Assembly (NCBI GenBank): GCA_022843945.1
Contig: JALHMR010000021.1
Coordinates: forward strand, 1 to 64,000
Origin: Rhodospirillaceae bacterium
Lineage (GTDB): Bacteria; Pseudomonadota; Alphaproteobacteria; CACIAM-22H2
Length of the DNA stretch: 64,000 nt
Reading direction: 5' to 3'
Position 1 is the first letter of the stretch, and the number at the start of each line of letters is the position of its first letter. The translations under genes were made by a program, and so were the position numbers. Shown here piece after piece: positions 1 to 64,000 of the stretch. Below the pieces are notes generated by a model. The model had not been told where the DNA came from, ran no database searches, and was given only the letters and a program-made list of their open reading frames with translations.

Positions 1-373
<373 letters not shown>

Positions 374-512
374 TCTTTATCTCTTGTCCGCGCGCAGTGC
401 CAAACCTCTTGCGAGAGGCTTGGCTGCAGAATTTCCAATCGCGATACGCACCATACCTAGAGAACCGATTTTCGCGGGCAGCTTCGGCTGTCTTGCGAGA
501 GTCCGTTTGGAC
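374..512 (+). other. 23S-5S internal transcribed spacer with processing stems
   Basis: This spacer contains no gene. It holds a strong hairpin (399-409 pairing with 414-424, one mismatch). A second stem brackets the 5S gene: GTCCGTTTGG at 501-510 pairs with CCAAGCGGAC at 635-644, as expected for an RNase III-type processing stem. The role is inferred from position. Confidence 0.6.
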
Positions 513-631
513 GACCTGGTGACTTTAGCGGGAGTCCCAACACCCGATCCCATTCCGAACTCGGCCGTGAAAACTTCCAGCGCCCATGGTACTTCGTCTT
601 AAGACGCGGGAGAGTAGGTCGTTGCCAGGTC
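513..631 (+). rRNA. rrf: 5S ribosomal RNA
   Basis: About 119 nt with closing-stem ends GACCTGGT and CCAGGTC. The conserved core ACCCGATCCCATTCCGAAC and the GCGGGAGAGTAGGTCG segment are both present. It lies about 140 bp after the 23S gene and before tRNA-fMet, the common order in alphaproteobacterial rrn operons. Ends are set from the terminal stem and could be off by a base or two. Confidence 0.95.
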
Positions 632-705
632 TTCCAAGCGGACTCCGCGGTTCTCATACCCTCGACATCATGCCCAGCACCGAGCGCGTGTTCTTTTCTG
701 TTTGC

Positions 706-783
<78 letters not shown>

Positions 784-786
784 TTA

Positions 787-826
787 AAGGCCCGAAATCC
801 TTGGCGATTTCGGGCCTTTTGTTTTT
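787..826 (+). terminator. Rho-independent terminator after tRNA-fMet, carried by the ICE
   Basis: AAAGGCCCGAAATC pairs with GATTTCGGGCCTTT around a short CTTGGC-type loop, followed by TTTTGTTTTT. It ends rrn/tRNA transcription. Because it lies inside attL it belongs to the element. The presumed original tRNA terminator is now to the right of attR, at 58673-58705. Confidence 0.9.
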
Positions 827-852
827 CTGGATCCAGGCCAATTACCCTCGCA

Positions 853-870
853 GGTACCACATAGGTACCA
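853..870. repeat. Double GGTACC motif, left-end arm-type site candidate
   Basis: GGTACCACATAGGTACCA is two GGTACCA units 11 bp apart. The same 18 bp with one mismatch is at 58466-58483 near the other end. Position 70 bp inside the core and the one-helical-turn spacing fit an integrase arm site or excisionase site. The function is inferred. Confidence 0.6.
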
Positions 871-1281
871 GCCGATCGGCGATTGGTCGGCGTCGTCGAT
901 TTGCCAAAAAAATTTTGTGAGCTTCATCAAACCGCACTAAGGGAATTGCGCGTCGCGCCGCGGCGGCACCGTGGCGAAGCCTATGCTCGCCATTTGGTAG
1001 TTCTCTGGAATATCGTTGCGCGGGGAGCCTTGGCATCATGATCGCGGTGGATAAGAAGCCGCGTAGAGGTCACGGCCGGATGCCTTCGGGGGGCCTGTGC
1101 GCTACGAGAACGCCGACACGGTTCTTCGGATCGGCCCTGAATATGCAGGGGAGGCCGAGGTCTGTCGCGTGACGACTCCAGCGGAAATGCTCGGACAAGC
1201 CCTTCTGCCGGCGAATCGCCGAGCGTCTTCGGGATGTGATGGGGCGCGTATTCCCGAAGATGCAGCAAAGAGACCGGGTTT

Positions 1282-2598
1282 ATGCTGAAGCCGCCGTTTA
1301 GTTCTGAATTCGATCCCTCGGAAGAGGGCGAAGGCAGTATCGATCCGCTCGGCCTACAACCCGGCTACGAAAGGCTGGCCGACCGCTTACTGCCGGCCGT
1401 CACCGTGCGCATGGGCAATCCGCGCCTAGTTACCGCGATGACACTTGGTGCCCGTGTCTGCGAAGACTGGGACATTGATGCGCTCGCGGCGGACGAGATC
1501 ACGCCGCCATGGCTGGTCTGGGAGTGGTTTGTCGTCGAGGCATTTGTGCGTGCGGAGGACTCCCTGCGTGAGATCTCCGGGGTTCCGGGAACGCGTAAAG
1601 TACGGCGCGCGTTGCGCGCCAAGCGTCCGGTGAGCGCAACTTCATACTTGAAGACTCCCAGCGCCTTCGGCTTCACCGGTGTCTTCCGCCGCCTTGCGGT
1701 CGGGATTGGAATTCTCACCGAGGACGGCCGTCTCGATGACGGTGGTTACGAACTCCTTGCCGCCTGGTCGAAGGACCAACATCTCGAGGGCATCATCGAC
1801 GCCTCTACGGGTGACGGTCATGCCTTCCGCGACCGCCTTCGCCGCGCCGTAGCGCAAGGCATGGAGAAAGGCCATACCACTTGGCAATCACCGGATTTTT
1901 GGCGCGAACTCGCGCGGCGGCTTGACCCGCTAGCGCCCGGCCGAAACGAAAAAAAGTTCCTGCTGGACCGAATTCTGCTGCGCGCCGGTCAGGTTGACAT
2001 GGTCGCACGCTTGAAAGATGCGCTCATTGCCGAGGGCGGCGTCGGCGAACGCCAAGAGGAAGCACCGTTTCTGCGCAAACTGGGCGCTCGCGCTCCCGCC
2101 GATCTCAAGCAATTGTTGACGGCCATCGATGCCTATGAGGCTTTCGGGCGCGCCATTACGGACGCGTTCGACGGCTTGCGCCATTGTGCATCCGTTAACG
2201 GTGGCGCACCTGTTGGCCCGCAAGACTTTTCAGCGACACCGGCTGCAAAGAGGTCGCTCGCGGCCTTGGCGCCCAGTCTCGCGCGCATCCGCGAGCATCC
2301 GAAGCTGCTTGAATGGGAACACGATCGTAACGGGCTTCAGCAGGCGATTGAACTATTCGAAGCTGTTCAGAATGGCGCGGAGTTGTTTGACGCCGTGCTT
2401 CATCATCATGAGCATGTGCAGGATAACAAGCCGCCGAACGGCAAGCGCACCTGGTTCGAACGAAGCCTGCGCGGCAAAATCGTGGTGCGCCCTGGTTACG
2501 TCCTCCCGGAAGCGCCTGATGGCGAGGGTGCCTATGTGCACGAGTATCGCATTCCGACCTTTTCGAGGTTTCTCGGCGACTTGGGGGCACTCCGATGA
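1282..2598 (+). CDS. Hypothetical protein, first gene of the PLD-helicase operon
   Basis: A 438-residue soluble protein that I do not recognise. It has no signal peptide, membrane segment or obvious catalytic motif. Residues about 90-170 (GTRKVRRALR followed by a helix-rich stretch) could form a winged-helix-like region, but this is a guess. It overlaps the next gene by 4 bp, so it is translationally coupled to the PLD nuclease and helicase. The size and position recall DUF6361-type partners sometimes found beside PLD and helicase genes, but similarity could not be shown. The ATG at 1282 has no strong ribosome binding site, so the start is tentative. Confidence 0.7.
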   Translation: MLKPPFSSEFDPSEEGEGSIDPLGLQPGYERLADRLLPAVTVRMGNPRLVTAMTLGARVCEDWDIDALAADEITPPWLVWEWFVVEAFVRAEDSLREISGVPGTRKVRRALRAKRPVSATSYLKTPSAFGFTGVFRRLAVGIGILTEDGRLDDGGYELLAAWSKDQHLEGIIDASTGDGHAFRDRLRRAVAQGMEKGHTTWQSPDFWRELARRLDPLAPGRNEKKFLLDRILLRAGQVDMVARLKDALIAEGGVGERQEEAPFLRKLGARAPADLKQLLTAIDAYEAFGRAITDAFDGLRHCASVNGGAPVGPQDFSATPAAKRSLAALAPSLARIREHPKLLEWEHDRNGLQQAIELFEAVQNGAELFDAVLHHHEHVQDNKPPNGKRTWFERSLRGKIVVRPGYVLPEAPDGEGAYVHEYRIPTFSRFLGDLGALR

Positions 2599-4649
2599 GT
2601 GCTCCTCGCAAGTCAATGACCGAGCAGACCCGTGTTCGCCTTCTCGACCTCTGGCGTGGCGATGACGGCTTTGGCCGTCCGCTTGGTTGCGTGACGACGA
2701 GCTTCACTTTCGATGCCGAACTCTTCGAAGAACAATGCCTTGCGCGGTTCTTATCAATCCAGAGCAACCCGAACGAGACAGCCAAGGCGTATCTGATCGA
2801 ACGAGAAGAGAAGCTGTCGCAATGCTTTGCCTGCGTGCTGGTTGACGCCGCACACGCGTCGCCCGACCGCAGCTTACGTTGGCACATGCTGCCGGTAACG
2901 CTCCCTTCCGGTGGCGTTCTGCATGCCAAACTTACGCTACTGGCCTGGGAGAAGCGTGTTAGAGTTTTGATCGGCTCGGCAAATCTCACAGAGCCGGCCT
3001 ACCGCCGAAATCAAGAAGTGGTCGCAGTTCTAGAGTTCGGTGAGGATGAAAATCCGGCGCCGGAGCTGCTCGCCCAGTGCATCGCCTTCCTACATCGCGT
3101 GCGCCGGTTTGCTCCCGGTTTCGATCGCAGGGGACAGGGACCGCAAAGCGCGCTGGCTGAATTCTTGGCCTCCATCGGGCAACGCGCTCGTTCTCTCCCG
3201 ACCCCAGATCGCGGAGATGCCGAATGTTTTCTCGTTCCGCTGACTCCGGGAGGTGGCAGCGTCATCGATCAACTGTGGGCGTTGTGGTCTGGACCGCGCC
3301 CGGATCGCGCGTGGGCATTAAGCCCTTTTTTCGATGAAGCCGAAAAGGCCAGCGCTACGGCGGCGCGCTTCGCAACGCTTCTTACGACTCGGGGTAACCG
3401 TCGTCTGTGCATCACAGCGCAAGGGCGAACATTAGCCGACGGGACAGTGCAGATCGACGTCCCCGACACGCTCAAGGCGTCGTCACACCCATCACTTGAG
3501 CACGCATTCGCGATTGTTCATCCCCGCAAGGAGCTCGATGGAAGGCAGGAAGAGCGACCTCTTCACGCCAAATCCATCTGGCTGCAACGTGACGGGCGCG
3601 CGCTTTACATGCTCGGATCGAGCAACTTTACGGCCGCCGGGCTCGGCTTGCATCCGAGACATAATATCGAACTGAATCTCGCGTACCTGATCCGCGACTG
3701 TAACTCGCGGTTTGGCAAGCTTTGTGATCAATCCTGGCCAGAGCACACTCAGCTTGGCGATCTCCACAAAGTCCAATTTCTAAGCGATGGACTGATCGAC
3801 TCCGGGGATATCTCGGAGGTTCCAGCCTTGCCTACCGCCTTTGGTCTCGCCCTTTTTTGTGTCGATGCGCAAGGACCGCGCCTGGAACTCGAAATCGCAT
3901 ACGACGCTCCGCCGATGTTTGAAGTTTTCTCCAAGGAAGGCACCCCTCTCATTGACGGCACAATCTGGGCTCGCGATGGCAAGCAAGGCATTGTCGTCGT
4001 CCCGTGGGAGTCCAAGCGACCTCCCAGCGCGCTGGAGGTTCTCTGGCGAAATGAAGCAACAGAGGAATGTCGCGCCGCTTGGGTTGTCAACGTCGCCGAC
4101 ACTTCAGCATTACCGCCTCCCGACGAACTTGGAGCTCTTTCGCTTGCGGAACTCATCGAGATACTGACGTCAGCTCGACCGCTGCATGAAATCGTACTCG
4201 GAATCCTAAAACGCCGCGAAAGCAACGGTGACAGTGGCCCCGGCTCAACGATCGAGGTTGATCCGCACAAGAAGGTCGACACGAGCCAATTCCTGTTGCG
4301 CCGCATGAGGCGCGTGGCGCAGGCGCTCGAGGGAATGCGCGCGCGTTTGCAGCAGCCGGTGGCATCCGTGGAGGCGCTGCGCTGGCGCTTACATGGTCCC
4401 ATCGGCCCCATCGCCTTGGCCAAACGCCTCGCGCTCGATGATCCCGAGGGCGCGGCTTTCATGATTTCGGAAGTTGCGACCACGCTGCACGCGGTTGCCT
4501 GGCAACCGTGTGGATCGTTGAGTGCGCGGCACATTAACCCGGAAGTCGATGCGACCTTGCGCAGCTTACATCAACTGGCAGTTGAGGCTCCCGCACCGGC
4601 GAGCCTCGGCAAGTATGTCATCAAGTCCTTTGAGGAACTGTTGGCGTGA
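2595..4649 (+). CDS. Phospholipase D-like (HKD) nuclease-family protein
   Basis: A 684-residue protein with two HKD-type half-sites. The first is H110-A-K112 followed by GSANLT (127-132) and a downstream glutamate. The second is H324-A-K326 followed by GSSNFT (341-346) and HNIE near 359. In this family the paired histidines and lysines form one phosphodiesterase site, and bacterial examples beside helicases usually cut DNA. The C-terminal half (about 400-684) is unassigned. The start overlaps the previous gene by 4 bp and the end overlaps the helicase start by 4 bp, giving a tight three-gene operon. A role in defence is inferred from context; a lipid substrate is unlikely. Confidence 0.85.
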   Translation: MSAPRKSMTEQTRVRLLDLWRGDDGFGRPLGCVTTSFTFDAELFEEQCLARFLSIQSNPNETAKAYLIEREEKLSQCFACVLVDAAHASPDRSLRWHMLPVTLPSGGVLHAKLTLLAWEKRVRVLIGSANLTEPAYRRNQEVVAVLEFGEDENPAPELLAQCIAFLHRVRRFAPGFDRRGQGPQSALAEFLASIGQRARSLPTPDRGDAECFLVPLTPGGGSVIDQLWALWSGPRPDRAWALSPFFDEAEKASATAARFATLLTTRGNRRLCITAQGRTLADGTVQIDVPDTLKASSHPSLEHAFAIVHPRKELDGRQEERPLHAKSIWLQRDGRALYMLGSSNFTAAGLGLHPRHNIELNLAYLIRDCNSRFGKLCDQSWPEHTQLGDLHKVQFLSDGLIDSGDISEVPALPTAFGLALFCVDAQGPRLELEIAYDAPPMFEVFSKEGTPLIDGTIWARDGKQGIVVVPWESKRPPSALEVLWRNEATEECRAAWVVNVADTSALPPPDELGALSLAELIEILTSARPLHEIVLGILKRRESNGDSGPGSTIEVDPHKKVDTSQFLLRRMRRVAQALEGMRARLQQPVASVEALRWRLHGPIGPIALAKRLALDDPEGAAFMISEVATTLHAVAWQPCGSLSARHINPEVDATLRSLHQLAVEAPAPASLGKYVIKSFEELLA

Positions 4650-7429
4650 CTTGGCCTATTGAAACAGCGAATTTGAGTGCGCGGCTCGACCTCAAGAATG
4701 AGCGCATCAGCGACAGCGATGCAGCTCGCCAGCTCCGGACGATCCTGGAGATTTTGCGCCGGCTCGCCACTCAGCCCGGAGTCGTGCTTGCCGATGAGGT
4801 CGGTATGGGCAAGACATTTGTCGCGCTGGGCGTCGCCATGGTCACTGCTCTTGCGGATCGTGGCCGGCGGCCCGTCGTCATTATGGTGCCGTCGTCGCTC
4901 CACGAAAAATGGCCGCGCGATTTTGATGTCTTCAAGAGTCTTGCGATCAAGCGTCCGGCCGACCAAGTCCTTCGCGCAGAGACTGCCGGCTCAGCGCTCG
5001 ACTTCTTTCGCCTCATCGAGAAGGAAGACAAGAGTCGACCCCACATCATCTTTCTCAAACACGGGGCTTTCCATGTGCGGAATATCGACTATTGGGTGCG
5101 CCTCGCGCTCATCAAGCGTGCGATCCTTGGCATGCATCTCGGCGAAAGGCGCGACGCTCTACCACGCTTTGCTGCCGCGCTCATACGGACAAAGTCCTCC
5201 TACAACGACCCTGATCTGTTCGCGAAGCTGCTGCGCATACCCAACCAGGAATGGCTCGGTGTCATTAACGGCCATTATGAGGGGCGCCCAGAGTACCAGC
5301 TTGACCACCACCCCATACCGCACGCGATTCAGAGGGTCCTCGATTCAAGCGATATCGACATCGCCGCGCTTCGCGAATGCTTGCGGACCCTTCCAGCGCG
5401 TGACTCGGCTACGCTCCACGAACGTCTCGAGGCGGTGCGCCTCGAGATCAACACGGCGCTGCTCACCATGTGGCCTTCAACATTCGCTAAAGCGAGGTTT
5501 CGGTCGCCCCTGCTGATCCTCGACGAAGCGCACCATTTGAAAAACCCCGCGACGCGGCTTGCATCGCTGTTCGTGACTGACGAAGCTCGCGGGGACGCCG
5601 GCACGCTCACAGGGGCGCTCGACGGCGCTTTCGAGCGCATGATGTTCCTGACTGCGACGCCGTTCCAGCTCGGGCACCACGAATTACTGAATGTAATCGA
5701 CCGGTTCCGAGGTGCCGCCTGGAAGACCTTGGCGCCGTACACCAAAGAGCAATTTGATGCCGACGTGAAGACTCTCGGTTCGGTTTTGGACCGCGCTCAG
5801 CACAGCGCTGCGGAGCTGGACAGGCGCTGGCTTTCCTTGCGTCAAGACGACCTCACGGACGGCAACGGCGGACTGCTTCCCCTGGACGGATGGTGGCGCG
5901 AGCTCGCCAGCAATCCGGCAAAAATGCCGGAACGGCTTCAAGTTGTTATGAGAGCCTTTGACCGGACGCGGCAGGACATGAAAAGCGCCGAAGTGCCGTT
6001 ACGCAAATGGGTTATCAGGCACCTGCGCGATAGCAAATTGCCAGGCACGAACATCGCACGTCGATCACGATTTGTCGGCCGCGCCATCTCCCTATCTGGC
6101 GGCGCCGCCGGCGGTGGTCTTCCGGTCGAAGAGGACGCCTTGCTTCCGTTCTTGCTTGCCGCACGGGCACAGGCGGTGATCCTGCGCCAGGGCGAAAGTG
6201 CGGGGCGTGCCACTTTTGCCGAGGGTCTGGCTTCGAGCTACGAAGCCTTTCTCGAAACCCGGGATCGCGACGACATCGACGAACAAGAGCCGGGCATTTC
6301 AAAGGCCGATGACCGCGTGAACCGGTATGTACGCAAGCTTGCGTCCGTGCTTCCCGATGGAAGTGCTTATGCACAGCACCCTAAGATCGCTCCTTTGATC
6401 GCGCGCGTTCTTGACCTTTGGAGCCATGGCGAGAAGGTCGTTGTGTTCTGTCACTATCGACGGACAGGACGAGCGCTGGTACGGCACTTATCCACTGCCC
6501 TCGAACGGCGACTCTGGACTGACGCCATGCGACGCTTTGGGCTCGACGAGCCAAGTGTCCGAAAAGCCATTACGGATTTTGGCGCACGGTTCGATACCGA
6601 CGGCGGCATGCGTCAGCCACTCGACAACGAATTGGCCAAGCGCCTCGACCTTTATCCTCAATTAACCAATGAGGACCGCGAACTGATTCAGGATGTTGTC
6701 CGTCGTTTCGTGCGAACGCCGCTGTTCGTCGCGCGTTATTTCGATGTTCATACGCGTTCCGGCGAACGCGCGCTCCAGTCCGCCTTCGATACCCGCGACA
6801 TGTCGGGCGCGTCGCTTGGCGAGAAAATTGACGCCTTCCTGAAGTTCATCGCAAGACGGTGTTCGCCGGGCGAACGACACGAATACCTCGATGCCTTGAA
6901 TCGCGTCCAGCCCGGTATTCGTGGCGAGTTGCCGGAAGATAGAGACGACGATTGGAGCCAGGTCGAAAATTCAACGGTGATGCCCAACATCCGCCTTGCT
7001 AATGGGGCCGTCAAACAGGAAACGCGCCAACGGTTGATGCTTGCCTTCAATACACCCTTCTTCCCCGAAGTGCTCGTGGCTTCAAGCGTTCTCGCCGAAG
7101 GAGTCGATTTGCATTTGAGTTGCCGCTTTGTGATCCATCACGATTTGAGTTGGAATCCAAGTACCCTGGAGCAGCGCACGGGAAGGGTTGATCGTATCGG
7201 AGCCAAGGCGGAAATGGTTGCGAAGCCTATCGAGGTCTTCCTTCCATACATCGGCGGCACACAGGACGAAAAGCAATTCCGTGTGGTCATGGATCGGGAG
7301 CGTTGGTTTCAGATAATGATGGGTGAGGAATATAGAACAGACGAGTCCTATACCGAGAAAGCCGCTGCGCGAATACCTCTGCCCGCTACCGCAGCAGACA
7401 TTTTGGGATTCGATCTCTCCATCAAATAG
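4646..7429 (+). CDS. SNF2-like DEAD/DEAH helicase
   Basis: A 927-residue superfamily 2 ATPase starting with GTG inside GTGA, overlapping the PLD stop codon. Walker A is DEVGMGKT at residues 50-57. Walker B is LILDEAHHLKN near 290, followed by FLTATPFQ. The C-terminal RecA domain carries ASSVLAEGVDL and EQRTGRVDRIG near 840, the motif V/VI pattern of SNF2/HepA-type translocases. A long insertion (about residues 370-560) separates the lobes. It probably translocates on DNA or strips protein for the PLD nuclease. It is unlike the DISARM helicase pair, since no DUF1998 protein accompanies it. Confidence 0.9.
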   Translation: MTWPIETANLSARLDLKNERISDSDAARQLRTILEILRRLATQPGVVLADEVGMGKTFVALGVAMVTALADRGRRPVVIMVPSSLHEKWPRDFDVFKSLAIKRPADQVLRAETAGSALDFFRLIEKEDKSRPHIIFLKHGAFHVRNIDYWVRLALIKRAILGMHLGERRDALPRFAAALIRTKSSYNDPDLFAKLLRIPNQEWLGVINGHYEGRPEYQLDHHPIPHAIQRVLDSSDIDIAALRECLRTLPARDSATLHERLEAVRLEINTALLTMWPSTFAKARFRSPLLILDEAHHLKNPATRLASLFVTDEARGDAGTLTGALDGAFERMMFLTATPFQLGHHELLNVIDRFRGAAWKTLAPYTKEQFDADVKTLGSVLDRAQHSAAELDRRWLSLRQDDLTDGNGGLLPLDGWWRELASNPAKMPERLQVVMRAFDRTRQDMKSAEVPLRKWVIRHLRDSKLPGTNIARRSRFVGRAISLSGGAAGGGLPVEEDALLPFLLAARAQAVILRQGESAGRATFAEGLASSYEAFLETRDRDDIDEQEPGISKADDRVNRYVRKLASVLPDGSAYAQHPKIAPLIARVLDLWSHGEKVVVFCHYRRTGRALVRHLSTALERRLWTDAMRRFGLDEPSVRKAITDFGARFDTDGGMRQPLDNELAKRLDLYPQLTNEDRELIQDVVRRFVRTPLFVARYFDVHTRSGERALQSAFDTRDMSGASLGEKIDAFLKFIARRCSPGERHEYLDALNRVQPGIRGELPEDRDDDWSQVENSTVMPNIRLANGAVKQETRQRLMLAFNTPFFPEVLVASSVLAEGVDLHLSCRFVIHHDLSWNPSTLEQRTGRVDRIGAKAEMVAKPIEVFLPYIGGTQDEKQFRVVMDRERWFQIMMGEEYRTDESYTEKAAARIPLPATAADILGFDLSIK

Positions 7430-7495
7430 AATAATTTTTCTACCTGTACCCGGCGGGCAGAGCTCGTGTCCTCGTTGCACGTAACCCTGTTGCGA

Positions 7496-8404
7496 TCATT
7501 TGCTCTCTTCGCGAAAGCGTGACGGAGTCTTGCCGGTCACCTTGCGGAAGTTGACGGTGAGGTGGCTATGGCTGGAGAACCCTACCCGCGCTGCGATCTC
7601 ACCAATCGTACCATTGGTTTCAATCAAAAGTTCCTTGGCGCGATGCACGCGGCGCTCGATCAGATAGCGATGCGGTGCTAATCCGGTCGACCGCTTAAAC
7701 GTTTGCCCGAAGTGATGCGTGCTGAGATTCGCAACATTCGCGAGATCAGGAAGGCATATGTCAGTGGCGAGATTGGCTTCGATATAGTCGAAAACCTGTC
7801 TTAGCCGGTGCGCTGCGAGGCCGCCGCGTATCCTTAGTCTGGAGTTTGGGACATCGTCGGAATATTGCCGGAAGAGGCGGACCGAGGCCGCGGTGCCAAG
7901 GCTCTCTGCATAGAGCCGTCCGCCGGCGCCGTCTTCCCGCAGCTCCTGCATCAGCAGATCCATCACGTTACTGAGAACCGGATCACGCACGCCTATTTCC
8001 GTGCGCAATGGTCCGGCCTCGATCTCGAAAGCCTGGAGAATGGTCTGCATCAAGAACGCGCGGTCGAGCGCGAAGACCATGATGCGGGGACGCGCATTCC
8101 ATCGCTGAAAAGGCGCGCGCCCAGCATCGTTTACATGGATATCGCCTCGGTTGATCCGGCGATGATAGAGCTGGCCTTCCTCCGAGAGTCGCCATTCCAT
8201 CTCGAAGGACGCGCCGTCGTGCATGGCGATTGTGACTTGGTCGGAGCCGACGCGAAGACCTGGGTTCGGGGCCAACGTACATCGGCTAAACGTGATATCG
8301 CCAAATAACAGACGTCCCGCATAGGCGAGAATCCGGGACGGCGCGACGGTCGAGAAATCGATGAGGACGGCATTTCCACCCTCCGCTCCTATGTTGTCGG
8401 CCAT
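7496..8404 (-). CDS. AraC-family transcriptional regulator
   Basis: A 302-residue protein with two helix-turn-helix units in the last 100 residues (LPDLANVANLSTHHFGQTF and GEIAARVGFSSHSHLTVNF), as in AraC/XylS regulators. The N-terminal 200 residues are a ligand or dimerisation region without a recognised name. It is transcribed towards the helicase operon (convergent) and away from the DUF2285 regulator. A short perfect inverted repeat (8411-8417 / 8424-8430) directly precedes its start and may act in autoregulation. Its target genes are not evident nearby. Confidence 0.88.
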   Translation of the reverse strand: MADNIGAEGGNAVLIDFSTVAPSRILAYAGRLLFGDITFSRCTLAPNPGLRVGSDQVTIAMHDGASFEMEWRLSEEGQLYHRRINRGDIHVNDAGRAPFQRWNARPRIMVFALDRAFLMQTILQAFEIEAGPLRTEIGVRDPVLSNVMDLLMQELREDGAGGRLYAESLGTAASVRLFRQYSDDVPNSRLRIRGGLAAHRLRQVFDYIEANLATDICLPDLANVANLSTHHFGQTFKRSTGLAPHRYLIERRVHRAKELLIETNGTIGEIAARVGFSSHSHLTVNFRKVTGKTPSRFREESK

Positions 8405-8858
8405 GAATAACGCCTCTCTCGTCAGAGGCGATGCCTGCGTCTCCGCCGCGCAGACCTCGCCACTGTGGTCCGATACTTGACCCTCGAGAGCGGACCGATC
8501 TTGGAATTGAGGATGGAGCAGCCCGGATTATTCTCGCGTATAGCGAGAAATTCTATACAACCTCACAACATGAATCTATTTGAGAATTCTGCCCGTTTGA
8601 ATCGCGCATTGCCTTGAAGTCGGCAGTCCGAACGTCCTACCTCGTTAGGCGGATAAAGATGCTGGCACTGGGACGCCAACGCCACAGTCCACTTTTTCCT
8701 GTCTCGGGTATCGATTTTATGCGGCGATTCTGACAACTGCCGGTCGAATCTGACAGCCCCAACAAGGCGAATGCTTATATCCAATGTATCCCAAGCGTTT
8801 GCTGGGGATAATCAAACGCAACTTGGCTGAACGGGGGGACTGGAGGAGATCGTCCCTC
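8405..8858. promoter_or_regulatory. Divergent intergenic region with two inverted repeats
   Basis: The region between the AraC gene and the DUF2285 gene contains no convincing gene. It holds CGCCTCT..AGAGGCG (8411-8430) next to the AraC start, and TTCTCGCGTATAGCGAGAA (8531-8549), a palindrome of operator type. Both are plausible regulator sites for the divergent genes. No clear sigma-70 promoter was recognised. Confidence 0.45.
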
Positions 8859-9749
8859 ATGGCGCGCGCAGAACGCGGATCGTCCAATCTAGAATTAGCC
8901 CGAAGTCCCACCGATCCGTCCCCCACGCCCGATCGCGCCGCTTGGGCGTGGGAATGGTTGCGGCGCAATCCCCACTATCGATCGGCCGTCCGCTGGGCGG
9001 CGCTGCCTGACATCCAGATTCTGCGCCGCACACCGCCGCTCACCGTCCTAACCTTCGCCGAACCGTCCTCATTCGCGCGGGCTTGGGGCTTGATCGCGCC
9101 GGAAGTCCCAGACCGCGCGGCTGGCTCGGCCCAGGTGTTCTGGCGTCCTGACGTCAATCCCGGTGTCCTGGGCGCGCGCGTTGAACCATCCTCGGACGGC
9201 GAGTCGGTAAACCTCATCGAGCTGGCTTGCACAGTGACGGTCCTGCAGCTTCCGGGGGAAGAGCATGTGCGCTTGAGCGACGGTCTGAGGTCCATCCAGT
9301 TTTTCGTGCGGGACGGAACGGTGTTGAATGGCCCGGTGCAGGTACGCTTCGGTATGCCCGGTCACGGCGTCCTCACACCCAGGCTCGACACCATGCGCCG
9401 GTTCGCGGCATTGCTGAGGACCAAGCGATTCCCGCACTCCCTTTTTGCGCCGCCACCCCATGCCGTCTGGTGGGCACAGGCGCTGACCGCGTTCGACGCT
9501 GCGCAGATCGGCCTACCACGCCGCGAGATCGCCGCGCGCCTGTTCGGCGCCGAAGCGGCCGCACAGCACTGGCCGGCGGAGTCCGAATGGATGCGCAGTC
9601 GCGTGCGGCGCGCGATGCAAATGGGGGAGATGCTGGTCAACGGCGGCTATCGCAAAATACTGAATCCTTCGGGCACCCGCCCCAGGGCTACGGAGGACAA
9701 GCCGTCGAACCGGAAACCGCCGACGACGAACGGGCAACCACGCGCCTGA
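8859..9749 (+). CDS. DUF6499/DUF2285 transcriptional regulator, FseA-like
   Basis: A 296-residue protein. The N-terminal part has the DUF6499 pattern AWEWLRRNPHYR, and the C-terminal 90 residues are DUF2285, ending in a DNA-binding-like segment (RRAMQMGEMLVNGGYR). In the Mesorhizobium symbiosis ICE the same domain pair forms FseA, the activator of the excisionase gene, produced there by frameshifting. Here both domains are in one frame. The start at 8859 follows GGAGGAG; an in-frame ATG at 8784 is the alternative. It likely activates excision and transfer genes, perhaps the RdfS-like gene at 34921. The role is inferred. Confidence 0.8.
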   Translation: MARAERGSSNLELARSPTDPSPTPDRAAWAWEWLRRNPHYRSAVRWAALPDIQILRRTPPLTVLTFAEPSSFARAWGLIAPEVPDRAAGSAQVFWRPDVNPGVLGARVEPSSDGESVNLIELACTVTVLQLPGEEHVRLSDGLRSIQFFVRDGTVLNGPVQVRFGMPGHGVLTPRLDTMRRFAALLRTKRFPHSLFAPPPHAVWWAQALTAFDAAQIGLPRREIAARLFGAEAAAQHWPAESEWMRSRVRRAMQMGEMLVNGGYRKILNPSGTRPRATEDKPSNRKPPTTNGQPRA

Positions 9750-9790
9750 AGCCTCGTATCGCACGGCTGATTTCAACTCTGGATCACGGT

Positions 9791-9835
9791 ATGTTCCCCG
9801 TAGTAATGTTCTTCCAGGGGTTGCGGGGAATAACA
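9791..9835. repeat. Inverted repeat upstream of the type III restriction genes
   Basis: ATGTTCCCCG (9791-9800) and CGGGGAATAACAT (9823-9835) form an imperfect inverted repeat in the 163-bp gap between the DUF2285 gene and res. It could be an operator for the restriction-modification genes or a weak terminator of the DUF2285 gene. There is no clean T-run. Confidence 0.4.
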
Positions 9836-9912
9836 TTTTATATTCAGTGGCTTGCGATGGCCTGACCTGTGGTTCCAGGCCGCGGCGGACATAGCGGCTG
9901 GGGGGCTGAGGG

Positions 9913-12900
9913 GTGTCTAGTCTATTTTTCGATCATCCGATTCTCAATTCCCCATACGAGAAGCCCGGAAGGCACTGGGAGCTGGACGAATCTGGTCAGC
10001 CAACCCAGAGAATTCTTGAGCAGCGGCGGCGCGCGTCGTTCATCACGCCTATCCCCAAGCCGAAGAAGCGGAAGGGAAAGACCAAGCAGGCGGAAATCGT
10101 CTTCGACGAAGGGAAAGGTCTTTCCACCGCCAAGCAGCAGTACGACACAACCTCCATTATCAATGAGGTTCGGCAGGCCGTGGATTCCTGGCGATCGTTG
10201 CCGAGTCCGAGCCAATGGCAGGTCACCCCGGAAACCGCACACCTCCTCCAGCATTGGCGCCACCACCAGTTCACCGGCGTTCGTCCCTTCTTCTGCCAGG
10301 TCGAGGCGGTGGAGACAGCGATTTGGCTGACGGAGGTCGCCCCCCACACCACCGCGGGCAAGCGCCTTCTCGAGCTTCTGACCGCCGCAAACAAAGAAGC
10401 CAATCGGGACTTGATGCGCCTCGCGTTGAAGCTCGCGACCGGTGCAGGAAAGACCACCGTCATGGCCATGCTCATCGCATGGCAGACGATCAACGCAGTA
10501 CGACGCCAGAACAGCAAGAACTTCACACGGGGTTTCCTTGTTGTCGCCCCTGGTCTCACGATCAAGGATCGTCTGCGCGTTCTTCAGCCGAACGACCCCG
10601 ACAGCTACTACGCCAGCCGCGAGCTGGTTCCAGCCGACATGCAGGACGAGATCGGGAAGGCCAAGATCGTCATTACCAACTATCACGCCTTCAAGCTGCG
10701 TGAGCGTATGGAGCTGTCCAAAGGCGGACGGCAACTTCTGCAAGGGCGTGGCGGTGAGGAGCTGAATACGCTCGAAACCGAAGGCCAGATGATTCAGCGC
10801 GTCATGCCCGACCTGATGGGCTTGAAGAACATCATGGTCCTGAACGACGAGGCGCATCACTGCTATCGGGAAAAGCCGCCAGAAGAAGACGACGAAGATC
10901 TAAAGGGCGACGACAAGAAGGAGGCCGAAAAACAGAACGAGGCGGCGCGCCTTTGGATTTCAGGCTTGGAAGCAGTCAATCGCAAGATCGGCATCTCTCG
11001 CGTCATCGACCTGTCCGCGACGCCGTTCTTTCTGCGCGGCTCGGGTTACGCCGAGGGCACGTTGTTCCCGTGGACGATGAGCGACTTCTCGCTCATGGAC
11101 GCGATCGAGTGCGGCATCGTTAAGCTGCCGCGCGTGCCGGTAGCGGAGAACATTTCTGGCGGCGAAATGCCGATGTTTCGCGATCTCTGGGAGAACCTGA
11201 AAGACGCCGAGCCCAGGCTTCCGCGCGGCGGACGCTCTATCGCCGGCGACCTCGACCCGCTCAAGCTGCCGACGCTCCTTCAGACCGCGCTCCAGGCTCT
11301 CTATGGCCATTACGAAAAGACCTTCAAGCTCTGGGAAGACAAGAAGATCAAGGTTCCCCCTTGCTTCATCATTGTCTGCCAAAACACTGCAATCTCGAAG
11401 CTCGTGTATGACTTCGTTTCTGGTTTCCATCGCAAGAATGAGGATGGCTCGACGACGTTGGAAAACGGACGGCTCGCCCTCTTCAGAAACTTTGACGAGA
11501 CGACAGGCAATCCGCTTCCACGACCCAATACTCTTCTCATCGATAGTGAGCAGCTCGAAACCGGCGAGGGGTTGGACGCCAACTTCCGACGCATGGCTGC
11601 CGACGAGATCGACCGGTTCCGTCGTGAGATCATCGAACGCACGGGAAATGTGCAGGCGGCCGACAACATCACGGACCAGGACCTCCTGCGTGAGGTTATG
11701 AACACTGTTGGCAAGCACGGACAGTTGGGGGCGAACATTCGGTGTGTTGTCTCGGTCGCCATGCTGACGGAAGGTTGGGACGCGAACACCGTCACTCACG
11801 TTTTGGGTATTCGCGCGTTTAGCACACAGCTCCTGTGCGAGCAGGTCATCGGCCGCGCCCTGCGGCGCCAGTCCTATGAGCTGAATGGCGAAGATCTATT
11901 CGATGTCGAGTACGCCGATGTCTTCGGCATTCCATTCGATTTCACCGCCAAACCGGTTGTCGCGCCTCCGCAGCCGCCGCGAGAGACCATCCAGGTTAAG
12001 GCTGTCCGCCCCGATCGCGATCATTTGGAAATCCGTTTTCCCCGTGTAGAGGGATACCGGATCGAACTCCCCGAAGAGCGCCTGAGCGCGGTGTTCAACG
12101 ATGAGTCGATCCTGGAGCTCAGCCCGGCACTGATCGGTCCGTCGATCACCCAGAATTCCGGCATCATTGGCCAGTCCGAGAATATGAATCTGGAGCACAT
12201 GGGCCACATCCGGCACTCCACGCTCGTATTCAACGTCACCCAGCGGCTGCTCTATACGAAGTGGCGCGATCCCGGCGAAGAACCGAAACTGCATCTATTC
12301 GGACAGCTTAAACGCATCACGAAGCAATGGCTGGATACATGCCTTGTCTGCAAAGGGGGAACGAACCCCGGGCAACTCATGTACCAGGTCCTCGCCGACA
12401 TGGCGTGCGACAAGATTACCGCCGGAATCACACGCGCCTTTATCGGGGATCGTCCGGTCAAGGCGTTGCTCGATCCATATAACCCGACAGGGTCCACACG
12501 GTTCGTGCGCTTCAATACATCGAAGAACGACCGTTGGGAAACGAACGGCCCGCCGCCAAAGAACCACGTAGATTGGGTGATCCTTGATAGCGACTGGGAG
12601 GCTGAGTTTTGTCGGGTAGCCGAGCAGCACCCGAAAGTGGTCGCTTATACCAAGAACCACAATCTCGGCTTCGAGGTGCCCTATCGCTTCCAGGCCGAGA
12701 ACAGGAAATACCGGCCAGACTTCATTGTTCGTCTCGATGACGGTCATGGACCGGACGACCTGCTGAACCTCGTGGTCGAAATCAAGGGCTACCGCGGCGA
12801 GGATGCCAAGGAGAAGAAGGCCACAATGGAAACCTATTGGGTGCCGGGTGTGAATCATCTCGGCACGTATGGTCGCTGGGCCTTCGCCGAATTCACCGAG

Positions 12901-12999
12901 ATCTATCAGATCGAAGCCGATTTCAAAGGAAAGGTTGCAGTCGCGTTCGATCAACTAATCGCATCCGCTGTTGCTTCATCGACGACAAAGAGCAAGTAA
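9913..12999 (+). CDS. res: Type III restriction enzyme, Res subunit
   Basis: A 1028-residue helicase-nuclease. Walker A is ATGAGKTT near residue 175 and DEAH lies in LNDEAHHCY near 311. The second RecA domain has the LTEGWDANTVTH and QVIGRALRRQ motifs. The C-terminus has a PD-(D/E)xK nuclease (PDFIVRL near 935 and VEIKGY near 954). Type III Res subunits translocate or signal along DNA and cut when two Mod-bound, unmethylated sites are oppositely oriented. The start is GTG, in a G-rich context. The gene ends one base before mod. The order res-mod is the reverse of many type III loci. Confidence 0.92.
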   Translation: MSSLFFDHPILNSPYEKPGRHWELDESGQPTQRILEQRRRASFITPIPKPKKRKGKTKQAEIVFDEGKGLSTAKQQYDTTSIINEVRQAVDSWRSLPSPSQWQVTPETAHLLQHWRHHQFTGVRPFFCQVEAVETAIWLTEVAPHTTAGKRLLELLTAANKEANRDLMRLALKLATGAGKTTVMAMLIAWQTINAVRRQNSKNFTRGFLVVAPGLTIKDRLRVLQPNDPDSYYASRELVPADMQDEIGKAKIVITNYHAFKLRERMELSKGGRQLLQGRGGEELNTLETEGQMIQRVMPDLMGLKNIMVLNDEAHHCYREKPPEEDDEDLKGDDKKEAEKQNEAARLWISGLEAVNRKIGISRVIDLSATPFFLRGSGYAEGTLFPWTMSDFSLMDAIECGIVKLPRVPVAENISGGEMPMFRDLWENLKDAEPRLPRGGRSIAGDLDPLKLPTLLQTALQALYGHYEKTFKLWEDKKIKVPPCFIIVCQNTAISKLVYDFVSGFHRKNEDGSTTLENGRLALFRNFDETTGNPLPRPNTLLIDSEQLETGEGLDANFRRMAADEIDRFRREIIERTGNVQAADNITDQDLLREVMNTVGKHGQLGANIRCVVSVAMLTEGWDANTVTHVLGIRAFSTQLLCEQVIGRALRRQSYELNGEDLFDVEYADVFGIPFDFTAKPVVAPPQPPRETIQVKAVRPDRDHLEIRFPRVEGYRIELPEERLSAVFNDESILELSPALIGPSITQNSGIIGQSENMNLEHMGHIRHSTLVFNVTQRLLYTKWRDPGEEPKLHLFGQLKRITKQWLDTCLVCKGGTNPGQLMYQVLADMACDKITAGITRAFIGDRPVKALLDPYNPTGSTRFVRFNTSKNDRWETNGPPPKNHVDWVILDSDWEAEFCRVAEQHPKVVAYTKNHNLGFEVPYRFQAENRKYRPDFIVRLDDGHGPDDLLNLVVEIKGYRGEDAKEKKATMETYWVPGVNHLGTYGRWAFAEFTEIYQIEADFKGKVAVAFDQLIASAVASSTTKSK

Positions 13000-13000
13000 C

Positions 13001-15772
13001 ATGGCCAAAAAATCCACCAAGCCGAAAGCGGCAAAGACCGTCGAGACGCTCAAGCACAGCGAGGACAAGCGGAAGAACATTCCGACCGCCGAGCTTCAAT
13101 CGATCATTCAGCAGGAACAGGAAAATCCTAAAAAGGTGAAATATCTGCGCAATATCGATCTCGATCCTCAGCTCGTATGGCGTGGCAAGGACGAGCAGGA
13201 CTGGAGCGACCTCGTTGTCAACGCGCCGTCGCTCTACATTCAGGAGAAAGTTCACCCGAAGGTTCTAATCGACGACCTGCTCAAGGCGTCGAAAGAACGC
13301 GCTCACGATGAGGGGCAGATAACGCCCGATCTGTTTGCCGATTTCAACGGCATCCCCAAGGGCGTGGATAAGACCGAGTTCTACCAGCACGACCAGAACT
13401 GGTCGAACCGGATGATACTCGGCGATTCACTTCAAGTGATGGCCAGCCTTGCTGAGCGCGAGGGGCTGCGCGGCAAGGTCCAGTGCGTCTATTTCGATCC
13501 GCCCTACGGCATCAAATTCAACAGCAACTTCCAATGGAGCACAACTGATCGATCTGCCAAGAGCGAGGGCAAAGATTACATCACTCGCGAGCCTGAGCAA
13601 GTTAAGGCGTTCAGAGATACCTGGCGCGACGGAGTCCACAGTTACCTAACCTATCTCCGTGACAGACTCACAGTCTCTAGGGACCTACTAACGGAGAGCG
13701 GATCAATATTCGTTCAGATTGGCGATGAGAATGTACACCGTCTCCGCGCTCTTTTGGACGAGGTTTTTGGCGAAGAGAACTTCGCCGCCATGATCACCTT
13801 TAGAAAGAAAATGATGCCACTTGGTTCCGATGTGGCGGAAGGCGTCAGCGATTACATCCTGTGGTACGCGCGCTCACGAAAAAACATAAAGAGCCGCCCT
13901 CTTTTTTATCAAAAAGACCCGGATGAGGATGGCGTGTGGACATTTGCGCTGTTCCCCGATGGTCGCCGAATTCCTTTGTCCGACTTGAACTCAATTCCCG
14001 AAGGGGCATCGGTATATCAATCAATCTCGTTGCTACCAGCGCAATATAGACCGAATCAAGATTTTGAAATTCAGTTTGAGGGGCGGGCGTGGCAGCCGCC
14101 GAAGCGGAGCTGTTGGAAGAGTGACTCTGAAGGGATGCACCGCCTCATTAAAGCCAACCGCATTCATCCAAGTGGCAACACTCTTAGATACATACTTCGC
14201 CATGCCGACTATCCGGTGGGCCGGATAACAAATCTTTGGGCCGATGCCACTGCCGCGGGCCAGCAAATCTACGTCGTACAGACAAATGTGGACGTGGTTA
14301 AGAGGTGCCTCCTGATGGCCACTGATCCGGGTGATTTGGTGTTGGACCCCACTTGTGGATCGGGCACAACGGCCTATGTGGCTGAACAGTGGGGACGACG
14401 TTGGATCACGATCGACACTTCAAGAGTTTCGCTCGCATTGGCTCGGTCCAGAATCATGGGCGCACGTTATCCATATTATTACCTATCGGACTCGCGAGAG
14501 GGGCAGCAGAAGGAAGGTGAGGTTACGCGCACCGCTCCAAGCTCTAAACCAGTATATGGCAATGTCAGGCATGGCTTTGTATTGGAGCGCGTCCCGCACA
14601 TAACGTTAGGTTCTATTGGCCGGAATACCGAAATTGATGTTGTGTGGGACAAATGGCAGCCGACGTTAGAAGCACTGCGCGAAAAGTTGAATTTGGCTCT
14701 TAAGACTGGTTGGAAGGAATGGGAGGTGCCTCGCGAGCCAGATTCGGGATGGCCCGAGTCCGCCAGAAAAGATCTTGAAGAATTTTGGACGGCACGTACC
14801 AAACGCCAGAAGGAAATCGACGCCTCCATTGCCGCCAAGGCTGAGACCGAGTACCTCTACGACAAGCCTTATGAGGACAAGAAAAAGGTCCGCGTGGCTG
14901 GCCCCTTTACGGTCGAAAGCCTGAGCCCCCACCGCATCCTGGGCGTGGACGAGAACGACGAGTTGATTGATGCGCTGCGGGAAGATGGAGCGGAGTTTGG
15001 TGCGAAACGCTCATTTCCTCAGATTATCCTTGAAAACCTCAAGATTGCCGGTGTGCAGCAGGCCCACAAGGACGACCGGATCACCTTTGCGTCGCTAATG
15101 CCGTGGCCGGGCGCATTGATCTGCGGCGAAGGGAGGTATCTAGAGGGCGACATTGAGAAGCGGGCGGCCATATTTATCGGGCCTGAGTTCGGAACCGTCC
15201 AGCGCGCCGATCTCGTTGAGGCCGCGCGGGAGGCTGGCGACGCTGACTTCGATGTCCTGATCGCCTGTTCGTTCAACTACGAAGCCCACACTACGGAGTT
15301 CAACAAGCTCGGCCGCATTCCAGTCCTCAAGGCGCGCATGAATGCCGATCTCCATATGGCCGAAGACTTGAAGAATACTGGCAAGGGCAACTTGTTCGTG
15401 ATCTTCGGAGAACCGGACATCGATCTCATCACCGAGAAGGACGGTAAACTCCAGGTCAAAGTGAATGGCGTGGACGTGTTCAAGCCACAGACGGGCGAAG
15501 TCGTCAGCGATGGCGCCGACGGCATCGCCTGTTGGTTTGTCGACACGGACTACAACTCGGAAAGCTTTTTTGTCCGTCACGCTTACTTCCTCGGTGCCAA
15601 CGATCCCTACGGTGCGTTGAAGACAACCCTCAAAGCCGAGATTGACGCCGAAGCCTGGGCTACCCTCAACAGCGACACCTCACGGCCTTTCGACAAGCCC
15701 AAATCCGGCCGTATCGCCGTTAAGGTCATAAATCACCTCGGCGACGAAGTGATGAAAGTGTTTCGCGTATGA
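13001..15772 (+). CDS. mod: Type III site-specific DNA methyltransferase, Mod subunit
   Basis: A 923-residue beta-class amino-methyltransferase. DPPY (motif IV, in YFDPPYGIKF) is near residue 166, before the AdoMet motif DPTCGSGTT near 449. The intervening 280 residues include the target-recognition region. The C-terminal 400 residues are longer than in classical Mod proteins. The ATG at 13001 is preferred because it immediately follows the res stop. The middle part (about 13700-14700) reads visibly more AT-rich than the flanks, as if the recognition domain had been exchanged. It methylates adenine and gives sequence specificity to Res. Confidence 0.92.
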   Translation: MAKKSTKPKAAKTVETLKHSEDKRKNIPTAELQSIIQQEQENPKKVKYLRNIDLDPQLVWRGKDEQDWSDLVVNAPSLYIQEKVHPKVLIDDLLKASKERAHDEGQITPDLFADFNGIPKGVDKTEFYQHDQNWSNRMILGDSLQVMASLAEREGLRGKVQCVYFDPPYGIKFNSNFQWSTTDRSAKSEGKDYITREPEQVKAFRDTWRDGVHSYLTYLRDRLTVSRDLLTESGSIFVQIGDENVHRLRALLDEVFGEENFAAMITFRKKMMPLGSDVAEGVSDYILWYARSRKNIKSRPLFYQKDPDEDGVWTFALFPDGRRIPLSDLNSIPEGASVYQSISLLPAQYRPNQDFEIQFEGRAWQPPKRSCWKSDSEGMHRLIKANRIHPSGNTLRYILRHADYPVGRITNLWADATAAGQQIYVVQTNVDVVKRCLLMATDPGDLVLDPTCGSGTTAYVAEQWGRRWITIDTSRVSLALARSRIMGARYPYYYLSDSREGQQKEGEVTRTAPSSKPVYGNVRHGFVLERVPHITLGSIGRNTEIDVVWDKWQPTLEALREKLNLALKTGWKEWEVPREPDSGWPESARKDLEEFWTARTKRQKEIDASIAAKAETEYLYDKPYEDKKKVRVAGPFTVESLSPHRILGVDENDELIDALREDGAEFGAKRSFPQIILENLKIAGVQQAHKDDRITFASLMPWPGALICGEGRYLEGDIEKRAAIFIGPEFGTVQRADLVEAAREAGDADFDVLIACSFNYEAHTTEFNKLGRIPVLKARMNADLHMAEDLKNTGKGNLFVIFGEPDIDLITEKDGKLQVKVNGVDVFKPQTGEVVSDGADGIACWFVDTDYNSESFFVRHAYFLGANDPYGALKTTLKAEIDAEAWATLNSDTSRPFDKPKSGRIAVKVINHLGDEVMKVFRV

Positions 15773-15873
15773 ACACTCCGGACGTCACCCCTCGACCGAG
15801 GGCCATTCCATTGACCAGATGGAATCGAGCGCGGATCATCCATTTGAATTGGGCCGGCCATCCCGTGGAGTAG
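15769..15873 (+). CDS. Possible 34-residue small protein between mod and the RelE-UvrD fusion
   Basis: The ATG overlaps the mod stop codon in ATGA, and the frame runs 34 codons to a TAG 7 bp before the GTG of the next gene. The product is basic, with a WNRARIIHLNW segment. It fills an otherwise empty operon gap, which favours a real coupled gene. No family is recognised, and chance remains possible at this length. A leader or antitoxin-like partner for the downstream RelE/ParE domain is speculative. Confidence 0.3.
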   Translation: MNTPDVTPRPRAIPLTRWNRARIIHLNWAGHPVE

Positions 15874-15880
15874 AGGCGTC

Positions 15881-17956
15881 GTGGAATTTCGTATCGCTGA
15901 CACTTTCACAGCGAGCTTGGCGCGGTTGACCAATGACGAGCAGAAGGCCGTCAAAGTCACCGTATTTGACTTACAGGCGAATCCCGAAAATCCGGGCCAT
16001 AGCTTTCACAAGCTCGACAAGGCGAAAGATAAGAACTTTTGGTCCGTGCGCGTTGGCCGCGACATACGCATCATCGTCCATAGGGTCCCAGGCAGCTTGC
16101 TTGCCTGTTATGTAGACCATCACGACCGGGCTTATGACTGGGCGGAGCGCCGTAAGCTCGAAACCCACCCCAAGACCGGGGCAGCGCAACTTGTAGAAAT
16201 TCGCGAGACCGTCCAACAGATCGCCATTCCGCAGTATGTGGAACACGCCGTTGAGAAGCCGGCAGCAGCACGAAGGCCGCTGTTCGATCATCTTTCGGAC
16301 GACGAGATCCTATCCTATGGCGTACCGCCCGAATGGCTGAAAGATGTGCGCGGGGCTGATGAGGATGCCCTCTTGGCGCTATCGACACATCTCCCCGCCG
16401 AGGCGTCGGAAGCCTTGCTTGAGATCGCGGTGGGCGGCCAGCCGCGGAAGCCGGTTGTTCCCGCGATTGTAAGCCCGTTCGAGCATCCCGACGCGCAGCG
16501 GCGTTTCCGAGTCATGACGAACGTCGAGGAGTTGGAGCGGGCGCTCGAGTATCCCTGGGACAAATGGTCGGTGTTCCTGCATCCCGACCAACGTCAGTTG
16601 GTCGAACGCAGCTATAGCGGGCCGGCGAGGGTATCGGGGTCGGCGGGTACAGGTAAGACAATCGTGGCCTTGCATCGCGCAGCATTTCTTGTCCGTAACG
16701 ATGGCGACGCGCGCGTCTTGCTGACCACCTTCTCCGACACATTGGCCAACGCGCTCCATGCAAGGCTTAAGCGATTGATTGGGAATGAGCCGAGGCTGGG
16801 CGAGCGGATCGACGTGCGATCCCTGGATGCCATTGGACAACGGCTCTACAAACTGCACATCGGTCCTATCGAGCTTGTGAGCCGTGCAGATTTACGAACC
16901 ATGATCGGCGACGCAGCCTCGTCCGTGCCCGACCATAAATTCAGCAATCACTTTGTCCTTACCGAGTGGGAACAGGTGGTCGACGCGTGGCAACTGGACT
17001 CGTGGGAAGGCTATCGTGACGTTGCCCGCTTGGGCAGAAAGACGCGCTTGCCGGAAGCCCGTCGTAAGGTCTTGTGGTCGATATTTGAGAGGGTGCGGGA
17101 GGAATTACGGAGAAGAAACCTTACGACCGAATCGGGCATGTTTACCTCGCTTGCTCAGGCCCTTGCGAAAAGTAAAAACCCGCCCTTCGACTTTGCGGTC
17201 GTGGATGAAGCTCAGGACCTGACAGTCGCCCATCTGCGATTCCTGGCCGCGCTGAATCCCGGTCGGCCAGACGCGCTGTTCTTCGCCGGCGATCTCGGGC
17301 AGCGGATTTTTCAGCAGCCATTTTCATGGAAATCTCTCGGCGTGGATGTGCGTGGCCGCTCCAACACCCTCTGGGTGAACTATCGGACCTCGCATCAAAT
17401 CCGCAGCCAGGCCGATCGCCTGTTGGGGCCGGAGATGGTCGATGTAGACGGCATTGCCGAGAACCGCAGCGGGACGGTCTCTGTCTTCAATGGTCCGCCG
17501 CCCGACATCCAGTCCTTTAAGTCAGAGGCAGAGGAGATCGCGGCGGTCAGTGCCTGGGCAAAAAAACAGGCGCAAGCTGGAGTTCAACCCCACGAAATCG
17601 GCGTCTTCATCCGTTCAGGGGCGCAGTTGCCACGCGCCGTGGCTGCCATTAAGGGAGCCGCGCTACCATTCACGGTACTGGACGAGAAGGTTGCGACGAC
17701 AAGCGGGCAGGTCTCGATCAGCACGATGCACCTGGCCAAAGGATTGGAATTCCGCGCCGTGGCGGTCATGGCCTGCGACGACGAGGTTATTCCGCTCCAG
17801 GAAAGAATCGAAACTGTTGGCGACGAATCGGATCTCCAAGAGGTGTACGACACAGAGCGACAGCTCCTATATGTCGCCTGTACGCGTGCGCGAGATCATT
17901 TGCTGGTAACAAGCGTCGAGCCAGCATCCGAGTTCTGCGCGGATTTTGCACTCTAA
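15881..17956 (+). CDS. RelE/ParE-like domain fused to a UvrD-type helicase
   Basis: A 691-residue protein. Residues 1-90 resemble a RelE/ParE toxin fold (DKNFWSVRVGRDIRIIVHR). Residues about 235-690 form a superfamily 1 helicase, with GSAGTGKT near 252, VVDEAQDL near 440, STMHLAKGLEFRAV and YVACTRARDHL. The GTG at 15881 follows GGAG/GAGG. It sits right after the type III res-mod genes on the same strand, so it is likely co-transcribed and may be an accessory defence protein. Whether the N-terminal domain still cuts mRNA or merely binds is unknown. Confidence 0.85.
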   Translation: MEFRIADTFTASLARLTNDEQKAVKVTVFDLQANPENPGHSFHKLDKAKDKNFWSVRVGRDIRIIVHRVPGSLLACYVDHHDRAYDWAERRKLETHPKTGAAQLVEIRETVQQIAIPQYVEHAVEKPAAARRPLFDHLSDDEILSYGVPPEWLKDVRGADEDALLALSTHLPAEASEALLEIAVGGQPRKPVVPAIVSPFEHPDAQRRFRVMTNVEELERALEYPWDKWSVFLHPDQRQLVERSYSGPARVSGSAGTGKTIVALHRAAFLVRNDGDARVLLTTFSDTLANALHARLKRLIGNEPRLGERIDVRSLDAIGQRLYKLHIGPIELVSRADLRTMIGDAASSVPDHKFSNHFVLTEWEQVVDAWQLDSWEGYRDVARLGRKTRLPEARRKVLWSIFERVREELRRRNLTTESGMFTSLAQALAKSKNPPFDFAVVDEAQDLTVAHLRFLAALNPGRPDALFFAGDLGQRIFQQPFSWKSLGVDVRGRSNTLWVNYRTSHQIRSQADRLLGPEMVDVDGIAENRSGTVSVFNGPPPDIQSFKSEAEEIAAVSAWAKKQAQAGVQPHEIGVFIRSGAQLPRAVAAIKGAALPFTVLDEKVATTSGQVSISTMHLAKGLEFRAVAVMACDDEVIPLQERIETVGDESDLQEVYDTERQLLYVACTRARDHLLVTSVEPASEFCADFAL

Positions 17957-18292
17957 CTAGCCGCTTTCGATGCCCGCAGACCAACTGCTTGCAGGGTCTG
18001 CGGCAAGTTGGAGGGTGCACCGCGCCCTGAGCCGGGCCGCCCGCGCGTGAGGCCGCGGGCGGGCAAAATGTCGGTTGGCGGAATCCGAATGGGTACGCAG
18101 CCACGTTTGCGCGCGATCTCCTCCGGATCGCCTCGACGTTCGCGGCCTAAACTCAATAGTTTCAATTATTTGATGGCATATTTGCGCGAATAAACGCCGA
18201 TATATCGGCAAATATTTTAGAACTATTGACAGGATTTTAAGGCACTGCGATATTAAGGATGCTCGTATATTTTGCGAAATATTGGAGAACAT
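17957..18292 (+). promoter_or_regulatory. Promoter and operator region of the GHKL operon
   Basis: A good sigma-70 promoter is visible: TTGACA at 18226-18231, a 17-bp spacer, then GATATT at 18249-18254. Around it are a perfect 14-bp palindrome GCCGATATATCGGC (18196-18209) and two related AT-rich dyads (TATTTGCGCGAATA near 18178, ATATTTTGCGAAATATT near 18267), suggesting repressor binding. At the left, a stem CCGCAGACC/GGTCTGCGG (17974-18003) may end UvrD transcription, without a T-run. No gene is seen. Confidence 0.6.
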
Positions 18293-18541
18293 ATGGACGG
18301 AGGCACCAAGCCCCAGGGGCGAAATGACAAGCGGGAAAAGTTCCGGACTCTGGCCGAAGCCCGCACCAACAAGGCAATTCAGGCGATCGCGCGGATCGGA
18401 AATCTGTCGAACCGCCAGATTTACGACTTCGAAGAGGCCGAAGTTCGCAAGATCGTGCGCGCTCTGCGTGAGGCGGTCTCGGCGGTCGAAACGCGTTTCG
18501 AGACTCCACGCGGCAAGAGCGGTGGTGGCTTCAAGCTATAG
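18293..18541 (+). CDS. Small hypothetical protein preceding the GHKL ATPase
   Basis: A predicted 82-residue charged, helical protein with the segment NLSNRQIYDFEEAEVRKIV. The ATG at 18293 follows GGAG with 5-bp spacing. It ends 11 bp before the GHKL ATPase gene, so the two are co-transcribed. No family is recognised. The small-partner plus ATPase layout suggests a regulatory or adaptor subunit. Confidence 0.7.
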   Translation: MDGGTKPQGRNDKREKFRTLAEARTNKAIQAIARIGNLSNRQIYDFEEAEVRKIVRALREAVSAVETRFETPRGKSGGGFKL

Positions 18542-18552
18542 GGGGACGTGCC

Positions 18553-20376
18553 ATGTCTACGACTGCGGTGGCGGCGCTCAAAGTCGCCGATGAGGATTTT
18601 GTCGTCGCGAGCCTGATCGAGCGTTGCCCTAAGGCGATGATGATCCGAGAGCTGATGATGAACGCTCTCGAGGCGGCAGCGATTGCCTCTGGTCAAAAGC
18701 TCGTCGAGATTAGCGCCGTGCAGCTCGACGGCACGTCAAAGCTGGCAATTTGGAACACCGGGCCTGGTATGGACGCCGGCGAGTTGCTTCGGATGTGCGA
18801 TATCGCGGCGTCCATCGGCAAGGAGAAGAGCCTGAAGGGCAATTTCGGAATGGGCGCGAAAGTTGCGTCGTTGCCCTCGAACCAACGCGGACTCCGGTAT
18901 CGGTCTTGCAAAGGCAACCGCGTCCATGAAGTGATTCTCTGCAAGCGCGACGATGTCTACGGACGCCTTCGCCGCTTCCATCCCGACACGAGAGAATATC
19001 TGGAGGTCGTCGATGTCACCGAGCTCGCACTTCAGGATGGGCGCTCGATCGATGAAGAATGGACAGAAGTCGTGTTGCTTGGGAACGAGCCAAGTCAGGA
19101 TACGGTCAAGGACCCGTACAACGGCGATCCGGAACAGGATGCGCAATGGCTCGCGACCTACCTATATCATCGGCTCTACCGCTTGCCGGAGGGCGTTAAG
19201 GTCGTATTGATGAAAGGAACGCACAAGCTTGATGGCAATCGGCCGTTCCTTCCCATCCCTGCCCGGCTGAATTTCTTTGAACGCCACGAAACCGTCGAGG
19301 CGCCCGCAGGGATCAAGATCCACTACCTGTATGATGCTCCCTACGACAAAGCCACCGGAAGCGGCCATAACAAATCAATCAGCGGCGCCATCGCCTCGGC
19401 CGTCAGCACCTGCGCCGTCATCTACAAAAACGAGATGTACGACGTGCGTAAGGGTCGGAACTGGACCTTTGACGCGCCGATCTTCGGAATACCGTTCGGC
19501 GCCAGACATATCTCCGTTCACATCGAACTGCCCGCCGACGCCCCGGTTTTGCCGGACGGATACCGACAGTTTCTCCGACACGCGGCTGGAGAACAGCCGC
19601 ATGTCGCGGCGACGGATTTCTCTGAATTGGTGCGCGAGCATCGCCCGGCCTGGCTGCTCGACATCATCCGGTCGTTCGCGCCCGAAAGTGCGTCAAGCGA
19701 TGAAATCCGCGACGAACTCCAGAAACTGCTCAACCATCTCAGAGTAAAGCGTGTCAGCCCCAAGGTCGTTATCCAGGGCAACACCAATGTTGAGAATGGC
19801 ACGGGAGCCGCCGCGGAGCCGGTAGGGGGCAAGAGCACCAATAACGGCGGCGACGGAACGCCGTCCAGGCCGACCGATCTGTCGGTGCTGCCGACGGGGG
19901 CCAAGCGTGCCGAGCTGTTCAAAAACCTCGAGCGAGCGCCGGAAATCACGTTGCTGCGCGATGAGGCTGATGTCGAGGAGAAGGGTATTAAGGGTCGTGC
20001 CGCACGCTACGTGATGGAAGCGGGACAACTTTTCATCAACATGCTCTATCCGGCGGTTGCCGAGATGCGCGCCCAACTCGAAGCCGAATACGCCGGCGCG
20101 GATGAGGTCGAATTCATGCGCGACCTGGCGCTCCAGCATGCCGAGCGCACGATGATCTTGAGGATCGGACGCACCGTCGTTTACGCCCTTGCAAAGCAAC
20201 TCAACAAAGAATGGGACCAGAACGCATTGAGCGTTGCGTCGTCTCCGGAAAGCCTGAGCATGGCCGCTGACGATTTTGGCGACTCGATGCAAAATGTTCG
20301 ACGCGCCATCGGTAAAGCCCTCCGGGCACGGCGCGGCGGCGCCGAAATGTCAGAGAAGGAAGAAGAAGCGGCATAG
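18553..20376 (+). CDS. GHKL-type (HATPase) ATP-binding protein
   Basis: A 607-residue protein with a Bergerat ATP fold. The N-box is MMNALEAAA near residues 34-42, the G1 box is WNTGPGMD near 66, and the G2 box is GNFGMGAKVA near 95. No histidine-kinase phosphoacceptor or receiver domain is seen, so it resembles MORC/Hsp90/MutL-like ATPases used in conflict systems rather than a sensor kinase. The C-terminal 200 residues contain a charged helical region. It is read from the regulated promoter upstream together with the small gene at 18293. The function is unknown. Confidence 0.8.
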   Translation: MSTTAVAALKVADEDFVVASLIERCPKAMMIRELMMNALEAAAIASGQKLVEISAVQLDGTSKLAIWNTGPGMDAGELLRMCDIAASIGKEKSLKGNFGMGAKVASLPSNQRGLRYRSCKGNRVHEVILCKRDDVYGRLRRFHPDTREYLEVVDVTELALQDGRSIDEEWTEVVLLGNEPSQDTVKDPYNGDPEQDAQWLATYLYHRLYRLPEGVKVVLMKGTHKLDGNRPFLPIPARLNFFERHETVEAPAGIKIHYLYDAPYDKATGSGHNKSISGAIASAVSTCAVIYKNEMYDVRKGRNWTFDAPIFGIPFGARHISVHIELPADAPVLPDGYRQFLRHAAGEQPHVAATDFSELVREHRPAWLLDIIRSFAPESASSDEIRDELQKLLNHLRVKRVSPKVVIQGNTNVENGTGAAAEPVGGKSTNNGGDGTPSRPTDLSVLPTGAKRAELFKNLERAPEITLLRDEADVEEKGIKGRAARYVMEAGQLFINMLYPAVAEMRAQLEAEYAGADEVEFMRDLALQHAERTMILRIGRTVVYALAKQLNKEWDQNALSVASSPESLSMAADDFGDSMQNVRRAIGKALRARRGGAEMSEKEEEAA

Positions 20377-20513
20377 CGAACATGCTGGTGCCGCTTCATG
20401 GCCCACGTCAGCGCTCTGACGGGCGCGCCGCCACCGGGCGCTGACGGTCAATGTCGCGAATCGGAATTTGCCGTCAATGATGGAGCCAGGTCAGTGCCCA
20501 TGCGAGGAAAGAG

Positions 20514-20541
20514 GGCGGCATCAGATCGATCTGACGCCGCC
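20514..20541. repeat. 28-bp near-perfect palindrome between convergent genes
   Basis: GGCGGCATCAGATC (20514-20527) meets GATCTGACGCCGCC (20528-20541) with one mismatch and no loop bases to spare. It lies between the ends of the GHKL gene (plus) and the YjzC-like gene (minus). It could be a bidirectional terminator hairpin, though the T-run is poor, or a protein-binding palindrome. Confidence 0.55.
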
Positions 20542-20552
20542 GCTCTCTGGGA

Positions 20553-20741
20553 TCACGGGCGGCCGCTTTTGTTCTTGGTCGGATCGACCAAGCGATAGCC
20601 CTGCCCGGCCTTGGGGGTCGGGGGCAGGGGCTCGCCCCGCGTCACCGTCCGTTCCTTGGCGGTGTCACCCCCGCGGGTGCCCACAATCCCGTATTGTCCC
20701 GATCGCGGGGCCGTCTGCCCCGGCTTCAGTGGTTTAGCCAT
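20553..20741 (-). CDS. YjzC-like small protein
   Basis: A 62-residue basic protein starting MAKPLKPGQTAPRSGQY. The GQ-AP-SGQY pattern and glycine/threonine-rich body match the small YjzC family (function unknown, known from Bacillus and scattered in proteobacterial islands). An AAGGA sequence precedes the ATG on the minus strand. It is convergent with the GHKL gene and divergent from the DUF2130 gene. It was assigned by family pattern, not by search. Confidence 0.7.
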   Translation of the reverse strand: MAKPLKPGQTAPRSGQYGIVGTRGGDTAKERTVTRGEPLPPTPKAGQGYRLVDPTKNKSGRP

Positions 20742-20813
20742 TTTTTCAAGGTCCTTTTGCTCGGAGCCACAACATCTAGCGGTTCACGCTCCACGCCGGC
20801 TCAATACCAGCTC

Positions 20814-20853
20814 TTGACATTGGGATCAAGTAGGAGAAAATAGGACCTATAAT
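20814..20853 (+). promoter_or_regulatory. Probable promoter of the DUF2130-parB pair
   Basis: A perfect -10 box TATAAT is at 20848-20853, about 25 bp before the ATG of the DUF2130 gene. TTGACA is at 20814-20819, but the 28-bp spacing to TATAAT is too long. Either a weaker -35 near 20825-20830 is used, or TTGACA pairs with AAAATA at 17 bp. Confidence 0.45.
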
Positions 20854-20877
20854 TTTTCCCGCATAGGAGTCTCTGCC

Positions 20878-22566
20878 ATGGCCGCTTCGCCGTCGCCGTT
20901 GGTCCAACCGATCCCGCCGCGCAATTCCGTCCCCCACCTTCACCTCGCCGACGACGAGGTGTGCCCTCTCTGCGACCAGCCGATCCCCCATGATCGCTAC
21001 GATGAGATCAAGGCGCGGATCGACGAGCGCGAGCAGGCGCGCGAGTCCGAAATCTCGGCCCGCCTCGGCGAACAGTTCGAGCGCCAGAAGGCCCAGATCG
21101 TCGAGCAGGCGCAACACGACACCCAGGCCGCGCTGGAGCGGGCGGCACAGGAGTCGCAGGAGAAGATCACGGCGGCAGCCGAGGAAGCGCGCAAGCTCGC
21201 CGAGACCACGGCGCAGGAACGGCTCACCGAGGCCCATCGTATTAGCCAAGAAGCGCAAACGGCGCTCCAGACCCAGCTTCAGCAGGCCGAGACCCAGCGC
21301 GGCACGCTCGAAGCCCAGATCGAGACGGTGCGGCGGGAATCGGCATCGGCGATCGAGACCGTCAAGCAAGAGGCGGCAGCGAAGGAAGCGAACATCCGCG
21401 CCGACGCCGCGCGCGCGGCCGACGCGGCCGTGCAAGTCAAACTCGCGTCGTTGGCGAAGGAACGGGAGGACGCGGAAGCGGCGCTCCAGGTGCGCATCGC
21501 GCAGGCCGAAGCCGACAAGACCGCCGCCCAGGACGCGGGCATGGTGCTGCGCGCTCAGCTCGAAGAGGCCGAGCGCGACAAAACCGCCACGATCGAGAAG
21601 ATGCAGCAGGACGCCGTGGCGCGCGAGGCCGAGATCCGCCGCGAGGTTCAGGCAGCCGCTGAAGCGGCAACACAGCAGACGGTGGCCGGGCTGACCCAGG
21701 CCAAGACCGAAGCCGAAGCGAAGGTCGCCGCCGCCGAACAGCAGATGCAGACCTTGCAGGCCGGATTCGACACGCAGCTCGCCGAGCGCCTGCAGGAGCA
21801 GCGCGCGGCGCTGGAGCAGGCGAAGACCGAGGCGGTCAACGCCGAGAAGGCGGCAATCTTCGACGAAAAGCTGAAGCTCTCGAACAAGGTCGAGGAGCTT
21901 CAGCGCGCGCTCGACAAGAAGACCGCCGAAGAGCTCGGCGAGGCGGCCGAACTCGATCTGTTTGAGGCGTTGAAAGCCGAGTACGAGGGAGACCGCATCG
22001 AGCGCGTCAACAAAGGGCTGCCTGGCGCCGATATCCTGCACACCGTCATCCACAACGGCAGGGAGTGCGGGAGGATCATCTACGATTCCAAGAACCACAA
22101 GGCGTGGCGCAACGAGTTCGTTACCAAGCTCGCCGCCGACCAGATGGCGGCTCCGGCCGAGCACGCCGTCTTATCGACGCGCAAGTTCCCGGCCGGCACG
22201 CAGCATCTGCACATCCAGGACGGAGTCATCCTGGCGAGCCCCGCCCGCGTGCTCGCTCTTGTGCAGATCCTCCGCGACCACCTGGTGCAGACGACCAAGC
22301 TGCGCCTCAGCAACGAGGCGCGCACCCAAAAGACGGCGGCGCTCTATAGCTTCATCACGTCCGAACGTTGCAGGAACTTCTTCGCCCAGATCGATAAGCA
22401 GGCGCAGAAGCTTCTCGACTTGCAGCTCAAGGAGCAGAAGACCCATCAGGATGTTTGGAAAAACCAGGGGATCATGCTGCGGTCGATTCAGAAGCTTGGC
22501 GGCGACCTGTCGCGCGAGATCGAGACCATCATTGGCTCTGCGGACGCCCCCGAGGTGACGCCATGA
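20878..22566 (+). CDS. DUF2130 coiled-coil protein (predicted nuclease-like C-terminus)
   Basis: A 562-residue protein. A zinc-knuckle-like C29-P-L-C32 pair is followed by a very long Ala/Glu/Gln-rich coiled coil (about 40-370). The C-terminal DUF2130 domain has RIIYDSKNHKAWRNEF around 395-415, resembling the acidic-Lys core of PD-(D/E)xK-like folds. Its start follows TAGGAGTCTCTGCC. It overlaps the ParB-like gene by 4 bp (ATGA). The coil suggests a scaffold or SMC-like sensor. The function is unknown. Confidence 0.8.
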   Translation: MAASPSPLVQPIPPRNSVPHLHLADDEVCPLCDQPIPHDRYDEIKARIDEREQARESEISARLGEQFERQKAQIVEQAQHDTQAALERAAQESQEKITAAAEEARKLAETTAQERLTEAHRISQEAQTALQTQLQQAETQRGTLEAQIETVRRESASAIETVKQEAAAKEANIRADAARAADAAVQVKLASLAKEREDAEAALQVRIAQAEADKTAAQDAGMVLRAQLEEAERDKTATIEKMQQDAVAREAEIRREVQAAAEAATQQTVAGLTQAKTEAEAKVAAAEQQMQTLQAGFDTQLAERLQEQRAALEQAKTEAVNAEKAAIFDEKLKLSNKVEELQRALDKKTAEELGEAAELDLFEALKAEYEGDRIERVNKGLPGADILHTVIHNGRECGRIIYDSKNHKAWRNEFVTKLAADQMAAPAEHAVLSTRKFPAGTQHLHIQDGVILASPARVLALVQILRDHLVQTTKLRLSNEARTQKTAALYSFITSERCRNFFAQIDKQAQKLLDLQLKEQKTHQDVWKNQGIMLRSIQKLGGDLSREIETIIGSADAPEVTP

Positions 22567-23519
22567 ACAACGTCGCCGTCAATCGCGACCGCGAGAACGT
22601 CGTCAATCTCCAGGAACGGCGCCTCGACCGCACCGTCCTGCGCACCTATCGCACCAGGGCCGACATCGACGACATCGTGCCGAACGACAAGCAGCCGCGC
22701 CTGGGACCGAAGATCGACGAGGAGCTGCAACGGCAGATCGAGGCCAATGGCGGCTTGTTCGAGCCGCTGCTGGTCGAACCGCATCCTGACCTGCCCAAGA
22801 AATACCGGATCATCGACGGCGATCGGCGCTGGACCAATTCCCGCGTGCTGGTGGAGCAGGGCAAGGAGGAGTACCGCCAGATTCCCATCGAGGTCACCGA
22901 TCGCACGTTGTCGGAGGAAGACCGGCTGCGTGTCTGGATCTACATCCATCGACAGCGCAAGGAATGGGATGCCAAGGAAAAGGAGATGGTCGCCTACCGG
23001 CTGGTGGACTTGATGGGACGCGCCAGCGCGGCCAACATCCTCGGCATCACGGTGCGGGAACTGGACAAGCTGGTCGACGTGTTTGAGGTGTCGGAAAAAT
23101 TCACCAGCCTCCGCGACCCTAGCGCGGCCATCACCTGGGCGCGCGAGCTGATGGGCGTGAGCAAGAAGCTGTTGACGCCCAGCGTGGTCGAGGCCGTCGT
23201 CAAGAAGGTCAATCAGAAGCGGATCACCAATTCGAAGGACCTGCGGAAGCTTCGCGCGATCCTTCCTGACCCGGTGGCGCGCAGCCATTTCCTCACCGAC
23301 GCGGGCGATCTAGAATCGTCCATGCTGCGGCTTGCCGTGCCAGAGAAGAAGAGCAAGGGCGGATTGTCCGATGACCTGGAGGCCGTCGTCGACTCGATGA
23401 AGAACGTACCGTGGACGGCGCTTCAGGAGCTCAAGGGCGATCCGGAGATTCTGAAAAAGATCGACGATGCCGAGGCGATGCTGCGGTCGTTGCGGCAAGT
23501 ATTGTCCAATGCGAAATAA
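22563..23519 (+). CDS. ParB-like N-terminal domain protein
   Basis: A 318-residue protein. Residues about 35-125 have the ParB/Srx-like fold signature (LFEPLLVEPHPDLPKKYRII with DGDRRW). The middle is helical and HTH-like (ASAANILGITVRELDKLVD). It is coupled to the DUF2130 gene by ATGA overlap, unlike a normal parA-parB pair. It is distinct from the ParB homolog at 25393. It may be a CTP-dependent clamp or DNA-site reader for the DUF2130 protein. Confidence 0.8.
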   Translation: MNNVAVNRDRENVVNLQERRLDRTVLRTYRTRADIDDIVPNDKQPRLGPKIDEELQRQIEANGGLFEPLLVEPHPDLPKKYRIIDGDRRWTNSRVLVEQGKEEYRQIPIEVTDRTLSEEDRLRVWIYIHRQRKEWDAKEKEMVAYRLVDLMGRASAANILGITVRELDKLVDVFEVSEKFTSLRDPSAAITWARELMGVSKKLLTPSVVEAVVKKVNQKRITNSKDLRKLRAILPDPVARSHFLTDAGDLESSMLRLAVPEKKSKGGLSDDLEAVVDSMKNVPWTALQELKGDPEILKKIDDAEAMLRSLRQVLSNAK

Positions 23520-23714
23520 TCTCCGCCAGAAGACGAGCTGGATACAGTTTTGTCAGGCTCATCCTTTCTAAGCGGGCTCGCGCCTGCGCGTGCCGCGCAT
23601 CGCGCTCTATTCCGCTAGGGCCTAACGGCCCAAGCTCCACCGAGCCCGCTCACGCGGTCTCGGCCCTCCGGGTCACGATCGCTGGCGCTTGCGTCCTGAC
23701 GGACGCCGGCGGCC

Positions 23715-23744
23715 GGCGCGCTCTTCGCGCGCCGCGGTCTTTTT
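23715..23744 (+). terminator. Probable Rho-independent terminator after the ParB-like gene
   Basis: A perfect stem GGCGCGC (23715-23721) and GCGCGCC (23727-23733) with loop TCTTC is followed after six bases by a CTTTTT run (23739-23744). It lies about 200 bp after the stop codon. The spacing of the T-run is slightly long. Confidence 0.5.
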
Positions 23745-23919
23745 CCTGACCCCCGTGCGCAGGGTGGGCGGCGCTCCCGTTTAGGCCCGCCGCGGCGCGC
23801 CGCAACCCTCCGCTTCGCTCCGGGTCCTTCACTTCGTTACGGCCCTTCGGGTGCGCCCCGCCTCGATCGGCGGGCCTGTCCGGTCGCATTTCGCCGCCCA
23901 CCCTGCTTCGGGGGTCAGG
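23745..23919. repeat. Large nested inverted repeat upstream of ardC
   Basis: A left arm at 23745-23773 (CCTGACCCCCG...GGGTGGGCGGCG) is nearly the exact reverse complement of 23892-23919. A nested 10-bp pair AGGCCCGCCG (23783-23792) / CGGCGGGCCT (23868-23877) lies within, plus smaller stems. Together they would fold single-stranded DNA or RNA into one long hairpin ending 35 bp before ardC. No gene is seen from 23520 to 23953. Candidate roles are a single-strand promoter or origin for early expression after transfer, or an attenuator. Confidence 0.7.
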
Positions 23920-23953
23920 CGCGCGAGGTTTTTTGCGAGCGGAGGACCAGCGC

Positions 23954-24898
23954 ATGAGCAATCCCGTCCGGCATCGCGCCAGCGGAGAGTCCCGGCCGAG
24001 CCTCTATCAAGAAGTCACCGACAAGATCGTCCGCGAACTGGAAGCGGGCCGCTTCCCGTGGGTGCAGCCGTGGGGAGCCGCGCGGGCTGGCCTTGGCCTG
24101 CCGCGCAACGCCGCCACCGGGCGGCGCTACGGCGGGGTTAATATCTTGATCTTGTGGGGGGCGGTGATCGAGCGGGGATATCCCGCGCAGCACTGGCTCA
24201 CCTTCCGCCAAGCCCTGACCTTGGGCGGCAACGTCCGCAAGGGCGAGCGCGGCACCACCGTTTGCTACGCCGACCGCTTCATCCCGAAGGCCGAGGCCGA
24301 ACGCGCCGCTAAGGAGGGCGACGAGGCGGCGGCGGTGCCGTTCCTCAAACGCTTCACCGTGTTCAATGTCGCGCAGTGCGAGAACCTGCCCGAGCGGTTC
24401 ACGCATCAGCCCGAGCCGTTGCCCGAGCGCGAGATCATCCCCCACGCCGAGGCCCTGATCGCGGCGACCGGCGCGGATTTCCGCATCGGCGGGGATCGCG
24501 CTTTCTACGTGCCGAGCGCGGACTTCATTCAAGTGCCGCCGCAGCCCGCCTTTGGCGATCAGGTGAATTACTACCGGACGTGCTTCCACGAGTTGGGGCA
24601 CTGGACCGGCCATCCCTCGCGGTTGAACCGCGATCAGTCCGGGCGGCACGGCTCCAATCTCTACGCCCGCGAGGAATTGGTCGCGGAACTGGCGAGCGCC
24701 TTTGTCTGCGCGAGCCAGAGCATCGCGCCCACCGTCCGCCATGCGGATTATCTCGCGTCCTGGCTGGAGGTTCTGCGCGAGGACAACCGCGCGATCTTCC
24801 GCGCCGCCAGCCTCGCCAGTAAGGCCGCCGATTTCATCCTCGCCTTTGGTGAAACCGACGCGAGCGCCGCCCCCGTCGAAACGGAGGCCGCCGCATGA
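23954..24898 (+). CDS. ardC: ArdC-type antirestriction protein (ssDNA-binding metalloprotease)
   Basis: A 314-residue protein with the ArdC N-terminal domain (LYQEVTDKIVRELEAGRFPWVQPW) and a zincin-like C-terminal half with HELGH near residue 212. ArdC proteins bind incoming single-stranded plasmid DNA and protect it from restriction. The ATG at 23954 follows GGAGG by 8 bp, better than the upstream in-frame start. The gene lies behind a large inverted repeat and overlaps the DUF2958 gene by 4 bp. This layout is common in leading regions of alphaproteobacterial plasmids and ICEs. Confidence 0.9.
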   Translation: MSNPVRHRASGESRPSLYQEVTDKIVRELEAGRFPWVQPWGAARAGLGLPRNAATGRRYGGVNILILWGAVIERGYPAQHWLTFRQALTLGGNVRKGERGTTVCYADRFIPKAEAERAAKEGDEAAAVPFLKRFTVFNVAQCENLPERFTHQPEPLPEREIIPHAEALIAATGADFRIGGDRAFYVPSADFIQVPPQPAFGDQVNYYRTCFHELGHWTGHPSRLNRDQSGRHGSNLYAREELVAELASAFVCASQSIAPTVRHADYLASWLEVLREDNRAIFRAASLASKAADFILAFGETDASAAPVETEAAA

Positions 24899-25314
24899 TC
24901 CTCGTCACCGACGACCTCCGCGCGCAATTGCTGCGCAACGGCGAGAACCCCGAGGCCGATCACGCGCCCGTCGTGAAGCTGTTCAATCCCTGCGGTGCGG
25001 CCACATGGCTGCTCACCGAAATGCTGCCGCACGAACCCGACATCTTATATGGGCTGTGCGATCTCGGTTTCGGCTCGCCCGAACTCGGCTACGTGAGGCT
25101 CAGCGAACTCGAAAGCGTTGAAGGCCCGCTTGGGCTTGGCATCGAGCGCGACCTGTATTTCGAGGCGCAAGCCCCGCTCTCGGTCTATGCCGAGGCCGCG
25201 CGGCGCAAGGGCGCGATCACCGAGCGCGAGACGGACTTACGCGAAGCCGCCGCGAGTCTCGGCAAGCGGCTGTTCCCCGATCCCGATCTTCCGCCCCCCG
25301 AGGGGGACGGATGA
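24895..25314 (+). CDS. DUF2958 protein
   Basis: A 139-residue protein matching the DUF2958 pattern: KLFNP with WLLTE near residues 28-42, then YGLCDLGFGSPELGYVRLSEL. The family is typical of plasmids and ICEs next to ardC and parB, with unknown function. It overlaps ardC by 4 bp (ATGA), so it is translationally coupled. It is followed 78 bp later by parB. Confidence 0.9.
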   Translation: MILVTDDLRAQLLRNGENPEADHAPVVKLFNPCGAATWLLTEMLPHEPDILYGLCDLGFGSPELGYVRLSELESVEGPLGLGIERDLYFEAQAPLSVYAEAARRKGAITERETDLREAAASLGKRLFPDPDLPPPEGDG

Positions 25315-25392
25315 CGCGCCAGCCCGGCGCACCCCGGCTCAGTCCGGATCATCGGGCGGGCCGGTTTCCTCTGACGCAAGGAGCAAACGACC

Positions 25393-27123
25393 ATGCAACT
25401 CACCCATATCCCCTTCGCCAAGTTGAGCGTTTCCACGCTCAATATGCGTCACGCCCGCAAGGCCCCGGATATCTCCGATATCCTGCCGAGCATCCGCGCG
25501 CGCGGCATCTTGCAGCCCTTGTTGGTCCGCCCGAGTAGCGGCGGCTACGAGATCGTGGCGGGACGGCGGCGCTATTTCGCGGCCAAGGCCGTGAAGAAGG
25601 AGAAGGGCCGTATCGCGCCTTTGCCCTGCGCCGTCATGGACGATGACGACGACGCGGCGGCCATCGAGGCGTCCCTGATTGAGAACGCCGCGCGCCTCGA
25701 TCCCGACGCCATGACCCAATACGAGACGTTCACGCGTCTTGTGGGCGAAGGCCGCAGCGTGGCGGACATTGCCGCCACCTTCGGCCTCACCGAGACGCAG
25801 GTGAAGCAGCGCCTCGCGCTCGGCGATTTGCTCCCGCAAATCCGCTGCCTCTATCGCGACGAACAGATCGACGCCAGCACGCTCCGCTATCTGACTCTCG
25901 CCACGAAACAGCAGCAACAGGACTGGCTCACCCTGTTCGAGGACGAGGGCAGCCACGCGCCGCGCGGCCACCAGTTGAAGCAATGGCTGTTCGGCGGCGA
26001 GTCCATCCCGGTGTCGGCGGCGCTCTTCCCGTTGGAGGACTATCCCGGCGAGATCGTGTCCGACCTGTTCGGCGACGAGCGGTTCTTTGCCGATACGGAG
26101 GCGTTCTGGGCCAAGCAGAACGAGGCCGTCGCCGCCAAGCGCGATGCCTATCTCGCCAACGGCTGGCGCGCGGTGGAGATCATGGAGCCGGGCCGGCACT
26201 TCTCGTCATGGGAATACGAAAAGACCCCGAAGAAGAAGGGCGGCAAGGTCATTATCGCCGTGTCGCATCGTGGCGAGGTCGAGGCCCACGAAGGCTATCT
26301 GACCCGCAAGGAGGCCAAGCGGGCCGAGCAGGCCGCGCGCGCGGAAGCCAGCGGCGAGGAACCCGAGCCTGAGAAAGCGGCACGGCCCGAGGTCACGCAG
26401 GCGATGCAGAACTACATCGATCTGCACCGCCATGCGGCGGCGCGCGCCGCTTTGGCTGAGCGGCCCGACGTGGCGCACCGGCTCATGCTGGCCCATTTGA
26501 TCGCCGGGTCCGGCCTGTGGTCCGTGAAGCCCGAACGGCAGCAGGCGCGTGGCGAGGCCATCGCCGCCAGCCTCGCTTCCAGCCCGGCGCAGATCGCCTT
26601 CGCCACGAAGCGCGCCGACATGCTGGCGTTGCTCGGCTTGAACGAGGACCGCGCCTATGTCGCGGGCGGGAGCGGGGACGGGTACGCGCTTGCCAGCGTG
26701 TTCGCGCGGCTTCTCGCCCTCTCCGAGGACGAGATCGCGCGCGTCACGGCCTATGTCATGGCCGAAACCTTGGAGGCCGGAACGTCCATCGTGGAGGCGG
26801 TGGGCAACCATCTGGCGGTGGACATGAGCGGCGCATGGACGCCCGACGACACGTTTTTTGACCTGATCCGCGACCGCGAAATCGTCAACGCGCTAGTGGC
26901 CGAGGTCGCGGGCCGGAATGCCGCCAACGCCAATGTGGCCGCCAAGACCAAGCTGCAAAAGCAGATCATTCGCGATTGCCTTGCGGGCACGAACGGGCGT
27001 CAGAAGGTGGAGAATTGGCTACCGCGCTGGCTGGCTTTCCCCGCCAAGCCCTATACCAAGCGCGGCGGCTTCGCCTCTACCGACGCATGGGGCCGGGTGC
27101 GTCGTCTATTTAAAGCCGACTGA
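25393..27123 (+). CDS. parB: ParB/RepB/Spo0J family protein, ICE type
   Basis: A 576-residue protein with the ParB N-terminal domain (IRARGILQPLLVRPSSGGYE, then GRRRY near residue 57) and a helix-turn-helix (SVADIAATFGLTETQVKQRLALG). A long C-terminal half, roughly 250-576, is typical of the large ParB-like proteins in ICEs and broad-host-range plasmids. It likely acts in segregation or regulation of the excised circle. No parA is present beside it. The gene follows ardC and DUF2958 on the same strand and is closed by a terminator at 27141. Confidence 0.88.
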   Translation: MQLTHIPFAKLSVSTLNMRHARKAPDISDILPSIRARGILQPLLVRPSSGGYEIVAGRRRYFAAKAVKKEKGRIAPLPCAVMDDDDDAAAIEASLIENAARLDPDAMTQYETFTRLVGEGRSVADIAATFGLTETQVKQRLALGDLLPQIRCLYRDEQIDASTLRYLTLATKQQQQDWLTLFEDEGSHAPRGHQLKQWLFGGESIPVSAALFPLEDYPGEIVSDLFGDERFFADTEAFWAKQNEAVAAKRDAYLANGWRAVEIMEPGRHFSSWEYEKTPKKKGGKVIIAVSHRGEVEAHEGYLTRKEAKRAEQAARAEASGEEPEPEKAARPEVTQAMQNYIDLHRHAAARAALAERPDVAHRLMLAHLIAGSGLWSVKPERQQARGEAIAASLASSPAQIAFATKRADMLALLGLNEDRAYVAGGSGDGYALASVFARLLALSEDEIARVTAYVMAETLEAGTSIVEAVGNHLAVDMSGAWTPDDTFFDLIRDREIVNALVAEVAGRNAANANVAAKTKLQKQIIRDCLAGTNGRQKVENWLPRWLAFPAKPYTKRGGFASTDAWGRVRRLFKAD

Positions 27124-27140
27124 CGGCGCGGCGAAAACTT

Positions 27141-27175
27141 GCGGGCGGTGGCCAAGAGCCGCCGCCCGCTCTTTT
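27141..27175 (+). terminator. Rho-independent terminator after parB
   Basis: GCGGGCGGTGGC (27141-27152) pairs with GCCGCCGCCCGC (27158-27169), one mismatch, loop CAAGA, then TCTTTTCATTTTC. It lies 18 bp beyond the parB stop. Confidence 0.85.
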
Positions 27176-27274
27176 CATTTTCATTCTTATAGCAACGTTC
27201 GTTCGCTCCGCTGTGGAATCGTGCTTCCGGCACTTGAGGGTTGCTACACTCGTCTTAGATTCACAGTAATTGTC

Positions 27275-27667
27275 ATGACTGAAAAAAAATCATCCGTTCC
27301 AGGTGTCGATCCACAGCAACTGCGGTCGGCCTTCCAGCTCGTCTACGACGCAACGGCGGAGGACGATGACACGGCGGCGATGGCGCGGATCGATCTCAAC
27401 GAACTGCTGAATGCGATCTCCACGACGTTGAAGGTGAAACCTGACACGGCGATCGCTTTGTTCAAGCGCGCCATTGCGCTTTCTGATTTCTGCGCGACGG
27501 AGACGCTGCCGGAAAACTTATTCCAGGACGGCCTGCCCGGTCGCGCGCTCTGCGGCGCGGCGGCCAATACTGCCATTCTCGATGTGCCCGGCGACGAGGA
27601 CGGCGAAATCAGCCATGCGCTCGACGCCGAGGCGATGCGCCAAGCCCTCAAATCCAGCCAACACTAG
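27275..27667 (+). CDS. Hypothetical protein downstream of parB
   Basis: A 130-residue acidic protein (MTEKKSSVPGVDPQQL...). It has an internal helical segment NELLNAISTTLKVKPDTAIALFKRAI and a C-terminal acidic tail. No family is recognised. It follows the parB terminator by 100 bp on the plus strand and converges on the E1-like gene, whose end is 46 bp away. The ATG at 27275 lacks a strong Shine-Dalgarno sequence. Confidence 0.65.
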   Translation: MTEKKSSVPGVDPQQLRSAFQLVYDATAEDDDTAAMARIDLNELLNAISTTLKVKPDTAIALFKRAIALSDFCATETLPENLFQDGLPGRALCGAAANTAILDVPGDEDGEISHALDAEAMRQALKSSQH

Positions 27668-27713
27668 GGCGTAACGGCGATCACGCCGCGTCTTAGAGTC
27701 GCGGGCATCGTCT

Positions 27714-28613
27714 TTAGATCGATTGCACCGTCAACCAACTCCAAATGCGATGCCAGAAACTCCCGTTTTGCGGCGCGGCCTCGTTGACTGCCACGATGCG
27801 CGACATGTGCTTCCGGATATCGAATGTCGGATCGCCGGTCTCGTTCGCCGGATGATGCGGGCACGGCCGATCTGCGAGCGCCGCCATCCGGGCACTCAGG
27901 GAAACTGTTCCGCGATTGCCGTCATATTCGAGATAGACGAACTCGGCGGGTTTGGGAAACCAAGGTGTCAGAATCTGCGCGACCAGTCCGACCGCCGTTG
28001 AGGCCAGCACGCCGTTCGACCAGACAACCTGCGGGCGCGCACCAGCCGCGCCGTACTTCTCGGCTTCTCGCGCCAGCCGTTCGTCCGTGATGAGCCCGCA
28101 ACAACGCAAGCATGGCTTGCCCGGCATCGACAAGATGACTTGGCCGGCGACCAAAAAATGGCGGGGCGCGACTTCATGCACATCCATGCCGATATCGATA
28201 TAGGGTATCAAATGGCGTCGGGCGAAACGTTCAAGTTGGTCGCGCTCCTTGAAGGAGTCGACCGCGCCAACGATGACGTTGCAGCGTCTTAGCGCGTCGA
28301 TGGCGTCATGCCAGCTACCGCGCACGGGATGAATCCGCGCCAGCGGCTGAAGCCCCTTGATGACGCGCTCCGCAATCAGAACTTTGGCCAGCTCCCGCTC
28401 CACATCGGCCAAAGTGCCGCCGATAAGCCTGTTGGTGTTGGTCAGGTCGATATGATCGGGATCGACCGGGACGTACCCACCGATTCCAATATGTGCCGTC
28501 TGCTGCGCTGCGTGGGAGCCGCCGCCGCCAATGCCTACGAGGCCGATGGTTGCGGCCTCGAGGATCGCTTCGCTGTCAGGCCCGAGGAAGCTTTGGCGAG
28601 CAAGCCGTGTCAT
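27714..28613 (-). CDS. E1-like (ThiF/MoeB) activating enzyme of a ubiquitin-like system
   Basis: A 299-residue ThiF-fold adenylyltransferase. The nucleotide loop is GIGGGGSH (27-34), followed by HIDLTNTNR (54-62) as in E1 enzymes. A C168-x-x-C171-C172 cluster and C251-P-H-H suggest a zinc site. It would adenylate the C-terminal glycine of the ubiquitin-like protein. The start overlaps the JAB gene in ATGA. It is the last gene of the four-gene minus-strand operon. The catalytic cysteine is not obvious; C111 and the CxxCC region are the only candidates. Confidence 0.9.
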   Translation of the reverse strand: MTRLARQSFLGPDSEAILEAATIGLVGIGGGGSHAAQQTAHIGIGGYVPVDPDHIDLTNTNRLIGGTLADVERELAKVLIAERVIKGLQPLARIHPVRGSWHDAIDALRRCNVIVGAVDSFKERDQLERFARRHLIPYIDIGMDVHEVAPRHFLVAGQVILSMPGKPCLRCCGLITDERLAREAEKYGAAGARPQVVWSNGVLASTAVGLVAQILTPWFPKPAEFVYLEYDGNRGTVSLSARMAALADRPCPHHPANETGDPTFDIRKHMSRIVAVNEAAPQNGSFWHRIWSWLTVQSI

Positions 28614-29113
28614 GCAGCGCTCCAATGGCGCGTTGGCATACCGACTTCTGTGAATTCGGTGATCGGAAGGTATGCCCGTCTCCGCTCGACCCACATCTGG
28701 CCGCGAGCGGAATCGCTGCTGAGCACGATCGCGCCGTGCGGCATCTGCGGTGCGACCTTGAAGAAGTCGGGTATGAACTTCGCGTTCTCGCGGATGTCGA
28801 CCCCGCTGAACTGTGGAAAACCGCGACCTCCGTGGGAGTGTACGTGGAAGAGCGCGATGCCCGCCTGCATCGCCCATTGCAGCGCGCCACGGATCGCGTT
28901 CGGCCCCATCATCGCGCCGACCGAGGGATCGCGCAGGTAGTCTTGGTCTGCGACCGGCCGATAATCGCGGGCGAGGACGAGCAGATCGTCGCCGTCGGCG
29001 GAGAGGCCGGCCGAGATGAAGCCGACGCGCTCATGCGCGAACGGATGCCGACGATGCAGGTCTTGTCTCACCGTAGCCGCCAGCGCCACCGTGATCTTGA
29101 AATGCACTTTCAT
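28610..29113 (-). CDS. JAB/MPN-domain metallopeptidase (deubiquitinase-like)
   Basis: A 167-residue JAMM protease. An N-terminal glutamate (E28 in ERVGFISAG) is followed by H92-S-H94-x8-S103-x-x-D106, the zinc-binding JAMM motif. In bacterial ubiquitin-like operons it trims the precursor tail and can remove conjugates. The ubiquitin-like protein here ends GGSS, so removal of two residues would expose GG. It overlaps both the E2 and the E1 genes by 4 bp. Confidence 0.92.
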   Translation of the reverse strand: MKVHFKITVALAATVRQDLHRRHPFAHERVGFISAGLSADGDDLLVLARDYRPVADQDYLRDPSVGAMMGPNAIRGALQWAMQAGIALFHVHSHGGRGFPQFSGVDIRENAKFIPDFFKVAPQMPHGAIVLSSDSARGQMWVERRRAYLPITEFTEVGMPTRHWSAA

Positions 29114-29439
29114 GCGACGGCCCGCAGATGGGCGCAGAGCATGGCGGTCCAGCTCAGCGTGGCCGCGACATCCTTCCAGGACGGTGCCCACCAAGACTTT
29201 CCCGCGACATAGTGCTGCGCCCAATTGTTGCCGCGTCCCCCAATCTGGCGCTCGAAGAACAGCCGGGTCGCATAGCCGCTATGGGCCTGCGGCACGAGGA
29301 GCAGGTTCATGGTCTCGTCGCGTCCCGCTGCTTTGAATCTGAACTCCGGCAGCAGCACGGCAGGCTGGCCGCCCTCTTGGAGGAGGACGGCCTTGTCATG
29401 CAGCGCCTGCATGCGCTGCATTTCTGTTGCCGCATCCAT
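29110..29439 (-). CDS. E2-like protein of the ubiquitin-like system (Prok-E2 family E type)
   Basis: A 109-residue protein between the multi-ubiquitin and JAB genes. It is assigned as E2-like by position and by the LPEFRF, HSGYATRLFF and WAQHY pattern (H53, W73, H76). The start at 29439 overlaps the upstream stop (TGATG); an in-frame ATG at 29457 is the alternative. Its only cysteine is C102, seven residues from the end, so the usual mid-domain catalytic cysteine is absent or relocated. It is therefore either a non-canonical conjugating enzyme or an adaptor. Confidence 0.75.
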   Translation of the reverse strand: MDAATEMQRMQALHDKAVLLQEGGQPAVLLPEFRFKAAGRDETMNLLLVPQAHSGYATRLFFERQIGGRGNNWAQHYVAGKSWWAPSWKDVAATLSWTAMLCAHLRAVA

Positions 29440-30170
29440 CAGGACGATCCCCCGCACGGGACCTGGCTGAAGAACTTCATTCCATCCTTCACTCGCAACT
29501 TCGCATTGGGCTTCAGCAGCTCCAACTGGCCCTCAGCGTTGACCAGGTTGAGGAGGTAGCCCGGTTCGACGCCCAGCACTTCGATCAATTGTTCCGTGGA
29601 GTAGACGCCCGCCGGGATCTTCTTCTCGGCGCCATCGATGCAGACCGTGACGAGGCGCTTGCGGGTCCGCAGCCGTTCCGTCCCGGCGTCGCTCAACTTG
29701 ACGCGATCATCCGGGCCGAGGACCCGATCTTCCGCGTCCTCACGCTCCAGCACCAGAACATGGTCCTCATCGACATCCGCGACTTCGCGCAACGTTGGCT
29801 CGTTGATCGTCGGCGCTCCCCATTCGTAGCCGCGGCCATCCACCGTGAAGCGGAAGAGGCGGTCGCTCTTGAAGGCTCGGAACGCCTCGATGCCGGGCTT
29901 ACGGAGATCGACCGCCTCATCGAGGCCGATGGACCGCGTGCCGCGCCGGACGAGCTGGATCAAGACATGCTCGTCTGCCGGCACGAATCCGGCTTCCGTC
30001 AGAATCTGCCGGCCGTCCGGCACCGGGTCCTGGAACATCACCCGCGTATCGTTCACCACGGCGGCAAACGCGCCGCTGTCACCGCGCTCGGCGGCAGGTT
30101 CGGAGGCGGCGCTGCCCATCCGGTCCTCGGTGAGGGCGCCGCTCACGGCGCTGTCGTCATCGGTCCTCAT
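29439..30170 (-). CDS. Triple ubiquitin-like (multiubiquitin) protein
   Basis: A 243-residue protein: a charged N-terminal tail (1-34) followed by three tandem ubiquitin-like domains, at about 35-100, 104-170 and 172-236. Repeats two and three each begin with a strand of the F/V-T-V-x-I/V-D-G type and end in a hydrophobic strand. The C-terminus is C239-G-G-S-S243, so GG is masked by two residues that the JAB peptidase could remove. The start follows GAGG by 8 bp on the minus strand. It is the first gene of the operon and the probable modifier or storage polyprotein. Confidence 0.88.
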   Translation of the reverse strand: MRTDDDSAVSGALTEDRMGSAASEPAAERGDSGAFAAVVNDTRVMFQDPVPDGRQILTEAGFVPADEHVLIQLVRRGTRSIGLDEAVDLRKPGIEAFRAFKSDRLFRFTVDGRGYEWGAPTINEPTLREVADVDEDHVLVLEREDAEDRVLGPDDRVKLSDAGTERLRTRKRLVTVCIDGAEKKIPAGVYSTEQLIEVLGVEPGYLLNLVNAEGQLELLKPNAKLRVKDGMKFFSQVPCGGSS

Positions 30171-30225
30171 ATCGCGTACCTCGCTTTGCAAATCGTCGCG
30201 CCCACCCGGACCCGACCGTCTCGCA

Positions 30226-30300
30226 TAATTAACAGGGCGCGCTTGATAAATCAAGCAAACTCTATGCGCGCTTGATATTCGAAGCAAGACGGCGTAGAAA
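30226..30300. promoter_or_regulatory. Divergent promoters with two XRE-type operators
   Basis: The minus-strand promoter towards the ubiquitin-like operon has TTGATT (30254-30249), 17 bp, TAATTA (30231-30226). The plus-strand promoter towards the XRE gene has TTGATA (30272-30277), 17 bp, TAGAAA (30295-30300). Dyads GCTTGATAAATCAAGC (30241-30256) and GCTTGATATTCGAAGC (30270-30285) cover the two -35 boxes and lie 29 bp apart. A repressor bound here would control both directions. Confidence 0.7.
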
Positions 30301-30339
30301 ATTGAGTGGGATCAACATGTTCGGCGGGAGGCCACCGTC

Positions 30340-30732
30340 ATGCCGACACCTACCGAGAGGAGTTCCGTGAAAGTTACGTTGGGTCAGTATCTCGCGTCGA
30401 TTCGTGCCGATCGCCGCCTGTCGCTACGCCAGGTCGAGGAAGCCACTAACAGGGAAGTCTCAAACGCCTATCTCAGCCAAATCGAAAACGACCGGATTCA
30501 GCAGCCGTCGCCTCACATTCTCCACGCCTTGGCGGAGCTCTATAAGGCCGACTACGAACGCCTGATGGAGATGGCGGGTTATATCGCGCCGAACAAGGCG
30601 CGCGCAGCCGATCAGCGTCATGGCCGTGTCGCCACGTTCGCCGAGCACAATCTGACCTCGGAAGAGGAGGCGGAATTGATGGAGTACCTCCAATTCATTC
30701 GCAGCAGGAAACGCCCGAATGACAAAGGCTGA
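30340..30732 (+). CDS. XRE-family transcriptional repressor
   Basis: A 130-residue protein with an N-terminal XRE helix-turn-helix (LGQYLASIRADRRLSLRQVE, then SNAYLSQIENDRIQQPS). The start ATG follows GGGAGG by 8 bp. It overlaps the ImmA/IrrE gene by 14 bp, forming the classical repressor-antirepressor protease pair, and is divergent from the ubiquitin-like operon. The two dyads at 30241-30285 are the likely operators. It probably represses itself and the operon until cleaved or displaced. Confidence 0.9.
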   Translation: MPTPTERSSVKVTLGQYLASIRADRRLSLRQVEEATNREVSNAYLSQIENDRIQQPSPHILHALAELYKADYERLMEMAGYIAPNKARAADQRHGRVATFAEHNLTSEEEAELMEYLQFIRSRKRPNDKG

Positions 30733-31660
30733 CGACAGCAGTCTCGATCCCGACCAGCGCCGCGCGGTCGAGGAGCGGGCGAAACAGCTCCTTGACCGCG
30801 CCGCCGCCTGGGGTCGATTTCCGACTCCCATCGAAGACATTCTTGGTGCTGCGCAAGTGGTCGTCGCCCCGACCAGCGCGTTCGATCCGGTCCAGATCAT
30901 GGCCTATCTGCGCCGCAAGGCGGCGGATGCGGCCGCGACGCTCAAATCCGCTATCTCGAAAGTCTTTGGCATCTGTGACGCGGAAGAACATGTCATCCAT
31001 ATCGACGACACGGTTTCCGAATCGAAGCAGACCTTCCTCAAGCTGCACGAAACCGGACATCATGAGCTGCCGACCCACCGCAAGCTCTTTCGGTTCTTCC
31101 AGGACTGCGAGAAGACCTTGGCACCGGAAATCTCCGACCTATTCGAGCGCGAGGCCAATAATTTCGCCCGCTTCGCCCTTTTCCAGGGCGGCAAGTTCGG
31201 CGAGGTCGCTGCCGACTACGATATGGAGATCAAGACGCCGATGAAGCTCGCCAAGAAGTTCGGCGCCTCAATCTACGCCGCCTGCCGCGAGTTTGCGCGA
31301 ACGCATCACCGAGCCTGCGTCGTCTATGTTCTGGAACCGATCCAGTATGCGCCCGGCGCCGGCGCCCAAGCGGCGGTACGCCGGATCGAACCGTCCATAT
31401 CTTACGAGGCGCAGTTCGGCTCCCCGATCGATACCGTCATCACGCTGGATCACCCGTTGGGCCGCCTCCTTCCCATTGGGCGGCGCATGACGCGGCCGAC
31501 CACGCTGTCGATCAAGGATCGCAATGGCGTTGCCCATGAATGCGTCGCGGAAGCCTTCGACACGACGTTTAATGTCGTCATCCTTCTTTATCCCGTGAAG
31601 GCATTGACAGCTTCTACCGTGATCCTGCCCGCCGGGTTTCAGGTGCGCCCGGCCTTGTAG
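30719..31660 (+). CDS. ImmA/IrrE-type metallopeptidase
   Basis: A 313-residue protein with the zinc motif HETGH at about residues 110-114 and the downstream REANNFARF segment (the third ligand region) seen in ImmA/IrrE proteases. The C-terminal 120 residues are extra. In ICEBs1 the ImmA protease cleaves the ImmR repressor on stress. Overlap with the XRE gene suggests the same partnership here, with the ubiquitin-like operon as one output. The regulatory role is inferred. Confidence 0.9.
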   Translation: MTKADDSSLDPDQRRAVEERAKQLLDRAAAWGRFPTPIEDILGAAQVVVAPTSAFDPVQIMAYLRRKAADAAATLKSAISKVFGICDAEEHVIHIDDTVSESKQTFLKLHETGHHELPTHRKLFRFFQDCEKTLAPEISDLFEREANNFARFALFQGGKFGEVAADYDMEIKTPMKLAKKFGASIYAACREFARTHHRACVVYVLEPIQYAPGAGAQAAVRRIEPSISYEAQFGSPIDTVITLDHPLGRLLPIGRRMTRPTTLSIKDRNGVAHECVAEAFDTTFNVVILLYPVKALTASTVILPAGFQVRPAL

Positions 31661-31683
31661 CGGGGGGATAGAACGGGGACAAA

Positions 31684-31703
31684 AGCGGCCGCTTCCGGCC
31701 GCT
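31684..31703. repeat. Perfect hairpin between the ImmA/IrrE gene and the next gene
   Basis: AGCGGCCG and CGGCCGCT flank the 4-base loop CTTC. It lies in the 58-bp gap before the gene at 31719 and lacks a T-run. It may be a processing or attenuation hairpin, or an operator. Confidence 0.5.
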
Positions 31704-31718
31704 AGGGACAAGGCAGCG

Positions 31719-32660
31719 ATGCTGGAAGCCACGCCAGAAGAAACCGACCAGATTGTTAGCTACATGGCGTCGCAGGCGCCCGATCTGACCGTCGAGTTTC
31801 TGCAGAAAGTCTATTCCGAAAACGTCCTCGACCATCGCCATGACGTGTGGGACGTGCATACCAATGTCGATCGCTGGTGGGTCATCACGAACCCCACCAA
31901 CCTCTATTCCCAAGCGCAGTTCCCGAACATGGATCTCGCCCTCACCTTCCATGTGGGCCTCTGCCTGCGCATCCCGCGCAGCGAAAAGCCGAAGCTGGGC
32001 GATTTACCGGTCGAACCGTTCATGCAGTGCTTCCGCTATCTTTCCGAAGCGTCCGACGCCCTGTCGCATGCCCAAGAGGTTGCGGACTATCAGGCCATCG
32101 GAGTGCGTTGCCGGGAGTCACTGCTCGCTTTCATCGACGCCGCGCAGAAAGTTGTTCCCTGGACCGCTGCTGATCCGCCCAAACGAGCCGATTTCAAAGC
32201 ATGGGTTGATCATGTTTGCGGGACCGTCCTCTCCGGCCCGTCACAAAAGGATCGCCGCCAGCTCTTCAAGACGTTGCTCGACAGCGCCTGGGGCTTCTCG
32301 AATTGGCTGACCCATACGAAAAGCTCGAAATGGCACGACGCGGAAGCCGCGACATCCACGACCGAACACGCCGTTTCGCTCTGCATCTCTGCTGTCATTC
32401 AACATATTCGCGGCGTTCCCGAAGCCTGTCCCGCTTGCGGATCGCATCGGTTGTCGCCTCAGCGCGCGGTCGATCCACAAAGCCCCGAGATCGAATGGGA
32501 GAGGCCGGCCTGCATGAAGTGCGATTGGGTCGGCACGCCGGTCCGTATCAACCGGGTACCGGGCATGTTGTCCGCGACGGATTCGCCGCCGCCCGAGGGC
32601 GAGTGCATTGTTCCGACGGTCCCGCTCCGGCAATTGGACAGACCCGGACAACCGAAGTAA
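31719..32660 (+). CDS. Hypothetical protein with C-terminal zinc ribbon
   Basis: A 313-residue protein with helical N-terminal 220 residues of no recognised family. A C-terminal zinc ribbon has CPACGSHRL and CMKCDWVG (about residues 232-270), followed by a proline-rich tail. It is downstream of the XRE-ImmA pair and probably in the same transcript. It converges with the HNH-type gene, 6 bp apart. The function is unknown; membership of the ubiquitin-like module is possible but unproven. Confidence 0.7.
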   Translation: MLEATPEETDQIVSYMASQAPDLTVEFLQKVYSENVLDHRHDVWDVHTNVDRWWVITNPTNLYSQAQFPNMDLALTFHVGLCLRIPRSEKPKLGDLPVEPFMQCFRYLSEASDALSHAQEVADYQAIGVRCRESLLAFIDAAQKVVPWTAADPPKRADFKAWVDHVCGTVLSGPSQKDRRQLFKTLLDSAWGFSNWLTHTKSSKWHDAEAATSTTEHAVSLCISAVIQHIRGVPEACPACGSHRLSPQRAVDPQSPEIEWERPACMKCDWVGTPVRINRVPGMLSATDSPPPEGECIVPTVPLRQLDRPGQPK

Positions 32661-32666
32661 CGGCGG

Positions 32667-33770
32667 CTACGCCAGCTTTCTGTAGGCGTCCGCAAGCTCC
32701 GCGGCATGATCGAGCTGAAGTTGGCGATATGCCGTATCGCCCGCGCCGGGCTCCTTCGGGTCAACCCATTCATATCTCAGCGCGTTAAACAGCCGGATCT
32801 GAATGTCGTAGATGCTCGCCGCGATATCCTTCTGCATTGCGCAGTCGCCGCCCACCACCGCGTCGAACTCGATCGACGCGGAAGGGTCGGCGATCACCTC
32901 GACCCGATCCATAAACTGACGAAACAACGCCCCTTGGCGGCTCTGTCCCTGCAATGTCCGCTCATACAGACGCGAATCGAAAGCATTGGTGTGACCATAG
33001 AACCCGCCCTTGAAAGACGGGTCATCGGAAGGCAGCCTGATCGGCTGATAAAGCCACACGACCGGCTTGAAGAGCTTCAGATCGGTGACCGGATTGCTGA
33101 TCTCGGCGGCGTATCCGATGCCGTCGAGTTTCAGCATCCCGCTGTTTTCGCCGCCCATCAAAAGCGTCATCGATTGCGGATGCGGCATGCCGCAGCCTCG
33201 TGAACAGAAGAAATCAGCCGATACGTTCAGGAGCAGAATGTCGTTGATGCGGCAGCCGAAGCAACTCGGCATGTCGTTGAAGATGAGACTGTCGCCGCCC
33301 AACAGGTTGATGCCCTTGTTGTCGCTGTCGAAGACATATACCGCCAGCATCCGGTCTTTCTGTGCGACACGGGTGGATATGTGGAAGTGCGGCGTGATCG
33401 CGACGGGATGATTTTCGATCATATGGCGCGTCAGCCAAACGCCGATCCGCACTTTATCAAGCCAATCCAGAAGCGCCACGTAGGCAGACGCTGGCAAGGT
33501 TTCGCGCCGCTGCAACGCTGCCACATAGGTCTTAATTTGCGCTTCAAGCGCCGCATATTTGTTATTGCATCCGTCGCAGGCTGGGGCGACGAAATTCGAC
33601 CAGGAATATCGGATGGGCGCTTTGTCTTTCTTGAAGTTCTGGCCGAAAGTCACCACGCGAAGCGGATCGCCGGTCATTTCAAGAAGCCAATAGGGGATTA
33701 CATGCTCTCGCGTTTTGTCGTTCGGAGCGCAGCCGCAGAAGATGCAGAGCCTATTTTCGGATAGAGACAT
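32667..33770 (-). CDS. HNH-endonuclease-like protein
   Basis: A 367-residue protein. The N-terminus has CIFCG, REHVIPYWLL and APACDGCNNKY, the CxxC..H..CxxCNN arrangement of HNH nucleases with structural zinc. The rest is unassigned and cysteine-containing (CSRGCG). An upstream in-frame GTG at 33782 is an alternative start. It faces the zinc-ribbon gene. It may be a nuclease effector of the neighbouring module or a stand-alone defence gene. Confidence 0.75.
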   Translation of the reverse strand: MSLSENRLCIFCGCAPNDKTREHVIPYWLLEMTGDPLRVVTFGQNFKKDKAPIRYSWSNFVAPACDGCNNKYAALEAQIKTYVAALQRRETLPASAYVALLDWLDKVRIGVWLTRHMIENHPVAITPHFHISTRVAQKDRMLAVYVFDSDNKGINLLGGDSLIFNDMPSCFGCRINDILLLNVSADFFCSRGCGMPHPQSMTLLMGGENSGMLKLDGIGYAAEISNPVTDLKLFKPVVWLYQPIRLPSDDPSFKGGFYGHTNAFDSRLYERTLQGQSRQGALFRQFMDRVEVIADPSASIEFDAVVGGDCAMQKDIAASIYDIQIRLFNALRYEWVDPKEPGAGDTAYRQLQLDHAAELADAYRKLA

Positions 33771-34407
33771 TTCTAGTTCCACAGCCGACGTTACAAACTA
33801 GCATGATCGCAAAGCGAGGCACGAGCGCCCTGCTGCCGACGCTCCAATTTGCCTGCCGGTCACACAGCTATCGTCGATCACCTCGTCATTCTCGTGCCCA
33901 ACGCCACGACTTCGCTTTGGCACCAGCACGGCCAGTTGCAGCGCTTGAAGCGCTCCGTTGCGATTTCCGGAAGTTTCGCCCAGCCAAATCCAGCCGCAGG
34001 CGCACGAACGCCCTGTTGACGCGGAAGGGAAGGGGGCGGCGGCTCCTGGCGATAGGGGTGCCGCTATCGCACATGACTCGGCTTTCGCGTCTTTTCGGCT
34101 CCGGGCGCGTCTTGATGACGACAGGGGCAGACATGCTTCTCCATCTCCGTCGCAGGACCAGTCCCTGCTCTTTGGCGATGACCTATGGGCGTCGTCGTCC
34201 CCTGGTGAAACCGTCGCGTCAGACTTTTTTCCCCTGCGCCTGCGGCGCATTCCTCGCGGACGCTGCGCTCCAAAAAAGTCCTCCGCTCAGGTCCTTCGCT
34301 GCGCTGCGGCCCCTCCATTTCATTCCGGGGTTCACGGGTCCGAGCGCGCCCATGAACGGTCCGCCATCGCAGGGGATGGTCCCCGCGACAGATTAGGAGA
34401 TCGAATC
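33771..34407. other. Long gene-free region before the transfer genes
   Basis: About 640 bp without a supported gene; open frames here are arginine-rich and lack start signals. It contains an inverted repeat GACTTTTTT (34222-34230) / AAAAAAGTC (34272-34280). A 23-bp segment at 34290-34312 matches 19 of 23 bases of 23823-23845 inside the ardC-upstream repeat. It ends with AGGAG before the DUF736 start. A regulatory or replication-related role is suspected. Confidence 0.5.
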
Positions 34408-34734
34408 ATGCCTGCCATCGGATACGTCACCAAGCAGTCGTCCGGCGCCTATAAGGGCCAGCTCAAGACCGTCAGCATCCGCGCCGACATCGACATCGTT
34501 CCCAACACCGCCAAGACCGCCGACACCCAACCCGATTTCCGCGTCCTGACGCAGGGCGTCGAGATCGGCGCGGGCTGGACCCGGCTGGGCGAAACTTCCG
34601 GCAAACCCTACGTGAGCTTGAGCCTCGCCGCGCCGGAGTTCGGACCGCGCAAGCTGTACGCCAATCTCGGCCGCGCGGCGGGACATGAATCGGCGGACGA
34701 GGTCTATGCCGTGATCTGGAACCCGGCCGACTGA
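34408..34734 (+). CDS. DUF736 protein (first copy)
   Basis: A 108-residue single-domain protein with the DUF736 pattern: IGYVTKQSSGAYKGQLKTVSI, an F-V beta core, and WTRLGETSGKPYVSLSL. AGGAG precedes the ATG by about 8 bp. DUF736 proteins occur almost only on conjugative plasmids and ICEs beside trb genes, with unknown function. A strong terminator follows. A second, divergent copy lies at 51176 at the other end of the transfer block. Confidence 0.92.
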   Translation: MPAIGYVTKQSSGAYKGQLKTVSIRADIDIVPNTAKTADTQPDFRVLTQGVEIGAGWTRLGETSGKPYVSLSLAAPEFGPRKLYANLGRAAGHESADEVYAVIWNPAD

Positions 34735-34746
34735 CCGGCACCTCGC

Positions 34747-34777
34747 GCCCCCGCGCCTCGCGGCGCGGGGGCTTTTT
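34747..34777 (+). terminator. Rho-independent terminator after DUF736
   Basis: A perfect 11-bp stem GCCCCCGCGCC (34747-34757) / GGCGCGGGGGC (34762-34772), loop TCGC, followed by TTTTT. Confidence 0.95.
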
Positions 34778-34920
34778 CTGTGCTCGCAGCAAGAGCGGTC
34801 GAATTTACGACGACTCGCCTGCGACTCTGCCGCACTTGCGCTCAATTTGCCTTTATCGCGCTCAGGGGGCGGCGAAGTTTGCTGTCGCCGCTTGCCTTCA
34901 GAAAACTGGAGGTCATGCTC

Positions 34921-35148
34921 ATGAGCGAACAATCGAAGCGGGCCAACAACGGTAAGACAGAAAGCCCGTTCCTCAACACCCGGCAAGCAGGCGACTACGT
35001 GAAGTTGTCGCCGCGCACGCTCGAGAAAAAGCGCGTCACAGGCGACGGCCCGCGCTTTCGCAAGCACGGACGATACGTGTTCTATCATATCGACGCACTC
35101 GATGCGTGGTCGCGAGAACGTGAACAGGCATCCACCTCGGGTGTTTGA
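34921..35148 (+). CDS. rdfS: AlpA/RdfS-like excisionase (recombination directionality factor)
   Basis: A 75-residue winged-helix protein of the MerR/AlpA excisionase type (LNTRQAGDYVKLSPRTLEKK and GPRFRKHGRYVFYHIDALDAW). GGAGGT ends 7 bp before the ATG at 34921. An earlier ATG at 34915 is too close to it. It overlaps traF, the same order as rdfS-traF in the Mesorhizobium symbiosis ICE. There RdfS switches the integrase from integration to excision, activated by FseA. The assignment rests on family and gene order. Confidence 0.82.
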   Translation: MSEQSKRANNGKTESPFLNTRQAGDYVKLSPRTLEKKRVTGDGPRFRKHGRYVFYHIDALDAWSREREQASTSGV

Positions 35149-35665
35149 CCCTACGCGCGCTTCACCGTACCGGCGCTCGGTCCTTACGCTCGCATCACTC
35201 GCGCTCGGGCTGATCGGGCTCGCGATGCTCGCCGATCCCGCGCCGCGCCTGGTCTGGAATGCCTCAGCCAGCGCGCCACGCGGACTCTATCTGATAACGC
35301 CAACCGTCGCGGTCGCACGCGGCGACCTGGTGCTCGCCATGCTGCCGGACGCGTCGCGCCGCTTCGCGGCGGCGCGCGGCTACCTGCCTGATGGCGTGCC
35401 GATCCTCAAGCGGATCGCCGCCACGGCAGGTTCGGAGATTTGCACGGACGGTTATGCGATCACCGTCGCGGGGCGCACGCTTTCCCGCCTCGCGACGGAT
35501 CGGGCCGCGCGTCCGCTGCCGCTATGGCAGGGCTGCCGTGCGCTGGTTCTGAATGAAGTCTTCCTCCTGATGACCGACGTTCCGGACTCCTTCGACAGCC
35601 GCTATTTCGGGCCGGTTTCCACCACGCAAATCATTGGAAAGGCGACCCCGCTGTGGACCGAATGA
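35102..35665 (+). CDS. traF: TraF-type signal peptidase (S26 family) for pilin processing
   Basis: A 187-residue inner-membrane protein. An N-terminal membrane segment (LTLASLALGLIGLAML) is followed by the S26 serine motif SASAPRGLY near residue 57 and the lysine motif VPILKRIAATAG near 102. TraF matures the TrbC pilin. The ATG at 35102 overlaps rdfS by 47 bp; a later GTG at 35120 could be used. It overlaps the lytic transglycosylase by 4 bp. Confidence 0.88.
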   Translation: MRGRENVNRHPPRVFDPTRASPYRRSVLTLASLALGLIGLAMLADPAPRLVWNASASAPRGLYLITPTVAVARGDLVLAMLPDASRRFAAARGYLPDGVPILKRIAATAGSEICTDGYAITVAGRTLSRLATDRAARPLPLWQGCRALVLNEVFLLMTDVPDSFDSRYFGPVSTTQIIGKATPLWTE

Positions 35666-36339
35666 GCGCAGGTCTTGTGGCGATGGTTGCAGCGTTGCTC
35701 GCGACCACATCGCTGCGAGCGCAAGAGCCGATAGCGTCTCTCGACCGCTGGAGCCCGATCATCGCCGAAGCCGCCGCCCGGTTCGGCGTTCCCGTGCGCT
35801 GGATACGCGACGTGATGGCAGTGGAAAGCGGCGGCCGGACTGTGCTCGGCGGCCAGCCGATCACGTCGCCAAAGGGCGCGATGGGCCTCATGCAACTGAT
35901 GCCCGAGACCTATGCGGAGATGCGCCGCGCGCACGATCTCGGGGCTGATCCTTACGCGCCGCGCGACAATATCTTCGCCGGTGCCGCTTATCTCAGGACC
36001 ATGCACGACCGCTTCGGCTGGCCAGGTTTGTTCGCCGCCTACAACGCCGGCCCGACACGCTATGAAGACTATCTGCGGAGCGGCCGTACCCTTCCCGAGG
36101 AGACGATTTCATATCTGGCGGCGCTCGATTCCGGCGGCGAGAACGCGGCATCGACCGCCCAAGCGAGCATAGCGAAAGTCAATTCCGTACCGGTGGCAGC
36201 ACCGAATGTTGTCTCCGGACGGTCGATATTCTTCGTCCGGAACGGCGTGCGGATCGCGTCGATTTCGTCGGCGCGTACCGCCTCAATCGATCATCGCGCT
36301 GCGCCGATCTTCGTGCCGTTAAGCGGCCGGCGGCCATAG
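35662..36339 (+). CDS. Lytic transglycosylase (VirB1/TrbN type)
   Basis: A 225-residue exported muramidase. The signal peptide is MSAGLVAMVAALLATTSLRAQ. The SLT domain has catalytic Glu in AVESGG near residue 55, GLMQLMPETY and AAYNAGP. It opens peptidoglycan for assembly of the mating channel. The ATG overlaps the traF stop (ATGA); an in-frame GTG 9 bp upstream is less likely. The C-terminal 70 residues are unstructured. Confidence 0.88.
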   Translation: MSAGLVAMVAALLATTSLRAQEPIASLDRWSPIIAEAAARFGVPVRWIRDVMAVESGGRTVLGGQPITSPKGAMGLMQLMPETYAEMRRAHDLGADPYAPRDNIFAGAAYLRTMHDRFGWPGLFAAYNAGPTRYEDYLRSGRTLPEETISYLAALDSGGENAASTAQASIAKVNSVPVAAPNVVSGRSIFFVRNGVRIASISSARTASIDHRAAPIFVPLSGRRP

Positions 36340-36569
36340 CCCCATCCAAAGAGAGCGTAGATGAGTGCGGGTGAGAGTATGACCGGAGCGAAAATGCGGC
36401 GAAGGCAAGATGAAACAGTGGCGCCATGTCTGCGCATGTCGTTGTCTGCACATCTTTTTCATAGCGCCATGCCCTGCGGGCACGGCGCCATGCGCCGGCA
36501 AGCCGTTGAAACTACTCGCGCGCGATGGCGCCGATTTTCAGGGCGCATCGACGTGCCTATCTCGATGCC
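36340..36569. other. oriT: Candidate origin of transfer upstream of the relaxase
   Basis: A 230-bp gap without a supported gene. It carries a strong hairpin GCGCCATGCCC (36464-36474) / GGGCACGGCGC (36478-36488), one mismatch, and repeated GCGCCATG words (36421-36428, 36464-36471, 36485-36492). The position directly before the relaxase gene matches where oriT lies in related ICEs. The nick site cannot be read directly. Confidence 0.45.
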
Positions 36570-38555
36570 ATGACACCTGACGACGATTTCAAGCCGAGGC
36601 TGGGCAAAGTTCGGTCGCTCGGCGGAAAGAAGGGGCGCCGCTATCTCCAGCGCGTTCTTCATGCCGTCGCCCTGGCCGGCAGCCGCGGACGGTTCGGGCA
36701 GGCGCGGCGCGCGCAATTCCATGGCAACCGGATCGGGCGTGGCTCCGGTGTGGGCCGGGTCCTCGCCTCGCGTGACCGCTACGCCGCTTATCGGCAACGC
36801 CGCGTTATCATCAAATCCAGGATCGTTAAGCTCGCCGGCAAGGGGATGAAGGCGGCGCAGGCGCATCTACGCTACATCCAGCGCGACGGAGTGACCCGCG
36901 ATGGACAGCCTGGCGCACTTTACGATGCCGATCGCGATCGGACGGACGGCAAGGCATTCCTCGAGCGGGCCGAAGGCGACCGGCATCAGTTTCGGTTCAT
37001 CGTCTCGGCCGAGGACGGTGCGCAGTACGACGATCTCAAGCCTTTCGTCCGGCGTCTCATGCGGACGATGGAAGAGGATTTAGGGACGAAGCTGGAATGG
37101 GTTGCCGTCGATCACCACAACACCGGCCATCCGCATACCCACATTGTCGTCCGCGGCCGGGACGATCGCGGCACGGATCTAATCATTGCGCGAGAATACC
37201 TGACGATCGGCATGCGCGAGCGCGCCGCCGAAATCGTCGCCTTCGATCTTGGTCCGCGCTCGGATTTCGAAATCGAGAACCGGTTACGGAGCGAGGTGGA
37301 GCAGGAGCGTTTCACCAGCCTCGACCGGCGGCTGATCCAGGAGGCGGATTCGGAACGGCTGATTTCGGCCGGACATCGCGAAGCCTTCCAGCAAAGTTTG
37401 CGGGCAGGGCGCCTGCAGAAGCTGGGGCGTCTCGGCCTGGCTCAGGAGACTGTCCCCGGAGTCTGGCGACTGTCGGCCGAGCTGGAGCCGGTGCTGCGGC
37501 GCATGGGGGAGCGCGGCGACATCATCAAGACCATGCACCGCGAGATGGCCGAGAAAGGCATCGCCCGCGCGCCATCGGATTACGTGATCTACGATCCGGC
37601 GGCGGCCGAGGCCCGGCCGATCATCGGCAAAATCATCGCGCGCGGGCTGTCGGACGAACACGCCGACCGGCATTTCGTGATCGTCGATGGTATCGATGGC
37701 TACAGCCACTACGTCGATATCGGCAAAGGCGAGGCGACCGATCCGATTCCGGACGGCCGCATCGTGGAGGTCACGCCAAAACTGATCGAGGCGCGCGCGG
37801 TGGACCGGACCGTGGCCGAGATCGCAGCACTGCATGACGGCCGCTACAGCATCGATATCCATCTCCAACATGACCCGTCCGCGCGCCACGTCTTCGCCGA
37901 GACCCATGTCCGGCGGCTTGAAGCCATGCGCCGCCTCGCCGGGATCGTGGAGCGAGAGCCGGACGGAAGCTGGATCATCGCGTCCGATCATGTCGAGCGG
38001 GCGGCGTCCTTCGAGCGTATGCAGGGACAGGCCGCGCCTGTGACGATCCGGACGCTTTCGGCATTGGGGCTCGACCGGCAGGTGGGCGCGGATGGCGCGA
38101 CGTGGCTCGACCGGGAGCTGGTATCCACCGCTCCGGCGTCGCTCCGGGACAGCGGATTCGGGCGGGAGGTCCGCGAGGCGCTGGTGCAACGGCGCCAATG
38201 GCTGGTTGCCCGGAGCTTCGCCCAGGAGAACCAGGACCAGGTTATCTATCGCTCCGATATGCTGATCGAGCTACGCCGGCGCGAATTGTCACGGGTGGCT
38301 GGGCAGCTTTCAGGCGAGCTCGGGCTGAACTACGTCGAGACGCGAAGTGGTGATCGGGTCGAAGGTCTTTATCGCCGGCATATCGATCTCGCGAGCGGGC
38401 GGTTCGCGGTGATCGAGAAGACTCGCGAGTTCACGCTTGTCCCGTGGCGGCCTGCCTTGGAACGCGGGCTTGGCAAACAGGTCTCGGGCTTCGCGCGCGG
38501 AGAGACCATTTCCTGGAGCTGGGGACGCCAGCGGAGCGGACCGAATATCGGCTAG
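36570..38555 (+). CDS. rlxS: MOB relaxase, VirD2-like with DUF3363 (RlxS type)
   Basis: A 661-residue relaxase. The HUH metal motif HPHTH has histidines at residues 187, 189 and 191, followed by IVVRGRDD. A candidate catalytic tyrosine is in HLRYIQRDG near residue 108. The C-terminal DUF3363 region runs from about 250 to 661. It nicks oriT and pilots the strand through TraG and the Trb channel. The ATG at 36570 is chosen for its typical MTPDDDFKPRLGKVR start; an in-frame ATG at 36525 exists. It ends 1 bp before a convergent minus-strand gene. Confidence 0.88.
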   Translation: MTPDDDFKPRLGKVRSLGGKKGRRYLQRVLHAVALAGSRGRFGQARRAQFHGNRIGRGSGVGRVLASRDRYAAYRQRRVIIKSRIVKLAGKGMKAAQAHLRYIQRDGVTRDGQPGALYDADRDRTDGKAFLERAEGDRHQFRFIVSAEDGAQYDDLKPFVRRLMRTMEEDLGTKLEWVAVDHHNTGHPHTHIVVRGRDDRGTDLIIAREYLTIGMRERAAEIVAFDLGPRSDFEIENRLRSEVEQERFTSLDRRLIQEADSERLISAGHREAFQQSLRAGRLQKLGRLGLAQETVPGVWRLSAELEPVLRRMGERGDIIKTMHREMAEKGIARAPSDYVIYDPAAAEARPIIGKIIARGLSDEHADRHFVIVDGIDGYSHYVDIGKGEATDPIPDGRIVEVTPKLIEARAVDRTVAEIAALHDGRYSIDIHLQHDPSARHVFAETHVRRLEAMRRLAGIVEREPDGSWIIASDHVERAASFERMQGQAAPVTIRTLSALGLDRQVGADGATWLDRELVSTAPASLRDSGFGREVREALVQRRQWLVARSFAQENQDQVIYRSDMLIELRRRELSRVAGQLSGELGLNYVETRSGDRVEGLYRRHIDLASGRFAVIEKTREFTLVPWRPALERGLGKQVSGFARGETISWSWGRQRSGPNIG

Positions 38556-38556
38556 G

Positions 38557-39153
38557 TTACTTTCGCGCCGCGATATCGACGGCTTCGCGCGACGAACGCT
38601 CCATCGTCGGGTCCGCCAAGGTCAGCATGCCGACCGGCTTCTGTAGTTCCATGCTTGTCGGGTCCAACCGGAATTCCAAATATGGACTCTTACGCGCGTC
38701 AAAGAAGGTGGTCGTGTCTCCCCATAGCCATTCGCGATCAATCTGCCGTTCCGGCTCTCCGTATTGGCGGAAGACATTCTCGCGGAGGGCTTCGCGGTTG
38801 AGTGAGGGGTCGAGGAAGCTGTAGGCGATCCTCCATACCTTCGAGCCATCTGGGGTTGGAACTAGCGAGACGTGAACCGCCGCCTTCGATGTTTTGACGT
38901 GCATCGTTTGAACACCGGCAAAATCCGTAGGGCGGATATTCTTTTGCTGCTTCATAGCGACGGCCTGCTCAAACGATGGACTGCGCATCTCTCGAAACTC
39001 ACCGAGTCCGGCCTGCTTTCCGGCTTCCTTAATCTCGGCGACCGTCATGCCAAGACGCAGGTTCTTAATTTCGAATTGCCGCACGTCCCCCGCCAGTGCT
39101 GGCGCAGTGGCCAGAGCCGCTATGATCGCTGCTCCATAGATCAACGCACGCAT
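38557..39153 (-). CDS. Secreted hypothetical protein on the opposite strand of the tra block
   Basis: A 198-residue protein with a clear signal peptide (MRALIYGAAIIAALATAPALAG) and GGAGGC 4-5 bp before the ATG. The mature part (IKNLRLGMTVAEIKEAG, then a beta-rich region ending AVDIAARK) resembles small periplasmic proteins of unknown function. It is inserted between the relaxase and traG on the opposite strand, so it has its own promoter. It may be an entry-exclusion or surface protein, or unrelated cargo. Confidence 0.75.
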   Translation of the reverse strand: MRALIYGAAIIAALATAPALAGDVRQFEIKNLRLGMTVAEIKEAGKQAGLGEFREMRSPSFEQAVAMKQQKNIRPTDFAGVQTMHVKTSKAAVHVSLVPTPDGSKVWRIAYSFLDPSLNREALRENVFRQYGEPERQIDREWLWGDTTTFFDARKSPYLEFRLDPTSMELQKPVGMLTLADPTMERSSREAVDIAARK

Positions 39154-39426
39154 AGTCGCCTCCGATGCTCGATCGGCGGAAGGCGCCCCGGCGAATCCCT
39201 TTAGGCGCGATGAACGTTGCGCTTGGGATTCCCGCCAGTTCCGTTGATGGCTTAAGTCTACGCCAGATAGTCTCTCAGGGCCAGTTTTAGGCGCAGGAGT
39301 AGTAGAGCGTAAACAAAGGAAGCCAGAGCGCAATTAAGCCGGATTTTCAATTTCATCGCGCGGGAGAATCATTCTTTCCGGGTGAAGCGAGCATGACGCC
39401 GCTTCCGACTCCCGGAGCCCCAGGGG
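39154..39426. other. Divergent gap between the secreted-protein gene and traG
   Basis: A 273-bp gap that should contain both promoters (minus strand for the secreted-protein gene, plus strand for traG-trb). No promoter box or repeat stands out. AGGGG lies directly before the traG ATG. Confidence 0.35.
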
Positions 39427-41457
39427 ATGACCCCGACCAAGATCCTGTTCGGTCAGATCGTCATCGTGTTCGCCATCGTGATCGGCGGGCTGTGGGTTTC
39501 GACGCAGTGGGCGGCGGCGATGTTGGGGTATCAGGCAAGGCTCGGCGCTCCCTGGATCGCAGTTTTCGGCTGGCCGGTCTATTACCCTTGGCGCCTGTTC
39601 GAGTGGTGGTATGCCTACGAGGCATATGCGCCGTGGGTATTCGCGCGGTCTGGATCGCTCGCGGCGGCGAGCGGGCTCCTGGGTGCGGTGGTGGCTATCA
39701 TCGGCTCGCTGTGGCGCGCACGGCAGAACCAGTTCGTGACCACCTACGGCTCGTCCCGTTGGGCCAGGCATCCAGAGATCGAGATCGCAGGCATGTTTCG
39801 GCCGGCCGGTGTGTTTCTCGGCGAGGTCGGGCGCAAGTATCTTCGGCACGATGGCCCCGAGCATGTGATGGCCTTCGCGCCGACGCGGTCGGGCAAGGGC
39901 GTCGGCCTGGTGATCCCCACGCTGCTGTCCTGGACCGGCTCGGCCGTGGTCCACGACATCAAGGGCGAGAACTGGCAACTCACGGCCGGCTGGCGCTCCA
40001 AGTTCTCCCACTGCCTGCTGTTCAATCCGACCGACCCGCGCTCCGCTCGCTACAACCCGCTGCTGGAAGTCCGCAAAGGATTGGATGAGGTTCGCGACGT
40101 TCAGAATATCGCCGACATCCTAGTCGATCCCGAAGGCGCGCTTGAACGCCGGAACCATTGGGAAAAGACCAGCCACTCCCTTCTAGTTGGCGCGATCCTG
40201 CATGTGCTCTATGCCGAGCAGGAAAAGACCTTGGCCCGCGTCGCCACCTTCCTGTCGGACCCGCAGCGGTCCTTCGCTCATACCTTGCGCCGGATGATGG
40301 CGACGAATCATCTCGGCACTAAAGACAAACCGATTGTCCATCCAGTCGTCGCCTCTGCCGCGCGCGAGGTCTTGAACAAGAGCGAGAACGAACGGTCGGG
40401 CGTGCTCTCTACCGCTATGTCCTTTCTCGGTCTCTATCGCGACCCGACCGTGGCCGCGACCACCGCCGCTTGCGACTGGCGCATTGCCGACTTGGTGGAC
40501 GCCGCACGGCCGGTGTCGCTCTACTTGGTCATCCCGCCGTCCGACATCTCCCGTACCAAGCCTCTGGTCAGGCTTGTGCTCAACCAGATCGGCCGCCGCC
40601 TCACCGAGAAGCTGGAAGGCGATCCCGCGAAGAGCCGCAAGCACCAGCTCCTGATGATGCTCGACGAGTTCCCGGCGCTCGGCCGACTGGATTTCTTTGA
40701 AACGGCGCTGGCATTCATGGCGGGCTATGGCATCCGCGCCTACCTAATCGCGCAAAGTCTCAACCAGATATCCAAGGCTTATGGAGAGAACAACGCCATA
40801 CTGGACAATTGCCATGTCCGCATCGCCTTCAGCAGCAATGACGAGCGGACGGCAAAGAGGATCTCGGATGCGCTCGGCACGGCAACAGAATTGCGCGCCC
40901 AGCGGAACTATGCGGGCCATCGGCTGGCGCCGTGGCTCAGCCACGTCATGGTCAGCCGGCAGGAAACGGCGCGGCCGTTGTTGACGCCGGGCGAGGTGAT
41001 GCAGCTCCCGGCCACCGAGGAACTGGTCATGGTCTCGGGCCTGCCACCGATCCGCGCCAAGAAGCTCCGCTACTACCAAGACCGTAATTTCACGACGCGG
41101 GTTATGCCCGTCCCGGTGCTCACCGAGGACGGCTATCACGACAAGCCGGCGGCACGGCAGAACGACTGGAGCGGCCTCGTCCGCGATACCGATATCCGCC
41201 TGGAGACGGCAATCGACCGCGAGCTGCGGGACGAAATCGAGGGCGGCTTGCAGCAGGAGCGCCATCCGGGATTGCCGGAGGAAGGACCGACCAAGCCGAA
41301 GCAACCCGAACATGATGCCGGACTCGGCCTGTTCGATGACGGCGATGCGACAGCCGATTCACAAGCGATGGACGGAGCGCGCCGCTTGGGCGCCATCGGC
41401 CGCGCGCACGCGATCAACACGGGGGACAAGGGGGACGATCTGCTGCCGGCATTCTGA
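39427..41457 (+). CDS. traG: TraG/VirD4 type IV coupling protein
   Basis: A 676-residue inner-membrane ATPase. N-terminal membrane segments occupy about residues 8-28, 40-60 and 80-98. Walker A is TRSGKG near 153 and Walker B is LLMMLDEFPALG near 410. It couples the relaxosome to the Trb channel. It starts the transfer operon and is followed 12 bp later by the ribbon-helix-helix gene. The C-terminal 120 residues are charged and variable. Confidence 0.94.
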   Translation: MTPTKILFGQIVIVFAIVIGGLWVSTQWAAAMLGYQARLGAPWIAVFGWPVYYPWRLFEWWYAYEAYAPWVFARSGSLAAASGLLGAVVAIIGSLWRARQNQFVTTYGSSRWARHPEIEIAGMFRPAGVFLGEVGRKYLRHDGPEHVMAFAPTRSGKGVGLVIPTLLSWTGSAVVHDIKGENWQLTAGWRSKFSHCLLFNPTDPRSARYNPLLEVRKGLDEVRDVQNIADILVDPEGALERRNHWEKTSHSLLVGAILHVLYAEQEKTLARVATFLSDPQRSFAHTLRRMMATNHLGTKDKPIVHPVVASAAREVLNKSENERSGVLSTAMSFLGLYRDPTVAATTAACDWRIADLVDAARPVSLYLVIPPSDISRTKPLVRLVLNQIGRRLTEKLEGDPAKSRKHQLLMMLDEFPALGRLDFFETALAFMAGYGIRAYLIAQSLNQISKAYGENNAILDNCHVRIAFSSNDERTAKRISDALGTATELRAQRNYAGHRLAPWLSHVMVSRQETARPLLTPGEVMQLPATEELVMVSGLPPIRAKKLRYYQDRNFTTRVMPVPVLTEDGYHDKPAARQNDWSGLVRDTDIRLETAIDRELRDEIEGGLQQERHPGLPEEGPTKPKQPEHDAGLGLFDDGDATADSQAMDGARRLGAIGRAHAINTGDKGDDLLPAF

Positions 41458-41469
41458 GGGACCATAACC

Positions 41470-41883
41470 ATGAAACCGCGTCACCATCTCTATCTGGACG
41501 ATGAACTGACGGAACAGTTGGAGGCCCTGGCGGCGAAGCCCGGCTCCTCCAAATCCGCTATCGTTTCGGATGCACTGCGATCCTATCTGGCGCGACGCGG
41601 CTCCAAGGAAATCGACGATCTTCTCAAGGTCCGGCTCGACCGCTTCGGTGCCCAGCTTAACCGCATCGAGCGGGACCAGCAGGTGGTGCTCGAAAGTCTC
41701 GCCCTGTTCGTCCGCTATCAGCTCACGGTCACGGCGCCGCTGCCGGAACCAGATCAGGCGGCCCGCGCAGTTGGGCAGGACCGCTTCCAAGCCTTCATCG
41801 ATCAAGTCGGACGCCAACTTGCTAACGGCAAGAGCTTCCGGGGCGTACTCACGCCACAGACCGAGACGCGGGGGCAATCATGA
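41470..41883 (+). CDS. Ribbon-helix-helix (CopG-like) regulator in the tra-trb operon
   Basis: A 137-residue protein with an N-terminal RHH motif (HHLYLDDELTEQLEALAAKPGSSKSAIVSDALRSYL-type arrangement, residues 4-40) and a helical C-terminus. It lies between traG and trbB with an ATGA overlap to trbB. This position is conserved in related ICEs, where it is assumed to regulate the trb genes or assist the relaxosome. Confidence 0.85.
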   Translation: MKPRHHLYLDDELTEQLEALAAKPGSSKSAIVSDALRSYLARRGSKEIDDLLKVRLDRFGAQLNRIERDQQVVLESLALFVRYQLTVTAPLPEPDQAARAVGQDRFQAFIDQVGRQLANGKSFRGVLTPQTETRGQS

Positions 41884-42860
41884 CCGCGCGGCCAGACTGC
41901 AACGAAAGCTTGGAACGTCGTCGGTCCATGCTCCGCACGGCCATGGGGCCGCAAATCGCGGAGGCCCTGGCCGATCCCGCCGTGATCGAGGTGATGGTTA
42001 ACCCGGACGGTGCCCTGCGTCTCGACCGGCTCGGCCAAGGCCGGGTCGATACCGGGGCTAAACTACCGGCTTCGGACGTGGAGCGGATCATCCGCCTTGT
42101 CGCTACCCATGTTCGGACCGAAGTTCATGCCGGTAATCCGGTGGTGAGCGCCGAGCTGCCAGACACTGGAGAACGGTTCGAGGGACTGTTGCCGCCGGTG
42201 TCACTGGCCCCGTGCTTCGCTATCCGCAAGCCTGCGGCGCGCGTCTATACGCTTGACGATTACGTGTCCGACCGTGTGATGGCGAGCGCGCAGGCCGGCA
42301 TCCTGCGCAACGCTATCGACGAGCGGCGCAATATCCTGATCGCCGGCGGCACCAGTTCCGGCAAGACCACCCTCGCCAATGCGCTCCTGGCCGAGATCGC
42401 GCGGCTTGAGGAGCGCGTAATCTTGATCGAGGACACACGGGAGCTGCAATGCGCAGCGCCCGATTGCGTGGCGCTCCGGACCAAACCCGGCGTGGTCGGG
42501 CTCGCCGACCTGGTGCGCTCCACGCTGCGGCTTCGGCCGGACCGGATCATCGTCGGGGAGGTCCGTGGCCCCGAAGCGCTCGACATGCTCAAAGCCTGGA
42601 ATACGGGGCATCCCGGAGGGCTCGCCACGGTGCACGCCAATTCGGCGCAGGCAGCGCTGTACCGGCTGGAGCAGCTCATTCAGGAAGCCGTTGTGACGGT
42701 GCCGCGCCAGCTCGTCGCGCAAGCCATTGGCATCGTCGTGTTCATCCGTGGCCGGGGCGAGGGGCGGCGCATCGAGACCATCGCTGAAGTCTCGGGTCTA
42801 GACGCCAAGGGCGACTACGCCATTGCTGATCTCACTCCACCGCGCCTGCGTCTCTTGTGA
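41880..42860 (+). CDS. trbB: TrbB, VirB11-type secretion ATPase
   Basis: A 326-residue hexameric ATPase. Walker A is GGTSSGKTT near residues 155-163. The Asp box EDTRELQ, Walker B-like GEVRGPEALDML, and the histidine box HPGG..TVHAN are present. It powers pilus assembly and substrate transfer. It overlaps the upstream gene by 4 bp and is followed by trbC. Confidence 0.95.
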   Translation: MTARPDCNESLERRRSMLRTAMGPQIAEALADPAVIEVMVNPDGALRLDRLGQGRVDTGAKLPASDVERIIRLVATHVRTEVHAGNPVVSAELPDTGERFEGLLPPVSLAPCFAIRKPAARVYTLDDYVSDRVMASAQAGILRNAIDERRNILIAGGTSSGKTTLANALLAEIARLEERVILIEDTRELQCAAPDCVALRTKPGVVGLADLVRSTLRLRPDRIIVGEVRGPEALDMLKAWNTGHPGGLATVHANSAQAALYRLEQLIQEAVVTVPRQLVAQAIGIVVFIRGRGEGRRIETIAEVSGLDAKGDYAIADLTPPRLRLL

Positions 42861-42873
42861 AGGAGAAAGATCA

Positions 42874-43200
42874 ATGTGCGCCCGTTCTCTCCACTTGGCG
42901 ATTTTTCTCCTGGTCATGGTCGCGGCCGCTGCCGTTGGCTTCACAGATACGGCACACGCGGCGGGCTCAAACATGCCGTGGGAAGCACCGCTTCAATCCA
43001 TTTTGGAATCGGTCGAAGGGCCGGTCGCCCGTATCGTCGCGGTGATCATCATCATCATCACGGGTTTGTCGCTCGCCTTTGGTGATACCTCCGGCGGATT
43101 CCGTCGTCTGGTCCAGATCGTGTTCGGACTCAGTATCGCCTTCGCCGCGACCAGCTTCTTCCTGACCTTCTTCTCATTCGGCGGAGGAGCATTGGTGTGA
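42874..43200 (+). CDS. trbC: TrbC, conjugative prepilin
   Basis: A 108-residue VirB2-like pilin precursor. A signal peptide ends at AHA near residue 29, followed by two hydrophobic segments (IVAVIIIIITGLSLAF and IVFGLSIAFAATSFFLTFF). The ATG at 42874 follows AAGGAG by 8 bp. TraF is expected to process and cyclise it. It overlaps trbD by 1 bp. Confidence 0.93.
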   Translation: MCARSLHLAIFLLVMVAAAAVGFTDTAHAAGSNMPWEAPLQSILESVEGPVARIVAVIIIIITGLSLAFGDTSGGFRRLVQIVFGLSIAFAATSFFLTFFSFGGGALV

Positions 43201-43457
43201 TGAGCATCGAAGGATTCGAGGTGCCGCTGCATCATTCCCTAACCGAGCCGATCCTGCTGGGCGGCGCACCGCGCACCATAGCGATCGTCAACGGCACGCT
43301 CGCGGCCGCACTCGGGCTAGGACTGCGCTTGTGGGTAGTCGGATTGATCGCCTGGGCCGTGGGGCACGCGCTGGCGGTATTTGCCGCGAAACGAGATCCG
43401 CAGTTTCCGCAAGTGCTGGCGCGTCACCTCAAGCAGAAACCGTACCTGTCATGCTGA
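43200..43457 (+). CDS. trbD: TrbD, VirB3-like inner-membrane protein
   Basis: An 85-residue protein with a VirB3 pattern: VPLHHSLTEPILLGGAPR, then a hydrophobic segment of about 45 residues. The ATG at 43200 shares one base with the trbC stop. The end overlaps trbE by 7 bp. It links the pilin to the TrbE ATPase. Confidence 0.93.
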   Translation: MSIEGFEVPLHHSLTEPILLGGAPRTIAIVNGTLAAALGLGLRLWVVGLIAWAVGHALAVFAAKRDPQFPQVLARHLKQKPYLSC

Positions 43458-45904
43458 ACTTGGCGGAATATCGCGGACAGCCCGCATTGCTCGCCGATCA
43501 TCTGCCCTGGGCGGCGCTGGTTGCGTCGGGCATCGTGCTCAACAAGGACGGCAGCTTTCAGCGCACCTTTCATTTTCGGGGGCCTGATCTGGAGAGCGCC
43601 ACGGAAGCCGAGCTGGTCGCGACCTGTGCGAGATTGAACAACGTGCTGCGCCGGTTCGGATCGGGCTGGGCGCTGTTCTTCGAGGCCGACCGGCACGAAG
43701 CACCCGGCTATCCCGTGTCTGTTTTCCCTGATCCGGCATCCTGGCTGGTGGACGCTGAGCGCCGCGCCGCGTTTGAGGAAGCCGCTGTACTGCAAGGCAT
43801 GAAGGCGCGGGCCGCCCGCCACTATGAAAGCGGATACCACCTGACACTTATATATATGCCGCCATCCGACGAGGTGAATCGGGCCGAGCGGCTGCTGATC
43901 GATGCCCCGACGACTGAAGCCGCCGCCAACTGGAAGGACCGCCTGGCGACTTATGTCGCGGAAACAGACAAGGCGTTGGATCTCCTGTCCGGGATGATGC
44001 CGGAATGCAGAGCTCTCGACGATTCCGAGACTTTGACCTACCTGCACCAGACCATATCGACCCAGCGGCATAGCGTCGCTGTCCCTGAAACCCCCATGTA
44101 TCTTGACGCCGTGCTGGTCGACACCGCTTTGAGCGGTGGCCTGGAGCCGATGCTCGGCGATTGGCATTTGCGGACGCTGACAGTGCTCGGCTTCCCGAGC
44201 ACGACCCGTCCTGGGCTTCTCGACGACCTCAACCATCTCGGCTTCGGTTATCGCTGGATGACTAGGTTTGTTCCGCTCGACAAGACGGAAGCCAACCGCG
44301 CACTTATCCGGCTCCGGCGACAATGGTTTGCCAAGCGCAAATCCATCACCGCCATCCTGCGCGAAGTGCTCTATAACGAGCCCACGCCGCTCCTGGACTC
44401 CGACGCTGACAACAAGGTCTATGACGCCGATGCAGCCTTGCAGGAGCTGGGCGGCGATCATGTCGCGTTCGGCTATATCACCAGCACGGTCACGGTTTGG
44501 GACGAGAACCGCTCCGACGCAGCCGACAAGCTCCGTGCCGTCGAGAAGACGATCCACGGTCGAGGCTTCACCACGATCCGGGAATCTGTCAACGCGGTGG
44601 AAGCCTGGCTTGGCAGCCTGCCGGGCCATGTCTATGCAAACGTGCGCCAGCCGCTTGTCCATACGCTGAATCTCGCGCATCTGGTTCCGCTTTCAGCCGT
44701 TTGGGCGGGGCCGCGCCGCAACGATCATCTCGACGGCCCGCCGCTCTTGCTGGCGGAAACAGAGGGATACACGCCGTTTCGGTTCTCGACGCATATCGGC
44801 GATGTCGGGCACATGCTGATCGTTGGCCCCACCGGCGCCGGCAAATCCGTCTTACTGGCGCTCATGGCCCTGCAATTCCGCCGCTACCCCAAGGCGCGTA
44901 TCACTGTGTTCGACAAGGGAAGCTCGGCGCGCGCCGCGATCCTCGCGATGGGCGGTCAGCATCACGCGCTCGGGATCGGCGGCGCGCTGTCGTTCCAGCC
45001 GTTGCGAAGTATCGACAATCCGGCGACCCGGAGCTGGGCCGCGGAATGGATTTCCGGCCTGCTCGCTCACGAGAAGGTTCTTGTCACACCTGAGATCAAG
45101 GAGGCGGTCTGGTCGGCGCTGGGCAATCTCGTCGGTGCGCCCGCTCGAGAACGAACGATCACCGGGCTCTCGGTTCTGTTGCAGTCTAATACGCTGCGTG
45201 CCGCCCTCCAACCCTACACCCTGGAGGGGGCCTGCGGGCGCCTGCTGGACGCGGACGACGACAGACTGTCGCTGTCCGATGTGCAGTGCTTCGAGATGGA
45301 GTCGCTGATGCAGGAAGGCGCGGCCATCGTGCCGGTGCTGACTTATCTATTCCATCGGCTTGAAAGTCAGTTCGACGGGCGGCCCACACTCTTGATCCTC
45401 GACGAAGCCTGGCTATTCCTCGATCACCCGCTGTTCGCAGGGCGCATCCGGGACTGGCTCAAGACCCTCCGCAAGAAGAACGTTGCTGTCGTGTTTGCGA
45501 CTCAATCATTGGCCGACGTTGCCAGCAGCAGCATCGCGCCGGCAATTATCGAGTCCTGTCCACAACGCATCTTCCTGCCGAACGATCGGGCCATCGAGCC
45601 GCAAGCCAGAACAGCCTATGAGCGGTTCGGGCTCAACGAGCGGCAAATCCAACTCATTGCCCAGGCCATGCCCAAGCGGGATTACTACCTGCAATCGCGG
45701 CGCGGCAATCGGCTGTTCGAGCTTGGGCTTGGCCCCGTGGGTCTCGCCTATTGCGGCGCGTCCACCGCTGATGATCAGACAATGATCGACCAGCTTATTG
45801 GCCAGTACGGCAATGAATCGTTCGCCGCGACTTGGCTCCGCGCCAAAGAACAATCCTGGGCTGCGGACCTTCTCGATGAATTTCAGAGGGAGGCAAAATC
45901 ATGA
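43451..45904 (+). CDS. trbE: TrbE, VirB4-type ATPase
   Basis: An 817-residue ATPase, of usual length for the family. Walker A is GPTGAGKS near residue 460 and Walker B is LLILDEAWLFL near 648, preceded by the CagE/TrbE N-terminal domain. The start MLNLAEYRGQPALLADHLPW is typical, so the ATG at 43451 is preferred over a longer upstream frame. It overlaps trbJ by 4 bp. Confidence 0.95.
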   Translation: MLNLAEYRGQPALLADHLPWAALVASGIVLNKDGSFQRTFHFRGPDLESATEAELVATCARLNNVLRRFGSGWALFFEADRHEAPGYPVSVFPDPASWLVDAERRAAFEEAAVLQGMKARAARHYESGYHLTLIYMPPSDEVNRAERLLIDAPTTEAAANWKDRLATYVAETDKALDLLSGMMPECRALDDSETLTYLHQTISTQRHSVAVPETPMYLDAVLVDTALSGGLEPMLGDWHLRTLTVLGFPSTTRPGLLDDLNHLGFGYRWMTRFVPLDKTEANRALIRLRRQWFAKRKSITAILREVLYNEPTPLLDSDADNKVYDADAALQELGGDHVAFGYITSTVTVWDENRSDAADKLRAVEKTIHGRGFTTIRESVNAVEAWLGSLPGHVYANVRQPLVHTLNLAHLVPLSAVWAGPRRNDHLDGPPLLLAETEGYTPFRFSTHIGDVGHMLIVGPTGAGKSVLLALMALQFRRYPKARITVFDKGSSARAAILAMGGQHHALGIGGALSFQPLRSIDNPATRSWAAEWISGLLAHEKVLVTPEIKEAVWSALGNLVGAPARERTITGLSVLLQSNTLRAALQPYTLEGACGRLLDADDDRLSLSDVQCFEMESLMQEGAAIVPVLTYLFHRLESQFDGRPTLLILDEAWLFLDHPLFAGRIRDWLKTLRKKNVAVVFATQSLADVASSSIAPAIIESCPQRIFLPNDRAIEPQARTAYERFGLNERQIQLIAQAMPKRDYYLQSRRGNRLFELGLGPVGLAYCGASTADDQTMIDQLIGQYGNESFAATWLRAKEQSWAADLLDEFQREAKS

Positions 45905-46626
45905 GACTGCGTCATCGCGTTCCCCTGAGTGTCGCCGCTCTCGCGCTCGGCCTTGCCCTGATCTCAGGGAGCCTCCGTGCACAATTGACTGTCTACGATC
46001 CCGCTAATCACGCCGAGAACATTCTGCAGGCGGCGCGCGCGCTTCAGCAAATCAACAATCAGATCCAGGCGCTTCAGAACCAGGTCCTTATGCTTGAGAA
46101 CATGGCGAAGCATCTTCAGCGCATGGACTACTCGTCTGTCGGCTCGATGCAGAACGCCTTACGGCAGATCAACGGCATGATGACTCGGGCGGAAGGCATC
46201 GCTTTCCAGGTGAACCAGAGCGAAACCGCTTTCGCCCGTTACTATCCCAAAGAATATGCTGTGAGCGTCACCCGCGACCAGCTTGCACAGGATGCCCGCC
46301 AACGCTGGCTCCATTCCATGGACGCGCTCCGGCACACGACTATGGTTCAGGCCCAAGTCGTCCAGAATGTCGAGTCCGACACCGACGAGCTCGCGCGGCT
46401 GGTGAACGAGTCCCAGGTCGCGGTCGGCAGCCTGCAAGCCCAACAGGCTGGTAATCAGCTCATCGCTCTGTCCGCCAAGCAGCAACTCCAAACGCAGGAG
46501 ATGTTGGCCGCGCAATATCGCGCGGACGCGCTGGTCCAGGCACGCGATACGGCTGCGCAGGAGCAGGCGCGGGTGCAGTTCGAGCAGTTCATCGGGCAGC
46601 CGCAGATATACACACCGCTACGCTGA
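45901..46626 (+). CDS. trbJ: TrbJ, VirB5-like periplasmic protein
   Basis: A 241-residue exported protein. The signal peptide ends SLRAQ near residue 29, then long coiled helices rich in Gln follow (ALQQINNQIQALQNQVLMLE). It acts as a minor pilus component. In plasmid RP4 and many ICEs trbK follows; here trbL begins only 13 bp later, so trbK is missing. Confidence 0.92.
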   Translation: MRLRHRVPLSVAALALGLALISGSLRAQLTVYDPANHAENILQAARALQQINNQIQALQNQVLMLENMAKHLQRMDYSSVGSMQNALRQINGMMTRAEGIAFQVNQSETAFARYYPKEYAVSVTRDQLAQDARQRWLHSMDALRHTTMVQAQVVQNVESDTDELARLVNESQVAVGSLQAQQAGNQLIALSAKQQLQTQEMLAAQYRADALVQARDTAAQEQARVQFEQFIGQPQIYTPLR

Positions 46627-46639
46627 CGGAATTTCCGCG

Positions 46640-47980
46640 ATGGACGACCTCAACGTCATCGATCGATTTACCCAGACCTTCACCACCTATATCGACAGTG
46701 GGTTTGGGTTTCTGACAGGAGAAGTCGCGTTTTTGACTTCGATACTGGTCGCAGTCGATATCACGCTGGCCGGCCTATATTGGGCGCTCAATCAAGAATC
46801 CGAAGTTCTAACACGCCTGATTCGCAAGGTTCTCTATGTCGGCGTGTTTGCGCTATTGCTGAATAATTGGACCTCATTTGCGCAGATAATCTTCAATTCA
46901 TTTACCGGACTAGGTCTGCAAGCAACACCAACCGGCCTGAGCGCAGATAGCTTGCTGCGGCCGGGATTCATCGCTGGGCGAGGATTTGAGGCAGCCTATC
47001 CGTTGCTTCAAAAAGCCGGCTCGCTCATGACATTCAGCACTAGCTTTATCAGTAACATGGTGACGGCGCTGGTCCTGCTGTTCGCCTGGGCGATCGTGGT
47101 CCTCGCCTTCTTCATCCTCGCGATTCAGCTCTTCATCACGATCATCGAATTCAAACTGACTGTGCTCGCGGGCTTTGTGCTGGTGCCGTTCGCGTTGTGG
47201 AACAAAACGTCCTTCCTGGCCGAACGAGTGCTTGGCAACGTGATTGGCTCGGGCATCAAGATGATGGTTCTGGCCGTCATCATCGGCATTGGCAGTACCT
47301 TGTTCGCCGATTTCGTTTCGGCCCTGCAGGGGCGCGATCCGACCATCGCGCAGGCCATGTCGATGGTCCTTGGCGCGCTGTCATTATTCGGATTGGGGAT
47401 ATTTGGCCCCGGTATCGCGGCAGGTCTTACCAGCGGTGCGCCGCAACTTGGAGCGGGTGCGGCCATCGGCACCGCCGGTGCGGTGGCCGCCGGCGCTATC
47501 GCTGGCGGGGCCGTCGCGTTCGGCGCGGCCCGACTGGCGGCGTCGGGTTCTTTGGCCGCTGTAAAGGCCGGTACATCGCTGGCGTCCGGGGCCTCGACGG
47601 CCTACGGCTTGGCGCGGGCAACCGCCGGCTCCGGAGGGATGGCCGGTGTCGCAGCCGGTACCGCCGGCGTCGCTCGCGCGGGCGCCGGGGCAATTGCCAA
47701 CAGTGTCCGGAGCATTAGTTCGAGAATGTCCGCTGGCGTCGAGGACAGCGCCCAAGATGGGCGGCAAGCCGCCTGGCGCGCTACCGGCGGACAGACGCCC
47801 GCGAATTCCAATCAGCGTAGCGCGCCATCCGGAATTCAGGGTGGACCGCCGGACTGGGCGCGCCGGTTGCGGGCCGAACAGCGTCAACGCGCGCGCCTCC
47901 ACACCACCAGCCAAGCGATCAAGGAAGGCGACAAACCCGGTGGTGCCGCGAATCCCAGCCTCGATGAGCGGGAGGGATAG
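46640..47980 (+). CDS. trbL: TrbL, VirB6-like polytopic membrane protein
   Basis: A 446-residue protein with about six membrane segments in residues 25-260 (for example VAFLTSILVAVDITLAGLYW and FAWAIVVLAFFILAIQLFI). A Gly/Ala-rich stretch and a charged tail follow. It forms part of the inner-membrane channel. The first third of the gene reads more AT-rich than its neighbours. Confidence 0.93.
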   Translation: MDDLNVIDRFTQTFTTYIDSGFGFLTGEVAFLTSILVAVDITLAGLYWALNQESEVLTRLIRKVLYVGVFALLLNNWTSFAQIIFNSFTGLGLQATPTGLSADSLLRPGFIAGRGFEAAYPLLQKAGSLMTFSTSFISNMVTALVLLFAWAIVVLAFFILAIQLFITIIEFKLTVLAGFVLVPFALWNKTSFLAERVLGNVIGSGIKMMVLAVIIGIGSTLFADFVSALQGRDPTIAQAMSMVLGALSLFGLGIFGPGIAAGLTSGAPQLGAGAAIGTAGAVAAGAIAGGAVAFGAARLAASGSLAAVKAGTSLASGASTAYGLARATAGSGGMAGVAAGTAGVARAGAGAIANSVRSISSRMSAGVEDSAQDGRQAAWRATGGQTPANSNQRSAPSGIQGGPPDWARRLRAEQRQRARLHTTSQAIKEGDKPGGAANPSLDEREG

Positions 47981-47982
47981 CG

Positions 47983-48681
47983 ATGCGGTTCAAGCGAGCG
48001 CCCCAACGCTATGGAGAAACGCCCGAACCCGCGACCCCTTATCAAAAGGCGGCCCAGGTCTGGGATGACCGGTTGGGGACGGCGCGCGTTCAGGCGAAGA
48101 ATTGGCGTCTGATGGCTTTCGGCTGTCTCGCCTTGTCCATGGCGCTCGCGGGTGCCTTGATCTGGCAAGGCACCATCAGCCGCGTCACGCCCTATGTTGT
48201 CGAGGTGGACAAGCTCGGCGGGGTGCAAGCCGTCGCACCCGCGTTGCAGCCCTATCAACCGACTGATGCTCAGATTGCCTTCCATCTCGCGCGCTTCATC
48301 CGCGATGTGCGTTCGCTGTCCATCGACCCGATCGTGGTTCGTCGCAATTGGTTGGAAGCTTACGACTTCGCAACGGATCGAGCCGCTCAAACCTTGAATG
48401 AGTTCGCCCGCGCGGCCGACCCCTTCAAATCGGTGGGGGAGCGCACCGTGTCCGTGGAGGTGACGAGCGTGGTCCGTGCGTCGCCGGACTCTTTCCAGAT
48501 CAAGTGGATCGAACAGAGCTGGAAGCAGGGCAGTCGCGAACGCACCGAACGCTGGACCGGCATTCTCTCTGTCGTGATCCAGCAGCCGCGCAGCGCCGAC
48601 ACGCTGCGCAAGAATCCGCTTGGCATCTATGTCCACGGCCTCGACTGGTCGCGCGAACTCAACGTGGGAGAAACACAATGA
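47983..48681 (+). CDS. trbF: TrbF, VirB8-like protein
   Basis: A 232-residue bitopic protein. The N-terminal cytoplasmic part includes PYQKAAQVWDDRLG, one membrane segment (LMAFGCLALSMALAGALIW) follows at about residues 43-61, then the periplasmic VirB8 fold. GGAGG precedes the ATG. It overlaps trbG by 4 bp. Confidence 0.94.
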   Translation: MRFKRAPQRYGETPEPATPYQKAAQVWDDRLGTARVQAKNWRLMAFGCLALSMALAGALIWQGTISRVTPYVVEVDKLGGVQAVAPALQPYQPTDAQIAFHLARFIRDVRSLSIDPIVVRRNWLEAYDFATDRAAQTLNEFARAADPFKSVGERTVSVEVTSVVRASPDSFQIKWIEQSWKQGSRERTERWTGILSVVIQQPRSADTLRKNPLGIYVHGLDWSRELNVGETQ

Positions 48682-49685
48682 CCATCCCCACCTACGGACG
48701 TTTGCTCTTAGCGGGCGCTTCGCTCTGCATCTTGTCCGCTTGCGGGACGGGTAAAGGCGCGCTGCCGCCGGCGATCAGTTACGACAGCGAGGATTTCAAG
48801 CCGGCGAGCATTGAAGCCGAGCCGCCTAAGCCGGTCGAGATCGTCACGGTTCCCGAGCCGTTGCCTCTACCAGGCCAGTTGAAGCCCGCCCCGGACAAAA
48901 AAGCCCCAGCCGCAGACAAGCGCCCGCCCACGGCAAGAGTCGATGCCGCAAATGCGGCGGCGCGTAAGGAGCCCGATCGCAACACTTACATCAATGCCAT
49001 ACAGATGCACCCGTATATGCCGGGCGCGCTTTATCGGCTCTATGCCGCGCCGGAACAGGTCAGCGATGTTGCGCTTCAACCGGGCGAGGAGCTGGTCGCG
49101 GTCTCGGCCGGCGACACTGTGCGATGGGTGGTTGGGGACACGACCAGCGGGTCGGGCACGGACAAGCAGGTCCATATCCTTGTGAAACCCGTCGCGCCGC
49201 ATCTCAAAACCAACCTCGTCATCACCACCGACCGGCGTACCTATCATCTCGAGTTGGAGAGCACCGATCGCACTTACATGGCCGCGATCTCTTGGCACTA
49301 TCCGCAGGATCAGTTGATGGCCCTACGCCAGCGCAATCAGCAGGCCAGCGACCGAGAAACCATCGATCGTGGCGTGGTATTGGATCGCTTGCGCTTCCGC
49401 TACGAGATCACCGGCGACAACCCGCCGTGGCGGCCGGTGCGCGCTTTCGACGACACCAGCAAGGTCTATATCGAGTTCCCGCGTCGTATTGATCAGGGCG
49501 AGGCGCCGCCGTTGTTTGTGGTCGGGCAGGATGGCGGCAGCGAGCTCGTAAACTACCGGGTCCGCGGCACCTATTACATCGTGGATCGTCTGTTTGCCGC
49601 CGCCGAACTGCGGCTCGGTCACGAGCCGCAACAGGTCGTCCGCATCAGCCGCACCGACGGTCAGCAGCGGGCGGCGAGGCAATAG
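48678..49685 (+). CDS. trbG: TrbG, VirB9-like outer-membrane channel lipoprotein
   Basis: A 335-residue protein with a lipoprotein signal (GASLCILSACGTGKG, lipobox LSAC) and the VirB9/TrbG beta-rich domain in the C-terminal half (DRRTYHLELES, ISWHYPQDQ). The ATG at 48678 overlaps the trbF stop. It builds the outer-membrane core complex with TrbI. Confidence 0.94.
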   Translation: MTIPTYGRLLLAGASLCILSACGTGKGALPPAISYDSEDFKPASIEAEPPKPVEIVTVPEPLPLPGQLKPAPDKKAPAADKRPPTARVDAANAAARKEPDRNTYINAIQMHPYMPGALYRLYAAPEQVSDVALQPGEELVAVSAGDTVRWVVGDTTSGSGTDKQVHILVKPVAPHLKTNLVITTDRRTYHLELESTDRTYMAAISWHYPQDQLMALRQRNQQASDRETIDRGVVLDRLRFRYEITGDNPPWRPVRAFDDTSKVYIEFPRRIDQGEAPPLFVVGQDGGSELVNYRVRGTYYIVDRLFAAAELRLGHEPQQVVRISRTDGQQRAARQ

Positions 49686-49687
49686 CT

Positions 49688-50905
49688 ATGAGCGACGCTC
49701 CGTCCGACCCTCTGACCTTGCACGCGCGGCCCCGGCCGGTTCTCCGGTTCAACCGCAAGCTCATCATGGTTGGCGCGGGTATCGGCTCGGCTGCATTGTT
49801 GGGCGCTACCCTGTTCGCGCTGGAACCAGGAGCCTCGCGCAACCGGGACAACGGACGAGAACTTTACAACACGGACCGCAAGACCACCGCCGAGGGCCTA
49901 GCCAATATGCCGCGCACTTACGACGGCGTCGGCAAGCCCGTTCCGATCCTTGGCCCGCCGCTGCAAGGCGATGTCGGCGCCGCAGCCCTGCAGAAGGAGC
50001 GGGACATGGGGACCGCGCCGCAGCCAGTGCAGGATTTCTCGTTCCGACCGAGCGCGGAGGACGACGCGGCGCGCGCGGAGCGGCTGAGGCTCGCGCGCCA
50101 GGCACTTCAAGCCCGTGAGGCGGCCGTGTTTTTTCAGACGAGCGCCAAGCGGCAAGCGCCAAATAGCCGCCCGCCGACCGATCCTGCGTTGGCGATGGAA
50201 ACTGCCGGTGGATCGGCGCAAGCGGTTGATCGGCTGGAGCTCGATCCCGACCGCGACCAGAACAACCAGCAGCGCAAGCTCAACTTCCTCAACAGCAAGC
50301 CTGATACCGCTATCTACAATCCGCATTCTTTGCAGACGCCGGTCTCGCCCTATCAGGTCATGGCAGGCAGCGTGATCCCTGCCAGCCTCGTGACCGGCAT
50401 TAACTCCGACCTGCCGGGCACGGTTATCGCGCAAGTAACAGAGAACATATTCGATTCTCCGACTGGCAGGCATTTGTTGGTTCCACAGGGTTCTCGCCTG
50501 ATAGGCAAATACGACAGCGTCGTGGCGTTCGGTCAAAGTCGCGCGCTGGTGATCTGGAACCGGATCGTTATGCCGGACGGCACAAGCATGGTGATCGACA
50601 ATCTGCCAGGCACCGACACGGCGGGATACGCCGGTCTCGAGGATGAGGTCGATTATCACACATGGCGGTTGATCACCGGTGTTGTGCTGTCGACCTTGCT
50701 TGGCGTCGGGACGGAATTGAGTCTCGACGACGAAAGCGATCTCGTTCGATCTCTCCGCCGGTCCACTCAGCAGAACACCAATCGTGCCGGCCAACGCATC
50801 ACGGAGCGCAATCTAAATATTCAGCCGACGATCACAATCCGCCCAGGCTGGCCCGTTCGAGTCATCGTCAACAAGGATCTCGTGCTGAAGCCCTACCGGG
50901 GCTGA
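49688..50905 (+). CDS. trbI: TrbI, VirB10-like channel protein
   Basis: A 405-residue protein with one N-terminal membrane segment (IMVGAGIGSAALLGATLFAL), a Pro/Gln-rich periplasmic linker, and the VirB10/TrbI barrel domain (PVSPYQVMAGSVIPASLVTG, NIFDSPTGRHLLVPQGSRLIG). It spans both membranes in the mating channel. Confidence 0.95.
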   Translation: MSDAPSDPLTLHARPRPVLRFNRKLIMVGAGIGSAALLGATLFALEPGASRNRDNGRELYNTDRKTTAEGLANMPRTYDGVGKPVPILGPPLQGDVGAAALQKERDMGTAPQPVQDFSFRPSAEDDAARAERLRLARQALQAREAAVFFQTSAKRQAPNSRPPTDPALAMETAGGSAQAVDRLELDPDRDQNNQQRKLNFLNSKPDTAIYNPHSLQTPVSPYQVMAGSVIPASLVTGINSDLPGTVIAQVTENIFDSPTGRHLLVPQGSRLIGKYDSVVAFGQSRALVIWNRIVMPDGTSMVIDNLPGTDTAGYAGLEDEVDYHTWRLITGVVLSTLLGVGTELSLDDESDLVRSLRRSTQQNTNRAGQRITERNLNIQPTITIRPGWPVRVIVNKDLVLKPYRG

Positions 50906-50914
50906 GGAGGCGTC

Positions 50915-51148
50915 ATGCCCGATCTGAAACTCGCGAAGCTGCCCGACCGGACGCCCGTGAAAATCACCGTCACCGTGAGTCCGGAATTGAACCGCTCGCT
51001 TCAGTCTTATGCCGAGCTGTACCGCGAAACCTACGGCGAGCAAGAAAGCATCTCGGAGCTGATCCCCTACATGCTCGAAGGCTTCCTTGAGGCCGACCGC
51101 GGATTCACAAAGGCACAAAAGGAGCGAGCAGGCGGCAAGCCCGATTGA
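50915..51148 (+). CDS. DUF2274 protein
   Basis: A 77-residue ribbon-helix-helix-like protein (LPDRTPVKITVTVSPELNRS then YRETYGEQESISELIPYMLEGFL). The DUF2274 family habitually follows trbI in this class of ICE. GAGGAGG precedes the ATG by 4-5 bp. It may be a regulator of the transfer operon. Confidence 0.9.
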   Translation: MPDLKLAKLPDRTPVKITVTVSPELNRSLQSYAELYRETYGEQESISELIPYMLEGFLEADRGFTKAQKERAGGKPD

Positions 51149-51175
51149 TGTTCAACGTCAGCAACGGAGGTCGTT

Positions 51176-51505
51176 ATGTCGATCATCGGTACATTCACGC
51201 CCGGAAAGAACGGCGGCTGGGAAGGCACGATCCGCACCCTTACAATTGACGTGAAGGCGCGCCTCGTCCCCAACGACAATCAGGACAGCGAGCGGGCGCC
51301 GGCCTTCCGCGTGTTCGCTGGCCGCTCGGAACTAGGCGCGGCGTGGCGGGAGCGGAGCGGCGGCGACAATCCCCGTGACTATTTGAGCGTCCGCCTGGAC
51401 GATCCGAGCTTGCCGGAGCCGATTTCGGCCGCCCTATTCGAAGCTACCGATGGGAAAGAGGCCCAGCTCGTGTGGAGCCGCCGACCGCATCATATTGGAA
51501 AATAG
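51176..51505 (+). CDS. DUF736 protein (second copy)
   Basis: A 109-residue DUF736 protein (MSIIGTFTPGKNGGWEGTIR, ending WSRRPHHIGK). It is clearly diverged from the copy at 34408. GGAGG precedes the ATG. It is the last gene of the transfer block. Its 3' end runs into the first abiE operator repeat. Confidence 0.9.
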   Translation: MSIIGTFTPGKNGGWEGTIRTLTIDVKARLVPNDNQDSERAPAFRVFAGRSELGAAWRERSGGDNPRDYLSVRLDDPSLPEPISAALFEATDGKEAQLVWSRRPHHIGK

Positions 51506-51593
51506 ACGTTTTCGGGTCATTTCCAGATATGATGCGCCGCAGTTGCTGTTTCATATTGAAAAATGGACGAATATGGGCCATTTTTCGATATGA
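51491..51593. promoter_or_regulatory. Two inverted-repeat operators upstream of abiEi
   Basis: The first dyad has arms CATATTGGAAAAT (51491-51503) and CATTTCCAGATATG (51518-51531). The second has arms CATATTGAAAAATGG (51552-51566) and CCATTTTTCGATATGA (51578-51593). The two are homologous. AbiEi antitoxins are known to repress their own promoter by binding paired inverted repeats, so these are the likely operators. Confidence 0.75.
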
Positions 51594-52417
51594 TGTTGCA
51601 ACCTCGCTCCAGCCTCGCCGACTACGTAATGCAACTCCAGGCGGAAGGGAAAATCTCCTTCACGCCCGAAGACGCAATCGCGCCTCTCGGCATCAGCAAG
51701 GCGGCATTTCTCAAGGCGGCCGCGCGTCTCCAGAAGCGTCACATGCTGCTCAACCCACGCCAAGGATTCTACGTGGCGGTGCCGCCGCAATACATGTCGT
51801 GGGCGGCGCCACCGCCCAGTTGGTACATCGATGCACTGATGCGCCATGAGGGCAGGCCCTACTACGTGGGCCTGCTCAAGGCGGCCGAGCTGCATGGCGC
51901 CGCGCACCAGGCAGTCATGGAATTCCAGGTGATCACGGACCGGCAGCTCCCGAAGATTCGTGCCGGCCGCTCCTGGATTACTTTTCATTTTCGCAAGGAC
52001 ATGAGTGGCGTGAGCGCTGGCATCGTCGAGCGGAAGACCGACACGGGCAGCATGAAAATATCCTCGGCCGAGCTGACGGCTTTGGACCTGCTGCGCTACA
52101 TGCCTGTCGTCGGCGGAGTCGACGCCGTCGCGACGATCCTTGCCGAGCTCGCTGAGAATCTGGACAGCGCGAAACTTGCGGACCTTGCACCGCACTTCGA
52201 GCGTGCCCCCGTGCAACGGCTTGGCTATTTGCTCGATCATCTCGGCCATGGAGACAAGGTGGCGGCGTTGCACAATGTTCTCTTCGAGAAGCGGATGCCA
52301 CCCTGGACGTCGCTTGAGCCGGAGAAGCGCGGAATCGAGCATGAAGGTGCAACGCCAGCCCAGCGCAACGAGCGATGGCGCGTCCGTGTGCGCCGCAATC
52401 CTGATATCGACGAATGA
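51590..52417 (+). CDS. abiEi: AbiEi-type antitoxin (type IV toxin-antitoxin)
   Basis: A 275-residue protein. The N-terminal winged helix includes LADYVMQLQAEGKISFTPED and LGISKAAFLKAAARLQ. The DUF4095-like C-terminal antitoxin region has LLDHLGHGDKV. It represses the operon and counters the AbiEii nucleotidyltransferase. The start is uncertain: ATG at 51590 or 51593 lies in the second operator, and an in-frame ATG at 51563 and an internal one at 51629 are possible. It overlaps abiEii by 4 bp. Confidence 0.85.
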   Translation: MMLQPRSSLADYVMQLQAEGKISFTPEDAIAPLGISKAAFLKAAARLQKRHMLLNPRQGFYVAVPPQYMSWAAPPPSWYIDALMRHEGRPYYVGLLKAAELHGAAHQAVMEFQVITDRQLPKIRAGRSWITFHFRKDMSGVSAGIVERKTDTGSMKISSAELTALDLLRYMPVVGGVDAVATILAELAENLDSAKLADLAPHFERAPVQRLGYLLDHLGHGDKVAALHNVLFEKRMPPWTSLEPEKRGIEHEGATPAQRNERWRVRVRRNPDIDE

Positions 52418-53283
52418 TTCCAGCGCAGAATATTGTCGCCTGGTCCCAACGCGCGCCTTGGACGGAGCCGCGTCAGGTTGAGCAGGATCTGATCATCTCG
52501 CGCGCTCTCGTCGAGATCTTCGGCGACGCCTTCCTGACCAAGGAGTTGCGTTTTCGCGGGGGAACCGCGCTCAACAAGTTGCACTTCCAAAAACCTCTGC
52601 GCTATTCGGAAGATATTGATCTCGTGCGCACGACCGCTGGCCCGATCGGCCCGGTTCTTGACCGGGTGCGAGCCATCCTTGAGCCCTGGCTTGGCAGGCC
52701 ACGCTTCGATCAGAGCGATGTTGCGCCCAAATTTCGCTTTCGCGCGGAAGCCGAGGATAAATCGGTCATGATCCGTCTGAAGCTTGAGATCAACACGCGC
52801 GAGCGGGAGTCATATGACCCGCCCATCGAGTTTCCCTTCACAGTGGAGAACCCCTGGTTTTCCGGTAAGGCGAATATCCCGACGTTTTCGAACGAAGAGC
52901 TGTTAGCGACCAAGCTGCGCGCCTTGCTCCAGCGCGACAAGGGCAGGGACCTCGTGGACCTTTCGCATGCACTGATCACGTTTCCCGATCTGGACGTGAA
53001 ACGCATGGTCGAATTGTTCGGACGCTATCTGGCGCTCTCCAACCAGGCGATATCGCGCGCGCAGGCCGAGCAACGGATGTTTGGTAAGCTGGACCGTCCC
53101 AACTTTATGTCAGACGTGCGCCCGCTGCTGACCGCCGATGAAGCCGAACGGTTTGACGACAAGGCGGCAGTGGCAGCGTTTGTTGCTGTGTTCGCCCGGA
53201 TCATTCGCCAACTTCCGGGGCAGCCGTGGGCGAGGACGGCCGATAAAATCGAGCAATTCGGACTGGCCGAACTCGCGGGCTAA
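52414..53283 (+). CDS. abiEii: AbiEii-type nucleotidyltransferase toxin
   Basis: A 289-residue toxin of the DUF1814 nucleotidyltransferase fold. The motif FRGGTALNKLHF (47-58) is followed by SEDIDL with D67 and D69 as metal ligands, then IRLKLEIN and ELLATKLRALLQRDKGRDLVDL. It modifies tRNA or another substrate to arrest growth, which can abort phage infection or stabilise the ICE. The last codons lie in the left copy of the mer-flanking repeat. Confidence 0.9.
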   Translation: MIPAQNIVAWSQRAPWTEPRQVEQDLIISRALVEIFGDAFLTKELRFRGGTALNKLHFQKPLRYSEDIDLVRTTAGPIGPVLDRVRAILEPWLGRPRFDQSDVAPKFRFRAEAEDKSVMIRLKLEINTRERESYDPPIEFPFTVENPWFSGKANIPTFSNEELLATKLRALLQRDKGRDLVDLSHALITFPDLDVKRMVELFGRYLALSNQAISRAQAEQRMFGKLDRPNFMSDVRPLLTADEAERFDDKAAVAAFVAVFARIIRQLPGQPWARTADKIEQFGLAELAG

Positions 53284-53312
53284 CAGACAGTCAGAGCCTA
53301 TTCAGCCGATAT
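53275..53312. repeat. Left copy of the mer-flanking direct repeat
   Basis: A 38-bp segment matching 57119-57156 at 33 of 38 bases. It starts in the last codons of abiEii. Read on the minus strand it would encode I-S-A-E-stop, against I-A-A-E-stop at the end of the integrase at the other copy. It is therefore a remnant of a related integrase gene's 3' end. Confidence 0.8.
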
Positions 53313-53340
53313 AGCTTTGGTAAAACAACAATTGCCCGAT

Positions 53341-53838
53341 TTAAATCCCTCTCGCGTTCCGCCGCGCGGGGCGTCTTTTCTGGCCCACCGGCGAGAACGG
53401 ACCATTATTGCTCCGCGTGCTGGACATGGGCCGCGCGTCGAACAAGGCGTCGATAATCGGGCAATCGGGCACACGGCTTCCTGTGCACTGCGCGGCCATG
53501 TCCCTCATCACGCGCTCCAAGCGGCGTAAATCGGCGATCTTTCCTCGAACATCTTCGACGTGCTCAAGGGTCAGGGCGCGAACCTCCGCACAGGTATAGG
53601 TGTGCCCGTCGACGAGACGGAGCAGCCCGCGCAACTCGTCGAGGCCGAAGCCGAGTTCGCGACCGCGCCGAACGAAAGCCAATCGCTTGAGATGATCCGG
53701 CGCGTAGACGCGGTATCCCCCGGCGCTTCGGGCCGGTGCCGGCATCACGCCGATCTTCTCATAATAGCGGATGGTCTCGATGTTGACGCCGCTCTGCCGT
53801 GACAGCTCTCCAATCGAGAGCCCATTTATCGGGCTCAT
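53341..53838 (-). CDS. merR: MerR, mercury-responsive regulator
   Basis: A 165-residue protein. A MerR-family helix-turn-helix (SIGELSRQSGVNIETIRYYE) is followed by the dimerisation helix and the three mercury ligands C83, C118 and C126 (YTCAEV, AAQCTGSRVPDCP). It is divergent from merT across an operator-promoter with 19-bp spacing. It represses, then activates, merTPBFA when Hg(II) binds. A basic C-terminal tail of about 25 residues is extra. Confidence 0.95.
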   Translation of the reverse strand: MSPINGLSIGELSRQSGVNIETIRYYEKIGVMPAPARSAGGYRVYAPDHLKRLAFVRRGRELGFGLDELRGLLRLVDGHTYTCAEVRALTLEHVEDVRGKIADLRRLERVMRDMAAQCTGSRVPDCPIIDALFDARPMSSTRSNNGPFSPVGQKRRPARRNARGI

Positions 53839-53869
53839 GGCCGATCTCCCAAAAGCGCAAAAAAATCTC

Positions 53870-53900
53870 TTGAGCCTGTAGTGACTACAGGGTCTAGGGT
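53870..53900 (+). promoter_or_regulatory. mer operator-promoter
   Basis: A -35 TTGAGC (53870-53875) and a -10 TAGGGT (53895-53900) have the over-long 19-bp spacer typical of MerR-activated promoters. Within it is the perfect dyad CCTGTAGTGACTACAGG (53875-53891). Confidence 0.9.
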
Positions 53901-53929
53901 CACGCTAGTTCAAACCAAGAGTGCCGGCA

Positions 53930-54337
53930 ATGACGATTCGCGAGGATGTTTTGATCTCGAGCGGCGGCCTGGAAAAACAGGCCGAACGCAGAGCAACGGG
54001 CGCCACCCTCTTGTCGGCCGGCGGCATTTTGGCGGCGCTGGGCGCGGCGTCGTGCTGCGTGGTGCCGTTCGCACTGTTCATGCTTGGCGTCAGCGGCGCA
54101 TGGATCAGCAACCTAACGGCGCTTGAGCCTTACCAGCCAATCTTTGCCGTCGTCACCTTCGGGTTTCTCGCCGGCGGATTCTACCTCATCTACCGCAAGC
54201 CCAAGGTTGCCTGCGCCGAAGACAGCTATTGCGCGAAGCCCGCCTCCGCCCGCGCCGCGAAAATCGGCCTTTGGACGGCGACGGTGTTGGTCCTCATCGC
54301 GCTCGGCTTCCCCAAGCTTGCCCCTTTCTTCCTATAG
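53930..54337 (+). CDS. merT: MerT, mercuric ion transporter
   Basis: A 135-residue inner-membrane protein with three hydrophobic segments. The vicinal pair C42-C43 in the first segment (GAASCCVVPF) and a cytoplasmic pair C95/C101 pass Hg(II) inward to MerA. The ATG at 53930 is used rather than the GTG at 53921. Confidence 0.93.
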   Translation: MTIREDVLISSGGLEKQAERRATGATLLSAGGILAALGAASCCVVPFALFMLGVSGAWISNLTALEPYQPIFAVVTFGFLAGGFYLIYRKPKVACAEDSYCAKPASARAAKIGLWTATVLVLIALGFPKLAPFFL

Positions 54338-54374
54338 CCGAAGCCTGAAGCGAGAACGTGAAAGGAGATTCTCC

Positions 54375-54680
54375 ATGATCCGACATTTGGTTGCTGCGGC
54401 AGGTCTCGCTGCCCTGCTGTCGCCCTGGGCCGCTCAAGCGGCCGACAAGACCGTGATTCTCAATGTCGACAACGCGACCTGCGAACTCTGTGCGCCGATC
54501 GTCAAGAAGACTCTGGCGGCTGTGTCTGGCGTCAAGGCGGTCCAGATTAAGGAGGCAGACGCAATGTCGGGCGCTGTCGCGACTGTCACTTTCGACGATG
54601 CGGTCACCGGCCTGCCGGCGCTCATAGCCGCAACGACGAAAGCCGGATATCCGTCGCGTCTGGCGAAGCAGGGCAGCTAG
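54375..54680 (+). CDS. merP: MerP, periplasmic mercury-binding protein
   Basis: A 101-residue protein with a signal peptide ending AAQAA near residue 23 and an HMA fold with C36-E-L-C39, the Hg-binding site. AAAGGAG precedes the ATG by 8 bp. It delivers Hg(II) to MerT. Confidence 0.94.
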   Translation: MIRHLVAAAGLAALLSPWAAQAADKTVILNVDNATCELCAPIVKKTLAAVSGVKAVQIKEADAMSGAVATVTFDDAVTGLPALIAATTKAGYPSRLAKQGS

Positions 54681-54694
54681 CGAAGAAAAAGCGC

Positions 54695-55363
54695 ATGACT
54701 CCAACTGCCCACGCGGTCAGAGACGGATTCGCCGAGTATCTGAGACATGGGCTGTTACCGGCGACTACGCCAGAGATGCAGAAGGTGGGCGTTACGCTCT
54801 ACCGGCTGCTCGGCTGCGGGTCGCCAGTGACGCGCGCGCAGCTCGCGCTTGCCTGTGAACTTTCGCAAGAGCAGACCGATCAATGTCTCGGTGAATTCCC
54901 GCCAACCTCGCTCGAAGTCGATCCGCGCGGTGACGTGGTGGCCTTCGGCGGTTTGAGCCTTCTGCCGACACGCCACGCCTTTATCGCAAGTGGCACCGAG
55001 CTTCACACCTGGTGCGTCCTTGATGCGTTGTTCCTGCCGGAAATTCTGGGCAAGGCGGCGGTCCTCGCGACGCAATGCCCGGCCTCGGGAGCGACGTTTA
55101 TCGTGGAGTTGGAACCGGGCAAGCTCGGCGCAGCACACCCGCCAGGCAGCGTCATGTCGGTTATAGCGCCTGACCGCGCCGCCTGTTGCGCCGATCTCCG
55201 GCGATCATTTTGCGACCACATCAGCCTGTTCCGGGATCGAGAAGCGTTTGCCGCTTGGTCGCGCGGTCGCACGGACGTGGAATGCTTGACGCTGGAAGAA
55301 GCGCAGCTTCTTGCATGTCAGCGCAATGCGCTACGGTATCCCGACATCGAGCTCGGACCATGA
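54695..55363 (+). CDS. merB: MerB, organomercurial lyase
   Basis: A 222-residue enzyme. The catalytic residues are recognisable as C107 and D110 (HTWCVLDALFLP) and C173 (SFCDHISLF), corresponding to C96, D99 and C159 of the R831b enzyme. It cleaves C-Hg bonds and releases Hg(II) for MerA, so resistance covers organomercurials. It lies 14 bp after merP and overlaps merF by 4 bp. Confidence 0.93.
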   Translation: MTPTAHAVRDGFAEYLRHGLLPATTPEMQKVGVTLYRLLGCGSPVTRAQLALACELSQEQTDQCLGEFPPTSLEVDPRGDVVAFGGLSLLPTRHAFIASGTELHTWCVLDALFLPEILGKAAVLATQCPASGATFIVELEPGKLGAAHPPGSVMSVIAPDRAACCADLRRSFCDHISLFRDREAFAAWSRGRTDVECLTLEEAQLLACQRNALRYPDIELGP

Positions 55364-55683
55364 CGCAGCGCCCAAGCAACTTTCATTACGACCAAGGCGT
55401 CGAGCTGCACGCGACACCGTCGAGACCCGAGGAACCTGGAGCGAAGCCGGTTCTCTATCTCGGTCTCGCTGGCGCGGCTTTAGCGGCCCTCTGCTGTGCT
55501 GGCCCGGTGTTGATCTCGCTTCTCGGCGTGGTCGGATTGTGGTCGTGGGGTGGATGGTTCGGTTACACCTCGTTGCCGTTGCTGGCCGTTATGGCGCTCC
55601 TTGGCGTCGGCGTATGGATTCTAAGGCGGAGGCGGCGTGCAACCGGGTGCTGCACGACAGTAGTTGACAAGGAAGGGGTTTGA
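55360..55683 (+). CDS. merF: MerF-like mercury transporter
   Basis: A 107-residue protein with two membrane segments. A vicinal pair C45-C46 (ALCCAGPVL) is in the first segment and a second pair (TGCCTTV) is near the C-terminus, as in MerF. It is longer than usual because of a 30-residue N-terminal tail. The start overlaps the merB stop. Confidence 0.82.
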   Translation: MTQRPSNFHYDQGVELHATPSRPEEPGAKPVLYLGLAGAALAALCCAGPVLISLLGVVGLWSWGGWFGYTSLPLLAVMALLGVGVWILRRRRRATGCCTTVVDKEGV

Positions 55684-55684
55684 G

Positions 55685-57115
55685 ATGGCCGATTGTTGCA
55701 CCATCAGCGACGCGCTGAAGCGCCGCTACGACCTCGCGGTCATCGGCGCGGGCTCGGCCGGCTTCTCCGCGGCGATCACGGCGGCCGGTCTCGGCGCCGA
55801 AGTGGCGCTGATTGGTCACGGCACTATCGGGGGCACCTGTGTCAACATTGGCTGCGTACCGTCAAAGACCTTGATCCGCGCGACGGAAACGCTTCACCAG
55901 GCGAATGCCGCTACGCGCTTTGCAGGTATCCGCGCGCAAGCGCGCATCGAGGACTGGCGAGCGGTCATGCGCCAGAAGGACGAGTTGGTGCTTTCCCTCC
56001 GCCGCAGGAAGTATATCGAGCTTTTGCCGGGCTACGACAACATCACATACATAGAAGGCCAAGCGCGCCTGATCGATGGTGGCGTCACCGTCAATGGCAC
56101 CTTCGTTCACGCCGGAAAGGTGATCATCGCCACCGGCGCCGCCCCGGGTCTGCCGTCGATCGCAGGGATCGAGAGCGTGCCTTACTTGACGAGCACGACG
56201 GCGCTTGCTCTTGAGCGCCTACCCAAGTCGCTATTGGTAATCGGCGGCGGCTATATCGGCTGTGAGCTCGGCCAGATGTTCGCGCGCGCCGGTGTGAAGG
56301 TAACCATCGCATTTCGCACGCGGCTGCTGCCGGAGGCCGAACCCGAAATCAGCGAAGCCTTGACAGGCTATTTGCAGGCGGAAGGAATCATCGTGAGGGG
56401 CGGGCTCTCCTATCGCGAGATCCGGCAGGACATGGGCGGAATTGTACTCTCCGTCGTGGCCGACAACGGTAACGAGACCATCAAGGCCGAGCAAGTGCTT
56501 GTGACTACGGGTCGGCGGCCCAACACGGAGGGAATGGATCTCGTCCAAGCGGGTGTCGAGCTTCAGCGCGACGGGAGCATCAAGGTCGATGACCGGATGC
56601 GCACCTCGATGGCCGACGTCTATGCCGTCGGCGACGTCACCGGACGAGACCAGTTTGTCTACATGGCCGCGTATGGCGGCCGGATTGCAGCAGAGAACGC
56701 GCTCAATGGCGACAGTAAGCGCTACGACGCGAGCGCGATGCCGGCGATCGTTTTTACCGACCCGCAAGTCGCCAGCGTCGGCCTGACCGAGGCGGCGGCG
56801 CGGCGGCAGGGTCTCCAGGTGCGCACCTCCGTCCTCACTTTGGACAATGTTCCACGGGCACTTGCCGCGCGCGACACGCGCGGACTGATTAAGCTGGTCG
56901 CGGAAGCGCATAGTGGACGGTTGCTCGGCGCCCATATCTTGGCGCCCGAGGGTGCCGATAGCATTCAGACGGCGGCACTCGCAATCAAATGCAGGCTTAC
57001 GGTCGAACAGCTCGCAGAGACGATTTTCCCCTATCTGACAACGGTCGAGGGGCTAAAGCTCGCAGCGCTGAGCTTCACGAAAGATGTGGCAAAGCTGTCT
57101 TGTTGCGCAGCGTAG
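55685..57115 (+). CDS. merA: MerA, mercuric reductase (core type)
   Basis: A 476-residue flavoprotein. The FAD motif is GAGSAGFSAA. The redox-active disulfide is C52-VNIG-C57, and the C-terminal C473-C474 pair presents Hg(II) to the partner active site. The NADPH domain has GGGYIGCELGQ. It reduces Hg(II) to volatile Hg(0). The N-terminal HMA domain (NmerA) is absent and replaced by MADCC, in which two cysteines may substitute. Confidence 0.96.
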   Translation: MADCCTISDALKRRYDLAVIGAGSAGFSAAITAAGLGAEVALIGHGTIGGTCVNIGCVPSKTLIRATETLHQANAATRFAGIRAQARIEDWRAVMRQKDELVLSLRRRKYIELLPGYDNITYIEGQARLIDGGVTVNGTFVHAGKVIIATGAAPGLPSIAGIESVPYLTSTTALALERLPKSLLVIGGGYIGCELGQMFARAGVKVTIAFRTRLLPEAEPEISEALTGYLQAEGIIVRGGLSYREIRQDMGGIVLSVVADNGNETIKAEQVLVTTGRRPNTEGMDLVQAGVELQRDGSIKVDDRMRTSMADVYAVGDVTGRDQFVYMAAYGGRIAAENALNGDSKRYDASAMPAIVFTDPQVASVGLTEAAARRQGLQVRTSVLTLDNVPRALAARDTRGLIKLVAEAHSGRLLGAHILAPEGADSIQTAALAIKCRLTVEQLAETIFPYLTTVEGLKLAALSFTKDVAKLSCCAA

Positions 57116-57118
57116 GGG

Positions 57119-57156
57119 GCGGGCTGGCAGACTGTCAGAGCCTACTCAGCCGCTAT
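57119..57156. repeat. Right copy of the mer-flanking direct repeat
   Basis: It matches 53275-53312 at 33 of 38 bases. It overlaps the integrase stop codon and last four sense codons. Together the copies bracket merR to merA exactly. Confidence 0.8.
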
Positions 57157-58374
57157 CGGGATCGGCTTTTCAGCGGCACTTCCGGACTTTTGGTTTGCTT
57201 TCGCTTTCCGCGCCACTTTCTTGCGCATCGCCTTCTCGATCGTTTCGGACACACGATCCGCGGCCGATTTCACCGGATTGTCGGCCAGATGGGCGTATCG
57301 GGCCGTCGTTTGGACCTGCGTATGGCCCAGCAGCTTGCCGATCATCGGCAAGCCTTCGCCGAGCGCGAGCGCGCCACTCGCATACGAATGGCGGAGATCG
57401 TGAATGCGCACATCGTCGAGCCCTGCTTTCGCTCGGATACGGCGCCACGGATGTTGAAGGTCGGTCAGATGGCTTTTCTCCTTTCGCCCTGTGACGACAT
57501 AGGGGTTCTCGTCGACCTTTTTGATGCCTTTGAGGACCTTCACCGCGGATTTTCCAAGATGGACGATCTTTGCGCCGGTTTTGGAATCGGGCAGCCGCAA
57601 TTCCTGCGCCTTCAAATCCACATGATCCCACTTCAAGGTCATGATCTCGCCTAGCCGACACCCGGTCAGCAGGAGAAGCCGGATCGCATCGACAGCCGAT
57701 TGCGTCTCTGATTGATCCTGCTCGGTGTCCCGGAGCGCCTTCCCCAATGCCGCGAACTCTTCGGGCGACAAAAACCGCTCGCGCTTCTGCTCGACATATT
57801 TCTTGACGTGGAGGCACGGATTGCTGCCGTCGAGGCGCAGGCCCCAGACCTCCGCACAATTGAACATCTTCGAGAGCACGCCGAAGGTCCGGTTGGCCTG
57901 GTAGGGGATATGGCTGAGGCTTTGGTGCAGCTCGGCGATGTCCCGTCGCTCGATATCGGTCACCTTCCGCGTGCCGATCTTCGGATTGATAAAGAGCTCG
58001 ACGGAGCGTTTGTATTCCGCCTGTGTGCTCGGCTTGCAGTGGATGGCGACGTGCTCTTTCAGGAACCGCTCGCCGAGGCCCTTCACGGTCGGCGCGACGC
58101 GGGCCTGATCCTGCTCGCGGACCGGATCGTTGCCCGCCTTCGCTTCCGAGAGAATGCCCATTGCCTTGATCCGGGCTTTCTCGGCGGTCACCGGGCCATG
58201 GGTGCCGAGCGTTATGCGCCGCTGACGGCCTTTGATGCGGCACTTGACGATGTAGACCTTCCGGCCGGTCGGCCAGACGCGAACGCCGAAGCCGCGGAGT
58301 TCGTCATCCCAGTGGACGGTTTCGACCGGTCCCGGCTCAATCTGATCAACGACGCGTTTCGTAATCTTCGCCAT
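57142..58374 (-). CDS. intS: Tyrosine integrase of the ICE (IntS-like, DUF4102 N-terminus)
   Basis: A 410-residue P4-type integrase. The N-terminal DUF4102 domain (FGVRVWPTGRKVYIVKCR) is followed by the core-binding domain and the catalytic domain with Arg in GCRLGEIMTLKW, HDLRHSYASGAL, and GHTQVQTTARYAHL (nucleophile Tyr). The ATG at 58374 follows AAAGG. A GGTACC word sits in its leader, hinting at autoregulation by arm-site binding. The gene starts 242 bp from attR. Confidence 0.93.
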   Translation of the reverse strand: MAKITKRVVDQIEPGPVETVHWDDELRGFGVRVWPTGRKVYIVKCRIKGRQRRITLGTHGPVTAEKARIKAMGILSEAKAGNDPVREQDQARVAPTVKGLGERFLKEHVAIHCKPSTQAEYKRSVELFINPKIGTRKVTDIERRDIAELHQSLSHIPYQANRTFGVLSKMFNCAEVWGLRLDGSNPCLHVKKYVEQKRERFLSPEEFAALGKALRDTEQDQSETQSAVDAIRLLLLTGCRLGEIMTLKWDHVDLKAQELRLPDSKTGAKIVHLGKSAVKVLKGIKKVDENPYVVTGRKEKSHLTDLQHPWRRIRAKAGLDDVRIHDLRHSYASGALALGEGLPMIGKLLGHTQVQTTARYAHLADNPVKSAADRVSETIEKAMRKKVARKAKANQKSGSAAEKPIPIAAE

Positions 58375-58465
58375 TTGGTACCTTTTGTGTGCAGGGACCA
58401 AGTCCCGGGCCTAACCCTCAGTTTTTCGACCTGACGCCTGCGCCTCTTCAGCTCGCTTTCGGCTA

Positions 58466-58483
58466 GGTACCAAATAGGTACCA
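58466..58483. repeat. Double GGTACC motif, right-end arm-type site candidate
   Basis: GGTACCAAATAGGTACCA differs by one base from 853-870 near the left end. It lies between the integrase promoter and attR. A shared binding site for integrase or excisionase at both ends is the simplest reading. Confidence 0.6.
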
Positions 58484-58616
58484 CTCGAACGGCAATCAGG
58501 AGAATTTTGAGGGTAACGAGGTCGTAGCGAGAATCAAAGGAAAATCTAGGAGATATAGTAGGTTAGGGTAGGTACAGCGAAGATGGGCGAAAGTGGTTCG
58601 GGGCCAATTAATCAGT

Positions 58617-58662
58617 CTCATAACCTGAAGGTCACAGGTTCAAATCCTGTCCCCGCAACCAA
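58617..58662 (+). repeat. attR: attR core: 46-bp tRNA-fMet 3' fragment
   Basis: It is identical to 738-783. The 5' half of the tRNA is absent here, so this is a tRNA fragment left by integration, not a functional gene. Confidence 0.95.
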
Positions 58663-58672
58663 CCTAGAAAAG

Positions 58673-58705
58673 GCCATCGTATCAGATAGATACGGTGGCT
58701 TTTTT
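58673..58705 (+). terminator. Rho-independent terminator right of attR
   Basis: GCCATCGTATC (58673-58683) pairs with GATACGGTGGC (58689-58699) with one G-T pair and loop AGATA, then six T. It is likely the terminator that followed tRNA-fMet before the ICE arrived. Confidence 0.85.
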
Positions 58706-58736
58706 GTTGTGGCGGGGCGCTGGGCCGATCGCCACG

Positions 58737-58755
58737 GGTAAGCAGTAGGTAAGCA
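58737..58755. repeat. GGTAAGCA double repeat right of attR
   Basis: GGTAAGCAGTAGGTAAGCA is two 8-bp units with 11-bp period, the same period as the GGTACC motifs at the ICE ends. It is 75 bp past the core, like the 70 bp at attL. It may be the arm site of another element using the same tRNA. Confidence 0.5.
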
Positions 58756-58816
58756 CTGAGGCCGGGGCGATTTGGCGCGCTGCCCTGCTTCCGTGGATCT
58801 AATCCCGACTCTGGGT

Positions 58817-58892
58817 TTGTCCGAAATCTGCGGTATTTATCGGACAACGGCGGGCCTCCCATCTGTCCGAAAAATGATGTATATTTCGGACA
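58817..58892. promoter_or_regulatory. Two inverted-repeat operators upstream of the second abiE module
   Basis: The first dyad is TTGTCCGA (58817-58824) / TCGGACAA (58840-58847). The second is TGTCCGAAA (58864-58872) / TTTCGGACA (58884-58892). All arms are perfect and share TGTCCGA. They sit just before the AbiEi-type gene at 58908. Confidence 0.8.
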
Positions 58893-58907
58893 AATGGAGA
58901 TGCCGGT

Positions 58908-59681
58908 ATGCGAGGCCCAGCTCTCGATCTGAAGACCCGAATTCTCGACCGCGTAGCCAGCCAATCGGCCGCAGTCTGGACCCCCGTCGATTTCCTGGAT
59001 CTCGGCCCCCGTGACGCCGTCGATAAGGCTTTGCAGCGCCTCGCTCGCTCGCACGATCTGCGCCGCATCGACCGCGGGCTGTACGACAAGCCCGGTAGCA
59101 ACAAGCTCACCGGCAAGCCGACCACACCCGATCATCGCGCCATCATCGATGCAGTGGCCCGCCGTGATCGGACACGGCTCCTCATCGATGGCATGACGGC
59201 TGCCAACGACCTCGGCCTCACTACCGCCGTGCCAGCTCGGATCATTGTCCACACCGATGCGCGGCTGCGCCCCATTAGGCTCGGTAACCTTGCCATCCAA
59301 TTCAAGACAAGCGCCCCAAAACGCCTTTACTGGGCTGGGCGCCCCGCCATGCGCATCGTCCAGGCCTTGCACTGGCTACAGGACACGTTGCCGTCCAATC
59401 GGCCGTCGATCCTGCGCCGACTCACCTCCATCTTAAAGGACCCTAAGCACGGGCCTGCGCTTCGCGAGGATCTGCGCCAGGGCATGAGCGCAACCCCGGC
59501 CTGGATGCAGTCCGTCATTCGCGAGCTCCTCGATAACACGGGCCTTCGGCATGATGCCGATGATCTGGACGATCGGCATGGCGATCAGCCATCGAGCCAC
59601 CATCATGGCAATCAACACCATGCTCATGATGCCGATCGCGATCAGCATCAGAACATGGGCCGTCCTCGAGGCCGCCGATGA
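58908..59681 (+). CDS. abiEi: AbiEi-family antitoxin (DUF6088 type), second module
   Basis: A 257-residue protein. The N-terminal winged-helix part (FLDLGPRDAVDKALQRLARS and LRRIDRGLYDKP) and the DUF6088 core (HRAIIDAVARRDRTRLLIDG, LTTAVPARIIVHTD) are typical antitoxin features. The last 40 residues are an unusual His/Asp/Gln-rich tail. GGAG precedes the ATG by 8 bp. It overlaps the toxin gene by 4 bp. It is not closely related to the AbiEi at 51590. Confidence 0.85.
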   Translation: MRGPALDLKTRILDRVASQSAAVWTPVDFLDLGPRDAVDKALQRLARSHDLRRIDRGLYDKPGSNKLTGKPTTPDHRAIIDAVARRDRTRLLIDGMTAANDLGLTTAVPARIIVHTDARLRPIRLGNLAIQFKTSAPKRLYWAGRPAMRIVQALHWLQDTLPSNRPSILRRLTSILKDPKHGPALREDLRQGMSATPAWMQSVIRELLDNTGLRHDADDLDDRHGDQPSSHHHGNQHHAHDADRDQHQNMGRPRGRR

Positions 59682-60739
59682 TGAACCCGGCATTCCGCGA
59701 AATCATCTCGGCCGCCGCCGGCGATCGGCGCGACCTGTTCCTAGCCGCTGCGCGCCGGCTGGGAACCACCGAGCAGAATGTCGAGAAGGACTTCTGGGTC
59801 TGCTGGACCCTAGATGCTCTCTTCAATGGCCTTCCGGCGGGCGGACCAAGACTCCTGTTCAAGGGCGGCACGTCCTTGTCCAAGTCCTTTGGCCTGATCT
59901 CGCGGTTCTCGGAAGACATCGACGTCACGGTGTTTCGCGACGATATCGGCCAGGCAGCGTCGATTGCGGAATTGGAGGCGCTGAGCGGCAAAAAGCGCAA
60001 GGCGAAGCTCGACGCCATAAGGGCTGCCTGCCAAGCCTATATCGCTGATGACCTTCAAGCCGAACTCGGCCGAATCATCGCTGCCGAATTTTCGGCCGCC
60101 GGGGCGTCCGCTGACCGGGTCCGCGTGGAGCTCGATCCGGATGATCCTGATCGTCAGACCTTGATACTGTGGTACCCGAGCGCAACAGACCCCGACGACT
60201 ACGTTAGGCCAGGCGTACGAATCGAGTCGGGGGCGAAGTCCGCGCTCGACCCGAACCGGCCGGCCGTCATAAAGCCCTATGTAGCGGACGAGCTCGATCG
60301 GCTTGACCTCACGGTCCAGGGCGTCCTCACGGTCGAGCCAGCCCGGACGTTCTGGGACAAGGTGGTGATTCTGCACGGCCTCCGAAGCTGGTTCGAGCGC
60401 CGCGCGGTGCTACGACAGGAAGGCCAGCGCGTCTCACGACACTACTACGACCTTCATCGCCTCGTGCGCTCGGACATTGGCCCGGCCGCAATCAGCAACC
60501 GGGCTATGGCCCTCGACTGCGCCAGCCACGCAAAGATGTTTTTCGACCGCGCGGATTTCGATCTTGAGCATGCCATTCCTGGGAGCCTTTCATTGGTGCC
60601 CGCGCCAGCGATGCTCGATGCCTTACGCCGTGACTATGCCGCCATGTCCGGGATGATCTTCGGTGTCGCTCCCGACTTCGACCAGGTGATGACCACGATT
60701 GCGGATCTTCAGGCGGACGTGAATGCTCTGCCGCGGTAG
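59678..60739 (+). CDS. abiEii: AbiEii-family nucleotidyltransferase toxin, second module
   Basis: A 353-residue nucleotidyltransferase toxin. FKGGTSLSKSFGLI (61-74) is followed by SEDIDV with D80 and D82, and a downstream FWDKVVILHGL region provides the conserved lysine. It is longer than the ICE-borne toxin and of a different subgroup. It forms an operon with the upstream antitoxin. Confidence 0.88.
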   Translation: MMNPAFREIISAAAGDRRDLFLAAARRLGTTEQNVEKDFWVCWTLDALFNGLPAGGPRLLFKGGTSLSKSFGLISRFSEDIDVTVFRDDIGQAASIAELEALSGKKRKAKLDAIRAACQAYIADDLQAELGRIIAAEFSAAGASADRVRVELDPDDPDRQTLILWYPSATDPDDYVRPGVRIESGAKSALDPNRPAVIKPYVADELDRLDLTVQGVLTVEPARTFWDKVVILHGLRSWFERRAVLRQEGQRVSRHYYDLHRLVRSDIGPAAISNRAMALDCASHAKMFFDRADFDLEHAIPGSLSLVPAPAMLDALRRDYAAMSGMIFGVAPDFDQVMTTIADLQADVNALPR

Positions 60740-60794
60740 GGATGGCAATGCACTCTAATCCGACGCCGGATTGCATCCGGAAGGTTTGGTAGCG

Positions 60795-61121
60795 ATGAAC
60801 GCTTCGACCATTCTTGAAGGCCTGACCCAGCCTGGTCAGATGCTCGCTTTTTGCGACGACACTGATATTTCGGGTGCCCCTGTCGAGTGGTTGGCCCCCG
60901 ACCTGCGAATTTTGTGCGCCGTCGTCATGCCGTCTGAGCATTACGCGGTTGCTGCTGCCGAGATGAAAGAGAGATTGGAGAGCCTAGGACAGACCGAATT
61001 TCACGCTACCGAGATCGTAAATCCAAAAACGAGCTCTACGTGGAAGGCGGTACCGGTCGAGAAACGCCTCGAAGCCTTCGGCTTTCTGCGGGATCAGCTC
61101 GGGCATGACCTGCTCCCCTGA
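60795..61121 (+). pseudogene. DUF3800-like gene, truncated
   Basis: A 108-residue N-terminal fragment. MLAFCDDTDISGA resembles the aspartate motif opening DUF3800 proteins (predicted RNase H-like nucleases, normally well over 200 residues). The reading frame stops at 61121, 35 bp before the IS66 left end. TGACCTGCTCCCC at 61106-61118 resembles an IS3-type terminus, so the gene may have been cut by an earlier insertion. Confidence 0.55.
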
Positions 61122-61268
61122 AATGCCCCCGGTTTAGAGTTAGGGTCCGTTCCAGAGTAAGCGTCATCCCGGCACCCTTGTAGCCACGGCCTCGTGACGA
61201 GCGGATTGTCGGCGGGTAGAGACCGCTCTTAAGAGTGGTCGTAAAAGCACTCGCAAGGACCCGGCATC

Positions 61269-61637
61269 ATGCGCGGCGAAGTTTTGGATGGCCCTGAGCG
61301 TCGCCGACGCTGGAGCGAAGACGAGAAGGCGACGATCCTCGCTGAGCTCGCGAAGCCAGGAATGCGCGGCACGGAAGTGGCGCGCCGACACGGCGTGAGC
61401 AGCGGGCTGCTTTACACATGGCGCAAGGAGCGACGAGCCGCTGCCGCTGCTTCCGCGACGGAGATGCCCTTCGCCCCTGTGCTGCTGACGGGGCCGGCGC
61501 AAGCCCCCACAGCCGCTGCGCCGGCAGAAGCACAGTTCATCGAGATCGAGGTGAAGGGTGCTCGGGTTCGGCTGCCGGGGAGCGCGCCGTCGTCGATGGT
61601 TGCGGCGGCGATCAAGGCGCTGCGTGGCCGGTCTTGA
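61269..61637 (+). CDS. tnpA: IS66 accessory protein TnpA (helix-turn-helix)
   Basis: A 122-residue protein with an HTH_8-like helix-turn-helix (RRRWSEDEKATILAEL, then GTEVARRHGVSSGLLYTWRK). It is the first gene of the IS66 operon, and its stop overlaps the tnpB start codon. Confidence 0.92.
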   Translation: MRGEVLDGPERRRRWSEDEKATILAELAKPGMRGTEVARRHGVSSGLLYTWRKERRAAAAASATEMPFAPVLLTGPAQAPTAAAPAEAQFIEIEVKGARVRLPGSAPSSMVAAAIKALRGRS

Positions 61638-61987
61638 TTGCGCTGGGACGTGGCGTCCGGATTCTGATTGCGATGAAGCCTGTCGACTTCCGCAAAGGGG
61701 CCAGCGGCCTGGCGGCGCTGGTGCAGTCGGAGATCAAAGCCGATCCGTTCTCGGGCACCGTGTTCGTGTTCCGCGCCAAGCGTGCGGACCGCATCAAACT
61801 CGTGTTCTGGGACGGCACGGGGCTTTGCCTGTTCGCCAAGACGCTGGAGGACGGTCGGTTCCGCTGGCCGAAGATCGAGGACGGCTCGATGCGGCTGACG
61901 CCCGCACAGCTTGGTGCGTTGATCGAGGGGCTCGACTGGATGCGCGTGCACGCCGAAGACACGACAGCACCGACGGCGAGCGCATAA
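61634..61987 (+). CDS. tnpB: IS66 accessory protein TnpB (Orf2)
   Basis: A 117-residue protein with the IS66 Orf2 pattern (RILIAMKPVDFRKGASGLAA, FVFRAKRADRIKLVFWDGTG, FRWPKIEDGSMRLT). The TTG at 61634 overlaps the tnpA stop and aligns with the usual N-terminus; the ATG at 61673 is the alternative. Confidence 0.92.
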   Translation: MIALGRGVRILIAMKPVDFRKGASGLAALVQSEIKADPFSGTVFVFRAKRADRIKLVFWDGTGLCLFAKTLEDGRFRWPKIEDGSMRLTPAQLGALIEGLDWMRVHAEDTTAPTASA

Positions 61988-62039
61988 AATAGATCGCATC
62001 GACTCTTGCGCAATCTAGGTGCGATTCCATATTGGAATC

Positions 62040-63548
62040 ATGGCTCTCGACGCAGAAACATTGCCTGACGATCCTGCGATCTTGCGCGGCATGCTGCGCG
62101 CAGCCAATGACGAGATCGAGCGCTTGCGCAGCTTCATCTCGGCGCTCAATCGCAACCGGTTCGGCGCACGCTCGGAAAAGCTCGATCCCGACCAGTTGAG
62201 TCTGGGGCTTGAGGAGGCCGAGCAAGAGCTGGCGGCTTCTGCCGCAGCAATCGAGCGCCGGATCGGCCGATCGACGAACGTAACATCGCAGCGCCGCAAT
62301 CGCGGCAATCTGCCTGCCCACCTGCCGCGCATCGAACGCGTGGTCGACATCGTCGACAAGGCGTGCCCGTGCTGCCGGGGCGAGCTGCACCGGATCGGCG
62401 AGGACGTGGCCGAGCGGCTCGACATGGTACCCGCGCAGTTCCGCGTTATCGTCACGCGCCGCCCCAAATACGCCTGCCGGGCGTGCGAGGGTACGGTGGT
62501 ACAGGCGCCAGCTCCAGCGCACGTGGTGGAAGGCGGTCTTCCGACCGAGGCGCTGATCGCGCAGGTCGCCGTCAGCAAGTATGCCGATCACTGCCCGCTC
62601 TACCGCCAGGCCGGGATCTATGCCCGCCAGGGCATCGACATCGACCGCGCGACATTGGCCGACTGGGTCGGACGGGCAGCTTGGTACCTGGCACCGTTGC
62701 ATGCCGCCCTGCGAGCCGATCTGAAAGCCTCGGAGAAGCTGTTCGCCGACGAGACGACGGCGCCGGTGCTCGATCCTGGACGTGGGCGAACTAAGACAGG
62801 GCAGTTCTGGGCCTATGCACGCGATGACCGGCCATGGGGCGGAACGTCGCCCCCGGCAGTGGCGTACATCTACGCGCCGGACCGTACCAAGGCGCGGCCG
62901 CGCGAGCATCTGGCAGGGTTCCGGGGCGTGCTGCAGGTCGATGGCTATGCCGCCTACGGCACTCTCGCCGAAACGGGCAGCATCACGCTGGCGCTGTGCT
63001 GGGCACATACAAGGCGCAAGTTCTTCGAGATCGCGGCGGCGGGACCCGCACCGATCGCCGAGGAAGCACTCCGGCGGATCGCGGCTCTCTACAAGATCGA
63101 GGCCGACATCCGCGGTCATGCGCCAGAGGCGCGTATGGCCGCCCGAAAAGAACGCAGCAAGCCGATCATTGACGCCTTCGAACCGTGGCTGCGTGCCCAA
63201 CTCGAAACCGTGTCGGGAAAATCCCCGACGGCCAAAGCGATCCGCTACGCGCTGTCGCATTGGGCCGGGTTGATCCGCTTCATCGACGACGGCCGCGTCG
63301 AGCTCGACACGAATACGGTCGAGCGGGCGATCCGGCCTCAGGCGCTGACGCGCAAGAACGCCTTGTTCGCGGGTAGTGACGGCGGGGCGCAGCATTGGGC
63401 GTGTCTGGCGTCGCTGATCGAGACCGCGAAGCTCACCGGTGTTGATCCGCTCGCCTACCTTGGCGACATACTCGCCCGTCTCGCCCAAGGACACCCGATC
63501 AACCGCATCGCCGAGCTGCTGCCGTGGGCATGGAAGCGGTCCACCTGA
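62040..63548 (+). CDS. tnpC: IS66 transposase TnpC
   Basis: A 502-residue DDE transposase of full length. An N-terminal coiled region is followed by a zinc finger (CPCCRGELHRIG), then DDE residues in LFADETTAPVLDPG, LQVDGYAAYG and NTVERAIRPQALTRKNALFAG. It looks intact, but with no right terminus it may not transpose. A dyad GATTCCATATTGGAATC (62023-62039) touches the start codon. Confidence 0.94.
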   Translation: MALDAETLPDDPAILRGMLRAANDEIERLRSFISALNRNRFGARSEKLDPDQLSLGLEEAEQELAASAAAIERRIGRSTNVTSQRRNRGNLPAHLPRIERVVDIVDKACPCCRGELHRIGEDVAERLDMVPAQFRVIVTRRPKYACRACEGTVVQAPAPAHVVEGGLPTEALIAQVAVSKYADHCPLYRQAGIYARQGIDIDRATLADWVGRAAWYLAPLHAALRADLKASEKLFADETTAPVLDPGRGRTKTGQFWAYARDDRPWGGTSPPAVAYIYAPDRTKARPREHLAGFRGVLQVDGYAAYGTLAETGSITLALCWAHTRRKFFEIAAAGPAPIAEEALRRIAALYKIEADIRGHAPEARMAARKERSKPIIDAFEPWLRAQLETVSGKSPTAKAIRYALSHWAGLIRFIDDGRVELDTNTVERAIRPQALTRKNALFAGSDGGAQHWACLASLIETAKLTGVDPLAYLGDILARLAQGHPINRIAELLPWAWKRST

Positions 63549-63581
63549 AGGTATAGCCCACCTGCCGAAGTACGAGACAGC

Positions 63582-63603
63582 GTTATATCTGGTCGGATAT
63601 AAC
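63582..63603. promoter_or_regulatory. Palindrome directly before the TauE/SafE start
   Basis: GTTATATC (63582-63589) and GATATAAC (63596-63603) are perfect 8-bp arms, 6 bp apart, ending one base before the ATG at 63605. It looks like a repressor operator over the translation start region. Confidence 0.6.
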
Positions 63604-63604
63604 A

Positions 63605-64000
63605 ATGCATATCGCCTTCAAACAAGCGGGTGCCATGGCCGCCATCGAACTGACCCAAGAGCCGCTACGCCGACCGAGGCTTGCGTTCGCTACCGGAGCG
63701 GTCATTGGCGTTCTCGGCGGTCTTATCGGCCTTGGCGGGGCAGAGTTCCGGCTACCGGTACTTATCGCGTTCTTTGCTCTGGCCGCGCACCAAGCCGTCC
63801 GGATCAACCTTCTGGTCAGTCTTGTAACTCTCGCAGCTTCTGCAGTCGCGCGGTTCGGCTTTGTTGCCTTCCCCGACCTGGGCACCCACGCAGCCGAGAT
63901 CGTCGCCGTCGCCGCCGGTAGTATCGTTGCGGCTTGGTTCGGCGCAGGCCTGCTGTCTCGGATCAGCCCGGCCAAGCTCATGCTGCTGATCGCCGTCCTT
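63605..64000 (+). CDS. TauE/SafE-family sulfite/anion exporter (partial, runs off the window)
   Basis: At least 132 residues in an open frame to the window end. The first membrane segment has ATGAVIGVLGGLIGLGGAEF, the glycine-rich TauE/SafE signature, followed by hydrophobic helices. No Shine-Dalgarno sequence is seen before 63605, and the in-frame ATG at 63635 may be the true start. The gene begins right after the truncated IS66 end. Confidence 0.8.
   Translation, partial: MHIAFKQAGAMAAIELTQEPLRRPRLAFATGAVIGVLGGLIGLGGAEFRLPVLIAFFALAAHQAVRINLLVSLVTLAASAVARFGFVAFPDLGTHAAEIVAVAAGSIVAAWFGAGLLSRISPAKLMLLIAVL

Follow-up and report, generated by a model that had tools for sequence, protein, structure and literature searches.

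The window analysed here, a stretch of 64,000 nucleotides from a Rhodospirillaceae bacterium, carries at the edge of an ICE three coupled genes for an unrecognised protein, a phospholipase D (PLD)-like protein and a helicase, which raises the question of whether they form a defence system and, if so, whether it is one already named. Genes A, B and C (1282..2598, 2595..4649 and 4646..7429; 438, 684 and 927 aa, C with a GTG start) all lie on the plus strand and, as originally predicted, are joined by two 4-bp overlaps: ATGA at 2595-2598 between A and B and GTGA at 4646-4649 between B and C. We consider it probable that the trio is an ICE-borne operon for defence against phages or mobile elements, a divergent branch of a superfamily of A-B-C operons, acting by the mechanism proposed below.

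ICE edges collect cargo of all sorts and the position of the trio at such an edge, part of the original prediction, is borne out by its surroundings. The 58-kb ICE is inserted in a tRNA-Met gene (706..782, plus strand; identified by ARAGORN and as an Rfam tRNA). It is bounded by 51-bp direct repeats of 98% identity on the plus strand: attL (733..783), formed by the 3′ part of the tRNA gene, and attR (58612..58662). A tyrosine integrase gene (57145..58401, minus strand; PF00589, 2.8e-23) adjoins the attR copy, relaxase and Trb genes lie between the repeats and the trio is located 0.5 kb inside the attL end. Defence or restriction genes occur near the trio in all five loci examined.

The three genes are coding, as judged from the pattern of changes at codon positions 1/2/3 between the window and locus L002 (76/59/232 for A, 135/101/368 for B and 155/127/486 for C) and from the maintenance of the trio in two other genera. 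In these, represented by two MAGs, gene order is unchanged at 70–77% identity; it is also unchanged in a member of another class at 31–41% identity. The A-B-C order is common to the window, L002, L003, L017 and a Methylocystis plasmid, and the neighbourhood check proposed with the original prediction thus shows that the trio recurs as a unit. Plasmid searches (tblastn) matched one record with B, five with C and none with A. The complete trio is present in four of the five records carrying C (H1, H2, H4 and H5, the last two with the same trio accessions); in the fifth, H3, a helicase piece adjoins an IS21 element and the trio is not visible. Vibrio and Rhodoferax are among the sources of the plasmid trios. 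A phage search with C found no match, nor did searches of viral contigs with B, ZacA or the Methylocystis A, and the search of viral contigs with M27A returned known contigs only. Helicase-less A-B pairs are present in viral contigs, and the weak ZacA matches G724 and G674 correspond to two such pairs (L023 and L024). These pairs suggest that A and B constitute an effector core. The A-B-C operon is real, conserved and rare.

Relatives on plasmids and in IMG/VR viral contigs, together with the location at the ICE edge, could also be expected of mobile-element cargo with a housekeeping role, in DNA repair or in establishment or stabilisation of the ICE, rather than an anti-phage one. The similarity of C to RapA/SNF2 proteins and of B to Tdp1, folds with repair or transcription roles, points in the same direction. 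We nevertheless regard such a role as unlikely: L002, L003 and L017 lie in different contexts, with no common conjugation module seen in the sequence inspected around them, the neighbours are defence genes, and Azaca, a relative, has been named as a system against phages.

The preferred reading, defence, is framed by the properties of the individual proteins. Gene C encodes an SNF2/RapA-like SF2 helicase or translocase, a relative of PDC-M27C and ZacC, in keeping with its first description. It carries GMGKT (53), DEAH (293), TAT and EQRTGRVDR (842), with Walker A, DEAH and motif VI intact, and matches SNF2 (PF00176) and Helicase_C (PF00271). Its best match among all PADLOC models is PDC-M27C (PDLC04556, 4.1e-41), ahead of DrmD (1.3e-27), ZacC (PDLC03830, 5.2e-23, where the aligned part consists of the helicase motifs) and DrmA (4.2e-18). 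Searched by sequence against solved structures, C matched RapA (1.1e-11) and other SNF2 proteins. Much of this similarity resides in generic helicase motifs common to DrmD, DpdE and RapA.

Gene B encodes a relative of ZacB with two PLD-fold halves (PLDc_2, PF13091, 1.3e-8). The first includes H110-x-K112...G127-S-A-N130...E141 and the second H324-x-K326...G341-S-S-N344...E359, and the H, K, S, N and E of both are invariant in the seven aligned B proteins, some of them from helicase-less types. Neither half has the canonical D of HKD at the usual position. The double-HKD nuclease of the original prediction therefore stands as to the two PLD halves, but "double HKN" is nearer the mark. An HKN-type active site is found in Tdp1. 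B matches the ZacB model (PDLC03829, 1.4e-19), and profile-profile comparison (hhalign) aligns it with ZacB through both PLD halves, across 313 columns and at a probability of 94.8%. The match to M27B (PDLC04553, 1.7e-5) has a best stretch of only 39 residues and that to DrmC (3.9e-6) is weak. Weak B matches at three further loci (3.6e-5 to 7.2e-4) were set aside: L005 (G257) and L007 (G183) look like other PLD proteins, and L006 (G181), whose start resembles a molybdopterin oxidoreductase as read from the ORF, was taken as chance.

A PLD protein and an SNF2 protein are also found in DISARM (DrmC and DrmD). The DrmD match of C, the weak DrmC match of B and a full-length DrmD gene two genes upstream of A at L017 would be consistent with the trio being a relative or remnant of that system, in which a DrmC-like PLD protein accompanies a DrmD-like helicase. 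We consider this extremely improbable. The trio lacks the DrmA/DrmB pair, none of its three proteins matching DrmB/DUF1998, and the original prediction had excluded DISARM on the same ground. The DISARM scores are the weaker ones, ZacB exceeding DrmC for B and PDC-M27C exceeding DrmD for C, and the DrmD of L017 is a separate gene beside a complete trio. A DISARM assignment, already unlikely, was rejected.

No solved structure was found for B by sequence. Its structure model (from 7 rows) is poor (pLDDT 45.1); in a Foldseek search Tdp1 (1.3e-4), SauUSI and the NgoAVII R-protein (rank 11, E 0.024) appeared near the top with low TM-scores, an order that fits a PLD fold. In the CglI and NgoAVII systems, according to PMC4267653 and PMC5737866, an R-protein endonuclease and a separate helicase cut DNA. 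The trio could be an ATP-dependent restriction system of this kind, with B as endonuclease, C as helicase and A for site recognition; a methyltransferase, for example the type III Mod (12971-15772) encoded downstream in the same ICE, would then mark self DNA. The shared plan of an endonuclease acting with a separate helicase ATPase, the weak match of the NgoAVII R-protein to the B model and the presence of a type III Res/Mod pair speak for this. The type III Mod, however, has its own Res partner (9913-12999), and no cognate methyltransferase gene lies within the operon, nor was a methyltransferase found among the 16 neighbouring proteins scanned at four other loci (L002, L003, L017 and L036). 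Neither A nor B matches a DNA-recognition domain. CglI and NgoAVII also differ from the trio in having their own methyltransferase gene, in cutting a set number of bases away from the sequence they recognise and in having no counterpart of A. Restriction of this type therefore seems unlikely, and we retain the reading of the trio as a defence operon acting as proposed below.

Protein A is a distant relative of PDC-M27A and ZacA/DUF6361. It is mostly helical, with an N-terminal DPLG box and a C-terminal Y-R/L-DL block. Nothing usable was obtained with Pfam, NCBIfam, PADLOC and PHROGs models: the ZacA/DUF6361 models (PDLC03828 and PF19888) were unmatched, and the M27A model matched neither protein A nor anything else in the window's genome. 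Sequence searches of solved structures gave chance matches only, and the structure model (438 aa, 4 rows), mostly helical and poor (pLDDT 50.5), aligned to unrelated helical bundles (VIA-align, Z <=5.3). A D(P/E)LG...PG box is common to A of the window branch, PDC-M27A and ZacA. A profile of A proteins from this branch and from a viral contig retrieved M27A (8.7e-12), the Methylocystis A (3.6e-11) and two of four ZacA proteins (1.9e-4 and 6.3e-4), all ahead of every decoy (the best scored 0.036 in a set of 155 neighbour ORFs plus 155 reversed ORFs); the other two ZacA were not above the decoys. The viral-contig A matches the PADLOC M27A model (7.9e-19), and protein A is tied to M27A solely via L027 and plasmid relatives. 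A ZacA-only profile did not find protein A, and direct profile-profile comparison links it to ZacA only weakly, at E 0.019 and a probability of 2.4%. In the narrowest profile test an ORF of L010, a locus previously picked by the A1 profile search itself, outscored M27A (4.2e-4). The genome search with A had given the same locus as a weak match (G492, 6.7e-4; region L022). L026/L031 (G699), which matches M27A weakly (0.0077), matched none of the three proteins of the trio. A thus appears to join the M27A/ZacA superfamily through viral-contig and plasmid intermediates, and weakly in the case of ZacA. A match of the first protein to a known system, named at the outset as grounds for refutation, exists only as this remote link, no Pfam, NCBIfam or PADLOC model being matched directly.

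Mechanism, complex formation, trigger, target and phenotype are what we infer; the operon, its motifs, conservation, similarities, ICE-edge position and defence neighbourhoods are observed. A and B would form an effector complex in which the two H-K-N-E half-sites of B combine into one active centre and the helical DPLG-box protein A holds or aims the nuclease. The SNF2-type translocase C would scan DNA; where it encounters DNA that is foreign or abnormal, possibly ends or replication or recombination structures, it would spend ATP to allow A-B to cut. Since no methyltransferase is kept beside the trio, the state of the DNA, rather than a methyl mark, probably protects self. Hachiman, presented as a sensor-helicase/nuclease pair in PMC12278908, provides a working analogy: HamA-HamB likewise couple a nuclease with a sensor helicase. 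It differs in having two genes, a Ski2-like HamB and a DUF1837 HamA, and homology is not claimed.

One conserved A-B core would tie Azaca, PDC-M27 and an unannotated branch together, and natural helicase-less versions exist. More tentatively, the trio may be a functionally distinct, unnamed defence system; all four types, Azaca, PDC-M27, the window branch and the helicase-less pairs, would be built on one core, a DPLG-box sensor or adaptor A controlling an HKN PLD nuclease, to which the SNF2 helicase would add scanning as an optional extra. The trigger would in that case be determined by the A protein, and the window branch would respond to a signal not sensed by Azaca. The mechanism of Azaca is listed as unknown in a 2026 review (PMC12926258). 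The shared core would make the question of which part senses and which part kills open to swap and delete testing, and the catalytic residues are pinpointed. Practical weight is limited by the rare and patchy occurrence of the operon.

How, then, should the trio be classified? Azaca (ZacA-ZacB-ZacC) was reportedly named by Millman et al. in 2022. It has three adjacent genes in the same order, for an unknown protein, a PLD protein and an SF2 helicase; its ZacB and ZacC models match B and C, and its first protein carries the D(P/E)LG...PG box. In contrast, window A falls outside the ZacA/DUF6361 model, and window C, at 927 aa against 1039–1065 aa in four Azaca trios (L018-L021), is closer to PDC-M27C. 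Azaca is mentioned in PMC10952713 and PMC12278908; PDC-M27 is a predicted PADLOC candidate only, for which a literature search found no paper. PDC-M27 shares the gene order (M27A-M27B-M27C) and similar sizes (461–470/643–668/884–891 aa in L030, L033 and L034) with the trio, its C model is the best PADLOC match of window C and its A is linked through L027. It differs in that M27A is unmatched in the window's genome and the best stretch of the M27B match covers 39 residues only. In FastTree trees of A, B and C, built on hard alignments, the window branch forms a clade separate from both; in the C tree the order of branching between groups has weak support, and C of the Methylocystis plasmid lies outside the window branch. 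The view that the composition matches no named system must be abandoned, for an unknown protein, a PLD protein and an SNF2 helicase are the composition of both Azaca and PDC-M27, whose models B and C match. A categorically new system was rejected on these matches, and a plain Azaca call on the failure of the ZacA model. The candidate of the original prediction survives as a real, recurrent operon in defence neighbourhoods and, since A has no direct model match and joins M27A/ZacA through intermediates, as a relative, though a divergent one, of a system that already has a name. By these comparisons, the trio is a further branch of the Azaca/PDC-M27 superfamily of A-B-C operons and a strict member of neither.

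The window's first features are a 23S rRNA gene, of which only the end is present, a 5S rRNA gene and tRNA-Met, and gene A (1282-2598; 438 aa) starts 0.5 kb downstream of the tRNA region. Gene B (2595-4649; 684 aa) and gene C (4646-7429; 927 aa, GTG start) follow through ATGA and GTGA overlaps, in agreement with the original prediction of a three-gene operon with two 4-bp overlaps. Its placement at an ICE edge is likewise confirmed. One copy of a 51-bp direct repeat (98%) covers 733-783, in the 3′ part of tRNA-Met, and the other 58612-58662; together with an adjacent tyrosine integrase gene they define the ICE ends. The integrase gene (57145-58401; PF00589, 2.8e-23) adjoins the second copy, and a relaxase (DUF3363) and TrbE-, TrbL- and TrbI-type genes lie between the repeats. 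This makes the trio the first cargo to follow attL in an ICE of 58 kb. It is followed by an AraC-type regulator, a RovC-domain protein and a type III restriction pair (9913-15772) composed of a BPTD_3080-family Res (9913-12999; 1361 bits) and a 933-aa Mod (12971-15772; 1359 bits). Next in the same ICE come genes at 15881-17956 for a UvrD/GajB-like helicase, at 18553-20376 for an HATPase protein and at 20878-22566 for a DUF2130 protein, and an AbiEii-type nucleotidyltransferase toxin gene (59678-60739) lies just outside attR.

The claim that the composition matches no named system does not survive database comparison. The best match of B overall is ZacB (1.4e-19) of the anti-phage system Azaca, whose original paper is reportedly that of Millman et al. 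2022. B also matches PLDc_2 (1.3e-8), and a profile-profile comparison with four Azaca ZacB proteins aligned both HxK...GSxN halves, at 94.8% probability across 313 columns. Neither half-site, Glu included, varies among seven B proteins. In the PDB, a low-confidence predicted structure of B (pLDDT 45.1) matched Tdp1, an H-K-N PLD enzyme, first and SauUSI next, the NgoAVII R-protein ranking 11th. In PADLOC, C matches PDC-M27C, the helicase of a candidate system (4.1e-41), DrmD (1.3e-27) and ZacC (5.2e-23). It matches RapA among solved structures and holds all core helicase motifs. Judged from sequence, the nuclease and translocase motifs of the trio are intact and the trio resembles an anti-phage system. 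Most differences between the window genes and their L002 and L003 relatives fall at third codon positions, so all three genes are under purifying selection.

That the first protein was unrecognized stands insofar as A matches no model in Pfam, NCBIfam or PADLOC, but a remote link to M27A/ZacA emerges through a trio on viral contig L027 (near twin L029). The L027 A protein matches this branch at 1.4e-8 (325-sequence test) and the M27A model at 7.9e-19. Azaca comparison trios (L018-L021) were taken from ZacA matches (6/398 genomes, four strong) and those of PDC-M27 from M27A matches (L030; 2/398 genomes, one strong) and plasmids (L033, L034). With a profile of the branch plus L027 A, three M27A, the Methylocystis A and two of four ZacA ranked above decoys (155 other and 155 reversed ORFs), the other two ZacA falling among or below them. 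With a branch-only profile, one ORF of L010, a locus earlier chosen by that same profile, outranked M27A. A ZacA-only profile did not find A in the same test set, and direct hhalign of A with ZacA gave E 0.019. Aligned together, the termini of 18 A proteins share D(P/E)LG...PG...R as an N-terminal box and Y(R/K)...L-DL as a C-terminal block. Remote homology of A to M27A/ZacA is likely but not proven. In trees of A, B and C, the branch forms its own clade each time, beside M27 and Azaca, with no settled order among clades.

The trio has a rare and patchy distribution, and its genes stay together. A degenerate-peptide scan with B, which detects close relatives only, covered 84,980 species, each represented by one genome, and returned two loci, L002 (Rhizomicrobium MAG) and L003 (Bradyrhizobium MAG), both with the full trio (70-77% identity). 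B occurred in 4/385 genomes sampled from the class (the window's own and three weak matches), and the A profile in 3/398 from the phylum (the window's own, G583 and one weak match), 1/23 from the window's order (its own) and 1/78 from the class of G583 (G583 itself). The G583 trio (L017), found via A as L002 and L003 were via B, has the same order and 31/35/41% identity (A/B/C). As to linkage across genomes, A, B and C co-occur in every branch locus, adjacent in 4/4 (window, L002, L003, L017). Methylocystis plasmid NZ_CP107561.1 holds one more divergent trio (WP_165050425.1, WP_165050423.1 and a helicase spanning the record start).

Defence genes lie near the trio in 5/5 loci, a raw count for these five with no random-locus baseline: type III R-M in the window; AbiEi/AbiEii immediately upstream in L002; ThiF/JAB and E2 genes, a WYL regulator and a Cas4/RNase H/helicase protein around L003, with a PDC-S37 protein downstream; a WYL domain, full-length DrmD (1.5e-279) and a helicase-nuclease around L017; and QatC and RmrA-like genes in Methylocystis. 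WYL/WCX regulators and DUF2779 or Cas4/RNase H nucleases recur beside trios (L003 2031-8661, L033 1-1470, L027 3061-4575, L017 101-646). In L017 (9501-16973), an ATPase that looks actin-like by eye, the DrmD and an AAA_11/MTES_1575 helicase-nuclease come before the trio. L003 may also be an integrated island, since an ORF that by eye resembles a tyrosine integrase (357-1715) lies ~7 kb upstream of its trio. On Vibrio nigripulchritudo plasmids (L034 8091-13057), a PDC-M27-type trio precedes a nucleotidyltransferase and a SLATT and reverse transcriptase pair. In viral contig L028 (4931-16278), genes for a PLD protein and an SNF2-like helicase are followed directly by those of two more large proteins, of which the second looks UvrD/AddA-like by eye; a WYL-like gene lies upstream, and the 405-aa gene preceding the PLD gene matches no PADLOC model.

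Related ZacA/ZacB-like pairs occur without a neighbouring SNF2 helicase in L023 (6291-10210), L024 (7110-11052), L041 (5974-9854), L043 (331-4235) and L044 (305-4251), three of the five in IMG/VR contigs, and also lie beside the branch clade in the A and B trees. Such pairs suggest that A-B is the effector unit, to which C has been added as a module. The L043 and L044 pairs are near apparent phage structural genes (ORFs read by eye). We suggest that A-B would be a nuclease kept in check and that C would scan DNA and, with ATP, license cleavage of foreign or abnormal DNA. A methyl mark is a less likely self-signal, since the trio has no conserved methyltransferase neighbour (0/16 neighbours scanned in the other four loci, L002, L003, L017 and Methylocystis).

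Our literature search found no paper on PDC-M27 or on DUF6361. For Azaca, published texts list a PLD-like domain (PMC10952713), name ZacC as the helicase (PMC12278908) and, in a 2026 review, give the mechanism as unknown (PMC12926258). We regard the trio as a real, rare and divergent branch of an Azaca/PDC-M27 superfamily. CglI/NgoAVII, in which a separate helicase drives the endonuclease (PMC4267653, PMC5737866), are a biochemical precedent for the proposed mechanism, and Hachiman, whose helicase senses damage and frees a nuclease (PMC12278908), is another precedent.

Follow-up and report, generated by a model that had tools for sequence, protein, structure and literature searches.

A Bub-family ubiquitin-like operon divergent from a CapH/CapP-like gene pair in a Rhodospirillaceae bacterium

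The bacterial ISG15-like system bilABCD encodes a ubiquitin-like (Ubl) protein, an E2, a JAB protease and an E1 in that gene order, and its E2 has a conserved catalytic cysteine. Operons with multi-domain Ubl proteins have been recognized since 2006 (row 6e, polyUbl; Iyer et al., PMC1779556), the class being defined by a Ubl protein in which ubiquitin-like domains occur two or three in tandem. The E2 proteins of class 6e were termed inactive in that work, and fusion of JAB to E1, although present in many members, is not obligatory for the class since some row 6e members have an E1 bearing another domain in place of JAB (PMC1779556). Such operons correspond to Bub, of which 219 out of 544 adjoin either CapW or CapH plus CapP, and phage protection by Bub operons has not been demonstrated (EMBO J 2026, PMC13373217). 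CapH and CapP of CBASS and other immune operons, like PprI/DdrO and ImmA/ImmR, pair an XRE-family repressor with an ImmA/IrrE peptidase; PprI senses ssDNA, as do CapP/CapH (PMC10904395), and ImmR/ImmA modules control ICEs (PMC10233336).

The window analysed here is a 64-kb stretch of DNA from a Rhodospirillaceae bacterium (GCA_022843945.1, contig JALHMR010000021.1, positions 1–64,000). It contains an operon that belongs with Bub and not with Bil, next to a switch of the CapH+CapP kind. Both the tagging system and the switch are therefore of types already known; what the locus adds is a conserved operator pair, together with the finding that no catalytic cysteine is conserved in the E2-like protein or, leaving aside a zinc-type set, in the E1.

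Four genes are arranged head to tail on the minus strand and encode a BubA-like triple Ubl protein (29439..30170, 243 aa, ATG start), a BubB-like E2/UEV-fold protein (29110..29439, 109 aa), a BubC-like JAB/JAMM protease (28610..29113, 167 aa) and a BubD-like ThiF/E1 adenylating enzyme (27714..28613, 299 aa). The Ubl and E2-like genes overlap by 1 bp (TGATG), and the E2-like/JAB and JAB/E1 junctions are both 4-bp ATGA overlaps. Divergent from these, on the plus strand, are genes for a CapH-like XRE repressor (30340..30732, 130 aa) and a CapP/PprI-like ImmA/IrrE metallopeptidase (30719..31660, 313 aa). This layout of overlapping genes opposite an XRE–ImmA pair had been described in an earlier note on the same DNA; the gene calls agree with it and the Ubl, E1, XRE and ImmA products all have Pfam matches. 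The observation was confirmed overall and its interpretation is partly supported. The longest mechanical open reading frames for the Ubl (TTG at 30287), JAB (TTG at 29224) and E1 (ATG at 28877) begin too far upstream and these starts were rejected.

The Ubl protein matches Pfam Multi_ubiq (5.7e-30) and the solved structures 9cd2 (2.8e-21), 9d59 (5.4e-20) and 8u38 (1.4e-15). It comprises three ubiquitin-like domains, of which domains 1 and 2 match Multi_ubiq. Domain 3 has no Multi_ubiq match of its own; the orthologous domains of two relatives match at scores slightly below the curated cut-off (L008, 3.2e-4; L010, 4.7e-5), and a weak relationship between domains 2 and 3 emerged when their profiles were compared. 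The protein ends in PCGGSS, and the tail G[G/H/Q]SS is invariant across relatives. Because the tail has this form, a GG remnant on targets, as the earlier note had anticipated, is not to be assumed.

Sequence searches with the E2-like protein yielded no family match in Pfam, NCBIfam or PADLOC, nor a convincing one in PDB. Its AlphaFold2 model (pLDDT 91.9), predicted from an alignment free of plasmid-derived rows, has Citrobacter BubB (9eae_C) as the best structural match (Foldseek probability 0.90, TM 0.68/0.59; VIA Z 9.5), followed by UEV domains such as that of TSG101 (Z 6.9), and a bridging homologue matches Prok-E2_E. The 109-residue protein is thus, by its model and this homologue, an E2-fold protein. 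The invariant residues are P31, L48, Y56, R59, N72, W73, W83, S87, H104 and L105. No cysteine is conserved among 10 relatives, and the single cysteine of the window protein is not a conserved one, at odds with the earlier assumption of a normal transfer enzyme; the invariant Ser87 could be catalytic.

The JAB protein has no Pfam match and only a weak PDB match, to Citrobacter BubCD (E 0.48). Its catalytic residues are nonetheless present, with E28, H90, H92, H94, S103 and D106 invariant in all aligned relatives. The E1 matches Pfam ThiF (4.9e-23) and, by family profile, its nearest relative among the solved E1-type chains listed is Citrobacter BubCD (3.5e-23). Only three of its cysteines are invariant, C168, C171 and C251; together with H253 they form a C-x2-C/C-x-H set of zinc type, beyond which no catalytic cysteine is conserved.

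The earlier note had set the operon among Bil-type systems. As a Bil system it would act against phages by attaching its Ubl, via thioesters, to their structural proteins, and it does share the four roles and gene order of bilABCD, while 8u38, one of the solved multi-Ubl relatives, carries the name BilA. However, the window operon has three Ubl domains and its E2-like protein lacks the conserved cysteine of Bil. The nearest matches, BubCD for the E1 and BubB for the modelled E2, both from Citrobacter, place the operon with Bub, and no chain named Bil is among the 60 solved E1 relatives listed. We therefore give the Bil reading hardly any credence. The Bub features found are tandem Ubl domains, a JAB, a Bub-closest E1, an E2/RWD fold without conserved cysteine and probable control by CapH+CapP-like proteins, control by CapH+CapP or CapW being frequent in Bub. 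The window operon differs in having four separate genes, whereas JAB and E1 are fused in the studied Citrobacter BubCD and also in a related contig (L026), and in that its E2-like protein is just 109 aa and, like the JAB, lies below Pfam detection.

The two dyads claimed in the intergenic region are located exactly at 30241..30256 (GCTTGATAAATCAAGC) and 30270..30285 (GCTTGATATTCGAAGC), and each is embedded over a predicted −35 box as had been proposed. The predicted Ubl-operon promoter (30225..30254, minus strand) has a −35 TTGATT (30254–30249), an 18-bp spacer and a −10 AATTAT (30230–30225), and its −35 is covered by putative operator 1. The predicted XRE–ImmA promoter (30272..30300, plus strand) has a −35 TTGATA (30272–30277), a 17-bp spacer and a −10 TAGAAA (30295–30300), and its −35 is covered by putative operator 2. 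The second dyad is an imperfect palindrome (arms GCTT..AAGC only), yet fits the family operator.

With a matrix built from 3 loci, an inverted pair of 16-bp sites 28–30 bp apart was recovered in 7 of 8 held-out loci, some of which are close relatives of one another, and none of 2,000 dinucleotide shuffles of each positive locus matched it. A ninth locus, from A. pusense (L062), was added later and also has the pair. The −10 hexamers 16–18 bp from the outer sites agree in at least four of six bases in most loci, compared with ∼11% of background positions. The pair is absent from Ubl operons that lack the window-type XRE family (L010–L015). The window dyads are the sole high-scoring pair within the 64 kb (37.0 versus 7.0 for the next) and, as an exact pair, have no counterpart elsewhere in the host genome, where the single-site pattern occurs 25 times, compared with 19 occurrences of the reversed control, and defines no clear wider regulon. 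Hence the two dyads look like real operators, predicted from their conservation and situated, by comparison, in the operon promoter. The pair makes the regulatory half of the system directly testable and provides a DNA signature for further operons under the same switch.

The XRE protein matches HTH_31 (1.3e-11) and, with a modest score, PADLOC capH (2.9e-5), and its motif SNAYLSQ is invariant in 10 homologues. The ImmA protein matches Peptidase_M78 (1.6e-6) and PADLOC capP (6e-13), the PADLOC models being from the 2023 HMM set; its HETGH motif is at residues 110–114, and H110, E111, H114 and E145 are invariant. Structure prediction from the single ImmA sequence was unusable (pLDDT 36), and a GAF-like sensor domain in its C-terminal part is putative. 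By their spacing to HExxH, K103 and F106 resemble the ssDNA-contacting R85 and F88 of PprI; such positions look generic for M78 peptidases and the resemblance was discounted as evidence. As with CapH+CapP, an HTH repressor and an HExxH metallopeptidase adjoin, and diverge from, an immune-type operon, and the frequency of such neighbours among Bub operons means that this wiring, which the earlier note had singled out as new, was already known. In contrast to the described pairs, the window switch is a subfamily of its own tied to Ubl operons, with GCTTGACATACTTAGC-like operators that are inverted and 29 bp apart. By homology to PprI and CapP, DNA damage is the likely trigger.

The window also contains genes for a relaxase, a coupling protein and proteins of the VirB4, VirB11, TrbL, TrbG and TrbI types. 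The conjugative context claimed earlier is therefore real, while its assignment to an ICE is no more than plausible. Since ImmR/ImmA modules control ICEs (PMC10233336), the XRE–ImmA pair might be the element's own excision and transfer switch, similar to that of ICEBs1 and beside the Ubl operon by chance, and the relaxase and type IV secretion genes would suit such a role. We consider this very unlikely. The sole operator pair of the window and genome sits between XRE and Ubl, and when plasmids were searched by tblastn with ImmA alone (at least 80% coverage; 12 records representing 11 distinct plasmids) an E1 operon adjoined the switch in all 11, in several layouts, with a Ubl gene detected in 10.

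We propose, with good confidence, that the locus is a Bub-family (class 6e) Ubl conjugation operon under a CapH/CapP-type switch, as was claimed for the wiring and as is supported by dyads that behave as conserved operators. In unstressed cells an XRE dimer would occupy the two 16-bp sites and so mask the −35 box of either promoter, keeping both the operon and xre itself silent. DNA damage would generate ssDNA and activate ImmA to cut XRE, freeing both promoters, steps that we infer for this locus from CapP and PprI. The triple-Ubl modifier would then be trimmed by JAB, activated by ThiF/E1 and delivered to targets through the E2-fold partner. Since the E2-like protein has no cysteine that is conserved throughout, and the E1 has none beyond the zinc-type set, transfer probably does not involve an ordinary thioester relay from E1 to E2 cysteine. 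As for the role, our best guess is a stress or anti-phage response borne by a mobile element.

How the E2-like protein contributes admits a different reading under the same switch, in which it is an inactive UEV/RWD scaffold, with adenylation and hand-over of Ubl left to the E1, or in which Ubl works mainly through assembly and not through being conjugated. The missing cysteine, the UEV domains next after BubB in the structural comparison and the inactive label given to class 6e E2s (PMC1779556) are in accord with a scaffold. However, the invariant JAB catalytic residues and the G[G/H/Q]SS tail suggest that the Ubl C terminus is processed and released, and the invariant Ser87 could be catalytic; we regard the scaffold as a credible reading short of an even chance. 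A stronger form of our proposal, damage-induced tagging without a catalytic cysteine in either E1 or E2, with an E2 that acts through Ser87 or as a scaffold and a chemistry unlike that of Citrobacter Bub, is put forward tentatively and is rather doubtful. A compact Bub operon with separate E1, JAB and E2-like proteins would be convenient for reconstituting a conjugation pathway that is missing the usual cysteines.

The E1 was found only in the host genome among 385 genomes of the class, as was ImmA among 23 genomes of the order, and a search of viral contigs with Ubl gave no match. Methylovirgula and Bradyrhizobium plasmids carry counterparts of all six genes (51–68% identity), divergently arranged as in the window. 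Regulator and operon are separable. One closely related four-gene operon (L013) has neither the XRE–ImmA switch nor an Xre/RES pair directly alongside, a blind operator match (G248) lies on a short contig that carries the switch but no Ubl operon, and another closely related four-gene operon (L014) has an Xre/RES toxin–antitoxin pair in place of the switch.

The ubiquitin-like operon lies on the minus strand and encodes a triple ubiquitin-like protein (Ubl; 243 amino acids, 30170-29439; Pfam Multi_ubiq, 5.7e-30), an E2-fold protein (109 amino acids, 29439-29110), a JAB protease (167 amino acids, 29113-28610) and a ThiF/E1 protein (299 amino acids, 28613-27714; Pfam ThiF, 4.9e-23), the successive genes overlapping by 1, 4 and 4 bp. 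Divergent from it, on the plus strand, are the genes of an XRE repressor (130 amino acids, 30340-30732; Pfam HTH_31; PADLOC capH) and, overlapping it, an ImmA/IrrE peptidase with an HETGH motif (313 amino acids, 30719-31660; Pfam Peptidase_M78; PADLOC capP). Two uncharacterised genes follow 3′ of ImmA: the first (31719-32660) lacks a counterpart at the related loci, and the second (32667-33782) matched HNH below threshold only.

Among solved structures, the Ubl matches the multi-ubiquitin proteins PDB 9cd2, 9d59, 9d5b and 8u38, and the E1, searched with a ten-sequence profile, comes out closest to Citrobacter BubCD (3.5e-23), with TcdA, MoeB, ThiF and UBA5 behind. The E2-like protein had no convincing sequence match in the libraries tried. 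Its predicted model (pLDDT 91.9) is nearest to Citrobacter BubB by Foldseek (probability 0.90, TM 0.68, E-value only 0.89) and aligns with it in VIA at Z 9.5 over 105 residues and 3.3 Å, the next rows being UEV domains at Z 6.9. An alignable homologue at the related locus L028 matches Pfam Prok-E2_E (1.4e-6), direct profile comparison of the two proteins being weak (26% probability). The E2 of the earlier note is thus correct as to fold. At another related locus, L026, the same JAB and E1 are fused in a single frame, like BubCD, whereas those of the window are separate genes. Judged by these matches, the modelled fold and the L026 fusion, the operon is assigned to the Bub class and to row 6e of the 2006 survey, which comprises a polyUbl, a cysteine-less E2/RWD-like protein, a JAB and an E1 (PMC1779556). 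When 398 genomes of the phylum were sampled, 15 had Multi_ubiq, one of them the host's own. Both the operon type and its connection to a CapH/CapP-type switch are already known, since CapW or CapH+CapP adjoins 219 of 544 Bub operons; phage protection by Bub has so far not been shown (PMC13373217).

The Ubl would be trimmed by JAB, adenylated by E1 and attached to targets with the help of the E2-fold partner; less likely, it assembles without conjugation. The E1 keeps its GxGGGxS and N-x-NRL motifs, and JAB retains E28, H92, H94, S103 and D106. None of the ten residues invariant among ten relatives of the E2-like protein is a cysteine, and where the window protein has its sole cysteine (within AMLCAHL), the others have Ser, Leu, Gly or Ala. 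The invariant C168, C171, C251 and H253 of the E1 have the pattern of a ThiF-type zinc site; with C111 absent from one relative, this leaves no invariant cysteine that could serve for a thioester. From the Ubl C-termini (GGSS in the window, G[G/H/Q]SS in relatives) it is natural to guess that JAB removes the last two serines, and a GG remnant is not necessarily general.

When 72,556 plasmids were searched with the ImmA protein alone, 12 records reached at least 80% coverage, representing 11 distinct plasmids (NZP2077 was deposited twice). An E1 operon adjoins the XRE-ImmA pair in all 11, and a Ubl gene was detected in 10, the exception being Deinococcus, where the operon's short first gene matched no model. 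Below 80% coverage the link is weaker (A. fabrum with a Ubl operon nearby, M. gilvum without). The same four-gene operon type also exists without the window's XRE family, at L014 beside an Xre/RES pair and at L013 with neither XRE-ImmA nor Xre/RES directly alongside. An Xre/MbcA and RES toxin-antitoxin takes the divergent position held elsewhere by XRE-ImmA at L012 (3806-4838) and L014 (3702-4798). An ATPase and S8 (subtilisin-type) peptidase pair recurs beside Ubl operons (L008, 8577-11944; L009, 8585-11964; L019, 1-2935; L025, 1-2924).

Two 16-bp sites (in the window 30241-30256 and 30270-30285), with starts 29 bp apart, are present in all three aligned intergenic regions (window, L008 and L009). 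A matrix built from these six sites found an inverted pair at 28-30 bp in seven of eight further loci, each above all 2000 dinucleotide shuffles; because L019, L020 and L025 resemble one another, these seven loci are not entirely independent of each other. Deinococcus was the sole test locus without the pair, and A. pusense, added after the test, has it. The consensus over 19 sites is GCTTGACATACTTAGC, in which the outer GC, TTGA and AGC are nearly fixed. Ubl operons lacking the window's XRE family have no such pair, and the host genome has a single one, that of the window. A blind search for the pair pattern in 385 genomes of the class returned four, the host's included; one (G248) is a true second case, whose short contig has XRE and ImmA genes but lacks a Ubl gene; in the other two no regulator was detected. 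In G248 (L054, 1430-1640) the pair and XRE-ImmA are divergent from small uncharacterised genes. No description of the pair was found in the literature covered, which did not include the CapH/CapP paper; it is reported as not found rather than as new.

The outer sites carry TTGACA-like hexamers properly spaced from -10-like hexamers on both sides, bearing out the proposal that the dyads lie over both -35 boxes, and bound repressor would therefore cover those of both predicted promoters. By homology with CapH/CapP and PprI/DdrO (PMC10904395, PMC13373217), the switch most likely works by cleavage triggered by single-stranded DNA: DNA damage or phage attack would yield the single-stranded DNA that activates the peptidase, which would cut the XRE repressor and free both promoters. 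At L009 a lone site (3633-3648) scores 19.1, at the level of true operators; it precedes a gene for a serine protease (3764-4531) next to the switch, and this gene may be part of the regulon too. Viral contigs L033, L058 and L061 carry a related XRE with the pair at their ends; in other contigs with that XRE one site or both are missing, as though the contigs had broken there.

The element encodes a relaxase, a coupling protein and type IV secretion components. Upstream, a defence-like island (2595-15769) combines PLD and SNF2-helicase genes, typical of such islands, with those of a ResIII-type protein and a type III methyltransferase (PADLOC MTase_III, 1359 bits). An AbiEi/AbiEii toxin-antitoxin pair lies at 51563-53283 and a second AbiEii gene at 59678-60739. 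Alkylmercury lyase (MerB) and pyridine nucleotide-disulphide oxidoreductase genes at 54695-57115 probably form a mercury-resistance cassette.

Follow-up and report, generated by a model that had tools for sequence, protein, structure and literature searches.

The window, a 64,000-nucleotide stretch of Rhodospirillaceae bacterium DNA, contains what we judge, with slightly better than even confidence, to be a Bub-like conjugation operon under CapH/CapP control, in which a ubiquitin-like protein (Ubl) would be trimmed at Gly240, adenylated, held as an ester on Ser87 of an E2-like protein and transferred to lysine. Four overlapping genes run on the minus strand from 30170 to 27714 in the order Ubl–E2–JAB–E1. 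The first (29439..30170) encodes a multiubiquitin protein of 243 amino acids that matches PF14452 (E=2.8e-30) and has three Multi_ubiq (beta-grasp) stretches and one C-terminal tail. Its stop codon overlaps, as TGATG, the ATG of the gene for the E2-like (BubB-like) protein of 109 amino acids (29110..29439, minus strand), which is followed by genes for a JAB/JAMM peptidase of 167 amino acids (28610..29113, minus strand) and an E1-like adenylyltransferase of the ThiF family of 299 amino acids (27714..28613, minus strand; PF00899, E=2.3e-23). Pfam detects the Ubl and the E1 of the window and gave no match for its E2 and JAB. We assigned the E2-like protein by homologue alignment, conservation, AlphaFold and a PDB fold match, and the JAB by residues E28, H92, H94, S103 and D106.

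A search with the E2 retrieved 10 plasmid records and 27 genome loci besides the window; among viral contigs it gave no relative. The order Ubl-E2-JAB-E1 is kept in the 27 further genome loci and in most plasmid matches, the Spirosoma record, whose stretch stops shortly past the E2, showing only Ubl and E2. Since this order is kept among loci whose E2 identity falls to 28-40%, the operon is not a chance arrangement. In the window and in the homologous loci alike, JAB and E1 are separate, overlapping genes. A divergent relative in locus L053 (4627-4980) has a Ubl frame of about 118 amino acids ending KGGSS, with E2-JAB-E1 otherwise complete. The JAB frame of locus L023 (5176-5817) and the JAB and Ubl frames of L050 (4171-4974 and 5215-5800) seem to be broken in two, as a frameshift or a sequencing error would leave them. 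Genes for a PD-(D/E)XK nuclease and a UvrD-helicase adjoin the operon in L023 (6850-10300) and L025 (6993-10315).

Whether the second protein is an E2 at all had been left by the sequence-only reading to structural prediction, and the prediction, once run, supports an E2 (UBC) fold. From 26 natural sequences AlphaFold produced a model with pLDDT 91.9 and pTM 0.85; from the single E2 sequence the model was poor (pLDDT 60). Secondary structure and fold matches give the architecture as a helix, a four-stranded sheet, an active-site loop and a helix. The best solved fold match is Citrobacter BubB (9eae_C, Z 9.9), with 106 residues aligned at an rmsd of 3.2 and 8% identity. TSG101 UEV structures come second (Z 7.2 and about 7), in a range below 8 where, as the comparison tool warns, a match may reflect merely a common arrangement. 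With the remaining matches at Z 4.6-7.2, only that to BubB stands clear. Foldseek gave a TM of 0.72 for the model against BubB, but an E of 0.34. PDB sequence searches with the E2 alone or with a 9-row profile found no E2, so the link to BubB rests on fold comparison. None of 26 family members matched Prok-E2_E (PF14462) at E<=1; hhalign gave 55% probability (E 1.2e-4) against a 16-sequence Prok-E2_E profile and 2% against a 4-sequence one.

The canonical E2 catalytic cysteine sits in the loop after the sheet, and among 31 non-redundant homologues we found no conserved cysteine; an E2 without a central cysteine had been recognized from the sequence and is borne out by the family. The same reading had suggested that the catalytic cysteine might have moved to Cys102 (codon 29136-29134). 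This residue is the sole cysteine of the window E2, but it is present in 2 of the 31 homologues and replaced by Ala, Gly, Leu, Ser, Thr, Ile or Tyr in the other 29; conservation thus refutes it as a mechanism of the family, and we rejected Cys102 as the nucleophile. Ser87 (codon 29181-29179), on the other hand, is the only Ser, Thr, Cys or Lys of the E2 that is invariant among the 31 homologues. Its codon is TCN in 36 of 36 loci, so that serine codon switching says nothing here about purifying selection. By the secondary structure of the model, Ser87 comes right behind the last strand, some ten residues ahead of the final helix, which we take to be the place where E2s carry the catalytic cysteine. 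A global profile alignment sets GKSWWAPS over GRSWQRWS, so that Ser87 falls on the serine that classical Bub E2s have in WQRWSRH.

The main rival to an ester on Ser87 sees the E2-like protein as a UEV/RWD-like scaffold without catalysis of its own, which would bring E1, Ubl and target into contact, with the target lysine attacking the Ubl-adenylate on the E1 directly. We consider this possible but doubtful. It would fit an E2 without a conserved cysteine that, after BubB, resembles the inactive TSG101 UEVs most closely in fold, and it is close to the 'inactive' E2 folds of Iyer et al. 2006 (PMC1779556), who class the E2s of type 6e operons as inactive E2/RWD. However, ordinary scaffolds do not need an invariant nucleophile at the active-site loop, and the window family and the classical Bub E2s alike have an invariant Ser there. 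Ser87 itself may be structural rather than catalytic.

The E1 bears on the same question. Its adenylation residues are invariant in 32 E1s, and so are four of its cysteines and no others, C111, C168, C171 and C251. This invariance is what would favor a thioester after all, formed on C111 or on a zinc-site cysteine of the E1. We regard such a thioester as quite improbable: C168, C171 and C251 appear to form a zinc site together with H253, and C111 immediately precedes the nucleotide-binding strand, at a position that is Ala in an Enterobacter Bub E1. Downstream of the CxxC, residues 173-250 contain no cysteine column among the 32 homologues; this is presumably the region in which related MoeB/UBA5-type E1s carry their catalytic cysteine. 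Since neither E1 nor E2 has a conserved catalytic cysteine, an ordinary thioester relay is unlikely, and we favor an ester on Ser87. Ubiquitin chemistry ordinarily proceeds through a chain of cysteine thioesters; a family that retains Ubl, E1, E2 and peptidase but lacks a conserved catalytic cysteine in both enzymes offers a simple case for ester chemistry and for the origin of ubiquitin relays. The best solved relative of the E1 is Citrobacter BubCD (4e-19), ahead of TcdA, ThiF, MoeB and UBA5.

The Ubl of the window ends in VPCGGSS, with CGGSS at residues 239-243 (codons 29456-29442). The window translations confirm this C-G-G-S-S end as it had first been read, as well as the residue numbers C102, H92, H94 and D106. 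The tail had been taken for a masked Gly-Gly, from which two residues would be removed. Aligned over 36 loci, it reads G-x-S-S throughout, except for G-S-S-A in Spirosoma, and position -3, just after the tail Gly, may be G, Q, H, A or S. We therefore rejected Gly-Gly as a conserved processing signal. Among non-redundant Ubls, Gly240 and Ser242 never vary, and Ser243 hardly does. Other Bub Ubls have comparable ends: the Citrobacter BubA construct in the PDB ends DVNNG, and BubB begins at the next residue; the Synechocystis protein ends TTTEG, with a single Gly; further ones have TTEG, NPG or NNG, followed by an extension that varies or by a fused E2. Since the solved BubA ends at a single Gly, the mature end of the window Ubl is predicted to be Gly240 (codon 29453-29451), and from this comparison it is probably a single glycine rather than the visible Gly-Gly. 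Activation of the Gly would still require trimming, as had been proposed, with three residues predicted to be lost instead of two, and the fixed G-x-S-S would mark the processing site. The idea that three tandem Ubl domains could be attached through one Gly-Gly stands insofar as the three share one C-terminus, but the Gly-Gly itself is not conserved. PDB relatives of the window Ubl are 9cd2, 9d59 and 8u38.

A JAMM peptidase had been posited on the basis of H92, H94 and D106, and it is indeed encoded, with E28 and S103 in addition; this JAMM metal and catalytic set is near-invariant in 32 non-redundant JAB homologues. Similarity to known JABs is marginal at the sequence level. Prok-JAB was weakly matched by 4 of 22 members of the JAB family, and the only PDB match, to BubCD, was weak (E 0.33).

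Tails that are cut off ubiquitin-like precursors tend not to be conserved, and the fixed Ser-Ser could thus be a sign that the tail has a use and stays on. In one rival reading the Ubl is never conjugated: it would work as an oligomer or filament that keeps its G-x-S-S end, under regulation by JAB and E1. In keeping with this, the tail Ser-Ser is conserved as strongly as the Gly, there are solved structures of multi-Ubl proteins in free form, and oligomerisation appears in the title of Gong 2025, as cited in PMC13373217. Yet nearly all loci pair the Ubl with an E1 and with a JAMM peptidase whose motifs are complete, and the relatives end at a single Gly; an unconjugated Ubl is in our view improbable. 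If the tail is removed, as we prefer to think, the conservation of x-S-S is unusual and may reflect recognition by the JAB. We also considered whether the tail is conserved only through the ribosome site of the E2 or the start overlap. This is unlikely, since the Ser-Ser is kept in loci that differ in how the two genes overlap and that have no G-rich site.

In the mechanism that we propose, the JAB would cut the precursor of three Ubl domains behind Gly240, the invariant residue, so that x-S-S is lost, and the E1 would adenylate Gly240. Ubl-AMP would then pass straight to Ser87 of the E2, at the usual place of the cysteine, to give a Ubl~Ser ester. From there the Ubl would move to a target lysine, so that the three-domain protein is attached as one unit, and the JAB could reverse the attachment. 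Expression of the operon would be released when DNA damage activates CapP and this peptidase cleaves CapH.

The putative regulators lie divergent from the Ubl operon. A CapH-like HTH repressor (30340..30732, plus strand; HTH_31 1.3e-11, PADLOC capH 2.9e-5) is followed by a CapP-like IrrE metallopeptidase (30719..31660, plus strand; PADLOC capP 6e-13, Peptidase_M78 1.6e-6) with a HETGH (HExxH) motif. In 24 of 36 loci a CapH/CapP-like pair lies upstream in divergent orientation, and of 544 Bub operons in PMC13373217 (2026), 219 have CapW or CapH plus CapP. Between capH and the Ubl gene of the window are two operator-like elements, the 16-nt palindrome GCTTGATAAATCAAGC (30241-30256) and, 29 nt apart, a copy with 82% identity, GCTTGATATTCGAAGC (30270-30285). 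Judged from their sequence and place, the two are likely repressor operators. Related CTTGAT/CAAGC palindromes precede the Ubl gene in L021, L031, L032, L033 and L035. Beside capP, two proteins (31719-32660, plus strand, and 32667-33782, minus strand) have no confident family match, and one of them is weakly HNH-like.

Genes for ParB-like, ArdC anti-restriction, S26 peptidase, transglycosylase and DUF3363 relaxase proteins occupy 20878-27123 and 34780-38555 of the window. With these genes on its flanks, the operon looks as if it sits in a conjugative element. In 10 of the 10 closest relatives, IetA (an AAA ATPase) and IetS (an S8 peptidase, or subtilase) are encoded directly after the E1, on the same strand and within about 200 bases. 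This IetAS pair lies downstream of the E1 in L021 (7872-11251) and L022 (7897-11264), and also in L029-L035 and L037. These ten loci form the sister clade of the window copy, and the pair stays adjacent there even where IetA identity drops to 63%. A tree built from the concatenated proteins joins the window copy to this clade with full support, but outside it. The window copy has no IetAS beside it, and its genome gave no IetA match other than an FtsH-like one. In 23 further IetA loci of the class, none of the four operon genes was present in the roughly 1.5 kb retrieved on either side. The coupling to this anti-phage system is thus conserved but specific to one clade, where it would link protein tagging with a defence pair of ATPase and protease. 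A bolder and improbable reading is that in this branch the cysteine-free cascade, by way of the Ser87 ester to lysine, hands tagged proteins over to IetA and IetS, as a bacterial tag-and-degrade module analogous to ubiquitin-proteasome; the window copy would then have lost the protease arm or never have acquired it.

The nearest known systems are those of Bub. Bil E2s are catalytic cysteine enzymes. The Bil operon (Chambers 2024, Hor 2024) has a Ubl, an E1, an E2 and a JAMM peptidase, as in the window, and the window Ubl is distantly related to a multi-Ubl chain in the PDB that is named Methylobacterium Ubl-BilA (8u38). Unlike Bil, however, the window has an E2 without a conserved cysteine, and both its E2 and its E1 lie nearer to those of Bub. 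TSG101-type UEVs share with the window protein an E2 fold minus the catalytic cysteine (Z about 7), but they are eukaryotic peptide or ubiquitin binders without an operon-encoded E1.

Operons of such a kind form row or type 6e of Iyer et al. 2006 (PMC1779556), and PMC13373217 states that phage protection by Bub operons is yet to be demonstrated. The window operon has in common with Bub/type 6e a PF14452 multi-Ubl, a cysteine-less E2 fold encoded between the Ubl and the JAB/E1, a JAMM peptidase and a ThiF-type E1. Citrobacter BubABCD (PDB 9ea4, 9ea5, 9ea8, 9eae and 9eav) provides the best solved relatives of its E2 and E1, and the CapH/CapP regulators of the window family and the predicted single-Gly mature end are likewise Bub-like. 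In Bub/type 6e, in contrast, the JAB is fused to the E1, whereas here they are separate genes, and a DUF6527 or metal-binding accessory gene, a feature of type 6e, is absent from the 36 loci and from the window's genome. These two departures led us to call the operon a Bub-like variant and not a plain member. It also differs from classical Bub in that its E2 escapes Prok-E2_E and is without the R-H of WSRH, its Ubl family has the three-residue extension in G-x-S-S, and its JAB is barely recognised by Pfam. Ye 2026 (NSMB) reportedly describes a serine-ester intermediate in Bub. If so, the ester chemistry proposed here for the window family would already be known for its parent family, Bub.
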